A stretch of DNA of 64,000 bases from Ectocarpus siliculosus (taxonomy: Eukaryota; Sar; Phaeophyceae; Ectocarpales; Ectocarpaceae), in NCBI GenBank assembly GCA_000310025.1, contig FN649742.1, forward strand, positions 3,427,126 through 3,491,125. Direction: 5' to 3'. The notes under the pieces are model-generated. The model saw nothing but the letters and a program-made list of their open reading frames with translations, was not told where the DNA came from and did no database searches. Below are positions 1 through 64,000 of the stretch, piece after piece. The position numbers were made by a program, and so were the translations under genes. The stretch's first letter is position 1. Every line of letters begins with the position of its first letter.

Positions 1-1721
1 CGGCGGAGAGAGGGCGGGATTACTACACCAAATTCAGCGCAACAATTTTCACAATTTGCCGTTTTTTAGCCGCTCACTAACCCCGCAGCAGCACGGCTCG
101 TGAATTCCCCTGCACAAGGCCGACTGAGGAGGGCTGCACAGCCACGCTGCGATCCAGACAACACAACCTTGGGTATACAGAGAGGTTGCAGATGGTGCTT
201 GAAAGAACAGTCTACAGCAGCACAGCAGACAGGTGGCGGTATACTCGGTTGCCGTGCACGGCGGTGTGGGCGCGCTCGTCAGCAAATTCGCTCGCAGACC
301 TCGATGCTGCAACTTGTGCCATCGGTGCGTGTGGACCATTGCAGAGCACGCGTCCTACTGAGGACAGCCACCAAGACAAGCTGTGCCGAGTTGATTGTCC
401 GGCGTGCAAGAGTTTGAAACACCCGGCGCCGACCACAAGGACTGCAGGCCGACTGCAACATGCCATGGTTCATTCTCTTGGTTGGCAGTAGGCACCGAAC
501 AAAAGATCTACTCTCATCATCAGCCATAATGACAAAAAAGCACCACCACCATCACCTCTCGAGACGCTGCCAGCAGTACGACGGTGCCTTGGTGTCTCCC
601 TTGCCCTAGGTCCCCAGTTGTCTTGCTAGTTGTTTTTGTAGTTTTATCTCCCTGGCGGTGGTGATCTCGGCGCTGCTGTGGTTTTGACGCAGGCGGTGAG
701 AGAGAAGTGTGCCTCTTGGGAGAGAGACACCAAAGAGGCGGGGTACGAACGAAGTATGTATGAACGACGGCAGACGGAGGGATTCATGCGGTGTCTCAAT
801 CTGATTGGTCGAGCTTCGACTGCATATATTCAAACTTTGACATCCACCCGAGAAGAGCCACGTGCCACATGATCGAGAGAAAGAGAGAGAGATCTCAAAG
901 AGAAAAGTGCAACGAAGTTTAGAGAAAAGTGCAACGAAGTTTCCCTTCTTCACTGCGACAAGCAGCTAGGCACGAATAGACTATGCTTGCACCTTGCGTG
1001 TTGTGTCCCTTTGGTGATGTGGTGCTGTTGCGCGATGCCCGTTGACTTTATTTAGTCCTTTTGTTTTGTGTCTTTGGGTCCTCTTGCGGAACGTGTGGTC
1101 ATCGTGTTTGCGGTGGACGGCCGACCCCCGCTACCCGGTGTACTTCTTCATGTCGGCTAGGTTGGTATTCAACTCAAGTCGAAGCGTTCTCTTTATCGGC
1201 ACTTCGTTTCCTACCTGCTACAGCAGTAGTGCAGCAGCAGAGTAGTCTTACCGGGTGTAAAGAAGAGCAACACTTGAAAAAGATTTCAGACCGGGCTCGC
1301 ATAAAAATACATAGCGTGAGGGCATTGCAGATATTCCTCTGGTGGCTCTACAGCAGAAGTCGACACAGAAAGAGGCCTTCAAAATCAACAGGCAAGCACG
1401 GGATAGATACTGCTGTAGGTTGAACCCCATAGCGGTACTTCACACGTAACACGCCGCAACCAGCGTTGCGGCCCGTATTTATTTGGGCTCTTGTGCAGTT
1501 TGTTTCCAGCAGCGGAGCTCCAGGTGACGGTGTCTTTTTTTTTGTGATGTCTCAGCATTAATCGTCTGGGAAAATCTATCATCCTACCGATGCCGACTAT
1601 CGAACACAATAAACTAAAACAATTCCGAAACAACTACAAACTCCATCTCAAAAACCACAAGGCATCGACTTGCACCCGCACAAACGTACGTACGTAGTTC
1701 AACACGGCATGCACGACCACG
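1..1721. other. Gene-free left edge, 3' flank of gene 1
   Basis: No open frame here has splice support or recognisable protein motifs. The part next to 1722 should hold the 3' UTR of the minus-strand gene that ends there. A direct repeat of about 20 bp (agagaaaagtgcaacgaagt) occurs twice in tandem at about 899-941. Confidence 0.6.
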
Positions 1722-2265
1722 TTACCCCCCCCCTTCCAGCATCAACTCTCCGCCCCCACCCCCGCCATCCGGCTGAAGGCCGTCGTACGGCCCCAGGCCG
1801 AAAGAGTTCTCGAGGGTGTCGTCGGCCCCGCCGCCGTTCCCGTCCTGCAGGAATAGCCATTCGCTCATCTCGAAGAATTGGTAGCTGACGGCGTAGTGGC
1901 CGGCGCTCTGTCCCGCCTTGTTCTGTCGCAAGGTTGTCGGGTGAGGTTTCCAGCGAATGGGGGGGGGACGGTCACTGGGGTGAATGTGGTAAGGCACCGC
2001 AGAGTAAACAGTAGTTTGCTTATTGGAGGTACGGGGAGCGGTAGGTAGTGGTCGTATCATGCGTGCCGCTCGAGTATGGCATGTAGGCCAAGAGCACTGC
2101 ACGTCACCGAGAGGCTTGTCTACAGGAGGAACATTCGCGCACCTGGTGGTTGGGGTTAGCCCCCTTGTAGACATAGAGCTTGGCCATCTTTATGTTGCCA
2201 TTTTGGGCCGCCACTATAAGAAGGGTATTGCCGTGGTCGTCAGTTTTGTTCAGGTTGAACGGTTC
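1722..2265 (-). other. C-terminal ankyrin repeats
   Basis: Exon 2265-2143 encodes a near-consensus repeat, DDHGNTLLIVAAQNGNIKMA followed by KLYVYKGANPNHQ. Exon 1922-1722 continues NKAGQSAGHYAVSYQFFEMS, a second, divergent repeat. It ends in a Gly-rich tail and a stop codon at 1722-1724. Two repeats are visible; such pairs end many protist signalling proteins. Confidence 0.85.
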
Positions 2266-5200
2266 CTGAGGATAGACAGGGGGATTGTTTTCGGGGGATG
2301 CATCGCGTCACGGGAGGAAAATTAGTTTCGTTTCAAGAGTGATGCACGGGTAAATAGAGAGGCTGCCTTTTCTAGACTCAGACGAACTAAGGCATGGGAT
2401 ACCAATCGCAGTAGTAGTGGTGAGGGAACGGGGGGACACTCAAGAGAACATCGACGGACGGAAATGAGGACGTGGGGTCTATTGGGGGGGTGTTGTGACG
2501 AAACTAGTGTCGGTGCTCGTACGTCATACGTGATAGCAACTCTCGTCGCTGGGGTGGGCGCGAAGCTTGACATCCTCCCGTACTTGCACGGCCAGCACCC
2601 CGATCCCAACAGCGCTTTGCTCGAAACTAAAAAACGACCGGGTAGAAGTTGTGTTGGCTTTTTGCGATGGGCAAACCTCCCACATGTTTGGGGAACTATG
2701 GCGATCGTGTATGTATTTTTTCACGGTGGAGCATGGGTGGAGCCTTGCGTCGCGGCTAAAGCCCGTGCCGCACCTGCTCGTAGGCGTCGACGTACGCCGT
2801 TCCGAAGCCGGTCACGTACGGGACGCGAATGGTGCTCGTGTCGAACCTCCGATCGGGCAACGGTTCCAGTATCTCACGGATCTGCTTGTACTTGCCTGCT
2901 CGATTAGATACAGGTGCACGGCAGTGTAGAACATAGGTAGGACGTGTTGGAATCGCAAGAAACGGGTTGCATGTCACAACCAGAAACAAACGGGCATGTC
3001 CCACCCAGCAACAAACGGTCATGCCCATCGCTCATGGTAGGAGCAGGTGCGCTGATCTCCCCTGTCACCAAAGTACGGGGCAAACAATACACATGATAGC
3101 AAGCGCACGTCTTACGTCTGCTGTAGGCATCACTTTAGTAGTGCTACAACACCGACAGCATTGTGTGCGCGTGGTATTTGGCGTTTTGCACGGCGCACGC
3201 ACGCATTCACAGACGACGTATCCACCCACGAAAGTATACTCGAAAGCAACCGGCAACGCCAAGAGACAGTATAACACAGGTCAGACCAACACAAAACACA
3301 TGCAATACCTAGCATATGATACACTCCGCCGATGATTTTACACCACACAGGTCTCAATTTATCTCACGTACGTACCTCGGCGTGTGAGCACCAGGAGCTC
3401 CTTGAATTGGATCGGCACCGACACGGGCCCAATACCACCGCCACTAGCTCCCGGCGAGCCGCCCCCGTCAGCCGTCCCGACTCTGCCCAAAGCCTCGCCA
3501 GCGTCACCCAGAATGACCGGGTCGAACCCTTGGTCGAATGATTGCTGATGAAAGCCCTCCGGAGAGCCCTGCATCCCCTTTTGGCTCGACATCGCCTTTC
3601 AAGTCGAGAGGAGGGGGGGGGGGGGGGGGAGTGTCGGCTCAGTCACAAGGAACACCTGTTTCGAGCAAGGCTCAAGACCGTACTGCTGTGTCTCAACGAC
3701 TTAGCGCGGTCTTGTACTGACCATATGGGGTTTTGTGCGGTGTCGGTGGCAATGTTTTTTACGTCTTAAGTTTCTCGTTTCCTTGTGAGAGTGGTTCTTA
3801 TGAGCGGGTCGGCACCCTGTGTGAGAAGCTATGGCAAGAATCAGGGTGCACGTGGTGTCTGCCTTCTGGTGCGCCACAAGATACACGGACAACGAAGGCT
3901 AACGTGCTTTCTTTTACCTTAAGCAGTGAGGGAGAAAGCGAACGTGTAAGGGCTTCTCGTTTTCTCTTTCGGAGGAAAAAAAAGTTAGCAATATACTTCA
4001 AGTATACCTAAGGACATATAGCCGGCACGTCTTCGAATATGAAGTATTGTGAGTGCCACTGGCTTACCGAGTTGAGAGCGACCGGTCGGACTCTCTCCGC
4101 CTCGGCGGCCTTGAGGCGACCGATCGAGTTGAGAATTTTCTTGCGGTGCAGCCGGTGCTCCACTCCCAGGCTGCTCTTAAGGTCGTCATCGTTCAGGTCG
4201 TACAAGAACGCTCCGTCCACGGCCGCCGCGATGAAAGCCTCCTGGTACTGCGTCAAGGTCAACGTCTGCCGTGGGAGACGGGGGTACGGGGGGGGGGTAT
4301 GGTCGAGTGCAGGGGTAAGGGCGGCGAGCGGTAACCATGGGCGGAGGGCACGGGAGCGGCTGTTGGCAACGGAGCCATTAACTTCGTCAAGGTTGACCTT
4401 CGCTTGTAGTGGGTCGGGGGGGCATTAGCGGGTGTGCGCTTGAAGTTTTGCCGAGCTTCGGGTGTTCAAACGCTTGCAACGCGTACACTAGTCGGAGCGG
4501 TTGATGTGTGCGGGCTCGGGGGCGGTGCATGGAGGGAAAGAAGGGGGGCAGCCCTTTCCTATCTGACCACCGACCGTGATCTTTCGGGGTACCCCGGGCC
4601 TACACGTGGCAAAGGTAAAAACGAACGCATCTTGCAAGTCTCTGCCACGGTAGAAGCTCGACAGCGTTGCATGTCTGGTGGTGATGCAGCTTTGAGTGGT
4701 TAATGGCATGCTAGCGAACCGCCGGTCGACCTTGAGACAGAGCACAACAGGACGTCGATTGCCAAAGCGTCGACCACATTGGTGAAAAAGTCTTCTTTCC
4801 GGCCCCCTTGAGGGCCTTGAAGCACGACGACAATCATACCTCGGCAAGGAATCGAAATCACAAAAAAAAACTCGAAACAAGCACCTCGCAGTCTCCTGCA
4901 TCAAACCCGCAATGTGATATGTCTCGCCTGCAACCAACGAGCAACGTCGTCAACGCTCCACGCGGACACGGCAAGCGGCTCCTGCCCCGGGAGCTGCCCA
5001 GGCTTGAGTGCGGGTCGGAACGACTCCGCCCCTAACTTTTCGTTCTGCTCCAGCGCAAGAGCCCGCCCATCATCCCGCCCACCCCCGCCGTCGCCGCCAC
5101 CGCTTCCCGCCCCGCCGCCACCGGCACCGTTGGCGTTGTGCGCAAGTGCGGCCATGACGGTGTCGGTGGCTCCGACGCTGCGCATGGCGCGTATCATATT

Positions 5201-8200
5201 GAGGCTGCTGAAGTAGGTCATCGACATGGACATGAACCCGAACTTCATGAGCGTTTCCGTGGACTGCATGAGCTGGGCCGCCTGCCGCTTGTCCTTCGCG
5301 GACGGTCCCGCCCCGTCTCCGCCGCCGCTGAGCATGTCCCCAGGCCCGCCGCCGCTGCCGTCTCCGGACGCCGTGAGCAAGAGCACGCCTTTCTTTTCCT
5401 GGCGACGGCGGATGTTGTCCAGCTCCCGCTGCTGCTCTTCCAAGAGGACGACCAGCTTGCGTTCCAAGGTCCGCAGTTCTTCCTGCGATCGCGCGCGTGG
5501 CAGCAAGTTATTTATAGCGCGAGGTGACGTGTCCAAGACCGAAGGGCGGAGCAATAGGGTGATTGCCGTCGGAAACAAAAAATGATTCCGACCGGTAAGT
5601 TGTTGTGGGTCTATTTCGCTTCCCTCCGTTAAACAGCTGGTGTTGTTTCTGTAGCGTGGTGCGCTACAAGCCCGCTCTGAGGTAGATAACAACAACCCTC
5701 GTCCGCATTCCATTGAAACCCAGCCACCTCCCCGGAACGCGGCGTTCTCTTTCCGTGACGGCGTTTGCAGACGTTCTTTTGAGTGGAGAGGGGCGTAGAG
5801 TCAACGTTTGCTGTTTCAACAGACTCTCCGGACAGCGAAAACAACAACACACCTTGCTAGGATTCATGTTTTCGGATTTTGTCCCGATAGAGCCCACCAT
5901 GGGTATGAATAACGGAAACGAACACCTTCAACAGTCCAGTGGATGTAACTCTCTTCAGTATTGGCTGAGTGTCGTGGAGTGCCAATGCTTGCAACGGAAG
6001 AACACCCTACGGCAAAACACCGCGTCCTTTCAACACACCGCGTCCTTCCAACTCAAACGTCAACCGCAACAAACAAGCACGATCCGAATACATACGCAGT
6101 ATTTTAGAACACACCTCCTTGCCGAGGCGAGTCCTGTCGAGGGTGGCAAGCTTTTTCTCCATGTGGAGCAACCTATCTTTACGGTCTGCGATCTTGCCGA
6201 GCATTTCTCCAAACTCTTTGTCCAATCGAGCCTTTTGCTCTCGAAGCTCGAGCCTTGACAGGGCGTGCGTGCGTGCGAACGCAGGAGCGAGGGCGGTCGG
6301 GCGGATGCGAGTACAACCGAGGTGGTGAGGATGAGCGCTTGCGAGTATTCGGTGTGAAGCTCGGTATTCAAAAGTTATTACCAATGGGTGCCTGCTGTAG
6401 CAAGTATTACTCCATACACCTACGGTCCGCACCTGGATGTTGGATGCTTACCGCGATAGATCCGACAGAACCATGAACCGGTAAAGGATCCACCAAGAAA
6501 ACCCAAACGTCGAAGCTATCCAGAACTCGAACGAGACGTGCCACATCTTCTCGATGTCCCGGGTGGAAAAAGCAACAGACCGCCACTCCAAATAGCCATC
6601 TGGCGACACAAAAAAGCACAGCAGACGCCTCCCCGCTCAACCTGGCACCCTTTCCATTCAGCCCACCTCTCTCCACACGCCGTACACCTTAACTCTTACC
6701 GTGCCTCCTCGTCGAGGACCCCCACCGCCTCGGTCTCGATCTTGGACAGCTGGTGCATCTCCCTTTCGAGTACCGTCACCGCCTCCTCGAACTCGCTGAT
6801 CTCCTCCATCATCGCTTCCACGGCCTCCTCCGCCCCGACCTTCTCCCCCGTCAGCAGCTGGACGTCGCTCTGCAGCCGGGTCGCGTGGAGCTTGTGCTCG
6901 AGCAGCATCTGCCGGCCGAAGTCTATCCCCTGGCTCTGGCTCTTGGAGAAGAGGTACTTGTCGCGCTCCCGCCCCGCCCTGCGGCGACCCGTGTGCCCGC
7001 GGAAGACGCGCTGGATGGTCATGGCGTTGTACTTCTCCTCTCGGCAGCGGAACGCGTACCGCCGACCGGACACGCCCCTCCAGAGGGACTACAAAGGCGG
7101 GGTGGGTCAGCAATGAGTCATCGTGGGTTTGCGGGGTCATTGTCACCGCGGTGACGCGCCGTTTTGTGGGTTGGTGATGTGCTTGTTGAGAAAACATCGG
7201 GAGCTCTCCGCGTGAAGTTTTGCCGCGTTGGATAGGTGGCGTTGGGGCGCCGAGCTACATGGTGGAAGAACAAAGGTGCCGTTGTCTTTGCTGTGCCTCC
7301 CGGGACCGTGTGTGAGCATGCATAATCAAAACCTCAAGAATCTTCCGCCGCCCCCGTAATTCAGTCCTATAGCGTTATCACGACATCATCCCGACGCCCG
7401 GCTTGCAAGAAAACGTGTCAGAGATTGACTGCCTTCATCAACGTTCAGGCATCGGGGAGAGAGAACCACCTATCGACTCGGGACAGGGTCACCGTCTGAC
7501 CTGAATCACGGCGGCCGCGTGGTCCCGCCTTCTCCTGGTCGCCTTGACGAGCCGCCGGATGAGAGCCCCCCTCCACACGCGTTGCATGTGCCCGCACGCG
7601 GCTTGCTGCCGGCGGAGGAGCCGGAACCACCGCCGCGAGGCGTATCCCCTCCAGTTCCTCTGCACCACCTGGGCCGCCCACACCGACCTCAACCTGTGTT
7701 TGTGTCGGACACAAGCGCGCCAAAGCGCCACGCAGTATTTACAAGAAAATAAACAAGTATGGTTTGGTTTGGTTCGTCCAGCGTGCTCGGTGTTGGGGCT
7801 GTTTCATTTCGGCAACGCTCTCCACGAAGCACCACTAGGCCGTTCATCCGCACGCACATACGCTGTTGCGTGTTTCGTCGAGCTGGTGGTGTCCACAACA
7901 GAGATCTTCGTTTCAAGGAGCACGCAGTAGGGTTGGAGCCATCGCGCCTGGAGGGCTGATGGGGCTAGCAACGTTTTCGTCCTTTTGCCAAACACTGGTT
8001 TAGACTGCCACGCGGCGGTGCACCGTGTGGAGGGAAACCAAGAGAACGCAGATTGGATGTGATTGGCTCGAACTGCAGCACCCGGTTGATACACATGGAT
8101 ACGGCAACCCGCGCCGGGAATGAGTCTTCTCGCTTTTGCCATGCCCGTGCTTGCGAATCAGACGCGAGATCCCTTGAGACACTTCTTGTAGACATGTGGA

Positions 8201-11200
8201 AAGACGGTGGAAACGAACCCGCCAAGAAACGCCACCCAAGACAGCATCCAAGTTAACGCTTTCGCCTGCTGTAATATAATACAGCTGCCCCGACGCCGCT
8301 CACCACAATATCCTAAAAACGAAAAACCACACTGATTGCCGAGAGAGCTGTCCATGTCCGGCTACCCTCGGCCCACTTACTTCTCCAGAAACATCAGCCT
8401 CCCGCGCCAACCCCTGAAAATGGTCTGGATGTAGACACACGCCCGGTTCTCTCTCATGAGCTGGGCCCTCTTCAGAGCCAGGTAGGCGCGCAGGGCACCT
8501 TGGATCTTGCGCGCGGCCCGGTCCAGGCGAACCAGGCGCTTTCGATTGCGCTTCAGTCGCCAGGACATGTACTCCTTGACCTGAAAAATAGTTGTGTATG
8601 TCGCTCTTCTAGTTAGAGGTGGAACCAGGTACTGTAGAAAGAGCGTGCGATTGAAAGAGTTAAACGTCAAACAACTGTGGGTCAAGATTGGTTTTAGAAA
8701 TACTGCTTTCCGGAGTCTTTTGCCTTGCCAGAACGGGATCGATGTTCTTGTCCGTGTGTTTTCGAGAACGAGAGATGGGGGCCTGCTGCATCGCGAGTCC
8801 AACTCGCTCGCTGGTGCGTCACAGCATGTTTGTTGTGTGCGGCGAGGTTATGCCATGCGAAAGTGCCACTTGATTGAGTGCTTGGATCAAAGGCTCGTTT
8901 CCTTCATCATTGTCCTTCCCGAACCAGTTTCCTTATCAAAACACTCTGGGTCCTCTTTCGGGAGGCTACGTACCAGGCGTTCGGTGTGGAAAAACAGCGC
9001 TCCGTGTAACCTACCCCCCTTCAACCGCCACCATTTTCAAGAAGCATAACTTGGAACCTTCACCCACCTCTGGGAATTCCTCGGGCTGCGGGTAGACCTT
9101 GCTCCCCTGCCCAAACCCGTACACCAGGTTATCCTGACGCTCGAACGCCGGATGGGCCGCGTCCAACACAGTCCCAACCATGATGTTTCGCCCCTGCACG
9201 CGCCCGTTGCCCTCGCCTCCCGGCTTCCCGCCACCACGCCGTCGTCTGCCCTTGCCCCGACGATCTCGCCGCCATCGCTCTTCTTCGTCTGAGGCGCTCC
9301 CGGCGCCACCGGTGTTCCCGAAGTGCCCCCCCCTGTTGGCGGCGTTCGTGCCGGCGACGGCCACGCTCGAGCGATACTTCTCCCACGACGATCCGTACAC
9401 CTCGCCGAGGCTGCCGTCCCACGCCGATCCCATCTCGGTATTGTCGGCGGTTGTGTCCTCCTCTTCTCCCCCCCGGCCGTGCGCATCTAACGTGCTCGCG
9501 CTTCCGTCGCCGCCGGCACCGGCGCCGCGTCCGGCTCGCAAGAGGTTTCCCCGCTCCCGGTGGCGGGCCTCGGACTGCATGTCGGACATGGTGCCGAGGA
9601 CGTTGTCGATGAAGCTATCTTCGAAGGTATCGCCCCCGCCAATCCCGTTGCCGCTGGCCCCGCCGCCGATGGCCGCTGCCGCGCTTCCTCGCGTGGCGGT
9701 GCTCCGGCGGCTCTTCGACGCTCTCGCTTCGTCCAGGCCACCACCATGTCCTCCTGCTCCGACACCTCCAGCTCGACCAGCAGAACCGGGCTTGTTGCCA
9801 CCGGCAGTGGCATTGGTGGCCGCAAACTCTGGGTGGCTCATCGCGTAGACGACGTCGTTTCCCTCGTGGTATCCTGAGATGGCCTGTTCGAGGAGGGTTG
9901 TCGTTTGGATCCTGGCCTCCTGGAACAGCTCATGCCCCGCGTTCATCCACACCACGCAGGTCTTGCTCGGGTCTTGCAGGGCCTGTTGGCGTTGTCGTTG
10001 CGGTGCAGAACGGTGGAAAATGTTACTGTTCGCCGTAGACCGTACGAAAGAACAGCACGGTGTCTATGTAGAACAAGATGTCATGTCGCCTGCACTCTGT
10101 GTCGTATGGAGCCATTGCGTTGCTTACCGTGTGGTTGACGGGGGAGTGCCACCGTCTTGTGGTCTAGGTACACAATCTTCGGGGTGTACGAAGGTAGCAT
10201 GGACTGTTGTTCGGTATGTGGCTTCATCCATCTACCCGGCCTGTGGCATACGCCACTACGCTGTACACCTAGAGCGTGAACTACGTCTCAACCTTTGTGC
10301 GGATACAGCTCCGACAGAGCGACAGGCGAAAATGTTGACGATCCTACCAACACAGCCCCACCTCGCGCGTCAGAACCAGGGTGGCGCTACTTCACACCTT
10401 GTGGATGCTCCGGACCTCACCGCCGCGCCTCGAGACGTAAGGGTCGGTGTGCAACGGTTTGACAAAGTTGTTTTGGGTGCTCTGGATGCAGACAACGGGG
10501 ATGTCTATCTCGGAGAGCACCGGGCGCGTGTCGACGTGCGCGAGCGCCCCCTTGCAGAGCTGCAGCCGCCCTTTGACCGAGATCGGGTTGTGTACGGCCG
10601 TGTATATATTGAGCGCCAGCGGTGTCGATACCTGGGATGCAAAATCGGCATAAAGTCCGTCCGTTCGAAAACGAGCGGACGGCAAGTGAAACCATTTAGA
10701 GAACGTCGCAATGGGAGATAGAACGGAATTGAATAGGCAACATAATAACGCCTACCATTCGTGCAACAGGCTGGACTTGACACCGGCTCAGCCCGCCCCC
10801 CCTCTCCTGCAACTCGGACGCCCTCTTGTCCCGACCCCACCAGCATCAGGTTACAAAGGAGGGATATATAGGTACTTCCTCAGATCTCGTGCCGACATAC
10901 GAACATCTTCCGCCCAATGTCTGCCTCGCCATCACGCATTGACAGCCCAGACTTGATCGCGCGCGCATGGTAAACAAAATATCCACCACTCCGCCCCCGT
11001 GTTGACCGCCCAGCATTTGTTCTTAGCGATGGATTCAAGTACGTCAAAGCACACATCTTGCCTGTCCCAGGTACGCCGGGCTGAAGAGAAACCTGGCGTG
11101 GAAGTACACGGGCAAGTCGGGCCTGGACTCGGGAGCGCAGTTGAAGACGTTCATGCAGTCGTGCAGCACTCCGGCCAGGTAGGCGTCGACGTAGGAGAAG

Positions 11201-14200
11201 GAGTTGATTAGGAGCAGCGATCGCGGAGAAGGGGTTGCGAAGTGACTCGCGTAGAAGGTAGCCACCGCTCCTCCCGACCCGAACCCCACGAGGTGGTAAG
11301 GCCTGTCCGAGTCGAAGTCCCCTGCAGTCAGGAGTCAGGAGAAATGTTCGAGTACGTCGTTCAGTTGGGTGGCGGCCGGTAGGCGGCCGGTATGGTAAGC
11401 GCGCAGCGGAGCGGGTGGAGGCGGGCCGACGAAGTATTCGCACGTGGGGCAGGGGAGGAAGTTGGGATCGAGAAGCCCTTCAGGACACACAAGTAAATTT
11501 CGCGACGGATACCCCTTCAGAAGGATTTGTTGAGGGAGAAACCATGCGTATCGCGGAAACGGGATATGAGATCACGCCGTCACCAATGACCGCCTGAAAG
11601 TACCCCCTCCTAAAGAGTGTACGCTGCTCTGCTCATTGTGCGGTACCGCATAAATGTCCGTCCGCAGCGCTATTTTTTCTATTTTCAGGAGCTCCTCTTT
11701 GTCGCTTCTCACCGGTGCCGCCCTTGCTCTTCTTGCCGAGGTGCAGCAAGAGGAACTGCAGGATGGTGGACAGGTACTCATTGTTGAGCAGTTGCTGCTC
11801 TCTCCACTCACTGAAAGCCTGACCAGGATAGTTCCAGAGTAGCACCTGTTACGACGAGCACGTAGGACGGAGGGGTCTAAGGCGGAGCAGTGGTGAGAAA
11901 GCAAGTCGGGGCGCAAGGGGGGGATCTACCGGTCATAGCGTCCCATCCTGAGGGCACGTGCGCGACACGGAACACGCGTGGCCGTGCAGAAAATTTCCCT
12001 GCAAAGTACCGTATTCCATAAAAGGTATTTCCCCCGGCGATGTCTACTATTGGTTGTTAAATTGTGGTACCTTCGGGATTGCATTTTCTGTGTGGAGTGT
12101 GTGACAACGTGGTGACCCTGTTTATTGATCTGTTTGCAGCACGTTTTGGGCTCATGTTGAGCTACAAGCACATGCTCACTGGTTATGTTATTCTTTGTGT
12201 AATTGTATCTGTTGTGGCAGTGAAAGTCTTGTGTGTGAGTGTACGGTAGCTCAGCACTCGTGGCATGGTATCCACCAAACACACGTCCGCTTCTCCTCAC
12301 CTGCGCCCCTGGGTACCGTGCGATCAACGGCGCAACGACGATTTTCATGCGCTCGTAGTTGTCGAAGAGGTCGTGGCACACCACGAGGTTGAAGAAGCGC
12401 CCGGAAGACCCCCCGGCCGAAGGCGGTGACCCGACAACACAGTACGGGACAGCAGTATCCGCATCAACCTTGCACAAGCACGATGGGGACAAAGATGGTC
12501 ATGGTAGGGTAGTGATCACCGTCATGCATGCCGTGGGTATGAGTATCCCGGCCTTCGACCTAGATGGAGGACGCCGGGTTTCTGTTCAAATGACGGGAGA
12601 TGAACACAGCCACTACGGTGGCCACGCGTGGGAAGAGGTCGCCAGGTTTGAAAGACCCCACCTCTCCTGAAGTGCAACGCAATATTTGGAGCTACTTTTG
12701 TGTTGAACACAGCGAGCATGACCGAAGAAAGCAACCTTAAGACATGCGCCATGCGGCAAGTGGAAAAAATACCTGCAAGCTCCCCTCCACGCTGCCCTCG
12801 TGCCTCGGGGCTAGCGCCATGCCCTCAGCGGCGCACGCCGCCGAACCTTTCAGCACTCCCATCCCCTTGCCCTGCATGACCTTCATGCCGCCACCGCGGC
12901 CGGGACCAGCCCCGTTCGTGAGCGCGCCACCGTTTATCGACGACGGCCGAGAGAGATGCCGTGGGATCGCAGCGCGGAGAGTGTTGAGCAAGGGTCCCGG
13001 CTCAGCGGGCTTGGAGATGCAGCCGTCCATGCCGGCGGCCATGTAGGAGCGGAGGTCATCCGGAGAGGCCTTTGAAGTGAGGCATATTATCGGCAGGTGT
13101 CTGAGCTCGGCGGCTGGGGGGACGGAGGACGGGGCTGCGAAGGCAGAGAAGAGCGGGGTGGGCATGACGGTGGGGATGGCGGGGTTGTATGGACGTCGAG
13201 GTTCGGCAGTGGGTTCCGTCGAGACCACTTTTCGAGGTATCAGAGGTTTGGATGGTGTTGACGTTGACGCTGTTACCTAGCCGTCGTCTCACGTACGATG
13301 CATCATAAATATCCCACAGATGGTTCGTGGAGGGATGACCTGGACGCGAGCACGAAGACGGGGCCTTCATTGTGAAGCAACACGGCGGGGCATACACAAA
13401 GCGCTTGTCCAACAGGCCATCGACATCTACACTACGTCACCAATTGCCCTCGCATCCCGTCCGAAACAGCCTCTCTTGCGCTAAGCAGAGAGAGAGAGAG
13501 AGCTCTCCTGCACCGTACAGTGGCAAAAAATATCACATCTTTAGTGCTGGAGCAAGTTTTACCTCCATCATCCTGTTGCCGGCCTTGGCCGTGCGTCGTT
13601 GTTCCACCGCCGCCTGCTTTCGCGTGCCCTTCCACGGCAGCCGCCCGCACCATGGAAGAGCGGTTTCTTCGCGCCTTCTCAAAGTCTCTCAGGGCTGAGG
13701 CTATCTGGAAGCCGTCCATGACGGGCGTGTCTCGCTCGACCACGAGCGCGTCCCACTCCCCGTCGCCGTCGATCAAAGCTTCGAGCACCTGATCACGTCG
13801 TTGTTGGCGAGGGTATGGCGGGGGGTGGCAGCATGCTATGCGCTTGTAAGCAAGTTCTTTCAACGGACAAGTGAGTGTGAAAAACATAGGACCCCCTCGC
13901 CCACTGTGATTTTTCATTCGGGGGCAGGGTTTGTGGCCCAGCATTGCGAAAAGCGATGTGCGCCTGCCGCACGAGATGACCCCAAGTGCGCAGCGGTCTA
14001 CAAACACGCTGAGACGCGATGGCTACTCGCGATTCAACGGAAGGCTGGACCAGAAGCCGTCTGTTTCCATTTGTTAAGGGCTCCACGAACCTTCGGTTGT
14101 CCCTCCTTTGCTGTAAATACTATATTTCCTTCGCGAAACACCTATATTCCCTTCGCGAAACACCTAGCTCTCTTACCTGCTTGCCGTCCCCTTCCACCGT

Positions 14201-17200
14201 AACCATGTATCCCGCTTGCTCAAGCGTCTCCTTGATCGTCTTGGCAGATCTGGGCTCTGCCTCGGCAACCAGAACCCGTGCGTGGAAAAGGCCCGATCCC
14301 TCCTCCTCCCCGTCATCGTCCTGCTGGGGTGAGGGTTTACAGATCATGCTGTCAACAGAACTAGGCGGCGGTATTTGACGACATCCGTGGCAGCAGGGAC
14401 GACGCAAACCGGCGCCACCTAGGCAGGCACGAGTGTATTGTTGCAATCGACCTTGGACACTGAAATAGATATAGTAGTTGGTCATCGCGAATTTTCTCAA
14501 CACGCGTCAAGTGAAGGGTGGGATTAGTGGGTACGGGGTGGGTGGTGCTGCAACGTCACTCCACGGATGATCGCACGCGCGTTGCTGGTTTGAGGAAGGG
14601 GGGCAACATTCGCCAAGTCAAGCTAACCAAGCGAGGTTATTGCTGTAGCCGCCTTTGTGGGTCGGTGTGCGAGAGCCTCTGGTGTTGCGAACCTTGCTCG
14701 TGAAGAAACGATTACGCCCCCATGCAAGAGCACCCACCGCCTGGTGTTTCTCAAGATAACACAGCAGTACTTGAATCTCTCTTGCTGCATCACTACCAAG
14801 GTTGCCGTTGCTCGACTGTCGCTTCCTCACCTCGTGCCCTTCGGCAAACGACAACGAGCTCCCGTCGGTGGTCGTCCCTGCACAGCTTTCCCCGCCGCCG
14901 CTACCCCGACTTAACCCTAGCCCCCTCTTCCTTTTCTCACGCTTGGCCGCCGAAGCCGAAGCACACCCTCGGAGGTAGTTGTCCAGGTCCTCAAACTTTT
15001 TCCCAGACGAGAGAGCCGGGCGATTGGCGAGCCCCTTGCCCTTGTTCTGACCTGCTCCGTTCCCTTCTTCCAGCCTCCCTCTCCATGTGTGAGCCTCCCA
15101 CCCGCCCCCGCTGAACCCCCCACTCCCGTCCGCCCTGTGTCGACGCTGTTTCTTGGCTTGGCCGTCGTCGTCTCCATGGCTGCGAGGACGAGTAGGCAGG
15201 GCACCCGCAGCGGTTGATCGGGTAGAATCGCTGCCGCCGCCGCCGCCGCGTCGACGGCGGCGGCGCTCTTGCAGCTCGTCCGAGCTCACGCTCACCGGGT
15301 CTGTACCTTCTTCTTGTGCGCTGTAGAGGTCGTGCTGCTTCGCTCTTGGTCGCCGTCTTCGCGGTACGGAAGACCTGAGCGGCGGGACGCGTTAAGCGGG
15401 TGCAGAGAAACGAGGGCAGGGAGATCGTGCGGAGCACTTTTCAACCCTGCCTGCGGAAGGCGTACAATGGGCTTCTTGCGGCACGATCAGCCTCTATGGT
15501 ACATATACAGCAAATCCAATGATGTTACCACTACCCAACACCTCACCAAAGCATCCCCGGCTCACCTTGAAGAGTCAAGGAAGTCTGAGCGCTCGCACAC
15601 GGCAAGCTCTTCCGCAGTGAGGGCCTCCTGACGGGCGATAGCCGCCCGCGCCTTGTCCAGCAGAGCGTACACCTGTGGTGCGGTGATATTGCGCGGTTTT
15701 CGGTGGACGGATCGATGACATAAGCGCGGACTGCTGGAGGTGATGAGGACCACGCTTCCTCGCGCCCGTTGTCAATGAAAGGAATAGCAATTGAACCTGT
15801 CCCATCCGTCCGGACCGGCACTTGCTCCGTTGCGTCGCTGAGAATTTCTTTGGGAAGCCAATAAAGGCGAAGGTAAGGTTTGGGACAGCTTCAGGGCCTA
15901 GATTGTATGTGTGCTGTCAGTTTACCCGTCAAGGCCATAATCGTATTCCATAATCGTATGCCCACGAGCCGTCATTGTGCGAAATATCACATCGTCCCTA
16001 GATCGACTGTCATAAGCTCGATTGGTTTTAGAACCAACACCGCACCACTGCCGATAAGGGTGATTTCGGAAGATCTCGTCGAGAGCTTTCCTTAGACCTA
16101 TGGACCGTTTTTTCGCACCCTCCTGGTTGTGGAGCAATCGAGCTATAATATGAAGGTCGGTCCGCGGGGATGCGATCAACTACGGAGCTCACTCACCCTG
16201 AAACAAGACCCACACACGCGAACAGGTTTGTAAAAGTTCTGGGCGCCTCCTGCTAGGAACTCGTCCTCTCTCTTGCGAGCGTGCTGCCTCATCGTACTAG
16301 ATTCCGTCTCCTGCAGCGAGCGTCTCCGAGTATCCTTCTGCCCTTCCCCGCTGCCGCTGGAACCATCTGCACCCTCCCCCACCCCACCCTTTCCCACCGT
16401 ACCAAACTTGTTTTGCGTCTCGCCCGAGTCAAGGAGAGACAGCCCTTCTTTGTCCTCCTTGGCGCTACCCGCTCGATTTTCCCTTCCCCTTCTCGCTAGA
16501 CTTATGCTTTTCCACGAAACCTCGGACCAAGCCGTAGGGTCCCTGTCCTTCAGCCCCCCTGCGACGGGGTCGCCTTTGGGTCCTCCACCAGCTCCGCAAT
16601 GTCTTCCTGGCGCGGAAGCTCCCCCTCCTGCGTGCTGTCCCCCTTCCCCGCCCCCCGCCCCCGCTGTCGTGGATGACGGAGTTTTCACCTCCATCACGAG
16701 ACCCTCCTCTATCTGACGGCGGAAACTCGCATCCCTGCGAAGAGCGGACAGTTCTTGCCCGCTGAACAGCCGTGTGGCCACCTCCAGTTAAGCCAGCGGT
16801 CGGGGTCGATTGGATCGAGATCGGCGACGACCAGCGGGCAGTTGTCAGCTTGTAGAAGAACCTACGCTATTTCAAAGTACTGTTTTGCCCACACGAAGAA
16901 CAACTGCCTCGCCCTGACGTTGCCTTTGTATTCATCCTTCCTACAGCTGTTTCTATACATTTCGCGCACAAATGCTGACCGCGGTTCTGAAGGAGTCAAC
17001 GAATAGTGTAGGTCGTGGGTGCTAAGGATGGCAATATTTTCACTTTCCTCCGATGGCCCAGAGCGATGCAACACGTAAAACTGCAAAGATCTTACTTAGG
17101 ATCCGCAACCCACCCCCTCAAACACAATATCGTTTTCATCAGCAGGTCTTTGAAGCGATTCAGACAATTCTACGGGCAGTAAGTCGCATCCTCTAGACAA

Positions 17201-19210
17201 CCGAAGAAGTCAGACTGCGGGGGCCTTTAGTTCGCGTTCGCCCAAACACCCTACGCAGTAGCTAGACCTAGTCTTCACTCAATAGTACATGCGATGCACA
17301 CCTCCGTGAAAAAATCTTTGTCGGAAATAGCCGGATCGAGCAGCGACCCTTGTGGATCTCGTTTCTTGCGCGGGTCATCCGCGTCCTCTCGCGGGTCCTG
17401 CGACGAGTACAGCACACATCTTCGCAAAGTGAGAGACAGCAGTGTCGAACTGCCATGGTACTTGGCGGATAACCCTCAAACACCCTGGCCAGATGGAGTC
17501 GCGTGTCATGCTTTATAGCAGTGATGCTGCGATTGCCGTTGAATTTGCTATGTTGCTGACGTCTGCAGATGTACGTTTGCATGCCAGGGTAAATACAGGA
17601 TACACATAACCGCGAAGAAGCTTCAAACACACGACCGCACCCGCGTTCCCACAAGGGCGTTGCCAAGCCGGTGAGAGTCGGCAACAAGGCGACCCGAACA
17701 ACAGCAGAAAATGCCTCAATGGCTTTTTCTCTGGCACCAAAACTGTTCACGGCGAAGTCAACCTGTTGCGAGTACCATAGGACCGTTGCTTTCAGTATGT
17801 ACACTCCACATGCCCATTCTCCACCCCCAGCACCACCACCCTCACCGCCACCGTCAATTCCGGAATCGACAGGCAATGCTATATCAACACGCTTTCCCGG
17901 GTGCCAAACAAACACACGCTGCTGTCACCTCTCACCAGTACTCGGATCGTGCAGTAGTCCCCAGCGCATGCGAACGAGCTGGGAAACCGTTTCTCCCCCA
18001 GTGATCTGCCACCACTACCCTTGGCCTCCCACGCCTCGCCAGTTTTCACCCCAACTGTCATCGTCGACAGAGTGGTTGCTCTCATGGTGGCGTCTACGTT
18101 CTGTTCGCGCATGCCCGCCAACGAGGGAGAGGAAGACGACCCGGCCACTACCGACGACGAAGTTCCTGCTCCCGGAAGCGAAACCATGGCCCCATGTTTT
18201 GCCGCTTTCGCGCGGGAGAGCACGTTCGCTATACCCCCCGAGCCTCCGGCGCCGAATTTTTCGCACGGTAGCTCGATCACTTCCGCCGCACGGTCTACGG
18301 CTTCCCCCAAGTCTGCTTCTTCCCCTGTAGACGCCGCCCCTGCTGGTGGGCAATCAACCCGACGGCGGGCCTTTCTCGTTGGACCCGGAGGGCCCCCGAA
18401 TTCTCTCTGCATGTCGAGCGCGTTCTGTGGGCCTAGAAACTCGCCGCGCCCGCGCGGCCCCTCCATCGCAACGTTGGCGAGTCGCAGGTCTCGTGCGGCG
18501 TCTGCTACCGCAGTTGTCGTCTCTCCCATCCAAGTCAGCCAGATTTGACTCGCGGCATCCACGACGTAGTCGCACATGAGGCCGAGGATGCGGGTGGGTT
18601 TATCCTGCTCGGCTTCGATGTAGCGCACGATGCCCAAGGTGACGGCGTCTAGCGCCTTGTTTATGCTAGAAGCCAAGCACTTCTCGAGTTTGATCTCCCG
18701 TTCGCTCCACGTGCACGACGGGGTCGCTGCCGTTTGGTCGGCGGCGAGCGTGGTGAACGAGCTCGTTCCTGTCACGGCGAGACCCTTGTCGTTTACGACC
18801 CGATAAGAGTTACGGTAGACGGTCCCACTTGCTCCCTTCCCCTGCATGTAGCACTGGATGGACACAATCCCTGGCTCCGTTGCCGGAAACTTGCTCATCA
18901 TCTCCTTGAAGGCTTCCCTCCCGAGGTTCCGGACCGTGCCGTCCATGAACCGCACTGTTGCTATGCGTTGATGAGGGTTGTTGGGGTTAGTGGCGAACAG
19001 GCGTGTGAACCTCTCCTTGATGCTGGACTTTCGCAACGACCTCTTATTGAGGACATCTCCCGTTTTCGATGTGAAGAGCCAGACATGCGGTGCACCATCT
19101 CTGAACAAGATGGTGTCCGGAATCCCGAGCCGGAGGTTCGCGTTGCCGACGAGGTTTTCCATGGCCCATGACGGCGAGTGCGTGATATTTTCACGTGTCG
19201 AGGTCGACAT
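1722..19210 (-). CDS. Giant scaffold: pseudo-receiver, pseudo-alpha/beta-hydrolase, IQ, coiled coil, SAM, ankyrin
   Basis: The model has 22 exons and about 2,500 codons. Exons, 5' to 3' on the minus strand: 19210-17936, 16861-16197, 15672-15566, 15374-14771, 14323-14177, 13788-13563, 13227-12773, 12468-12301, 11845-11713, 11321-11062, 10631-10398, 9982-9068, 8580-8381, 7693-7501, 7088-6700, 6253-6115, 5482-4928, 4265-4068, 3568-3376, 2895-2774, 2265-2143, 1922-1722. All junctions keep frame, with a single break inside the second exon. Domain order: unrecognised N-terminal region (1-425), Cys-containing region (426-683), low-complexity linker, receiver (about 899-1100), alpha/beta-hydrolase fold (about 1175-1450), Gly/Ser-rich linker, six IQ motifs (about 1750-1905), coiled coil, SAM (about 2208-2275), ankyrin repeats (2399-2490). 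The receiver and hydrolase lack key catalytic residues. IQ motifs bind calmodulin in known families, so a calcium-responsive scaffold is an inference. The first-to-second exon join is the least certain; it could also be two genes, but exon phases argue for one. Confidence 0.75.
3611..3630 (-). repeat. C-run (G-run on plus) before an acceptor of gene 1
   Basis: A run of about 19 G on the plus strand is a poly-C tract on the coding strand, about 43-62 bases upstream of the acceptor of exon 3568-3376. It probably serves as part of the polypyrimidine tract. Confidence 0.75.
4106..4975 (-). other. SAM domain split by a GC-AG intron
   Basis: The first helix, AWSVDDVARWLQ, ends exon 5482-4928. The rest (TLTLTQYQEAFIAAAVDGAF, then LYDLNDDDLKSSLGVEHRLH, then RKKILNSI) begins exon 4265-4068. 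Joined, they form a complete sterile alpha motif with the expected W-S-x-x-D-V, D-G and L-x-x-L-G positions. The donor used is CAG|GCGAGA, a GC donor. Confidence 0.88.
5330..6950 (-). other. Coiled-coil region of gene 1
   Basis: The end of exon 7088-6700, all of 6253-6115 and the start of 5482-4928 encode highly charged, heptad-like sequence rich in Glu, Lys, Leu and Arg, for example EELRTLERKLVVLLEEQQRE. The frame is continuous across both introns. A role in dimerisation or as a spacer is inferred. Confidence 0.75.
6950..8520 (-). other. Six IQ (calmodulin-binding) motifs
   Basis: Exons 8580-8381, 7693-7501 and 7088-6700 encode a run of IQ-type motifs: IQGALRAYLALKR, IQTIFRGWRGRL, VQRNWRGYASRR, MQRVWRGALIRR, IQSLWRGVSGRR (the IQ falls on an exon junction) and IQRVFRGHTGRR. 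Spacing is about 20-25 residues, as in myosin necks and similar proteins. Several follow IQxxxRGxxxR closely, which in known proteins binds calmodulin or a related light chain. Confidence 0.9.
9905..12415 (-). other. Alpha/beta-hydrolase fold lacking Ser and Asp of the triad
   Basis: The domain is spread over five exons. Landmarks in order: FNLVVCHDLFDNYERM, then LLWNYPGQAFSEW (oxyanion-strand region), then the nucleophile elbow HLVGFGSGGAVATFYA, then IPVVCIQSTQNNFV (acid strand), then TCVVWMNAGHELFQEA. In active members the elbow reads G-x-S-x-G-G; aligning GFGSGG puts Gly1275 at the Ser position. Asn occupies the usual acid position (about 1401-1402). His1442 (in AGHELF) is kept. The fold is therefore recognisable but hydrolysis is unlikely. 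One of its introns has a GC donor at 11061-11060. Confidence 0.75.
12960..14281 (-). other. Degenerate response-regulator receiver domain (three exons)
   Basis: The beta1 strand and acidic cluster are in exon 14323-14177: RVLVAEAEP, where active receivers have two or three consecutive acidic residues. The phospho-acceptor turn is in exon 13788-13563: VVERDTPVMDGF. Aligning TPVMDG with the usual MPxMDG places Glu951 (codon at about 13735-13737), not Asp, at the acceptor position. The third exon holds LPIICLTSKA, keeping the switch Thr, and GCISKP, keeping the conserved Lys (about residue 1081). A low-complexity insert of about 90 residues separates the halves. Glu at the acceptor mimics phospho-Asp in studied receivers, so a constitutive, phosphorylation-independent receiver is inferred. 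Confidence 0.75.
15566..16861 (-). other. Cys-motif region of gene 1 with a reading-frame break
   Basis: Two adjacent exons. The first (16861-16197) opens after a TAG acceptor and reads CPLVVADLDPIDPDRWLN in frame. At about 16783 the frame must shift by one base to continue as SGQELSALRRDASFRRQIEE and run to the motif KPVRVCGSCFR at the donor (16197). The next exon (15672-15566) continues VYALLDKARAAIARQE. The joined CGSCFRVYALLDKAR motif supports the splice. The break is either a one-base assembly error or a 20-nt GT...AG segment removed in some way. Confidence 0.6.
17936..19210 (-). other. First exon and N-terminal module of gene 1
   Basis: This is a 425-codon open exon. The first ATG is at 19210; the frame is open upstream to about 19228 but has no earlier ATG there. 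It closes at a CTG|GTGAGA donor. The protein has a conserved-looking globular part (about residues 17-250, with a Lys/Arg-rich stretch and several Trp residues) and then a Ser/Ala/Gly-rich part. A Cys-x3-Cys pair (CAGDYC) sits just before the donor. I do not recognise the fold. A START-like or other lipid-binding fold is possible but nothing visible proves it. Confidence 0.6.
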
Positions 19211-21728
19211 AGCCGCGGTTCCACTCACTTGCTGTTACTACTGCAACTGTAAGCGTGCGGTGGTGGCACTTTGCCGTTTAGATCCTGGCCGAACCTATCT
19301 CCTCTCTTGTCCGAGGACGCATACAGAGGAGTTGTGCCAACACGCTTTCTTGGTGCAGGTTGACAGAGGTATTCTGCCGTCTCTACTCAAAGTCATGGCG
19401 TGCTGGGACCGGCGATATTAGGTATTATCCACCCGAGCCACGGATGTGGTAGACGACATCTGCGGTGGCGCAAGGGCAGAGCTGCAGGAAACGAGCGTCG
19501 CGTGTCTGCGCACAACGGTAAGGGCGGGATCTCGCCGCGTGTTTGTCGAAACGGAACATCGGCCTATTCGCTTGCTGCAAGTAATTATTCCTTAATTGCT
19601 GCATATTTTCGTACTTCCCGTGGAACGTTCCATGGAACTCCATGGACTTCCATGAACCATTCCACCAACAATAATGTAGTACTTACGCAGCAGTAGAGTG
19701 ATGTTGATGTTGTACAATCACTGCTGCATGATGGTGTTGACACACGTGAATGATAACCACAGACTAGCGGCCAGATGGGTGAGAGACGGGAGCACCAGGG
19801 GCAAGAATAATAATATAATAATAGGCTAGACGGGGTAGAGACGAGCGTGCCGAAGATGGCCGAGTGTACGAAAAAGCGTTGCCATCCATGCTCTATCTAC
19901 TATGTAGACGGACTGAGTGTGTAGAGATGTTAAATAAAAGACTGCTCGTGGAATGCACACATGCCCAAGGTAGCGGAAATTGGCAAAGCACGAGCAGGGG
20001 AGCTGCACCCAATACTCTCGCAAACCCGCACCTCGATACACGCATGCATCAAATTGACAGATTTGAAGAGCGTAAATCGTGCCGCCGCTACAGAGAACGC
20101 CGGAGAAGTTGGGAAGTAAATAAGAAGGTAGCAAGAGCTCGAGGCGGCGCAGATGAAAGCAGCGAAAATCGTCATATTGTTTAGGGTGCTCCAAGCGCAC
20201 AAGCCGTCAGGCAGGGCAAAACTAGGGATGGATCCAATCCCTACGATCGGGAAGAGACGCAAGGAAGCGAAAATGGCAGTACCGTATATGTACGGTATGG
20301 GAGAGGAGAGGTTGCCGATAATAGCTTGGGAGGCGAAGTGGCAAGCAAGAAGAGGGAGGGGTAAACAACCCACGGAGTGTCAAGGTTGTAGATGGCGTAT
20401 GGAAGGAGTTCGGAATTGACGAAGGTGATACGCTGGAAAACGGAAGGTCTTAAATTATGGAGAAAGATAATGGGTAGTCTTTCTGTGTGTGTTTTTATTA
20501 TTCCTTAATATTCCGTGCTTCTGCCGAGAGAGAACAGAAGAATCTAACCAAAGAACCAAGGAAAGGAGGGCCTCGATGTGTACGGAATTCTCAAGCTGTA
20601 AGCTTTATGAAGCTGCAAGCTTCAGTCTCTCCAACGGAATTACTCTTTGTCGCAGACCCTGTTATTCCGATACCCCCATCCGTGCCCGACCGTGTCTCAA
20701 AAGCCGATCTCGACCTATTGCTCTGTGCCTCGGCGGGTTTCGGCCGCCCACAAAAACAAGGACAACAGCATGCGATCTATCTCCGGAAGAGCAAACTTCC
20801 GTGAAGCAGTCATCATCACGATCTCACATTCTCGTTAGCGTAGCTCGGTGGAATAGGCAGCGGTGGTGGTGTAACCGGGTTGTTGCATTGTTCGTATTAA
20901 CATTAATATCGACCGCGCTACAGTACCCGGGACAAACAAATACAAAGAGGGTACATGCTCGAATCGGTAAAAAGCTAAAAGTCGCCTTGAGCACCGTACG
21001 AGGCAAATCGTTTACTGCCGACAATGCCTCATGGCTACATCTAAGCTACCCACATAACTTCGTAGTGCACCGTACGTTGTACAAGCACAAGGGGATTCAA
21101 AAACAAGCTGAAGTTCGCGTATCGCTCGTGCTTGAAATAACACCGACTCCGGGCTATCAAGCCCCGCCGAAGCTGAGATATCGTCACCGTAAAGGTTACA
21201 ATTTTGTGTGTGTGCTCTATATATCTGCCTTCGCTCTGGAAGCTCAGAGTTCTGGTTGATAGCGAGATACCTGGGCCCCTTTGTGTGGCCAGTTAAAACA
21301 ACGCCCACTACGCTCAAGTTCCGCCATTCTGCATACGTAATGCAACAGCCATGAGGTCATACCGATTCACTCGTCTCAACCACCGTGTGGTTCTTGCTTT
21401 CGGCTTGATTCGCCGGTCTTTTTTCGTTGTGCCGTTCGACCTGCGGAGGGACGGTCGGTCCTGAACGGCTGGGTGTTTCGGACGAAACAGACCCGTATAC
21501 AGGGGATAACCCCATTTTCTCCTCTCGAGAACCTACTGAAAAAAGGAACCCCCCCCCCACCCACCCATCCCCCCCCTTCTCCTCGTATTTATAAACCTGG
21601 GTGTCCACCTTCCACACCTCTCTCTGTCTCTCTCTCGAACAACGTCGCCGTCCTCCCGACCGAACAAACTTCTGCACTGCACCGAGCGGGCACATTTAGC
21701 CGCCGGGACGACGCAACACGCTTCTCTC
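19211..21728. other. Intergenic region between genes 1 and 2
   Basis: It should contain the 5' UTR and promoter of gene 1 and the 3' UTR of gene 2. AT content rises compared with the exons. A plus-strand open frame of 256 codons (20489-21259) has no motif, no splice support and no exon-like base composition. A C-rich run lies at about 21550-21572 and short CCATGGA-type repeats at 19626-19660. Nothing else could be supported. Confidence 0.5.
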
Positions 21729-22145
21729 TCAAGCGACCTCGACCAGGTGGTAGATCACCAAGCCCCCGAACCAACCCGCCCCCTTCCACTCGAGCACCAC
21801 GCTCGACTTCGCCTCCTCCAGCTCCACATCAGAAGCACCGACGGCGCCGCCCCCCCCCCTCGCGCCGTTACCGCCCGCCGCCTCGGGCCGAAGTTTAAAC
21901 GTCATCGTCGTCGGCGTGTCCGCCGGGTAGGTGACAGTCTCGCCCGCCCCGACGCCCGTCGACGCCTCCGCGGGCGCCCAGTCCGCGGTCGCGGCGGTGG
22001 CCCCCACGACGCGGAACGTCACCTTGCTCGTCGCGGAAAACTTTACGCTCACGGTGGAGGCGGCCGAGCCGGGGGCCGGGCGCCGGAGCGGGAACTCGTG
22101 CGTTTGTCGCCAGCCGATCGCTTTCGGGAAGATCGGGGCTCCTAT
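21729..22145 (-). other. GOLD-like beta domain
   Basis: A single 138-residue exon after the START domain. It alternates hydrophobic and polar residues (TVSVKFSATSKVTFRVVGA) and ends with the pattern VLEWKGAGWFGGLVIYHLVE, like the final strands of GOLD domains (L-x-W-x-N-x-x-S-W-x-x-x-x-x-x-Y-x-V). The middle is Ala/Gly-rich. GOLD domains mediate protein contacts in lipid-transfer and trafficking proteins. The assignment is by pattern only. Confidence 0.5.
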
Positions 22146-24935
22146 CTTTAGCGCTGCCAAGGCCTGTTTGTTTTTGGTCCAAATGCACATTTTGTAGATG
22201 TTGTTGTTGTCTTCACATTAAACTCGTGTCAGTTGCTAATCCCAAATCTAGCAAAGACTCGGTCCGTGGTCACAAAAATGCTGGAGCCATCAGAAGATCT
22301 AAAGAACACGCACACTATTAACAAGAAAAGAGTACACAACAGATGTTGGAAGATGGAATAAGAACAACCGACGGGATTGGGGGCGGGGCAGAGGGTTGAC
22401 CCAGGGCCTTCAGCTCCTGTTGGTGCGGGGTTTTAAGGTGTTTTCTAGGCGGTGTACCGGGCCTGCGCTATTGAATGGACGCGCGTGGATTGACCAAACG
22501 GTGAGGCGGTCCAACGTTTGCTCGACCCGCAGGCACCCTTTGATCCCCCGCCAACCAAACGTAATACACAAAATGACGGCAAAACCGCACACGTGTGGCG
22601 AAAAAAAAGTAGGTCAAGAATGCACGGGAAATCGTACCGTAGTACTTGCTTGTTTTTGCCTTGTGTGCAAATACTTCGGCGGCGAAGACTTACACGTAGA
22701 TAAGGAACGCGTGCAAGATCTTACCCTGTACCTGTACTGATTGTTGCATTTAAAAAAAAAATAAAATAAAAAATTGATACCCCTTTTCTCTCACCTTCGC
22801 GGTCTCGTGAAGCTTGTTTTTCACCCTCGAAACGTTCATCGCCTGGTTGGTGCAGATGATGTTGACGATCTTACTCGGGATCCAGCCATTCGGGTTCACG
22901 TTCACCACATAGGTCGCTCGCATCGGTCCACCGTCCTTTGGCTCCCGGAACACTAAGCCTGCAGCAAGACCAGAACAAGCCCAAGACGGACATACCACAA
23001 CCAGGCAAGCAAGGAAGCGTCAGATGGAGGCGGTGCTGGGAGGGGGGGGGGGGGGGTGCTGGGAGGGGGGAGGGGGAAAGCCCAGCGGTAAGACGAGCTG
23101 TGCTTAACAAAAACGAGTGCTCACACTGTCGTACTTGTTCGTACATAGCGTGACATAGCGTTCCATCGTTTCCGTGCCCATAAGGGTTCTGCTTTCGTGA
23201 TTACTCATCAACATAAACGCACCGAGATACCACGTGGAGAATCGAGATCGTGTCATGGAGCACAGCACGAACTCAGCGACGGCGCTTTCAGCACATGCTC
23301 AACATCAGCTACAGCTAACTTACCTAGACGACAAATGTCGCCCTCGCCTTCTCTCGATTGAAAAACCACCACACGACAAAGAGCAAGGGAGAGAAAAACC
23401 AACGAACAGAAAAAAAAAAACAGGCATTTTGTTCGAATGGTCGCGTGCGCGGGAACGCGGCGGCCCATCTCGACACCGCAACATAAATAGACGCCCACAA
23501 ACCTGAAGTCTTGACGGTAGAGCGGATGCGTTTGCAGAGCTTCTCCATGTCGGGCACCTCCGGCCTCTCGATGCTCCCGGACACGACGCAGAAGAGCCGC
23601 TCCCCCGTTGCTGGGTCCGTGGAGGCCGCGGCGTGCTGCAGGAAGCAGAAGTCTCTGGCCCAGGCGACCCCGGCCGCCTTGAAGGAGCCCCACGAGATCC
23701 TGATGAGCTCGCCTTCCTCGCAGGGGATCTGTCGTAGGCGTTTTGTTGTGTTTGTCAGTGCTGCTATCATACGGCTTCATGCTATTCAAATATCTTCGAT
23801 CATGCTCCATAGACCGGTTTTCGTGGTTTTATAAGTAGGCACTCGGGTTTCGAGCTCTCACGGGCAAGCTTCCCGGATACGAGAGGCTAAAAACACCAAC
23901 GACAGCATTATCATCAACAACAACGACGGTGTCAACAAGGACACCTGCAGCAACGGCTACGTTCAGTAGCACCAGCACCAGCAAACGAGATTGCTGTACG
24001 ATTTCCACATCGTGAGACAAAACGCCTCCGACAAGCGCAAGAACACGGCAAAAAAACGCAACGGTCAATACACGCGCCGTCCGCTACAAAGACAAAACAC
24101 TCCGTTACAAAGACAAAGACTAAATAACAACCGAAGACGACACCCGGCTTCCTGCGCCCCATACAGGTCTTCGCTCAGATTAAAAAAACAAAAACGTCAC
24201 ACCTGGTACAGGATCTTGGTCTCCCTGCTCATGGGATCAGACGCCCTCATCTGCTGCGCCAAGATCTCTGACGTGTTGAACACGTCGACGAACTGCGTCT
24301 TCACCATCTCGAAGGTCACGTCCTGGGTGAGCGGTATCTGCCCCCGGCAGATGACCAGCGACGAGTCCGAGTCATCCGGGTTGGGTCGCGACCAGACCTT
24401 CACCCCGAACAGGGTGGATGAGAGCTTCCAGCCTTCGTCCGAAGCCTCAAACCCCACAAGGTCTGGCCAAAACAATGCGTGAACAAAACAATAATGAGGT
24501 GAGCGGAGGAGGAGGAGGAGCAACGGTAAACGCGCACGCGTGCGGAGTACGAACACGTTCACTATCCCGGCGGGGGGGGGGATTCTCTGCTTGAGGAGGT
24601 TGACCGGGCAGCGGGGTATGATGTGCCCTACTGTAGGTTCATCAGAAATGGTGTGGTGGCTTGGGGCGGCGAAGCCTTGATGATTGGTTTTATCGGTCAC
24701 ACACACACACACACACACCTGGGATCCACCCCCTTGCCAACGAGGCGTAGCGCGCGTCCTCTTCCGGCGTGAGGTGGATGTCGCGCAAAAACTTGAGCCC
24801 GGGGTCTTGCTTCCCGTTCTCGACCTCCTCCTGCGAGGGGGCGGCCTCCGCGCTCATGGCGTGAGACGACGCCACCACCGAAGGTGTCCTTGTGGTTGCG
24901 GTGACACCCGGTGTGCTCGTCGCAGCGGTAGCCAT
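21729..24935 (-). CDS. START-domain lipid-binding protein with GOLD-like C-terminus
   Basis: Five phase-consistent exons: 24935-24719, 24462-24203, 23728-23503, 22958-22795, 22145-21729; 427 aa. The start is the first ATG of the exon, just after a possible acceptor (ctgacag), so a 5' UTR intron or upstream coding exon is possible. Residues about 55-290 form a START (StAR-related lipid transfer) domain: GFEASDEGWKLSSTLFGVKV, then MSRETKILYQ, FCVVSGSIERPEVPD, TYVVNVNPNGWIPSKIVNII. START domains carry a single lipid such as a sterol, phospholipid or ceramide; the ligand cannot be read from sequence. The last exon resembles a GOLD domain, ending VVLEWKGAGWFGGLVIYHLV. No signal peptide or membrane segment is visible, so a soluble carrier working at membrane contacts is inferred. 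Confidence 0.85.
22795..24462 (-). other. START domain exons
   Basis: Three exons (24462-24203, 23728-23503, 22958-22795) cover the START helix-grip fold. The best landmark is NPNGWIPSKIVNIICTNQA, matching the G-W-(I/L)-P-x-W-V-V-N region before the long C-terminal helix of the family, although the usual Trp after P is replaced by Ser-Lys. The C-terminal helix follows (VSRVKNKLHETAK). Confidence 0.88.
24698..24718 (-). repeat. (CA/GT) microsatellite at a splice donor
   Basis: About ten CA units on the plus strand. Read on the minus strand the GT array starts at the donor of the first START-gene exon (CCCAG|GTGTGTGT), so the repeat supplies the splice donor itself. Confidence 0.9.
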
Positions 24936-27900
24936 CACCGGAGCTGTCAGAAAAAAAAAAAGCAAAAACAGCGAGTGTTGCAGCAAAGTAGAAAAGGTGT
25001 TCTCTGCAGTATGCTCAAAGTCGGGGGATCTCAATACCGTGTGCAGCCTCCCCCTACGGTTTCCTCGGGGGTGGGTAAGGGGGAGCCGCAGATGCTGCTG
25101 AACCTACCCCCCCCCCCACGGGTTGTGGCGGGTGAAATTCCTTTGTTGGGCTTCCATGTCTCTCGCGCAAAAACAGAGGCGGCGAGTCTGCGGGGCCTCG
25201 GTTACTCGCTCTGAAAGAGGTTTTCAAAAATGTGAAGTGCATCCGACGCTTCTGATTGGTCAAAGGGTGCCTCAGTTGACGGGGGGGCGCCGCGTTCTGT
25301 GGTTTGGGAGTTGGGGGCAAGGGACAAGCTGGATCGGGTTTGGTCGGTGATAGGGAGAGAGAGCGGTGCTGGATTGAGCAGACTTTTCGGAAGTGCAAAC
25401 AACGACCAACGGACTTCGCTGTTTGTCTCTAACGTTATATACCGTCGCGCGCAGCTTCCCTACCATGAAAAATCGGTGTTGGTAGGTACCAGCATGCGTC
25501 AATTAGTCCCATTGCGGTCCTATTTTTTTTTTACGGCACCTTAGTGGCACTCTCCGATCCTCGTCAAGCCTCCCATCCCCGGGTGGAAAAGCAACCAAAT
25601 CAAACTCCGTCCTTTTTGCTATTCTTCAGCACCCCTTCGCCAACAACGTTCCGATCCGTGTGACGCTGAATAAGATTACAGCCGGCGGTAGCGCGCGAGA
25701 GCTCCGTGTGCGGTTGGGCTCATCTAGATGAGCCTGCGATAAAATCGGCTGTCCGGCATGACCTGGCAGAAAAAAATGCCTTGCGTTACTCACTACGCCT
25801 TGAGAAAAACACGGGAGGGAGGCCAGCTCACTTTCGATTCGCTGTGAAGGCGTTTTTCTTTTTTTTGGCCGGCAGTTCCGCCGCGTCTTCCAAGAACGCG
25901 TTTCCACTACCATGGCAAATACGATTACTATTCTGCACCGGTACGTACTGGTAGGTTGGTGGCATCCGTCGTTCCTTCTGTGTGCTGTGGTAAGAAATTG
26001 GAAGAACAGCAGCACTCCGTTTCGCTTGGGAACTTCTACTTCTACTGGATTTGAACCACGCTAATACGTACGCAGTGGACCCCCGAGAATGTTGTTTACC
26101 GCACGTAAAGCCACTGCAACAAAACGTAGTTTGTGGAAGCTAAACATTTGCAGGAGTTACGCGAGGCACCACATAAACCCATGCCGGATGTGGACGTACC
26201 GAAAGCCAGGAGAGGGAGAAAAAGGCGCAATCCCTAAAATTGTAACCCGACAATATACGCCCTGTGCCATCTTCCGATCCCTGTGCGGAAATGTAAGCAA
26301 AACCACCACCTTGTTCGGTGGTGCGAACTGTCCGATCTGCGCCAACTCTCCGATACGCGCCAACTCTCCGACGAGTTAGTTACGGTAACTTTGCTGAATA
26401 GCTGAAGCGCACCAATCCGCGGTCGCACAGAAATTTTTCTCCGCCGGTGCAAGGCGTTCTGACTGCTATTGAACATGTTCTACCAACGTCCAACAACCAA
26501 ACCGACATCCCCCTTTGAAACGATGATACTCATCCGATGCCTGTCTCCCCGCCCTGCCCTCTCTCTCTCTCTCTCCTTCATCTCCCTCCTGTTCTCTTCT
26601 GCTCATCATATATGGAAGACCCAAGGACACGTTGTCTTGCCCGCTGGGTGACTAAAAGTCTACAAGCAGCCAGGGGGTTCCGTAGTGGTACATATTGACG
26701 TTTGTTATGAAATCATGGCAACTCTCCCCGTTGCGGCAGGCCCGATGCTGCCGATTAGGGGTCCTCTACGTCAAACATGCCCACACCCATGTCTCCATGC
26801 GTCCATCGTCCCACCGCCTTGCTCATGTCTCACCTCAGCGGCAATCGCATTCCAACATGGATTCTCGACTGATCTCACCGCAAGTGTCAGCAACAAGACC
26901 ACGTTACGTACCTTAGCTCAACTGTGTTCGGTGTGCTGTATCGACAACAAGCAACAAAACATGCAGCAACAACAACAACGCAACGCGTCCACGGGTCGCT
27001 TCCCGCGCCCTTGGTTGGGTGCCTTTGATGCATGCCCAAGGTACAGCGGCTCCGCATCGCACTCCCTTCCCATCATCTTCATACACACGCACACAAACGT
27101 ACCTGAGTTCAGCCTATTTCGGTTCGCTTGGCGAGGGTGCCCGCTTTCCGTGCTTATGGTCAGTCCAGTGGGGTATGGCAAGTGAAACATTCGCCGAGCG
27201 GGTTTGTTGCCGTGCCACAAGTGCCGTGACAACAGCAGACCCTAACAAACCCTGTTGCTGCGAGCTGCGGTGCTAGCCTTTGTGCGCTGCCTTGTGGCAA
27301 ACACAAAGTTGGCACCGCACGTACGTTTGTCCGACGCTACAGAATTTGCGGAACCCCGCCAAAAAGAAGAAAAAACCAAACGTGCACCGTGCAGCAGGCA
27401 GGTGGCCATACTGTATAGCATGTCATGTGCAGTGATCAGTGATGACCACTCGGATAAACCTGCACGGGCTTGCAGTACACATATGGTGTGTGGTTTACAC
27501 GCTTAGCAAACCCTGAAGACCCTGATGAAGACTCACTTGTAGATCGATCTCTCTTAGCTCTGAACGGACGTGCTTGCTATTTGTTCCCTCTCGCTTGGTA
27601 GACTGCTGTTGACTGAGCAACGGGGGGCGATGGCGCTTCCAGCTTCTTCACGAGGGGGGGGCTGATAAGATTTCGTCCCCTGATTGCAATATCTATCCCG
27701 GGGAGTTGCAGCTCAGCCAAACGCACAAAGCAGCTCTGTTGTCGTTGTCTCGCTCCGCACTGTGCACAGCAGCTACCAGTCCGACGCTCAAAGATGCAGT
27801 AATTTAATTTTACCCGCATGCAGCAGTACATACATATCAACCAACACTGCTTGAACTACACGACGGAGGAAGTAGACTACCAATGTACCGACAGATCCTT

Positions 27901-28962
27901 TGCACTCAAAAATACATCCAAAAAGAAAGATCTATGCATACATGTAGCGTCGGCTAGACGTCGAATTGGTGGAGCCAATCGTAAATAAACCGTAGCAAAT
28001 GGCCAACATAAACCGACCCACGTGGATATCAGACCCCAGCCAAGCTTTCTCGTAGCCTTGACCTCGCAGAAAATGGCAGGTTTGAGCCCCAGGTCTTCAT
28101 GGACCTGCCCGAGGGCGGGGGTGCGCCCGCCCCTTGGATACCACAAACCATTTGTCAACCACTAAATCACAAATTACCTACCACGCACACAAGCTGAACC
28201 AGCGTAGGTGTCAGCTTTACTATTTTCTCTGAACACACACAAAACACAAACAGAGCAGCACACCCACAAACTGATGTATGCATACATTCATTGGCCAGTA
28301 GCATAGTAGTGCTGTCAACGCTCAGCAAAAAGGCATGTGGTTCTGTTGGACTGTAAGTAACAAAGAATAGTCCCCAAAGCCTCCATACTATATCATCATC
28401 CCGCCATTCACGGTGGCCTTGCAACAGCTACTGAAACCATCAGAACCGCCACAGGACACACAAAGACTGCTTAAATCTCACACGAGCCGCAGCCAATCTG
28501 CAAAATGGTGCCGCGAAGCCGCGAAAACGTTCGGCCGAGCGAGATGAGACCGCACTACTACCGTGTGGTTACTGCTGTTGGCTGTTGCTCGCATGGTTGA
28601 AACCCGTTACGATCTCTGCTCAACATCCGTTCAAGGTTGGTACGCCACCAAGGGTTCAATGACCGGTACATCACCATGGTCCAATTGACTCGGGCGCCTT
28701 CCGTGGTGACAGGCCGACTAAACCCCAAAGACAGCAGTGCCACACGTTTTGCAAAACCGAAACCGAAGAGAAATTAAGGGCCGAAAAATAAAACACCACG
28801 AACAACGCGGTATTATGAAGATCCCCAAAACAGTCAGACTTTGGAAGGTGCCGAGTATTGTAGCTCCAGACGAATGATCCACCCTTGACCCCCCCCTCCC
28901 CCAGTACGAAGGCTGGCGCCGCTGCTACCCCTCCCGCCCTCGTCCGGCCCCGCTCTCCCCCG
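24936..28962. other. 4-kb gene-free interval
   Basis: No frame on either strand joins into a plausible exon series. The right end should carry the 3' UTR of gene 3 and the left end the promoter, and perhaps a 5' UTR exon, of the START gene. Short tandem repeats occur at about 26335-26372 (CGCCAACTCTCCGA units), with a CT-rich run at about 26560-26580. The longest frame (26685-27185, plus) shows no motif. Confidence 0.5.
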
Positions 28963-31900
28963 TTACCCGGAGAGAAAATTCCCTTCTCCGTCGGCAGCCT
29001 CGAGCAGCAACGCGGGGCCCTTCTTCGGCTGGAGGAAGCTATGCGACCTTGGCCCCCCTCCTCTTTCTAAACCCTTCGACGAAGACCTAGGCCTTCGGAT
29101 CCGCGTGACGTCGTCAAGACTATCTCTACCGATCCCACTGCCGTTGCCATCGGCGCCGATGCCATCTCCGCGGCGGTGGTACCCGTCCCCTTCCACGTCA
29201 TCATCACCCACAGCGCCAGCTGCCGCACTCCCAAGCCCTTCCGCCACTTCCAGCCCGCCCGATCTCTCTCGTCTATCTCTGCGCCTCGCCCCCTCCTCGT
29301 CCACCTCCTCCTCCTCCTCCTTCTGCCCCCGCTGTCTCATGCCCGTTCCCGAGCCGGTTACTGCCGTCCCCGGCGAGTCCCCCAGCCACGCCGTCGCCGC
29401 CGATGGCCTCCGCGCCTCCGGGCGGTGACTCCTCAAGACGGCAGAGGTAGCCGACGCCGCCGCACCCGCCGCTGCTCCTCCTCCTCCGCCGCCCCCGCTT
29501 TCCAACTCGTTCTCTTTCTCCAGGAAGTGAGAGAAGTTGTCGGCCGCCTGAAAAGTGCAGAACAACGGGCGATCGGTGAGAGAGCGGCGCGCCCGGGACG
29601 AACGGGTAGATTGTGGGCAATCCGGGACTCTGATGTGCCCGTTTTCGTCACCAGATGTGGGCAGTCCGGGACTCCGGTGTACCTTTATATTGTCATCATC
29701 GTAGACGAAAAACAAGCCCAAGGAACAGCCTCTACTGCTGCTGTGACCGCAACACCACAGAGTGCCAACAGAGCGCTTCCATCCCGACTCTAGATATATC
29801 ACGTGGATTTCCCTTTTTGTGCCGAAAAAACACTACTACCACTTCAAGTATTTCATTGTTCCGTACAACCGGGAGGGAGAAAAAACTGGCTATCTTAGAC
29901 GGAAATCGTTCGCCAAATTCTTCGTAGAACTGGACGGGTTCGTCATTGCGGGAAAGTCAAGTCGACGTATTTTTTCTCCGGTTTTCCGGCGTCGAGACTG
30001 GCCGTTCCATACTGCTGTAATGGCGTATCGGGTGCGTCAACAGATTACATCTTTATTTTTTCAGGCGTGCAGACAGGCTGTTCAATGATGGCGTTGCAAC
30101 AGCAGCACACATCTTTCAATCTCCCTCACCTGCACTTCTCTTCCAATCTCACGACCGATGGCAATCACCGACAGGAGAAACAGCACTTGCCCCGTCTCGT
30201 TCACCACCCGGAAGCACCACTGCGTGCGCGCAAGCCGTCCCGAAAACAGGCAAAGCCAGAGCAAAAAATTATTCCCATCCTTTCTTCCCAATAACATATT
30301 TGCTTCCCTAAGAAGAACACGAAACGGGATGGCAGTCTTGCAGCCACCGGACCCCCCGGTCCCTCCGCTTTTCTAAACGTGGCACACCAGGACGCACAGT
30401 CCATCGCATGTCTGCGGCGTGCATGAATGCAAACTCCCACACAGCAAGTGCAACACGTTGCATCGTCAGTACCAGCCAGCGACCAAGCGCCCCCCCACTG
30501 TTAAGCCAAATTTGGCAAAGTAGGAAGGAGCGATTGGCCATCCGCGATGGGTCCTGTGGGAACAATGCTCCGTCCTCTCGAGGACGCGTGGTTAATGGTC
30601 TAACCGGTAAGGCATGCAAAACAAGAGTACCCCCCTCCCCCCCCCATATCATGTTCTCACCCTGCGGTGCCCCCACGGTACGTGTCGACTCACCTCCGGT
30701 GGAACCTGACCCCCCAACAACGCCAGCGTTCCGAGAAAGAGAAACATCCAGCCGTTGCACACCGTCGACTGGACCACGATCGACGCGTGGTTGCCGTACT
30801 TCCACATGTACACCGCGATGTAGAGGGCGAGCGCCGTCATGCCCGTCGTCGGCAGCAGCGCGAGAAGAAGGTGCAGGCTCGCGTCTTGGGTTTCCACAAG
30901 GCTGTGTGTCCGTCCGTCCGTCCGTCCGTCGAATCCGTGCGTGCGTTCCGTTTCGTTGGCAAAAGCGAACGGTATGAAATGGTCAAAACAAACGTGAAAC
31001 GCAATTGAGGTGGGCGAAGCTGATCGAACAGGGGACAGGAGGAGAGCGGAGGAGAGTGGCGGAGGAAGAGGTGCTCTCGGGCTTGCACGTACCCTAAACA
31101 ACAGCGGCTAGAGAGGCAGACAGCAGTCAAGAGCTTGCACAAAAGTCGAAACAAGAAAAACATCGTGCAACGCGATTGGGGTTCAACACGTTTTGCAAAG
31201 ATCCCAACAGTGAAACTCGATATCTCAGCCGAGAACAGACGTCGACGACACGCGAAGGTACAACACGACAAGCAATCCCGCCGACTTGGGCAGATGAACG
31301 GTAAAATTACAAGTCTTCAAAGATGGACAAAAAAAAATAGGCAGGTCTTTCAGTTGAACAATCCCAAGAATGAGAAAAAACAAAATGGCTCCTTCAACTG
31401 TCGACTTGACTCCAAATTAAAATGCTGCCGCGCAGGGGTGGATAGAAACTCCTGATCTCCTGATACAATTCAACGTGCAAACTTCTCACCCTGTGCCCCC
31501 CGCCTTGTTGTCGTCCCCGATTCCGATGTCGTAGTTCACGAGGATATGCACCACGAAGAGCAAGACCGACACGATGCCCACGAAGTTGCGAAGAACCCAG
31601 GAACACGGCTCCACGCCCCGCCGGTGACCTTGCTGCAAAGAGATAAAAAAAAAACGCTTGTATGAAAATGATGGAGGCCGAGCAGGCGGCGGGCTAGTAT
31701 ATCCCGAAAAAGATAAAAGCGGGACCAAAAGCATAGCAGCAGACCGCACGGCTCTGTTCGTATGTACCGACGAGCCTCCTGCGTGTCCCTCGGAACGAAG
31801 CGTGAGAACGAGTAACTTCCGCCGCATGGAGAGCTATGTCAACGCAACAAACACATCGAAATTGAGATATGTACCATGGGTGATACTCTGTAGCAGCTCC

Positions 31901-34900
31901 TTCGAATGCCGTCCGGCAGAATGGTGTCTTGCGCTTGTGTACTGCTCACTGCCACCACTAGAAAATACGCGTCCTCGTGTCGGATATAAACTGCTGTGTG
32001 CACGCGAAATGCAATCGACGAAAACGATTGGCCATCGCCCCACGACTACACCTCGTCGTAAGGACAGCTCCGTGTGAACGTGGAAAATGGACTCACGTCG
32101 AACACGATGCCGCAGAACTGGACCGAGCGGCGCTTGTGTACAGCGTACGCCACCTCGAATGTCACCACCAAGAACAGCGGGATGACCGCAGCTGGAATAG
32201 CAAGAGAAAAACGCGAGAGAGAGAAATAAAGAGAGGATTGGTTCGGGGGCGGCGGCCCTGTGCGCTCTTGGAGACACCCCCAATCGCCGTATGACACTCC
32301 AGCGGTACACCTCATCAAGCAAGAATCGGAAGCTTGTTGACTGTACGCGAGTGGTGCATGCGCGATGAGCGCACGGGAAGGTGCGTAATGACTTATTTGG
32401 GAGGGGGGGGGGCGTCACCGCGACGGAAGCGGGGCCGGAAAGTTGTGTCACGAATCTCGCCGGTTCCTCTTAAACCGTGACACCTACCGCGACAAGTTAA
32501 TATAGAGTGTCGGACAAAGAGGAGCATGTCACGCGGCTGGGAGTGTCTACACACGCCATGCAGGCCGTCCGTGCGGCTACCGAAAAAGACGCGCGTCCTC
32601 TAGCGGCAAACTAACCAGGGATCAAGATCGTGTAACTTAGTTCCGAATCACCCCGATATCCTCCTCATCCCTTCCGTTCTTGCTTCTCCCTTGTTTTCGT
32701 TCTCACCGCGCGTTGTTCTCCCGATCTGGACGAACTTTGAGTCGTCCGACAGCACATTGCTCAGAGCTAAGACGAGGTTCTCATAAGCCAGCAGCAGACA
32801 AACCACCGGCTGAAGAAGGAAGGGGAAATCCGGGCGAAGTCACGGAGGGAGGGGTGGGGGGGGATGGGGGGGTGAAGATTCTTGACGTTCATTTTCGACT
32901 ATAATAAATATCCATGTGACGGTTGCGGAGCGGCGACAAGACAAGGAGGGGAAGAGAAGAGCCCAGGAAAGCATTTCGAACCATATCATGCCGGCAGAAT
33001 GTTGGTGCATATCCCTAAGACCTCGGAGTGGACGCCGGACTAGGGCAGCAGCTACTGGGACCGTCTTTGCGGGGGAACTCATAATTAATCAATGAAATAG
33101 AGAGGGGGGTTTCGTATCCCAATCCCTAGCCCTAACCCCCCTGCTAAAACCAAGCTAAATATCCTCTACTGGCGGAGAGAGGCTGCGGGGACAGCTTAGG
33201 AAGGATCGGAGAGACTGTACATGGCAGCGTGGGCATAAAAATGTGCTGGAACGACGAAGGAGGAGCAGCGTGCCGAGTAGGAGGGTGGAGCATACAGCAG
33301 TGGGGGGGCCTTGAAAAGGCGCTAGCATGCACCCGTCAATTAACCGGGCGTAGGCACAACATATGCATAGAACTGGCCACAACATTAACATTGCCAATAC
33401 CGGTACCACTGAAGAAGAATTGGACTGCTGTACTGCTGTACTGCTGTAAAGTGTAGCACCTTCACGCACCGGGCCTATCAGAGTGTTGGATGAACGGGCC
33501 ACGTTGCGCGGTTGCCGGAAAACATGATTGACGTAGAATCGATTCCGTGTGTTGCTGCTGTACCTGCGGCACAGCGTAGGGCCGTCCACGTGACGTGCTT
33601 CATTCCCGACTACTTAATGTGTCCATGTCTGCGAGTGTCTTGTACGCAAGATACACGTGTAGTTATTCTTCCGTGGCCACTACCCAATTCCACTTGTAGA
33701 ACAAAAGCAACACCTCCACCGACACTGCCGTGTTAGCCCGAATTGACATGACAAAGCAGGGGTGTCGAATCGCCATTGAGGCAACTGCTGTAGCGAAACC
33801 CCGATCAGCCCCGGCTGAAAACCGCAACAGCACCGCAGCATACTGCGGCCAGTACTGTACCGGAGAAACATGAAGGTTTTTCCCGCCATTCCTGTTTTGC
33901 GGGGCTTCGGTGTTTTCGGGTGCACATGTCCCGGTGCTAGCTTTTCGCGGTTGCCAGCTTGGGCGGCTTGCGTTGCGTCAAGAGTATTAAACACGGCAGA
34001 TGCGGTTGTTATCTTTGTCTGCAGCATGTGACGTGGGGGCGCCCGCCACGTTCCCTCTGCATACGTGGCCGTCAGGGGCTACTGGCGGACGAGCTTGCAG
34101 CTGGCGTGGTACACGGCTCTACGAGACGGCATGGCACGGCTCTACCACGTTCCGCATGGACACGGTGGTTACGTGGAATTACCTCTGCTGGCGCGTGCGC
34201 GTGGGGTACAGCAGCAGGAGGAGTACAGCAGGTGTAGGAGTGGGTGTGTGCGGCCTTGTGGCCTTGAACCGGCACCATTGGAGGCAGCCCGGGGAAGCGA
34301 TCGCACCGGCACTACTTGTACTTTCGGTCGAGCGATTTCACCGACAATGCTTTTCACAAGTATACCGGGCAAGTGGCATTGTTGTTCAACCGGCACATTA
34401 TTAACAACGCATGTACCCGTGACAAATAGGCACTGCGTCTCGAAAGGGTCGTCGTTCTGTGATTGGTTGCATATTTTCAAAATAACACAAAGGATGCCGG
34501 GCTCGCCAACTCTTGGCGGTGTACCTTTTGGAGATCAGGCACGAGCGGGCAGCGGCCAGGATCGGAACGTTTTCAGAAAATATTTGTAGTTAAATGCGCT
34601 GGCATCTCAACCTTACTGTAGATACCTGACTGCGCACATACGTATGATTAACGTGCCCGGGCTTTTATACTCGTGCGCGCAAGCTGTGGTGTTCATAGAC
34701 GTACGCGTACAAACTTGATTGCAGCATTGCGAACGTGGGTTGCACAGTAGTCGTGTCTGGGGTGTCTATAATATTAGCTAGTTAGGCACGCCATCCGAAG
34801 TTTACTGCGATTTCAAACTTCACACTCCCAGCGCGGATGAGAGAAAAGTTTCGGGGCGTACATACGCAACATGCACACGTGAGACGTTTTTCGGAATTTT

Positions 34901-35755
34901 ACCCGGAAACAGCGAAATCGAGGACACGTGGTGTGGTTGATTGGGAGGTGGTCCGATTCGTTGAACAACGGCGGTGGTGCCGAAGGCAGTGAGTGGCCGA
35001 TGATGAACTTGGAACGTTGGGGACAAAGCTCGCCCCTACGCAAGCCCTGCAGGGCGAAGAAACACGCATCTTATGCGGGATGCGTGTGTCGAAAAAGCAT
35101 GATACATGTATCTCAAGCACATGCACGGACTTTTTCAGGCAGTAAGACAGATCGATCGCTCTGTAGTCGGAACGGCCGAAAACACTCAACCGGCACACAC
35201 ACGACGCTTTTCGGCGAAAAACACCAAAGCCACGTTGCCTGTCGACAGTCAGTCGACAGCCGTCGACAGGCATGATTGATTTTAGGTTTTGGCTTGCCGC
35301 CCGGCTCCGAGAATACCTGGTGCAAGCACCACGGGGGGGAAGCCAAAGTGATGCCACCAAGCGCGGTGTGGTTGATGCACCGCAGCCCCATTAGAGCGTG
35401 TATGACGTGGGTGCCGAGAATCCTCGCCGGTAAAAGTCGGTGTATGTATACAATGAACTGACTACATTTTGCTGCCGCTGGTGTACAAACTGGATACGTC
35501 TGCCGCTGCTGAAAGCAACTAGATAAGAAGCGCAACTTATCCCCCCATCTCACGCCATGCTTTGAAACGGGTGACACGCATAGCGCACTAACAAGCTGTC
35601 CCTGAAATGTGGCCTCTCACCACGAGCTTCGCAGCGAGGATAGTAAAGCGGCGGCCCATCCAGATTCCGAACGGGAAGCAGAGCAGCGAAACGGCAGCCA
35701 GCACGGCGAACCATACCGTCTCCAGCGTCGTGTTAGCTTGGTCGAAGAAGCCCAT
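28963..35755 (-). CDS. Seven-transmembrane protein of unknown family
   Basis: Seven phase-consistent exons: 35755-35621, 32809-32707, 32191-32097, 31632-31490, 30901-30694, 30219-30130, 29547-28963; 452 aa. The start ATG opens MGFFDQANTTLETVWF. Hydrophobic segments lie at about residues 13-33, 46-63, 80-98, 122-145, 168-191, 200-222 and 236-252. A short N-terminus with an N-x-T site (N8-T-T) precedes the first. The last exon is a 194-residue hydrophilic tail with Gly/Ala, Arg and acidic runs and no motif. The layout (short N-terminus, seven helices, long charged tail) resembles GPCR-like or TOM1/THH1-type proteins, but I see no signature of either. The first intron is 2.8 kb. The second exon (VVCLLLAYENLVLALS) is the weakest of the set but fits in frame and hydrophobicity. 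Confidence 0.75.
32810..35620 (-). other. Long first intron of the 7TM gene
   Basis: A 2.8-kb intron between the start exon (donor GTG|GTGAGA) and the next exon (acceptor ttcttcag). It contains triplet-like runs (tactgctg repeats at about 33428-33449) and several short open frames on both strands without motifs. No nested gene could be supported. Confidence 0.5.
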
Positions 35756-35999
35756 GGGAGCCCTCGCCGTTTGTCAAGCCTCCCGCCGGCCCCGTGCTAC
35801 AGAACACACACCTCTCCCAACGGTGCTTGCGACACCACATTGCCTCTGCTGGCTGCTGCGCGCAACAAGCAGCGGGTTTTTCAGGCGGGGGCTACGCAGT
35901 ATCATGCCATCCCTACCCCCAAAGAGGAGATGTGCCGCAATCGCAGAGCAAGGAGCAGAGCGCATGTGGTACTCTGCTAAGCACTCGCTGTCGCGTCGC
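35756..35999. promoter_or_regulatory. 244-bp divergent intergenic region
   Basis: It separates the start codons of the minus-strand 7TM gene (35755) and the plus-strand methyltransferase gene (36000). Both 5' UTRs and both core promoters must fit here unless either gene has an upstream non-coding exon. No clear TATA box is seen. Shared or bidirectional transcription control is inferred from spacing alone. Confidence 0.55.
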
Positions 36000-36228
36000 A
36001 TGGTGTCAACACGTGGGAAGTCAAGAGCCATGCGGGTACATGCGCTAGTAACTGCCGTGTTGGCAGCCTCCGTGACCATGCCTTCTTGCTCCAGAGTACG
36101 GGCATTTTGCGTTCCCTCCTGCTCCCGAGCACATCGTCCGACGCCCCCCTCGTCCTTAACAGGCACGAACATGTCACATCGACGAAGAGCGCGGCATGCA
36201 CGAACAACAACACCGCCGTTGCACATGG
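36000..36228 (+). other. Bipartite plastid-targeting leader
   Basis: MRVHALVTAVLAASVTM (from 36030) is a hydrophobic signal. It is followed by SRVRAFCVPS, in which Ala-Phe falls at the expected signal-peptide cleavage site as in the ASAFAP motif of heterokont plastid proteins. An Arg/Ser/Thr/Pro-rich, acidic-poor transit segment runs to about residue 75, before MAFDPDVTPGALDAFHVWL. Confidence 0.75.
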
Positions 36229-39200
36229 CCTTCGATCCAGACGTGACGCCCGGCGCTCTGGACGCTTTCCACGTGTGGCTAACCAAGTCTGGAGTTAGAC
36301 TCACAGACAACGCGGTCCTCGCCGGCAGATCACCGCTGGCGGGGGAGAGGGGCTTGGTTGCCGCCAAGGCTATCGAGACCGGCCAGTCGGTGTTGGCGAT
36401 CCCGCAGTCTCTTGGCCTGACCGCCACGGGGCTCAAGAGCTCGGGCATCGCGCAGTATGTGGAGGGATTCGAGGGCTGGACCGGCGAGACGGGCCTGATC
36501 GCCTTGCAGGTCTTGTGGGAGAGGGCTCAGGGGGAAGGATCCAAGATGGCACCATGGATCGCAGTCTTGCCCAAGGAGGGAGAGCTCGAGATGCCGCTCT
36601 TCTGGGGCGAGGCTGATCTTACGCTGGCCGACGCGTCTTCGACCAGGGTGAGGAGGTTAACAGCGACTTGGTGTCCGCTCTTTCATCGCCAAGTCTTTTA
36701 TTGGGAACGCATCTACAGAAGTTTATGGTACATGCACCAGATATCATGTAGAACTCGCCGCATTTTTGTGCATGTTTCTCGTGACGACGTGTGCACTCAC
36801 TTACTTTGCCGCATCCGGTGGTGCCGACGCCAACACTCGTTTCGCAGCGTGCTGGGGCTGGCAATATGCTGTGTTATGCGCGCGTTATGACTTGCAAGGG
36901 CCACGTGGGCTGTCAGGGGCTATGAAGTATGCATTGAGCGGGATTGGTAGTACTGGCGGTGTGTGGGGTTCCTATTTCGGACGGCGAAAACGAGCAACAC
37001 ACAAGACTAGCGGGTACCACCTCTATGGTGATATGACAAGCAACTCATCGTTTTCATTGGACGCAGACAACCCGAACCGCTGGGATATGCCGTTTACCAG
37101 TACACTTGGCCTCCTACTTTCGAGTCTACCCGTGTCTATCGGACTCAGAGGTGTTCCCGCGGGGACGGCTTCCCAGCCGACGGCGTGTACACTCCATTTC
37201 ACACTGCTACAGGCACAGGCGAGAGTGTAAATATTGACCTTTTTTGTTTCCTGTCGAACTCTTTGGCGGGCGCTGTACCCGCGCACGTGCTTCGCACACG
37301 GCGATTCTCACAGGGGATATCCGGCTTCGTCGCCGACGTAGACGAAGATTTCGCTTGGCTCAGCGAGAACGCTTTCGCGAAGCACCCCAAGGTCTTCCCC
37401 GCCGACAAGTTCGGGCCAGGCGACTTCCGGTGGGCCGTTGGGGTGGCGCTGTCACGTTCCTTCTTCGTCGACGGAGAGCTCCGGCTTACCCCCCTCGTTG
37501 ACTTTGCGAACCACTCGTCGTTGCGGGGAGTGTCAGAGCCGACAGGTGGGTGTCACTGAGAAGCGCACAGCACGTACTTCGATATCTTTGCGCTACAATA
37601 TCCCGAAAAATCGCATGTGCTTTGTAGGTGTACGTCATGTCTACCCTGGACCTGGTTCCGACCAACACACCTGGCATGGCGGCGGAACTGCGGTAGCAGA
37701 CATGTCCCGACGTTCTGACGACGCGATGACCTGCTGTCAGGCGGCTGGTGTGGATTTTTTCAGTCGCCCGCGGTGATGCCAACGCCGCAGTTCGCTAGGC
37801 GAGGTTTCCCACCAGCTCAACGCGCTACATATCGCGCGCGTTGCTCCCTGTCTGGTTGACCCGTGCTCGACAAAGGAGGAACAACGGGCCTTTTCGGGTC
37901 GAAGGCCGTGGTGCTGAGAGCGGGAAAGAACTACGAGGAGGGCGAAGAGTTTTTTGTCAGCTACGGCCCGAAAGGCGCAGCCGGTTACCTGGAAGAAAAC
38001 GGGTACGTCTACTTTCGTGGACCATTGCTTGTCATCGCTGCTGTAGGTGTAGCCCAAAAGTGTGAAGCAGTCTAGCCTCGCACCAGCAAGAGGTTGCCCG
38101 GGAGCGAAGTAGCCAACAGTTCGATCATCAACGGTCCAACAAGTAAGGTTTTTCCGCTCTCAGCTACTGCGTCGACCTGAGGAAATCCACTTCCACTGGA
38201 TGCATGGCATGACTTTTCACGGAGCTTACGTTCAGGTACTTTTTGTTCCCGGCATCGTCAGACCAAGATGACTAAGACATTTTGATACCTACTTCAGCAA
38301 AGAAAAAGGGATGCAATTGTATGACCGGACCCCGTTGCTTCTAGCAAAACGCTTTCGTTGGTGAAACTGCGCCTCATCCTGTTGCTGTTGCCATGGTGTT
38401 GTCGCAGTCTTACGTGCTGAGCTCCATCCAGTACCTCCGATTCCGCATTCTTCAACGGCGAAGCACCGAGTTGCCGCAATCACGAGCTATCCCGATTAAA
38501 GGCGCGCAACAAAGGCGAAGACCTAGAGAAAGTGCAAAACAAAGGCGAAGACAGAGCCCCGCCACTCGTGTGAATGGTCGCCCGCTTCTTGTTAGAAGCC
38601 GTCTTCACCCTGTTCCGTTCTGCTCAGTGGGCTCGGTCGACGCGTGGGGAACAGTAGTCGCCCGGACTACCACGTGCGTGTGCTCAGGGTTGTTCTTGTC
38701 GATACCGATTGCTCTCCGCTCGTACGTTGTGATTCAGGTTCGTGCCTCCCGTGTCTGGATCCGAGGTGACGTGTGAGTTGGAGTTCAGCATTCCGGAGGA
38801 CGACAAGTTCTTCGACGATAAGGTGCGACCCTGCCGTAGACTACACAACCCGGCGATGATACCAGTTTGGGAATCTAGAAAATTATCACCGGATGTGTGT
38901 GTAGTTGTGGGGGAGGGTGGTAGCGTGTGCCGCCCTTTTTTCTTGATCTGAAGGTTGTGTTAATGTTTTGGGCTGATATTGACCCGACATCTTTATTTTT
39001 TACCACTGGGTGCGGTATTGTGTCTTATTTTGTATATGTACGGTATTCACGACGACCGTTGCAACGCTGTTAGCGTGGTACCGTGAGCTAGACGGCCCCT
39101 GCCGATTGGTCGCGGTGTGTGCCCGGCGCCAGAGAATAGTGTCGCGGTGGCTGTCACCTTGGTAACTTTCGTCCTGGTGCACTAAAGCTAGTCCGTGAAG

Positions 39201-41257
39201 GGATGTGTGGTGCCGGGTGTTCGTTCGAGGGCTGTTCGTGAGGCGAGAAGCAAAACAAACATTTTGTGCTGTGCTGCGGGGATTGAGCAGACAACCCCCC
39301 CCCCACGACTGACCTCGTGAAAGAAGCGTTGTCAATGGCCAGATGAGACACAAGGCAAGCAACCCGGGAGCCCGTCCCCCCTATCGCCCCCAGACGTTTC
39401 CCGACACGTGTCGCGCTTGATGGATCAAACCTTTCTGCACCGTGCGCTCAGCTCGTCACTGACACCACTTGATGATGTGTCGAACGTACCCGCCGCCCAC
39501 GTACAGGAAGACATCCTGGAGAGAGCCGGCTTGAGAACCTCTTCGACGTTTGATCTGACGGCGGTGGGCTTACCCGACGCTGAGGTGAAGGGGCGGGAGA
39601 ATCGCTTTAGTGCATGTTTCGTTCCCGGGTGGCTCTCTTGGTTGTGGCCGCTGTGTTCGGCACCCCAGTCAGATTGTTGTATTTTTACCTGATTGTGACT
39701 GGACATTGCACGGGTGCTTTTTTAGAAGGAGCTTAGCGACTGATTCCACATGTCTAGAAAGATCGTCGAAGTGTGTGTGTGTTGTTGTTGCATGCGGCAG
39801 CCTCTCTGGTTCATCTTGTTTGTTCGCTCGCACGGTTATAGATCGATTCGGCAGCGCGATTGTGCACGTCTCTTCTATTATGTAGGGTCTTGGTGGAATC
39901 GAGCACGGACTGTGTTAGCCTCACGGGTTGATTCGTCTCTACGCGGAGTTGTGTCCCTCCTCAGCACCGGGCGTCGTGTGTTTTTGGTGCTGGGCATTTT
40001 CCATCCTCTGTCCTCACCCGACTGCCTCGTTTGCATCGTTCGACACCCCCACTGCCGGGCGCAAACCTCGCTTGCACCTCTGGCTATTAAACAAAAAACG
40101 TATGCAGCTGGTTCGATTCTTGCGACTGCTTTGCGTGAGCGGTGACGACGCGTTTCTCCTGGAGGGCATCTTCCGCAACGAGGTGTGGGACTTCATGAAC
40201 GAGCCGGTCTCTCGGCCAAACGAGGAGGCCGTCAACGAGCTCCTAGCCACAAGGTGCGCGTGCCAGTAGGCCAAACTTTCCCGTCTACAATGATCCTGTT
40301 GCAAAGGAGGAAGGTCGAAATGGCATGTGGTACTCGGTGGATCGCGTGCTATGCTGAGCTGCTACATCCCCCGTGGTGGATTGTCCGGAAGCATGGACGG
40401 AGCACTCTTGGGGACGCGCAACGGTTAAGCGAACCTGCTTGCCTGACCACACCCGTCTGTGTCTTCTGTGGTTGCAGGTGTGAAGAAGAACTCAAGGCTT
40501 TCTTCGGCACCGCCAAGGAGGAAGAGGGCATAGTTAGCGGGAAGGCAGAAGCGAGCGAGCGACAGCGCCTCTGCGCGGGGGTACGCCAGGGGGAGCGGAT
40601 GGCGCTAGAGGTAGGGGTTCGAATTTTTTTTTAGGCAACGACGACGACCGTCAAGCTCGCGGATGGGTGGCGTGGGGCTTGCGCACTCACCTAAGCGCTC
40701 TGCTGTGCCCCCCCAAGCCTTTTCGGTAACGTCGCCAAGAGTGACGAACAAGTCTGATGGCACTGCTGTTGTGGACCCCGGGCCTGTAGGTTACGTACTT
40801 GGTTGATTCGAAAAGGAACCAACCGGGTGTTGCTATTTTCTTGCCGGAGTATCCTGTGTGCGTATTTCACTGCAGAGGGCAGGTGTTGTCTAGGTCGTGT
40901 TCTGCGGCAGCCCGTGTACACGTGAATTGAGAGCCTGTATTGTGTGCAATAACTGTTTGATGACGATTAGACTTTGCTCCGTCGATGGGTTGGCTCAATG
41001 GAAAGTATTGGGAGAAGTTTTTTGGAATGGTGCATTTCATCATTGCGAATGTAGGGATGCACTATTTTTTATCTCCGATTGACGACGGGTCCCGTCGCTC
41101 TTCTCTCGGCATCGGTTTGTGGTTTCTCACGTCACAGATGACGAGAAGCTGGTGCGAATCAGACAGCAAGGCTCTCGACCGCAAGGAGTACTACCAAGAG
41201 CGCCGTTTGAAGGATCTCCAGCTGGATCTCCCTTGGGAGGCACGTATAAAACCTTGA
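36000..41257 (+). CDS. Plastid SET-domain protein lysine methyltransferase (Rubisco LSMT-like)
   Basis: Eight phase-consistent exons: 36000-36647, 37314-37545, 37876-38002, 38738-38822, 39507-39584, 40108-40253, 40478-40610, 41138-41257; 522 aa, near the usual LSMT length plus a long leader. SET landmarks: GERGLVAAKAIETGQSVLAI, then LTPLVDFANHSS (the N-H pair of the AdoMet pocket, about 282-283), then GEEFFVSYGPKG with the catalytic-type Tyr (about 323) and LEENGFV. The later exons match the Rubisco-LSMT substrate-binding domain: DILERAGLRTSSTFDLTAVG and FRNEVWDFMNEPVSRPNEE. The family methylates lysines in Rubisco large subunit, fructose-bisphosphate aldolase or ribosomal proteins; the substrate here is unknown. 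The leader is a signal peptide with an RAFCVP junction, indicating a plastid surrounded by extra membranes. An in-frame ATG at 36030 is an equally good start. Confidence 0.87.
36330..38795 (+). other. SET domain
   Basis: Four exons carry the split SET domain: the N-terminal part around GERGLVAA, a helical iSET insertion (VDEDFAWLSENAFAKHPKVF and the following residues), then DFANHSS and VSYGPKG. The order and the insertion are typical of the LSMT branch rather than of histone methyltransferases. Confidence 0.85.
39507..41257 (+). other. Rubisco LSMT substrate-binding domain
   Basis: Exons 39507-39584, 40108-40253, 40478-40610 and 41138-41257 encode an all-helical domain. Landmarks: FLRLLCVSGDDAFLLEGIFR, EEELKAFFGTAKEEEGIVSG, and SERQRLCAGVRQGERMALE. 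The last exon ends QLDLPWEARIKP and a TGA stop at 41255-41257. Confidence 0.85.
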
Positions 41258-43027
41258 AGCCTATAATTAACTTTCCTTAACATTGTAGAGTGGTAACCGA
41301 ACAACAGCGGTGGTAGATCGGTATGTTGCTTGCAGACGCGTGTGCAAGTATCATGTCCGACCCTTGAAGAAAGGACGTCGACGGTCTGTCCTGCGTTTTG
41401 CTCGCTTACGCACAGGAGCGCACCGAAGCAGAGTGCCGAGGCAGAGGTCCTTTTCACTGATATGTCATTTCTTTCCTCCGTCTGGCAACCCTTATCTACC
41501 CCTTTAGAGTCAGAGATGCACACACGTGCCCCGCGCGAGGCTAAGAGACGTGTCGCCCACCATGACCGCAGCCTCGCGCACAAGCCAACACTTCCGGCCC
41601 CTCCTGGCGGATCCCCTGTTTGTGCAGGTCGACGAGATTTATCCTACGGAAAGGAGGCCGGGGGGAGGCGAGTTGGACTGGTGAATACTTCTCTGACAGC
41701 TACGCTGCACTTCAGACGAGCACAACGTGGACAGAGGGAAAAGAGGGGGGGGGGTGGGGGGGGAGATGCCTAACTGGGTGAATAGGCATTCATGTTCAGT
41801 TGCGGCTTGCAAGTGGGCGAAATTCGTTCTCCTGTGCATGTCCTTTTCGTTTTGTTGACTGCAGGAACGGGAGGAGGGTGCGTCGAATGTAATGCTGTTC
41901 TTTCTGTAGACGAAGAATGCTGTCTACTTTTGGCATGATGCTCGATAGATCGTTTGCCCGGGTCGTCGTTGTGTGTGCTGAACCACACGTTGTAGTTCCC
42001 CTTGTCTCTTTTGCGGCCCTGTCTACAACGGAACAGGGAATTTCAACCTACGTATCTTCCCGAGACCACAGAGAGGTTATCTGTGATCAACCTCTCGGCA
42101 AGATATCCCGGCTACTTGTGTCCAGGCAGTCTTCCTCCAAATGAAAGCGAAGTACTTTTCGCTTTTTTTTGTTTTTGTCACCACGATCGTTTTTCGATGT
42201 ACCCCGAATGAAACGCTTCCTTCAGATTTTTTTACTTGTGTCTCAAGACGACAGGCGCTCTCTACACCCTACGCTTTGCGCTGAAACGAACGTTGATACT
42301 GTGTAGAGTAAATGCGTGCAGTGCTCTCTTCGTCAAAGGTGGTTGGTAGTGTTTTTCGTTCTTTTATGTGATGCACATACAAAGTGTCGACTGCTGCCGT
42401 ACACATATATCCATCCTGAGGTCAGGTTTGGTCGCAGTTTTTCTCTACTCTGCACCGCAACACGAAAGGTATGAGGTGATTACGTATAGATGCGAACACC
42501 TCTACCTTGTTGCAACATATTCCATGTATCGCGTTGATGATGGGAGTTCGGAGCTGTGCAGGAGACCGCTGCGAACGCAACGCTGCCCGAACAAATTAGA
42601 AGAAAAGGGGGGGGGGGGGGGGGGATCGTACCCAACGGCACCCCCGCATGGCGTCGTCGGATCTAAACCCTTGTTCCCAACATACCATCACACGCACACA
42701 GCATCGATGCCTCTCTTGCTTGTAGCAAAGCTACAGAGGACAGGCTAGAGAGAGAAAAATTACAGTCACGTGCGTAAAGGAGGGCGACGTTACGCGCCGA
42801 GGACGGCTATCGGGTTGCCTCGGCGGGCGCTATAGCTCGAGAGCTCGTTCATCGACTCCACATCTCTGACCCAAGCTGCGACACGAAAAGCCAGTAGCAC
42901 CAGGTCGCCCCTTGTTGAGCGGGGGCGACCCATCGAAAGGGACAGGAAAACGAAGGATATAGGCGCCTGGTAGGAGTGTCATCTCTAGCAGGGCTCCTCG
43001 CCAAGAGGGTGTCCCTCTACGGTTCGA
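41258..43027. other. Intergenic region upstream of BIG/UBR4
   Basis: It holds the methyltransferase 3' UTR and the promoter and 5' UTR of the BIG gene. A G-run of about 18 bases lies at 42607-42624 and smaller G-runs at 41747-41763. No exon-like frame was found. Confidence 0.55.
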
Positions 43028-43255
43028 ATGGAGATCGAACGGAGTACCGAAGGTGTCAGCTTTCTCCACGACTTCCTCTCACATTTTTCATCGTGGTGCC
43101 GCGATCATGCCCGTAGCGAACAGCAGCAGCAGCAGCAGCAGCAGAAGCAGCAGCAGCGCAGCCAGGAGTCGAAAGCAACGTCGGTCGAAGCGGGGATCCT
43201 TCTCGTGAGGATCGCTGGGGAGGTGCTGTTTCTCTGCTCCACCCATCTTGCTCAG
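43028..43255 (+). other. Putative BIG/UBR4 start exon with polyglutamine
   Basis: An ATG opens [24 protein letters not shown] repeat at about 43122-43150 then gives a run of Gln broken by one Lys. The exon ends FLCSTHLAQ at a CAG|GTGCGT donor. Its phase matches the next plausible exon (44597). No similarity to known BIG N-termini is claimed. Confidence 0.6.
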
Positions 43256-46200
43256 GTGCGTCTCTTTTGCATAAATTACTTCACGAGTGCAATGAACGCA
43301 CTTTCGCAACGCGTTGTTCGCGCGAAAACATTTCAACAGAGTGCACGCTTGTCTACAACAATGGGTGTGGCTCGGCCAGCCCACCTCTTCCATCGAACTT
43401 GCACCTCTTGGCGCACACATCTGCATGTGCCTATCTCATCAGCTTTCAGGGAGAAGTGCCTCGGGAGAGTGATACGAAGGAAGCGTCTACCGAATAGAAG
43501 CAAAGTGTATGGACTGGTTTGAGAATATCCCCCTCTACAAGCCACCTCCCGTCCATTACGATCGGGCAGGCTTGAACCAACTCTCGAGATATACAGCAGA
43601 AGTAGTACAGCAAGTAGTGTGGAAGGTGGTAAGGATCAAGGATCAAGCAGGCACCCGACACTTACTGCGAAGGTGGCATTGAATTGTACACTTGCCTTTC
43701 TTTGATATCGGGGTCGGTCGGAAGGCACAGCTTTTTGTCGACGAGAAACGTCTACAAGGTAATGTGTCCGTGGGACACCCCAATAGCAGTATAATAGTAC
43801 AACTCCCGTCCTGGGAAGCGCAGTACAGCGCGCGCCACCCAAAAGAACGAGTAGAAGTGAGACCCCGAGCACCGGGAGTTAGGAAATTCAGGCTCACAAC
43901 AAGACAAGGTTTAAGAATTGGCCATGCGAACAGGTGCTCAGATAAGGATCCTTCACCAAAACCCGTATAGTCGATGTTGGGACACCCCCCCCAAGATAGA
44001 GAAGAGGGGAGCCTCGGGCTACGTAAAGAGGTTATTATTACGTACCAGGTCAACCAGGTAGGCGAATTGGCAGCGCACACTACTTGTACTGTTGTAGCGC
44101 TTCTAGGGTCAAAAGGCGGCTATTCTACTCTCATGGCTGAACGAGTTGATCGATGCAAAACCTTCCTTGATGACAGTTGCAATACCGTCGCTGTCCTTTC
44201 GGGTATTGTAGGCGATGGTGACCAAAAGCGCGTTTTGATCCTCTTTTCAGGAACAACAGCAGTGCTGATTGGTCCGGCAACCGCCACTTTAGAAGTAGTA
44301 ATAGTTTCAACGCCTTCGCTGGGTGAGCCATGCCATAGGCTTTCAAACGAGAGCGTCGGCCAGGATCCGTACTGCACCGACCCTCGACTCGTTCATGGCG
44401 GCGCGGCAACTGGCAACATGCCATTGTGGACCGCTCGTGACCCTGCGCTGTCTCGCTTGAGGTGCCTGCTATCCACCTTGTTGAGTGCGGAAGATGGATG
44501 AGCAGCAACCAAGCGTGGTGGTGGGATTTCGGCGAGCGAGCGCAGCAGGCGCCGCTGCTGTGTTATCGGGCGTTTTTCGCTTCGTGTCAGCGGCAGGCGG
44601 CGTATACCTGTTTGTCTTCCTCGATCTCGAACACTGCGCACAACACTGCCGCGATTTTTGACGAGCTTGCCAAAATGAGCTGTATCTGGTCCATGGCCCT
44701 GCGTCGTTCGGGGGCGTTGCGCTTGAGGCTGTCTATCCCTCCCTACAAGCAGTGGCGTGCGTGTTTTTGCGCGGGCCCTGAGGGTGCGATTTAGCATTCT
44801 CCAATTGTCAAGTCTTTAATTCTATGTAGCCGATGCGTTCTCGATTATTACACATGCTGATGTTTCACGCTCCTCCGCCTCCGGTGCCGCTGCCCTTCGT
44901 GCTCTACGCAGTGGCGTGCGCAAAACCCCCCGGGCGAAGAAGGGGAGCATGTGCTTCCACCCCATGTCCGGCAAGGATACCTCTATATGCTTTCCATGGC
45001 AGACTACGCCGCCGGCGAGCTATGGGTGAGCTAAATAGCTGACAATATTCGTGTGTGCACAACGTTGGTGCTCGTTTAATTGCGCAGTCATGACTCCGGG
45101 AGCGCAGGGAAACACCGCGTGTTCCACGAATGACACTCAAGCCCGGACTGACTGTATTGTTCTGCGCATATGTTGCATGGAGCAGCCGCCGCTATTGTTG
45201 TGATAACGTCCCCGCTCGTGCCGTCTGTATGCGATTGACCACAAATATTGGCTCGGTTTTTGGCTTTTACCGCTTTTCCGAACCACCCGTCCTCGAAAAC
45301 AGCGCCTGGAATCGGTCAGTGGACGGGGGTCTGGCCAGGGCTCTACCTCGTCCTCGTCTGCGGCAGCGAGCGGCGGGGTCTGGCGCAACCTTCCCCCGGG
45401 CGCTGTCGACGGTTTGAGCCACGGGTTGACGGCCTTCATCATCAGGTACTGTACACACGCTGCATAATTTTTCGCAATAAACGACTGTATTTGCGTCGTT
45501 TGTCGCGATAAACGGCTGGTTTTGGGTTGTTTTCGTCGTTCGGTCGATTCCACCTTCTTTGTTGACTGGTGTTGTGGTGACCACTGCTGTCTGGTGGTTT
45601 CAAGGCTTCGGTGACCGCTGAGCTTTTAGTAGGGTGCATGTTGAGTTTTTTGTGCGCGATCTCGCGTCGCATTTTTCTCGTACCCCAACCATGGACTGTT
45701 TTTTGTGCGCGATCTCGCGTCGCATTTTTCTCGTACCCCAACCATGGACTGTTGAGTATTACACGCGAACAGTTTTGATCTCTCGCTATCAGCCTTCGCA
45801 CGAACCCACAAAATTTTGCTGAGAACACGTGCACCGTAGTGTCCTGCTGCTTGAGCAGCCACGTGTGCTCGTTAGCCTTATCGAGCCATTGCTGTGTTTC
45901 TGTATCCGATATTTTTTACTTCTTCGCCGATACGGAAACGGTCTCATTGGTCTCCGTTCTTGACCTCGAGAGTGATGCGTCAACATGATTTTTTTTTCTT
46001 TTACCTCTGGCGTATCCGATTCCCTAAAGCGTGCTCGAAGGAGGCATCGCCCTGCACCTGTCGCCTGCCGACGTTAACGTCGCGGTGGGGATCGTGGAAA
46101 GGCTGGCACTTCAGGCACCCCCCGCGTCACTAGGTTACGGCAGCAACGGCGGTGGTAGCGATCCGTCGTCACGAGCACTGGTGGGTTGGCCCTCCACGCC

Positions 46201-46473
46201 CGTCCCGGATGTCGAAGACGCGTCTTTCGGGTTGACCAGGCCCGTGGTCGGGCCACTGCGGGAGTCAATGAATCAGCACTTCGGCACCCCCACGGGGGGC
46301 GCGACCATCAGTGGTGGTATGATGCATAGATTAGGTGCTGGCGGCGTGGGCTCGCACTTTGCCGCCGGCAAGCCGGCGCTCTGTCTGGTCGCCGGAGACG
46401 CCCTCGGTGCCAGGCTGCTGGGGTGGTGCACGGTGTTTTGCCGGTCGCCGCAGTGGCGCGGTCTGTTCTCGGA

Positions 46474-46508
<35 letters not shown>

Positions 46509-49500
46509 TCCTCCGACCGCTCTCGCCTCTCTGGGGGGAGGGCAGCAGCGGGGAAGAGGCCGGCGCCACAGGTGTTGTTGCGGGCAAGAAACGAACCGCA
46601 GAGGACATGGAGGCCGCCGGCGAGGAGGGTTCAGGTGGCGCGCAAGACGGCGGTGCCCCGACGCCGCCGCCTCCGGCGAAGAAAGCCTCCGCGAGCGGCG
46701 GCAGCAGCAGCGGCGAGGGCCGAGGAGAAGGCGACCGGCCCGCCGGGCTGGAACGGCTCCTGTGCGTCGTCAGCCAGGTGGTGCGGATCGTGAAGGAGCA
46801 CACCAAGGTGGCGAAGGACAAGGCCGGCGCGGCTGGGTTCTTCGCGGGCACTTCTGTCGGCGGCGGCGGCCCCCGCGGCGTGCCGGTCTTCGACGTGCGC
46901 ACGAGAGAGTCTTCCGGGTTGGCACAGGCGGCTGTCGGGGCCCTGGCCGACGCCGCCCTGGACGTCTTTGCTGATCACATGGAAGACCCCGCCCTTCATG
47001 GACGGCTGCGCCGAGACGCTCGGGTCACCGGCGAGGACGCAGCGGCAGCGGCGGGGGAGGAGGGCTCCACCGGTCTGGGCCGCGGGAGGGGGGCCCCGAT
47101 GGCAATGTCGGACTTGTTGCCGCTCGTAGACAGCACCTCGCCCGCGGAGACGGTGGGCCTGAGCGTCGACCTCATCGGCGACATCGCGTGGCTGTTCTCG
47201 TCGCTCGAGCCGGAGACGGAGGCGGGCACGGGCGGCCGCGGCGGTACCGCCGCGTCCAAGGCCGGACCCGCGGCGGCGCAGCTGTCGTCTGCGATGTCGT
47301 GCTGGGCGTCCGGGCGGGTCCTGGCGTGCATGCCCGGGCGCGAGCACTTGGAGTACGCCTTGTGTCTTCCGTCTTCGTCGGCCGCGGGGGGGTCGGAGGA
47401 GCCAGCGGTTCAGGCCGCCGGTCTGCCTCTTGTTCGCCCCCTCCCGGCTAGGCTTGCCTGCTTTGCGGTGCGCAATCTACTCGACAATGTCCAGGTGTGT
47501 GGGGGGGTGGGGTGTATGTGTGACTGACTTGTTGTGTTTGGTGTTTGGGAAGCATGTGTGCGGGAGGCGTTTACGCGGCACGAGCTTCATACCCGCAACT
47601 GCTGTTAGGTACACAGCTGCTGTGGCCTAGGCTCTAAGAATGGAAAACTACAGATCAAATCCGAAGTATCGAGGAAAGCAGTACAGGTCGTTTTTGTCTT
47701 CAACCCTCTCTCACACACAATCTTTCACCCGGGCATCTCCCCTATCATCCGAACTCCCAACCTCGAGTCTGTTACGGACGTCTATGCTGTGTACCCCGAA
47801 ACACCAGTTTTTACAATCCCTGAAACCAGCACCATAAGATGAAACCAGGGCTGTGACACCGGCTGAGTGATACTGATACGTCTATTCTATTGGCGTCTTG
47901 CTCTACCGTGTCTAGACTGAGCCAAGACCGGTTGTGCAGCATGTGTGTTAGCCGTACATGTGCCTCGAAGCCTGTCCAGTTTGAGAGTGGCCGCGCGAAT
48001 GGACCTAAAGTATGGGCATGTTATCGTCTTAACAAAAACACTCAGGTCGCCCGCGAGAAGGACTGCGAAAGCGGTGCGGCGGAACCTCCTCCCCGGCTAC
48101 TACCGATACAGGAGTCATCGTCGGCGGCGTTGTGCGCCGGGCGCTCGACGGCCTCGCACCGCGTTGAGCTCATCACGGAGCAGATGTCGGCGTGGCGCGA
48201 GAGGCGGCAGCGGTGGCAGCAGCAGCAGCGGCAGCGGCAGCAGCAGCCGCTCATCTACAGCGAGGAGGCCGTGGCCTCTTCCGCCGGGCCGGCCGCCGCC
48301 ATGGAAGTGTTGGACGCCCTGGTGGCGCTGCTGTGCGGGGCGGCGGAGCACGAGCGTCTGACCGAGGCCCCGGGGGGCGGTGGCGGCGCAGCCGCCGCCG
48401 CCGCCGCCAAGCGGAGACCGACGATGTACACCGCTGGTTCCGTCGGCACGCTGATCGGGCTTGTCCTCCAAGCGCTGTCGGAGATCCTCGGCCAAGCGTC
48501 CGCGGCGTCCGGGGCCAGGTCCGGAGGCGGCACCTCGACCCGGTCTGGCTTCTTGACCCGGGGGAAGAAGCGCCGCGGGTCGGCGGCGTCGTTGCCCGGC
48601 GACGGCGGCGGCGGCGGCGATGCCGGCGCTGCGAGCTCGACCGCCACTCCCTCGAAGTGGACCAGCCTGATGGGGCAGCAGGTGATGTCCTGCCTAGACC
48701 GCGTCCACCTTGCGGGTTTGCTTCTGGCGTGGGAGTCTTGTCACCCGTGGATCGAAAGAGAATTTCCGACGGCGGCGGCTTCGTCGTCGGGGGCGGCGGC
48801 GGGCAGGCTGTCCCTGAAGCAGAGTCGGAGCTGGCAGAGCTTTTGCTCGCTCATGGGACTCCTGGCTCAGGCGTGCGTTTCGCCCAGGCCCCCGCCGCCG
48901 CCCGGGCAGGGGCTGGCGGCGCTAGTGACGCAGGCCGTGCTCTCTTTCAGGGCGACCAGCCGCAGCGCCAGCGATGCGTTGCCGTTCTTGGACATGCCGG
49001 CTGTGCTACTTCTCTGTAAGGTGAGACGTCCCGGGAGTGAACTAAGTTCCATTTTGATGTATGCACACCATGATGATCTTGTTCTGGGGCGCTGCCAAGC
49101 AGGGTGGAAAGCGTTGCATGGCAAGTCGCGAGACGTTGACGAACTTGATGAATATCGTAGGAAGTAACATGGTAGCGTTCGTGATGCCATGAGCAATGGT
49201 AAATTAGTTGATGAAGACAAGAGGAGCACGGGAATAGGCACGCAAATGCACAGAATGGACAACACTTCCAGCAAGTGATTCAAGGATGGAGTAGATAAGA
49301 CTACACAGGATATGGCGTAGAGAATCATGAAACGGGCACAACAGATAAGGATCGAAAGGGTGACATCAAGCAGAAATGGTTCTCAATCGTTATATGTAGC
49401 TCACTCTGCAGGGTTCGGTAGTCGTTCTTTCTTGAGATATTAGCATCCGGTGACCCCCCCCCCCCCGATTCCTTCGCTCTTTCCATAGGTCCAGGGGTGC

Positions 49501-52500
49501 CTTTCATCGACCACGGCGATGGAGGATAAAGAGTCTAGCTCGCGCTTGGCGCAGCTGCTGTGGGACCGTTTCTTCACCGTGTGCCAGTCCCACGTCGTCT
49601 TCTGGGAGTGGCAGGCAACGCTCGAGGGCCCGGCGCGCAGCTCGCGGCCGCCGCCTTACGGCGCCATCTTCCGCCACCACGCCCAGCTTTTGGCGTACAC
49701 CTACTTCTACCAGGTCTTGGAGGTCAGGCGCGGTCTGCTGGCCGCCCATCTCGGCCTCGTTCGCAGGCTGGGCGCTACCGTGGTCGCCAGGGGATCGTCG
49801 GCGGTGGGGGCGGGAGGCCCGCAGCTGCTCCTGGCCCAGTGCATGACGCTCGCGGAGTTTCTCCTCCGCACGACCCACGACAACGAACAGTCCCTGGCGC
49901 AGACGGCGCGGCTCCGCAGAGACCTGGCTCGCCTGTCGGACGTGCCCCCGGCGACCGCGGCTGCGGCGACGACCACGGCCTCCGGCGGCAGCAGTGCATC
50001 GCCCACCACGCCGCGCTCTTGGTTCCTCTCGGTGTTTGCGGCCGACGAGGACGCGGGAATCCTGGCGATGCACGAGCGGCCGGGCGTGGCCCGCGCGAGC
50101 AGCCGAGCCCTGTGCTCAGAAGTCTCCGCCGACGGCTTCGAAGGCTGGCGCGAAACTTGGCTCGGCGTCCTTGCGGCCGCGGCGGGCTCGACGGCGGAGG
50201 ACTCGACCTACCTGTTCTTCGCCGCCTTGAGGCTGCTGGGCACCCTTCCGCCTCGAGAGGTCGTCGGGGGAGGACCATCACCGGCCGCCGCGCGCCTTGC
50301 GCGGCTTTCGCCCGGCGTGGAAGGGATGTGCGAGATAAGGTTTTGCCTGCTGGGCTTGCAGTCGAGCTCTTCGGAGTGGGGTCTCCTCTCTCCCGCGTTC
50401 GCGGCGACGTTGGCCTCCGTGCGCGAAGGACTTCCGGGCTGGTTTGGCGTGGAACCGCGGGACTTGGCCGGCGCCCTGGTCGCCGGTTGCGCTCGCACGG
50501 CGACCCAGTACGAGCTCCTCGTGGGCCAGCAGCGCATCCACGGCCTTCTCGAGGTGTTCGCGGTGTACGCTCGCGCTGCGGTGACGACGGCCGAGGGCGG
50601 GCTGACGGGTGGTGGTGCACAGCAGCATGCAACCGGAGATGACGACGACACCGAGTCGTCGCCCAAGCCGCTTGTGGGCCTCTCCCTGGGCCTGATGCAG
50701 CTGGCCGAGGAGTGTGTTGCCTACTACCACCGGACGATCGAGGCCGCCCTCACAGCGCTGCATGCGGTTGGAGAACCGGAGCAGCAACTCGGCGAAGACT
50801 CACGGTTGCCGGGGGCACGGCCTTCGGACGATTCGGCGAGCGAGAGTGGAGTCATCGGCGGCAGTATTCACCCCAGGGGCGTTCAAGCAGCGGGCAAAGA
50901 GGATGATGCCTCGGCTGCTGCTGCTGCTGCTGCTGCTGCTGGGGCGGCCGACCAGCAAGTTTCGGCGGAGAGCGCGGTGCCGATCTCGATGCTTGTCCAC
51001 TGCCACACGCTTTCCGCGTCGCTTAGCCGCCTGTCGTGGATTGGCTGTGACCAGTTCTTGGTCGGGGGGCTGCACACCGAGCTCAATAACCTCAACGGCG
51101 AACCGCCGCTGGACGCTCTCCCGCCGTGGCAGGTCAAAGCTTGCACCAGCTCGACCACTCGAGGGTCCCAGAGTCCGAGCAAGCTGACCGGCCCTTTCGC
51201 GGAACCGAACGAGTCGGGGTCGGAGGTGGGAAGCCGGACCAGGGACGCGCGCCTGCAGCGGAAGTGGGAGGTGATGGCGAATGGAGCGACGTGGCTCACG
51301 GTTGCGTCTTCGAAGGCGTTCGTCGGCGACAGGGACGGCGGCGAACTAGACGGCGGCGGCGGGGACCAGGCGGGAGCCGGAGGTACTCCTGAGACGATGG
51401 CGGAGTCATCATCGCGGCGAAAGGTTGAGGCCGTGGTGGACTCTGCCACCAAGATCTGCGGCTCGGCGAGGTCCATGCTCCACGCGGTGTTGCTGAGCGT
51501 CCTTGCTCTCACCGATGCCCTCGCATCTGCGGGGAAGGCGACCACCCCGTCGAAGACTAGGCAGGGGGCGGCGGCGGCGGTGGCTCTACTGGACGGTGGT
51601 GGTAGACAAGAGACAGCGAGTGAAGCGTGGTCGGCGGTAGCTTTCCGCGCCGGTGCGTTGTGGGGCGAGCTCTCTACCAAGCCCTGGTGCAAGTGGTTCG
51701 CGCCCCTTTGCGGCCGTGCCTTCGACAGGCTCGTCCTGCGGGCCGACCGGAAGTCGGCGGGGGGTATGTCCGCCACCCAGGCGGAGCGCAAACGGGAAGA
51801 AGCTCGCGGCGCCTTGCAGCTTTGGAAAAAGGTGACGGGTTCGTGGCAGGTGCGGAGGGCGGACACCTTGCTCCGGCTAGCGCTGGAAGCGCCCGGGCAG
51901 GACACGACCATCTGCGCGAAGGTGGCCTTGGAGGAGGGGCTAGAGCAGCTGATCGCTCTGCTCGTGATTCCTCAGACAGCGGGTAGTGTGGTCGGGTACT
52001 ACGGTAGGCAATCAGTTGGTACTTCTTCGGATGGTGACGTGGTTGCGCGAGCGATTGCGTCGGTCGTGCCTCCTTGTTCACCCACGGTCGTAGCCGGGGA
52101 AGCCGCCGCAAGTGACTCGATGGAGGTGGAACCTGATCGAACGCCCGCGCGTAACGCGGACCTGATCGTGACACGGGGAGACGTGTCCACGCTCACACGG
52201 CTACTCGAGCGCAGCGAGTTCTCGGACAGCTTACCGAAGACGTTGATGGTGCTCGAAGCCGCCCTGGAGGCCGAAGCGGACGCGTACACCGTGTCTTCAT
52301 CCGCGGCACCGAAAGAACACGGCCGCCCGCTGACTAGCGCGGTCGCCTGTGCCTTCAGCAGCTGGCCGGAAGGGGTCGTCGAACGCCTGGTTGCGGGAGC
52401 CGTGTCGTCGCGTCCGCAGACGAACGCGGTTGTCGTTCTGAGCTTGGCGGCGGGGTATCCTGCCGCTTGCCGGGGGGCTTCTCCGCCCGAGGCCGGTGGG

Positions 52501-55500
52501 GCTACGGGCGAGCAACAAGGCATTCTTCAAAAACGCCTCTTCCATTCACTTCTGGCGACGGCGACTTCGTGGGTCGGCAGGCGGGACAGCGTTGGGGGTG
52601 CCTCGTTCACCGGCGGCAGGGGCAAGCTCGACGGAAGGAACGCGGCGGGAGGTGCTACAGATTTGGCCAGCCTGTTGCTGTGGCTCGCCTCGAAGCACGG
52701 CATGTTCACCGAGCTCGTTGTGGCGGTCATGGGAGTAGCGCGCGGGTTGGTGCGCGCGCTGGAGCTGCGAGCGGAGTCGAGGGACGAGATGCAGGTGGAG
52801 GAGGAGGAGGAGGAGACGGGCGGGGAAGAGATGGGGGAGGAGGAGACAGCGGGATCGCTCGCTCGTTGCCTGGCACTCATGGCGACCGTGCTCGGGCCGG
52901 CCGAGGGCACGATGGACGAAGAGGGAGAGACCGACGCAGAGGACACCGGCTCGTCGGGCGATTTGGCAGAATGGATCGACGACGCCGGTAAGATCTGCAG
53001 GAGGGGGCCTTCGGCCGGGTGGGATGACCAAGGAGTGGCCGATGCTGCTGCCGCAGCGAACGCGCAGCGGCAACGGCAGCGGCAGCAGGAGGAGGAGCCC
53101 CCGCTGGTTTGCACCTTCGTCTCGAGCCACAAGCAGTTTGTGAACCAGCACTGGTACCACTGCTACACGTGTAACCTGGTAAACGACAAGGGCTGCTGCC
53201 GGCTGTGCGCGCGCGTGTGCCACCGGGGCCACGACGTGTCGTACGCCCGCCTGTCGTGCTTCTTCTGCGACTGCGGCAGCAGCACGGCGGAGGGCGGCAC
53301 CCCTCCCCCGTCCCTAGAGAATTCTCCCGCGTCGTCGTCCGGGGGGGAGGTCGTGTCTCCAAGCGGCCGTACCGCCGACACCGGTGGCGGCGGCGGAGGA
53401 GCTACCTCTCGGGAGGTCTGCCGAACCAAGTGCAGCTGTCTCAAGCCCAGGACACGGCGTGAGCTCAACGCCCTTCTTCACCCCCCGCCTGCCGGCTCCA
53501 AGGCCGGTGATGTGGGCTCAAACGCCGGCGACGCACGAGATGGATCGAACGCTAAGCGCATGGCTGGTCACGGCCTGGAGTCCGGCGGTATGGGCAGCAG
53601 CCCCCGCGGGGGTTCCGCGGCCCAAGCGGCTGCATCCCGGGCGAAAGAAGCGACGGAGGGGGCTGCTGCCGCAGCCGCGGCAGCGGCAGCGGTGGCCGCG
53701 AGAGCTGTCGGGTGGCGCGATTCGTCGGTCGAGATGGCGTCCATGCGTGCAGCTCTGTTCGGCGGCGGTGGCGACGGAGGCAAGCCCGGCATCGCTGAGG
53801 AGTTGCGCGCTGCGTTCTCGGTTTTGTTCGCCAGGTTCAACGCGATGCATGCCCCCGCCGGAGGGGGTGTCGGAGACGGCAACGGCGGCGGCGGCGGCGG
53901 CGACGGTGGCCGGGGAACCGTCAGCCGTTACGCCGGCCGAAACCGAAGCGCTGGCGGCGCTCCTGGCGCTCCTCGTGTAACCCCATGGGATGCCCTGTGC
54001 GATGCGCTGGAAAGCTACGTCACGGCCACGCCATCACCGGAGTCGCCACCGCCGCCGGCCGCAGTTCTCCGCTGTCGGCCGCTGCACGACCCCAACGCCC
54101 GGATGCCGGCCTACCCGATCCTGGCGCCGGCGCGGCTGTTGAGGAATGGGAGCCTGGATGTCCGCCTGCCGGCTGATGGGGTGCGCGCGAGGCAAGACCG
54201 AGCCGCGATGACCCTCCACGGGGTGGTGCGGCGCAACCTCGCCGCGAGCTCGTGCGGAAAGATGGCCGTTGCGGAGGCCCAGAAGGTGCTCATCGTCGAC
54301 CCCGTCGGCGCGCTCGCGCTACGCTACGCTACTGCAGCGGCAGTCGGCGGCGGCGGCGGCGGCGGCGGAAGTGGCGGAGGTTCAGGGTCATCAGGGACGG
54401 GGGGGAGGGGGTCGACGGCGACGCCGGTCGGGGCGCAGGGCGCGCGCGCGGCAGCAGCGTCTTCTCTCTCCGGGCCGGCGGACATACCGGTCGACCGCAG
54501 CCACCTCTGCGTCCTGTCGTCGATGGCGGTGGGTTTCGACGTGATCGGCGTTGCGTTCAACCCGGCGAACGAGCGCCATCTGGTGGTGTGGGGCCTGCGG
54601 CAGTGCTGTGTGGTCATCCTGAACTCTCGCGGCGTGGCGCTCAGGCGTGTTCAGGTACGCACTCGAATCGCGTGCTTGCGGCAGCTTCTTGTCCACGATG
54701 TCGGGGGTTACGCCCAGTTGTTTTCTAGCCGTAGTCCTAGTCAGCCGAGAGGTGTCCAGCCGCACAGCAGTTCGGAACAATCGCCGCCAGTCGGAATACG
54801 TACCCGTTCTCGCCGTCCAGTGGTGAAAAAAAGTGTTTTCTCGAAGCTAGCCTTGTCATGTGCACGTTTCCGTTTGGTTGTGTCAATTCCGCTTCGAATC
54901 ATCCCTTGTCCTGCGAAGCCATCATCATGTCTTGCCGGCCGTTTTTGCTGGTCGCTTGTGGGAGTGCAGGTGAACCTCTCTTTCGGCGGATTCGGCTCGG
55001 GCGGGGATGGCGGCGACGGTGACCGGAACGGTGGGAGTGGTGCCGGGGAGGACTGCAGCACGTGCGTGTTGAAGGCAATCTGGGTCCCAGGCTCGCAGGT
55101 CAGAGAAGAGCGATTGAGATAAATTTTTTTCGAGCTCGGTGGTGGAGGGTATCGGCGGCCCCCGAAAGGAAGAAGTAATGGTGCGTTTTTCAGGATGCCA
55201 AATAGGTGGGTTTTTGATCTCCTGTGTAAGAGTTGAGAGCGTGGCAAAAAGAAGGCCACCTTTTGTGGTGAGGGGGCGAGATGACCTGCGGTAGTGGTGC
55301 CAGGAGGTACGTCCGCGTGCATCGAACCACCGCCGTCGATGACACAAGCAAGTGCTAGTGCGGAACCCTTTCGAGTTGTTGATCCAGGGCTGAGCTTAAT
55401 TAAGTTCGCCCCTGAATCCATCCATCCACCTCCTGCTTCGCGAACGCGAATACGCTCCCGACACAGATTTTGCTAGCTGCGGTGTGCACCCAGTTCATCC

Positions 55501-58500
55501 GCGTGTACGACCTCTCCGCCGACGCCGCGGCCCCGATCCACACCTTCTACCTGCCAGCGACCGCGGAGGACGCGTCTGGCGACGGTGCCGGCTCCTGCAT
55601 ACGCGACGTTGTGCTAGTTCCTGCGACCTTGCCGCCCGCGACTCCTTCTTCGGCGGGGACGGGGCCGGCGGCGCCCGGCGGCCTTCCTGCCGAGCCTTCG
55701 CTACGGGAGGGCAACGCCGGCGCCCCCGCTCTCCTCGCGACGGCGGTGGTGCTCACAGGCGCCGGGCGGCTGTACGGCAAGGGGATACCGGGCCCGAAAT
55801 CGTCGGAACCCGGAAGCAGCGGCGGCGGTGGCGGGGCGGGGCATGCCGCTCACGACGGGGAAATTCGACATCGGCTGGTCATCCCTGCGCCCTTGGAAGA
55901 GGAGGCGACGCAGGTTTCGGGCGCCGGAGGGGGAGGCGGTTCTGGACCCGGTAGGAACGGCGGCGGCGGCGGCGGCGCCGGAGATGGCAGCAACAGCGAG
56001 AGTGGTGGCGGCGGTGGTCGCGGGGGCCGCAGCGAGAGCGTGGGCGGCGCCAGCGCGGACACCGGCGGGGGCAGCGGGCGGGACGTGGAAGAGGTGGAGT
56101 CTCCTATGTCCGGCATGGACTCTCCGAGCTCTCCCAGCTACCTCTACCTCAGCGCCTTCGCGGGCTGCGACTTCGACGACGTCGTGAACGACTCCCCGGA
56201 CGATAGCGTCATCTTCGCCGAGCCCGGGCTGCGGCGCCGCGGCTGGGCGGGGTCTTCAACCGGCGCGGCGGCGGCCTCCTCTTCCTCCGCGGCGGCGGCG
56301 GTGTCCGCCGCCGACGCCGTCCTGGCGATGTCGCCGGGCCGGTCGGCGAGAGCCTCGGCGGAGGCGTCCGAGACCGCAGCGGCCTCCTTCGGCGCGCTCC
56401 ACTTCTCGAGCGCGACGGGCCTACTCGTGGTGGCGCGCGGCGGCAAGTCTACCCTGGCGTTGCGGCTCCGAGGAGCCGGCAGGATGACGGAGGTCGGCGG
56501 GGGCTTCGTGCTTCTCCCGCGCCTTACCGGCGCTTCCGCCGCTGGCGGCGCCGGGGCGGTGGTCACCGCCGAGGGCGGGGTAACTCCCGTGGCTCAGGGA
56601 ACTTTGTCGGGGCCGGCAAGATCCGGGGAGGGTAACGCCGCCGCCGCGGCAGCTGCTGCTGCTGCTGCGGCGGCGGCGACTCTTGAGGCGAATTCTTGCC
56701 TCCCGCCGTACACACGGTTTTTGGACTACTGGGACGCGGCGGGCGACCTGTCGGCGGGGGAGAACGGCGGCGCCGGCGCCGGCGTAGGGAACGCCGCTGC
56801 AGCTCCGAGTGCGTCTCTCGTATGCGTGGCCGTGGGAGGAGGGCGAGTGAAGGCTGATCGAGTGCTGGCGATGAGGGCCGGCGCTGGATCTGGCGAGGGG
56901 CACACGGTAAGAGATCTCTCATTGTTTTTGGTGGGCTATAGGTCCGTCGGTGAATCTCGGTGGAGTCCATCCCGCTGGACGAGGGAGAACGGTTGCTTGG
57001 TGTTTTATTTTTTTCCTGGTTTGTGGTCGTTGTTGATCGCGCGCTTGGGCGAGAGCACTCATTTCTTTGTACCGTTTTCAAAACCGTTGGGCCGAGCCAA
57101 CGAAACGACGTTTTTTTTTGCGGGTTTAAAAGAGTGTACCTGTAGAACGGCAGCAGCTGTTCCGTTTGGCGCATGCCTCGTGCGCATTGGCAGATAGATG
57201 ATGCGTAGAGGCATGCTTTAACCTTGCCGTCCCTCGTTTTTTCCGGCCTCACCCGTGTTCCTCACGCACCATGCTCCAGGCGGAGCTTGAGCTCCAGCAC
57301 TTGCGGTGGCCACGCCGAAGCGTTGCTCAGGTCGGCCCCGCGGCGTTTGCCGCGCTCTCCCGCAGCCTTGTCGCCGGCACGGTCCAAGGAATGTGTGTGT
57401 GTCCAGCCCCCCCGCCGCCGTCGCCTTCGTCTGCTAGATTGGGGCTGAGGCCAGGAGCGGCGACCAGCGGCGAGGAGCTCAATGGCGGTGGTGCTGGCGC
57501 CGGTAGAGGGAGCTATGGCGCCGGCCACCAGCCGCCCTACGTTACCCCCGTACTCATGGTCCTGTTCGACAACGGCAGCGTCCAGTGCTACACCAGCCCG
57601 GCCCACCTCACGGCCGTCGAGAAGGAGAGGACGCGGGCGGCGGAGCAAGAGGATTCCGCGGCGGCGGCGGCGGCGGCGGCGGCGGTGGTAGAGGCCGCCG
57701 ACGCTTCCCCCGCGAGGCCAGCGACGCAGCCCTTGGGATCGCCGTCCTCGCCGCCGTTGAGGTCGGATGGAGGGACAGCGGCGTTAGCGGCGGCAGGCGG
57801 AGCAGGAACCGCGGCAAGCAGCGAGGCCGCCGCCGCCTCTAGGAAGTGCTCTTCCCGCAAGAAGACGGTCGCCAGGCGCGGGGTCACCTACAGGCCGCGC
57901 CTCTGGCAGCAGCCCCCGCCCTTGACCTCCACGGCGAGGCGCCCGGGGGACCGCATACAGCGGATGGCGTGGTCGCCGTACCTGACGAGCGGCTCGAGCG
58001 ACGGGGAAGACGTCGGGGCAAGCTTGCCTTCTTCCTCGGCCTCCCGCAGGCGTTCTTCTCTGCGGAGCGGGGGTGGGACGAACCCCTCGCCGGCGGCAGC
58101 GACGGTGGCGGGGGGGTCCGGCGGGGGAGGGGGGGGCAGCTCGAGCGGCCACGACAGCACCAGCGACGACGAAGCCTTGGTTTCGTTCCGGTCTAGGGTA
58201 AGAGGGAGAGCGTGCTGCCACAAGGGGGGGGGGTGGGGGTACTCATAGCTTTGCATGCCGTAGTCGTTAGACCATTGACGTCGCATCCCTACATAGCCGG
58301 GACGGAGCACGCCGGGTGCTCACCGGACCAGGCGGGAGGGGGGCATGTGTCTGGTTGTATATGTTTCTGACTGTTGGTGCTCTTGGGTTCATGATGTTGT
58401 TGGTGGTTTCGTTTGGGGCTGCTGTAATTCACGTGGCGGGAGCGAGCCTTGAGTGCGTGGAGCGACAACGGACGAAGGGGCGTCGGCCTCCGTCTCAACG

Positions 58501-61500
58501 GCGAGCGTGTTGGTTGATAGCGTCGTCATTTTCCTCCTCTATCGAACGGCATGATGTTGCAGCCGGCGTTTCGGAAGAAAAGCGACCTCGAATGTTAAGT
58601 GTGGGTGAGCTGTGACCGTGTGTTGCGCCGCGTTGTAACCGGTGTTTGCGATCCGACTACTTTGCGCGTCCTGGCCCTCAACGCTATCCTTTTTCTTCTC
58701 AGGTGCCCCCCGAGGACTCGGACCGCTCCCAATCTCTCGCCTCGCAACTGCCGCCAGGCGACTCCGAAGGCGCTCCGCGCTTCCCGATAGAGGTGAAGCT
58801 CCTCGCCCTTGTTAGTTTGTACTTGGGGTTTTTTGTTTTCTTGATTTGCGTTGACGGCGCTACCGGCTGACCAATGAAAATATGCCAGTCTTTTGAGTGT
58901 TTTTTTTCATGACGGTCCTTGCTTTGGGTCTCTCTCAGAAGCTACCTCTTCTCGTTTCGTGGCTGTTTGTCAAGAGAAGGAGCGATTTTCAAGACGCAAA
59001 CCTGCTGTGTCTCACATACTACTGTATCACACTAGTTTTGACGAGATGTTTGGAGCAGTCAGAAACGGTTCGACGTGCAGCTCGTCCGTGGGCCTGGCTG
59101 CTGTGTGCTCGCTGCACCTCAGACGTGTGGGTTGGGACGGGGTAAACAGCCTCTTCTTCAATTGGATCCAGATTGATGTAGTTGCGTGTAGACATGGGCA
59201 TACTCGAACGATAGATTGTACCGGCGCTCTAAGGCGCTCGGCCTTGCAGAAGGACCAGAGGTAAATTGAACCCGCCATGTTCGCTTCGCTTGACCTTGTT
59301 GGCCTTCCGCGTCTCATGCCGCTCCCCTCGTCTTTCAGATCTTTGAGTCCCTCGAGAACGTGACCGCGGACCCGCGACTATGCTACTGTGGCCACGCGAT
59401 CGATCCGAATCACGGAGACCGACAGGTAAGTCTCGTCTCCTCTTTTTCGAGTTCTTCTGTGAGTTCTTCCGTTGGCGCTATGCGCGCGCTTCCGAGATAT
59501 GTACCACAAACAACGGCCTGCCACAGCTGTCGTAGCCAAAAGAAACAAGAGCGAGACCGGCGTCAAGTTTCCCGCCTCTCCCTTAGCAAGACCGAGGAGG
59601 GATTTTCTAGCTGCTAGTGGCGTGGAGGCGTTCGAACTTGCTTCCTATCCCCGGGCTGGGTCGGTTTGGTTGGTTGTTGTTGCTGCTGCTGCTGCTGCTG
59701 CTGAGTCGCTCTAGAAGAAATATCTGGCGGGACTTCGGCTCGTGGAAGAGGCGACGGTTTCAACCCATGCGTGGGCTTTTGTGATACAAGACTCACCCCG
59801 TGCCCTCGGCCCGTTGTTATTGTCCGCGCTCCGAGTAGGTGCGGTCAAAGCTAAGCAGGGAGACCCCCGAGTACCTCATCACCCCGAGAGCGGAAGGCGG
59901 GTCGATCGGCCTGTGGCTTCGAGGCTGCCCCGGCTTGAGGATCGCGGCCGTGAGGGTGCAGGTGAAACGACGTTGATTGGTCAAACGCGACGATCCATGG
60001 TGCAGTAGTAGATTGAACAGGGGCACGGCGCGAGTCGCGTGCTATCGCATGCCGAGATGGGGGTTGTTTGAGGTAGAAGCTTTGTCGGAACATGAAGTCG
60101 GAGCAGGCGGCGTGCTAGTTTCTTACGGTGGTCTCGAAATGCGGCGGAATTTCTCTCTTCATCTCTCTCTCTCTCTCCCTTGTTTTGCTCTCTCTCTCTC
60201 ACACACACACTCTCTTTCTCGCTCGCTCGCTTACGCTATACGAAATATACTTGTTTTGGGCCTGAGGTTGTGTGTGTGTACTTTTTTTGCCTGTTTTCCA
60301 CGCGCCCGCTTGCTTTACACCAAACCAACGATGAGTTGGTGGCGTGGCGATCGCTACCGGTAGCCTGTTCGCGTAGCTGGCAAACGCATCGCGATGTGTG
60401 GTAAAGTATCGAAAAGAAAACAAGGTGGGTTGCCCCGGCGCCTTGTTGACGTCTTCGCCTTCGTCGAAAAAACGCTTAGCGCTGTAGGTAGCTTCGCGTT
60501 GGTCCCCCCTTTGAGGTTGCCCTGCTGTGTTGCTGTACCCCAAGCTACTGCTTAACGGTTTAGTCCGGCCCGCCCTCGCGCTTGTTGTGATTTGGGCAGC
60601 TGGGGCATGCGTCTGTCGACCACATCCCGCGCGAGTTGCGCATCATGGGACGCACCATCCAGACCCAGAAGGGGAAGGCCAAGTGGTACGACCTGCCCCT
60701 GACGGAGCAGGAGATCGAGCGTGGCAACGCTGTCGGTACGTGTTAGACGAAAGCTTCAGTAGCTGCCCTTCACCTGCTTTTTTGCAAGCCCTTGTCGCAG
60801 TGGCGTGATTTGAGTTCCTACTGGCGTTGCACGTGGGACTGCTGCTGCGTAGCGTAGGCTTTTTGATTGCGCCGCTGTCCCTGCATTTTCCCGTTCGTGC
60901 TGATTCTCACCCCTGCCCCCCTCATCCTCTCCCCCCCCCCCTTGCGTACAGGCCCCGTCGTCGTGAGCGTCTCCTCCTGCGCTGACGCCAGCAACCACCC
61001 GCTCATCGATGCGCTGGAGGTGTACGCGCGGCCGTACCTGGGGGCGGCGGCGGCGGCCGGTGCTCCGGCCCCTCCTCTTCCTCCTGGGCCTACCCGCAGC
61101 AGCAGTAGCAGCAGCAGCAGGACGGACGAAGCTCAACCGTCGGCCCTCGCGACAAGCACGATGGAAGCGCTCGAGGCGTGCTCCAGGGTGCTCAGCCACG
61201 CGCTCGGCTTAGCGGAAGAGGCGGCGCCGACGAGGGAAGCGCTGTGCCCCGAACTCGCCGACTCGGCCCTGACGGTGCTTCGGAAGACCTGCCTTGCGGC
61301 GGACAAGACGCGGTGGCGTGCCCTGCGGTCGTCCTCCCGCCGCCTGCTTGCGACCGCCAAGCCTGACGCTGCGGCCCGCGTCGACTCGGTTCACCGCGCC
61401 TACGTGGGCGAGGTTCTACTGGCGCTTGCCGGGGAGGGGGGCTTTGACGGCGGTGACGGCGGCGGCGGCGGCGATGGCACCCTGGGTAAGGAGAACTCGC

Positions 61501-63957
61501 CATTGTCGCCAGTGCGGTTGACGCGAGTGACCCAGCTCTGTGAGCGTGTGTGCGCCAAGCGGTCGACCCTGCTGAGGGATGAGCTTGCGCCGGCGCTGGC
61601 GGAAAAGAGTAACGGCGACGGCGACGGCGGCGGCGGCGACAGTGTCGGTCAGAGCGGCCGGCGGACGCAGCTCGCAAGAAGCTTCGTGTTCCCGGCTCTG
61701 GTGCGACGCTTCTGGGAGTCATGCGTGTGGGTAAGGGACGGCAGGGGCAGCATGCAGATGGTGCTCCGTTGCATCCTGCAGCTGGCGGTGGATGAGATGC
61801 GGGCGGCGGCCGTAGCGGCGCGTGCTGCCGCTGCGAACGGTGCCTGCGGCAGCAGCAGCAGCAGCGGCGGTGACGTCATCGAAGAGGGTTCGGAGCAAGC
61901 CGTCCTTCGCGCGGGGCTGGGGCAGCTCATTCCGCTGCTTCAGTCGAACGTGGCCCGCGTTTCAGAGGCATCGTCGGCGTACTTGGCCACGCTGCTGCTC
62001 GGAACCCTGCCGGCCGCAACCGCCGCTGTCGGTGTACCTCGGCCGACGGCTGCGGCGGCGGCAGCGGCGCCGGTGGCAGCCGACGGGCAGCGTCAGGGCG
62101 AGAGCGCCGGCGGGGCCGGGGGGGTCACGGCAAGCGGTGGCGAGGGCCTCGGGAGCGGAGCAGCAAACGCGGCGGCGACGGGGGTCGTGATTTCGTCACG
62201 GGTGGGAGTTGTGTCGGACGCGTACGCCGCTTCGGCCGGGAGCGCCTCGGAGGCGGAGGGCAGGATAGAGACGGAGGCGACTTCCGACGGGGGGACCGAA
62301 TCCGACGCCGACCCGGCGGGGGAGTCGGCGGCGGCGGCGGCGGACGGCGGGGGCGGGGGCCACCACGCGGAAGAAGACAGCAGCAGCAGTGTCCAGCTGG
62401 CTCTGGCGGGGCTGAGGAGAGCGGGCCACCTGAGCGGCGCCGGCGCCGAAGGGCAAGGCAGGGCGGCGGCGGGCGGCGGCGGCAAGGACGCGTCGCCCGG
62501 GCAAGAGGGTTACGGAATTGACCTAGTACCGGGGTCTGTGAAAAGGGCGAGGACGACGTCTTCCGCCGCGCCGTCTGGGCGTGATCTCGCGCCGAGCAAC
62601 GAGGGCGGTGCCGGGAGGGGCGGCGGTGTGGACGGGGCTGCGGGCCAGGAAGCCGCCCTGACGGGCGCCGAAGGCGCCGCTGCAAGACAAAGCGCGCGCG
62701 GGTCGCCGGGGGCAGCTGCGGGGGGGGCGGGGGCGAGGGCGGCAGCCGCGATGGCGGCGGCGCCGGGAAGCTCGGCGTCCTTGAGCAAGAAGCAGGTGTG
62801 CTACCGCTGCGACAGTTGCGACGACTGTCCACTCCAGCACGTCCGCTACCACTGCCTGGTGTGCGCGGACTTCGACCTGTGCGCCCGGTGCTACGACAGG
62901 TACCACGGCCCGAACAGCCAGTTCCAGGGAGAGAATGCCGTGATGTTGGGCAGCCACAGCACCTCGCACAGCATGGTGGCCTTGCCGGTGAGAAAACAGT
63001 CGGTTCGGCGGTGGAGGTGTTTTTCTGTGTCCCGAAATGTATCGTCCGAGGTTGTCCCGTCTGTAGAGTGGTGTGCGCGCATCTTGCGGGCAAGTCGTTG
63101 TTGATCAGTATGTCGGTGGGTGGCGTAGCTGCAACGGCGTACGTTTTTTTGTGATTTTACCTATGATTTGCGTAGGTAGGTAGGTGGTCGACAATCTCAC
63201 CGACACCGCTCCGGTGCAACGCCGCGTGGTTTTTCCGCTTGACATGCTCGGATGATCACTTTTTTCGTGTTCTTGCCTTCTTGTTCACAACAGGTCAACT
63301 CCGCGCAACCGGCGGGTGCTTCTGTGCCCACGGGAGCGCCGCAATCCCCCCCGCGCAACTCGAACCCGCCGCCGGCCGCTGCCGCTGAGGCGGAGCCGCG
63401 GAGCGCGATCGTGGACCGGAATAACGCGGGCTCCCGCAGCGTGCGAATCGAGGGAGACGACGCAGAACCTGAGAAGGGGGAGGAACTGGAAGGAGAGGAG
63501 GAGGAAGAAGAAGAGGAAGAGGAGGAGGAGGAGGAGGAGGAGGAGGAGGAAGAAGAGGAAGAGGAAGAGGACGAAGACGACGAAGATGACGTGGAAGAGG
63601 AAGAAGAAGAGGACGAGGAGGAGGAGGAGGAGGAGGAGGCGGAGGAGGAGCATGACCTCGTTGTCGTAGACCTCAGCGAAGGGGGCGCCGAGAAGGACGC
63701 TCCGCCCCAGCCGGCGGCGGGGGCCGCGTCGCAGCACGAAGGCCACCAGGACGAGCGGGAAGTTGTCATCCACGATGTCGCCGGCTTTTCTGTTGAAGAG
63801 GGTGCGGTGCTGACGGAGGCCGAACGAAGCGTGCGAACCGCCCAGGCCCTGGCGAAGGCCGCGGCGATGCATGAGCTATCCTCGGCGCTGTTCCCCCTCC
63901 TTGTCGAGCGACTCCCGGAGGTTATGGGGCAGGAAGCAGCTGCCGAAGACCCTTCAG
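43028..63957 (+). CDS. UBR4: BIG/UBR4 (Calossin/Pushover-like) giant protein, 3' end outside window
   Basis: Sixteen exons, all in phase: 43028-43255, 44597-44756, 44830-45025, 45320-45445, 46030-47494, 48046-49020, 49489-54654, 54970-55098, 55467-56906, 57280-58197, 58703-58810, 59339-59425, 59839-59961, 60600-60735, 60952-62987, 63294-63957; about 4,652 codons, with the last donor (TCAG|GTACGC) leaving one base. The family mark is a UBR box (about residues 2258-2370) followed much later by a ZZ zinc finger (about 4369), the plant-BIG order. BIG/UBR4 proteins bind N-degrons and work in ubiquitin-dependent turnover, membrane and auxin-type transport; activity here is inferred from the family. 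Large Ala, Gly, Ser and Gln runs inflate the length. The conserved C-terminal E3-like part lies beyond the window. The first three exons are the least certain; 44591 is an alternative acceptor for the second, and 45303 is another acceptor for the fourth. Confidence 0.9.
45646..45752 (+). repeat. 53-bp tandem duplication in a BIG intron
   Basis: The unit beginning tgtgcgcgatctcgcgtcgc and ending accatggactgtt is present twice with a 53-base period (first copy from about 45651, second from 45704) and no differences seen. It lies in the intron 45446-46029. Confidence 0.9.
53110..53451 (+). other. UBR-type zinc-binding box with an internal insert
   Basis: [10 protein letters not shown], then [30 protein letters not shown] and [10 protein letters not shown] give the Cys/His ligands of the UBR box in order. 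The final part, [11 protein letters not shown], comes after about 45 extra residues rich in Ser, Pro and Gly. In known proteins this box binds N-terminal Arg/Lys/His or bulky residues of N-degron substrates. Confidence 0.92.
54480..57460 (+). other. Beta-propeller-like region of BIG/UBR4
   Basis: Strand-like blocks typical of the WD40-like part of the family: [19 protein letters not shown], then across introns [30 protein letters not shown], and [20 protein letters not shown]. Long Gly/Ala/Ser insertions separate them. The fold is inferred from the pattern and the known family layout. Confidence 0.6.
59339..61035 (+). other. Conserved beta-sandwich-like segment of BIG/UBR4
   Basis: Four short exons give a dense, low-gap stretch: [76 protein letters not shown] and [13 protein letters not shown]. 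The ending (P-x-I-D-x-L-E-V-Y) recalls galactose-binding/DOC-like beta sandwiches. No low-complexity insert occurs until after it, suggesting strong constraint. Confidence 0.65.
60150..60235 (+). repeat. CT/CA/GCTC simple-sequence run in a BIG intron
   Basis: Alternating (CT)n, (CA)n and (CTCG)n blocks in the intron 59962-60599. It is simple sequence with no coding potential. Confidence 0.8.
62799..62980 (+). other. ZZ-type zinc finger
   Basis: [19 protein letters not shown], then [19 protein letters not shown], then a His-containing tail (HSTSHSMV), give the C-x2-C ... C-x2-C ... C-x2-C ... H pattern of ZZ fingers. Plant BIG has a ZZ finger after its UBR box; the order here is the same. Confidence 0.92.
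63479..63656 (+). repeat. GAG/GAA triplet tract encoding a Glu/Asp-rich run
   Basis: In the coding frame of exon 63294-63957 it encodes about 58 residues that are almost all Glu with some Asp. It follows a Pro/Ala-rich stretch and precedes [12 protein letters not shown]. The same DNA reads as poly-Ser in the antisense frame, which is an artefact. Confidence 0.88.
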
Positions 63958-64000
63958 GTACGCAATCGATGTGTGCGCAGTCGCGCGAAGGATTTTGGTG

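Follow-up and report, generated by a model that had tools for sequence, protein, structure and literature searches.

A predicted 24-exon gene and its modules

The window, a stretch of 64,000 nucleotides of the Ectocarpus siliculosus genome (contig FN649742.1, positions 3,427,126 to 3,491,125; the only eukaryotic genome searched was this species' own), carries a predicted gene on its minus strand from 19210 to 1722. Spliced, the model has 24 exons and encodes 2473 amino acids without an internal stop, the chain staying open across 17 kb. Its product is laid out as an N-terminal domain, a CxxC motif, a pseudo-receiver, an alpha/beta-hydrolase-like module, six IQ motifs, a coiled coil, an FMSMS motif, a SAM domain and two ankyrin repeats (Table 1). 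The receiver, hydrolase fold, IQ motifs, coiled coil, SAM and ankyrin regions named in the initial annotation were all found near the places it gave; that list was correct as far as it went and overlooked the N-terminal domain, the CxxC motif and the LMKFxFMSMS motif. The phase continuity it described also held, as one phase-compatible chain, although over 24 exons and not about 22. In the Pfam search of the spliced protein, the receiver, IQ, SAM and ankyrin modules were matched, and the hydrolase fell just below its cut-off.

Table 1. Exons and domains of the predicted gene (positions in the window).
Feature	Position	Strand	Content and basis
Exon 1	17936..19210	-	First in-frame ATG 19210; carries N-terminal domain; spliced model
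N-terminal domain	19210 to ~18460 (~aa 1-250)	-	Relatives on C15 and C56, weak one on C27
Exon 2	17302..17397	-	Codon score best in model frame
Exon 3, uncertain	16782..16861	-	Spliced model; not best-scoring in frame
Exon 4	16197..16734	-	Ends in CxxC motif FYKPVRVCGSCFRVY, Cys pair 16214-16203
Exon 5	15566..15672	-	Remainder of CxxC motif region; spliced model, codon score
Exon 6	14831..15374	-	Low-complexity linker; spliced model, codon score
Exon 7, receiver part 1	14177..14320	-	Acidic pocket E-A; 5' side phase 0; Pfam
Exon 8, receiver part 2	13563..13788	-	Glu at phospho-acceptor position, then low-complexity loop; Pfam
Exon 9, receiver part 3	12773..13134	-	Conserved Thr and Lys retained; phase 0 end; Pfam
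Exon 10, alpha/beta-hydrolase part 1	12301..12468	-	Pfam; matches C27 and C22
Exon 11, alpha/beta-hydrolase part 2	11713..11845	-	Spliced model, Pfam
Exon 12, nucleophile elbow VGFGSGG	11062..11321	-	Gly (11280-11278) at Ser position; GC-AG intron next
Exon 13, alpha/beta-hydrolase	10398..10631	-	Asn (10472-10470) at acid position
Exon 14, hydrolase C-terminus	9068..9982	-	AGHE, His codon 9934-9932 retained; long Gly-rich linker after
Exon 15, IQ motifs 1-2	8381..8580	-	Pfam and motif scan
Exon 16, IQ motifs 3-4	7501..7693	-	Motif scan
Exon 17, IQ motifs 5-6 and coiled-coil start	6700..7088	-	16/17 junction cuts IQ 5
Exon 18, coiled coil	6115..6253	-	Spliced model
Exon 19	4928..5482	-	Coiled coil, LMKFxFMSMS (5284-5156), SAM start; GC-AG intron next
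Exon 20, remainder of SAM	4068..4265	-	Pfam
Exon 21, linker toward ankyrin region	3376..3595	-	Spliced model
Exon 22, ankyrin lead	2774..2895	-	Spliced model
Exon 23, ankyrin repeat	2143..2265	-	Pfam
Exon 24, ankyrin repeat 2 and C-terminal end	1722..1922	-	Stop TAA 1724-1722; Pfam

The 23 introns range from 47 to 687 bp, and 21 are GT-AG; the two GC-AG introns follow exons 12 and 19. In a leave-one-exon-out codon test, the model frame was the best one in every exon except exon 3 (23 of 24). All introns but one (22 of 23) scored negative in all three frames; the exception is the 47-bp "intron" at 16781-16735. The method itself depresses the intron values in part, because the background was taken from these very introns and stops were penalised. 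The reading frame shifts near 16785, around exon 3, and this may reflect a genuine 47-bp intron, a skipped exon or a 1-base assembly error.

No Pfam match was obtained for the N-terminal domain, and the N-terminal part gave two weak, chance-like matches only among solved structures. A structure of exon 1 predicted from the single sequence had a mean pLDDT of 36 and was discarded. In C27, pieces of this domain were found at 2.2e-6 and 2.6e-4, a weak match (two-sequence profile, 7-sequence set), while the best E in C22, 0.29, was not significant. The CxxC motif of exon 4 is matched in C27, C22 and C15.

Toward the C-terminus, profile matches bore out the earlier view that the interaction modules are intact: IQ at 7.6e-11 (41.3 bits against a cut-off of 20.3), SAM_2 at 3.1e-16 and Ank_4 at 6e-11, with two ankyrin repeats only evident (Pfam). 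The six IQ motifs keep a spacing of 25-27 residues over two exon junctions. Four of them have the full pattern, a number that shuffling the block reached once in 5000 trials; one begins with M, and one is partial, with no Gly. The LMKFxFMSMS motif upstream of the SAM domain is conserved and had no match among solved structures. From the window gene, a calmodulin-linked scaffold with predicted calmodulin binding is the natural inference, as in the initial annotation, which proposed that such a scaffold might be specific to protists or stramenopiles.

Two paralogs and the integrity of the gene

Two paralogs in the same genome, on contigs C27 and C22, share the module order of the window gene (C17) from the CxxC motif to the ankyrin repeats. 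The window-gene query gave seven collinear matches to the C27 gene region at E<=1e-3, against zero for 50 shuffled queries and zero for the reversed query, and C22 shares the collinear order likewise (tblastn). The architecture, described earlier as previously unfamiliar, is not unique: two more genes in the genome have it, the receiver excepted. The family may have further members in this genome beyond these three.

In both paralogs, the receiver slot is filled by the microtubule-binding domain of the dynein heavy chain stalk (PF12777), at 6e-9 and 2e-19, above the cut-off in each case. Dynein heavy chains were also among the solved-structure matches for C27. No AAA+ motor was matched by Pfam in the paralog frames scanned (10 frames and 4 frames); in those frames the microtubule-binding domain stands without a dynein motor match. 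The stalk domain is absent from the window gene: none was found in positions 1-22000 of the window, introns included (tblastn, best E 0.17), nor by Pfam on the window protein. Conversely, tblastn found no receiver in the paralogs, with chance matches only, on C22 (E 0.68 and 0.86). Since both paralogs are without it, what ties the receiver to the window gene is its frame, phase and position only.

The continuity of the whole, from 19210 to 1722, as one gene is supported by the paralogs, the frames of C27 and the order in C22 being in agreement with it. Breaks at two places were considered. One between 10398 and 9982 was rejected because it would fall within the hydrolase domain and the matching stretch is one C27 frame; one between 9068 and 8580 is unlikely because C27 holds the hydrolase end and the IQ array in a single uninterrupted frame of 1032 amino acids. 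Two or three adjacent genes, with the receiver exons 7-9 or exons 1-6 on a separate transcript, would nonetheless suit the lack of a receiver in both paralogs and the phase 0 ends of exons 6, 9 and 14, any of which might run on in frame to a stop; for exon 6 that extension scores -0.17, a value lying between those of coding and intron sequence. Against this, the in-frame stretches 5' of exons 7 and 15 score -0.44 and -0.46 and are not coding-like, the short introns leave little space for gene flanks, and a split would disrupt an order conserved in C27, where a second frame, of 768 amino acids, links the CxxC motif, the stalk and the hydrolase start. We therefore regard separate genes as improbable. 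A decaying gene would account for the frame shift near 16785 and for the failure of exon 3 alone to score best, and to this we give hardly any credence, with the other exons each best in their own frame over so long an open chain.

A pseudo-receiver and a hydrolase-like module lacking its nucleophile

The receiver is recognised by Response_reg (PF00072) at 6.8e-13 (49.2 bits against a cut-off of 30.2), in two stretches with a loop between them. Its phospho-Asp is replaced by Glu (codon 13737-13735), and one pocket acid is Ala. PMC12632262 defines a pseudo-receiver as a receiver lacking a phosphotransfer residue; the window module is such a receiver, and with its phospho-acceptor Asp absent, it is not of the active response-regulator type. 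The annotation had described two enzyme-like modules as apparently dead. This stands for the hydrolase, which is without its nucleophile, and less well for the receiver, because D-to-E often gives a phosphomimetic state; "phosphomimetic-type pseudo-receiver" would appear to fit better than "dead".

The pseudo-receivers of PRR/TOC1 and Rim15p are joined to CCT/DNA-binding or kinase parts; unlike them, the window receiver is joined to a dead hydrolase, IQ motifs, SAM and ankyrin repeats. The likeness lies in the Glu replacing phospho-Asp, as reported in PMC12632262 for the pseudo-response regulators of the plant clock (PRR/TOC1) and for the pseudo-receiver of ascomycete Rim15p. With NCBIfam, the receiver of the window protein drew generic matches and its hydrolase a weak one. 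A PF00072 profile search of the genome gave 14 matches and missed the window's own exon-split receiver, so other exon-split receivers in the genome are not excluded by it.

The hydrolase module of the window protein comes just short of recognition by Abhydrolase_6 (E 4.2e-5, 24.7 bits against 26.3), and the corresponding pieces of C27 and C22 are unrecognised by Pfam. In the window gene and the paralogs alike, the elbow is followed by the acid motif and then the His motif. Catalytic residues were placed via an arylesterase alignment that is itself weak (E 0.73), and by this placement the nucleophile position is Gly in all three family members; lacking the elbow nucleophile, the module does not qualify as an enzymatic alpha/beta-hydrolase. 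Nonenzymatic hydrolase-fold proteins serve as scaffolds, according to PMC7022630. They resemble the window module in having lost the nucleophile, their fold being used for protein interaction, and differ from it in that here the His is retained and the module is set within a 2473-aa protein. Pfam gave no Ndr match of the NDRG family to the window protein up to E=1. Exon 12 had no relatives among viral or bacterial/archaeal contigs, and PHROGs, searched with the hydrolase query only, gave a single chance-level match.

A possible calcium scaffold near microtubules

The reading we favour, with some confidence, is that the window gene encodes a single scaffold of about 2470 residues, loaded with calmodulin and assembled through its SAM domain and coiled coil, in a family that is probably microtubule-associated and with the pseudo-receiver in the stalk slot. 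The IQ array would bind calmodulin or related light chains and form a lever-like arm responding to Ca2+. Through its coiled coil and SAM domain the protein may oligomerise, perhaps together with the stalk-bearing paralogs. Docking surfaces could be offered by the ankyrin repeats, the dead hydrolase and the receiver, which its Glu would hold in a phosphorylated-like form. The dynein stalk adds a microtubule context to the family: the paralogs might sit directly on microtubules of the axoneme, basal body or cortical array, and the window protein, instead of binding microtubules itself, might recruit a signalling partner to the structure on which they sit. Calcium/calmodulin signalling would then share a single polypeptide with a receiver of the histidine-kinase systems and a relic enzyme fold.

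A scaffold without any microtubule role, in which the receiver-bearing member serves a two-component or calcium pathway, soluble or at a membrane, and the paralog stalk is a borrowed protein-binding module, would fit a window gene without a stalk domain and the partial extent of the paralog stalk matches, which span positions 90-206 and 76-206 of the 344 in PF12777. We think this unlikely: the other modules stand in common order with two stalk-bearing members, and the C27 match extends over the greater part (residues 13-137 of 155) of 2rr7, a solved construct of the dynein stalk tip. Less probable by far is that one or both enzyme modules are still active, with the Ser beside the elbow Gly of VGFGSGG acting as nucleophile or the receiver phosphorylated elsewhere. 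The catalytic His is retained in all three members, the Ser lies only one position on in the window protein, and C27 has Asp at the acid position and C22 an Asp one residue earlier; however, both paralogs have Asn where that Ser stands (GIGNG), the aligned acid is Asn in two of three members, and the receiver is without its phospho-Asp and one of its pocket acids.

Within the microtubule-associated scaffold reading, we suggest tentatively, at rather less than even probability, that the slot in this family of dead-hydrolase calmodulin scaffolds is exchangeable, two members holding a stalk and the window gene a phase 0-0 pseudo-receiver cassette. If true, a calcium scaffold anchored on microtubules would through this swap come to link that cytoskeletal structure with two-component-type signalling, and the family would be a natural experiment in re-targeting a cytoskeletal scaffold by exchange of one domain.

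Among the matches listed from the open-licence full-text literature, no description of this domain combination was found in titles or abstract openings. In myosin-V, a tandem IQ array is followed by a coiled coil. The window gene shares this layout with the unconventional myosin-V neck (PDB 8of8, 2ix7) and differs from it in that no motor domain was found and in its IQ spacing. Its SAM domain is similar to those of liprins and SARM1 (among the best 60 of 231 matches), and it differs from these proteins in having a single SAM with other neighbours.

Gene model and domains of the window gene

The minus-strand window gene runs through 24 exons from an ATG at 19210 to a TAA at 1724-1722, and its spliced translation is a single frame of 2473 residues, uninterrupted by any stop codon; the initial annotation had counted about 22 exons, a figure we revise to 24, or 23 without exon 3. 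The 23 introns comprise 21 GT-AG and two GC-AG (following 11062 and 4928; window 11061 and 4927). In a leave-one-exon-out codon test scored per codon, the model's frame scored best in 23 of 24 exons (scores in that frame ranged from -0.05 to 0.66). Of the 23 introns, 22 were negative in every frame, a result that is partly built in because the same introns served as background and stops were penalised. Junctions fall within the receiver (exons 7/8/9), hydrolase (10-14), fifth IQ motif (16/17), SAM (19/20) and ankyrin (23/24) regions, and these joins are independently supported because they cut recognised domains. The weak point is exon 3 with the 47-bp intron 16781-16735, which is itself coding-like. 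By our own reading, the frame is also preserved if exon 3 is left out and exon 4 starts at 16781; the remaining alternative to the 47-bp intron is a one-base assembly error.

Pfam matched the protein to Response_reg (49.2 bits, in two stretches), IQ, SAM_2/SAM_1 and several ankyrin models, with Abhydrolase_6 slightly below its cut-off (24.7 versus 26.3 bits) and no Pfam match in residues 1-880. There are six IQ motifs, at residues 1720, 1745, 1771, 1797, 1824 and 1850; four meet the full consensus, a number reached in one of 5000 shuffles of the block, and the top relative of the array among solved-structure sequences is the myosin-Va neck (E 2.6e-6). Downstream, residues from about 1890 to 2030 make up a coiled coil whose heptad signal comes from a crude computation only.

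Paralogs and the variable slot

A genome search with the SAM/ankyrin region returned the window gene itself, in six pieces, and one relative, on contig C27. This paralog has the same module order (CxxC motif, hydrolase in three pieces, IQ, FMSMS motif, SAM, ankyrin), preceded by a weak match to the window gene's N-terminal domain (2.2e-6 and 2.6e-4; 7-sequence set and two-sequence profile). Seven collinear matches at E<=1e-3 joined the window query to the C27 gene region, against none for 50 shuffled queries or the reversed query. The two places at which the initial annotation had allowed for a gene break both correspond to joins inside a single 1032-codon C27 frame, which speaks against either break. 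The IQ/FMSMS query gave 11 matches, six of them the window gene, and revealed a third family member on C22, whose N-terminal frame has no significant match to the window N-terminal domain (E 0.29). The hydrolase pieces of C27 and C22 that were run against Pfam went unrecognised, so their assignment rests on similarity to the window domain. On C15 a gene has the N-terminal domain and then a CxxC motif (E 0.007); after these come long frames resembling coiled coil, and no hydrolase turned up.

Features of the window gene's relatives (L handles denote stretches fetched from the contigs)
Feature	Location	Strand	Content or support
C27 paralog	about 967.2-980.4 kb	plus	around SAM/ankyrin match
C27 uninterrupted frame	969285-971588, 768 codons	plus	CxxC motif, further domain, hydrolase start
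C27 uninterrupted frame	972471-975566, 1032 codons	plus	hydrolase end with His, IQ array
C22 paralog	about 560.0-544.1 kb	minus	CxxC-to-ankyrin order as in window gene
Paralog stalk-domain frame	L020 4486-6789	plus	PF12777
Paralog stalk-domain frame	L047 2092-3063	minus	PF12777
N-terminal domain relative	L030 (C15:2681600-2691599)	minus	E 0.0016 genome-wide, 6.5e-7 among fetched stretches
N-terminal domain, likely further copy	L033 (C56:144600-154599), near 151.7 kb	minus	E 0.083 genome-wide, 8.9e-6 among fetched stretches

Between the CxxC motif and the hydrolase, both paralogs carry the dynein microtubule-binding stalk domain PF12777 (C27, 6.1e-9, 35.8 bits; C22, 2.1e-19, 70.2 bits; cut-off 24), and tblastn found no receiver there; the window gene has no stalk domain in this slot. 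The C27 stalk matched 29 solved sequences at E<=0.1, mostly named dynein heavy chains (12 of the 29 named axonemal or flagellar) and including 2rr7, a construct of the stalk tip in isolation; a dynein motor did not appear in any scanned frame of the stalk-bearing genes. Receiver exons 7-9 are phase 0 at both ends, which gives them the form of a shufflable cassette.

Predicted pseudoenzyme modules and proposed working

In alignment with CheY-type structures, the receiver has Glu (946) for the phospho-Asp and Glu and Ala for the first and second pocket acids, with Thr and Lys retained. Glu at this position is described as typical of plant PRRs and general in ascomycete Rim15p, and as able to act as a partial phosphorylation mimic in many response regulators, which was disproved for some pseudo-receivers (PMC12632262). 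The hydrolase elbow, VGFGSGG versus arylesterase VGFSMGG in a weak match (E 0.73), places Gly at the Ser position. Because the elbow is altered in all three members (GFGSG in the window gene, GIGNG in C27 and C22), the nucleophile change is common to the family, and it would most simply predate the duplications by inheritance rather than reflect damage to the window copy. The His is retained in all three; the aligned acid is Asn in the window gene, Asp in C27 and Asn in C22, with an Asp one residue earlier in the last. Nonenzymatic hydrolase-fold proteins are described as interaction modules (PMC7022630).

By analogy with known families, the IQ array with calmodulin may confer a Ca2+ response, the SAM domain and coiled coil may drive assembly, and the pseudo-receiver, dead hydrolase and ankyrin repeats may serve in docking. 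Since the paralogs' stalk would provide microtubule contact, a place in the cytoskeleton is probable for the family, at the axoneme, basal body or cortex. Direct contact by the window member is not indicated; it may enter such a structure via its paralogs, or act elsewhere. Module order, residue states and paralogy are the part of this proposal established at the sequence level. Every single module is already known, and we rate the protein as a multidomain pseudoenzyme scaffold. The combination was not found in searches of open-licence full text, and other protists may well have relatives that are not annotated.

Neighbouring and side features

The genome search with PF00072 gave five receiver matches on C16 at 4.26-4.55 Mb (fetched stretches L006-L009, L011). 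Two of these stretches, L006 and L009, hold intronless frames that we take to be hybrid histidine kinases adjoining ribonucleotide-reductase pieces, presumably resembling a phaeovirus-type insertion. Together with the style of the genes, this would fit a brown alga. Within the window, plus-strand frames at 35592-37600 presumably encode a Rubisco-methyltransferase-type SET-domain methyltransferase, and those at 55416-58245 what we take to be the beta-propeller of UBR4, a giant E3 ligase. Across 46000-64000, GC rises from ~0.54 to ~0.65-0.69 in two places, most of 46-58 kb and the part near 62-64 kb. An AGG repeat at 63491-63650 (~53 copies, 81% match) reads in one frame as an extended stretch of Glu.
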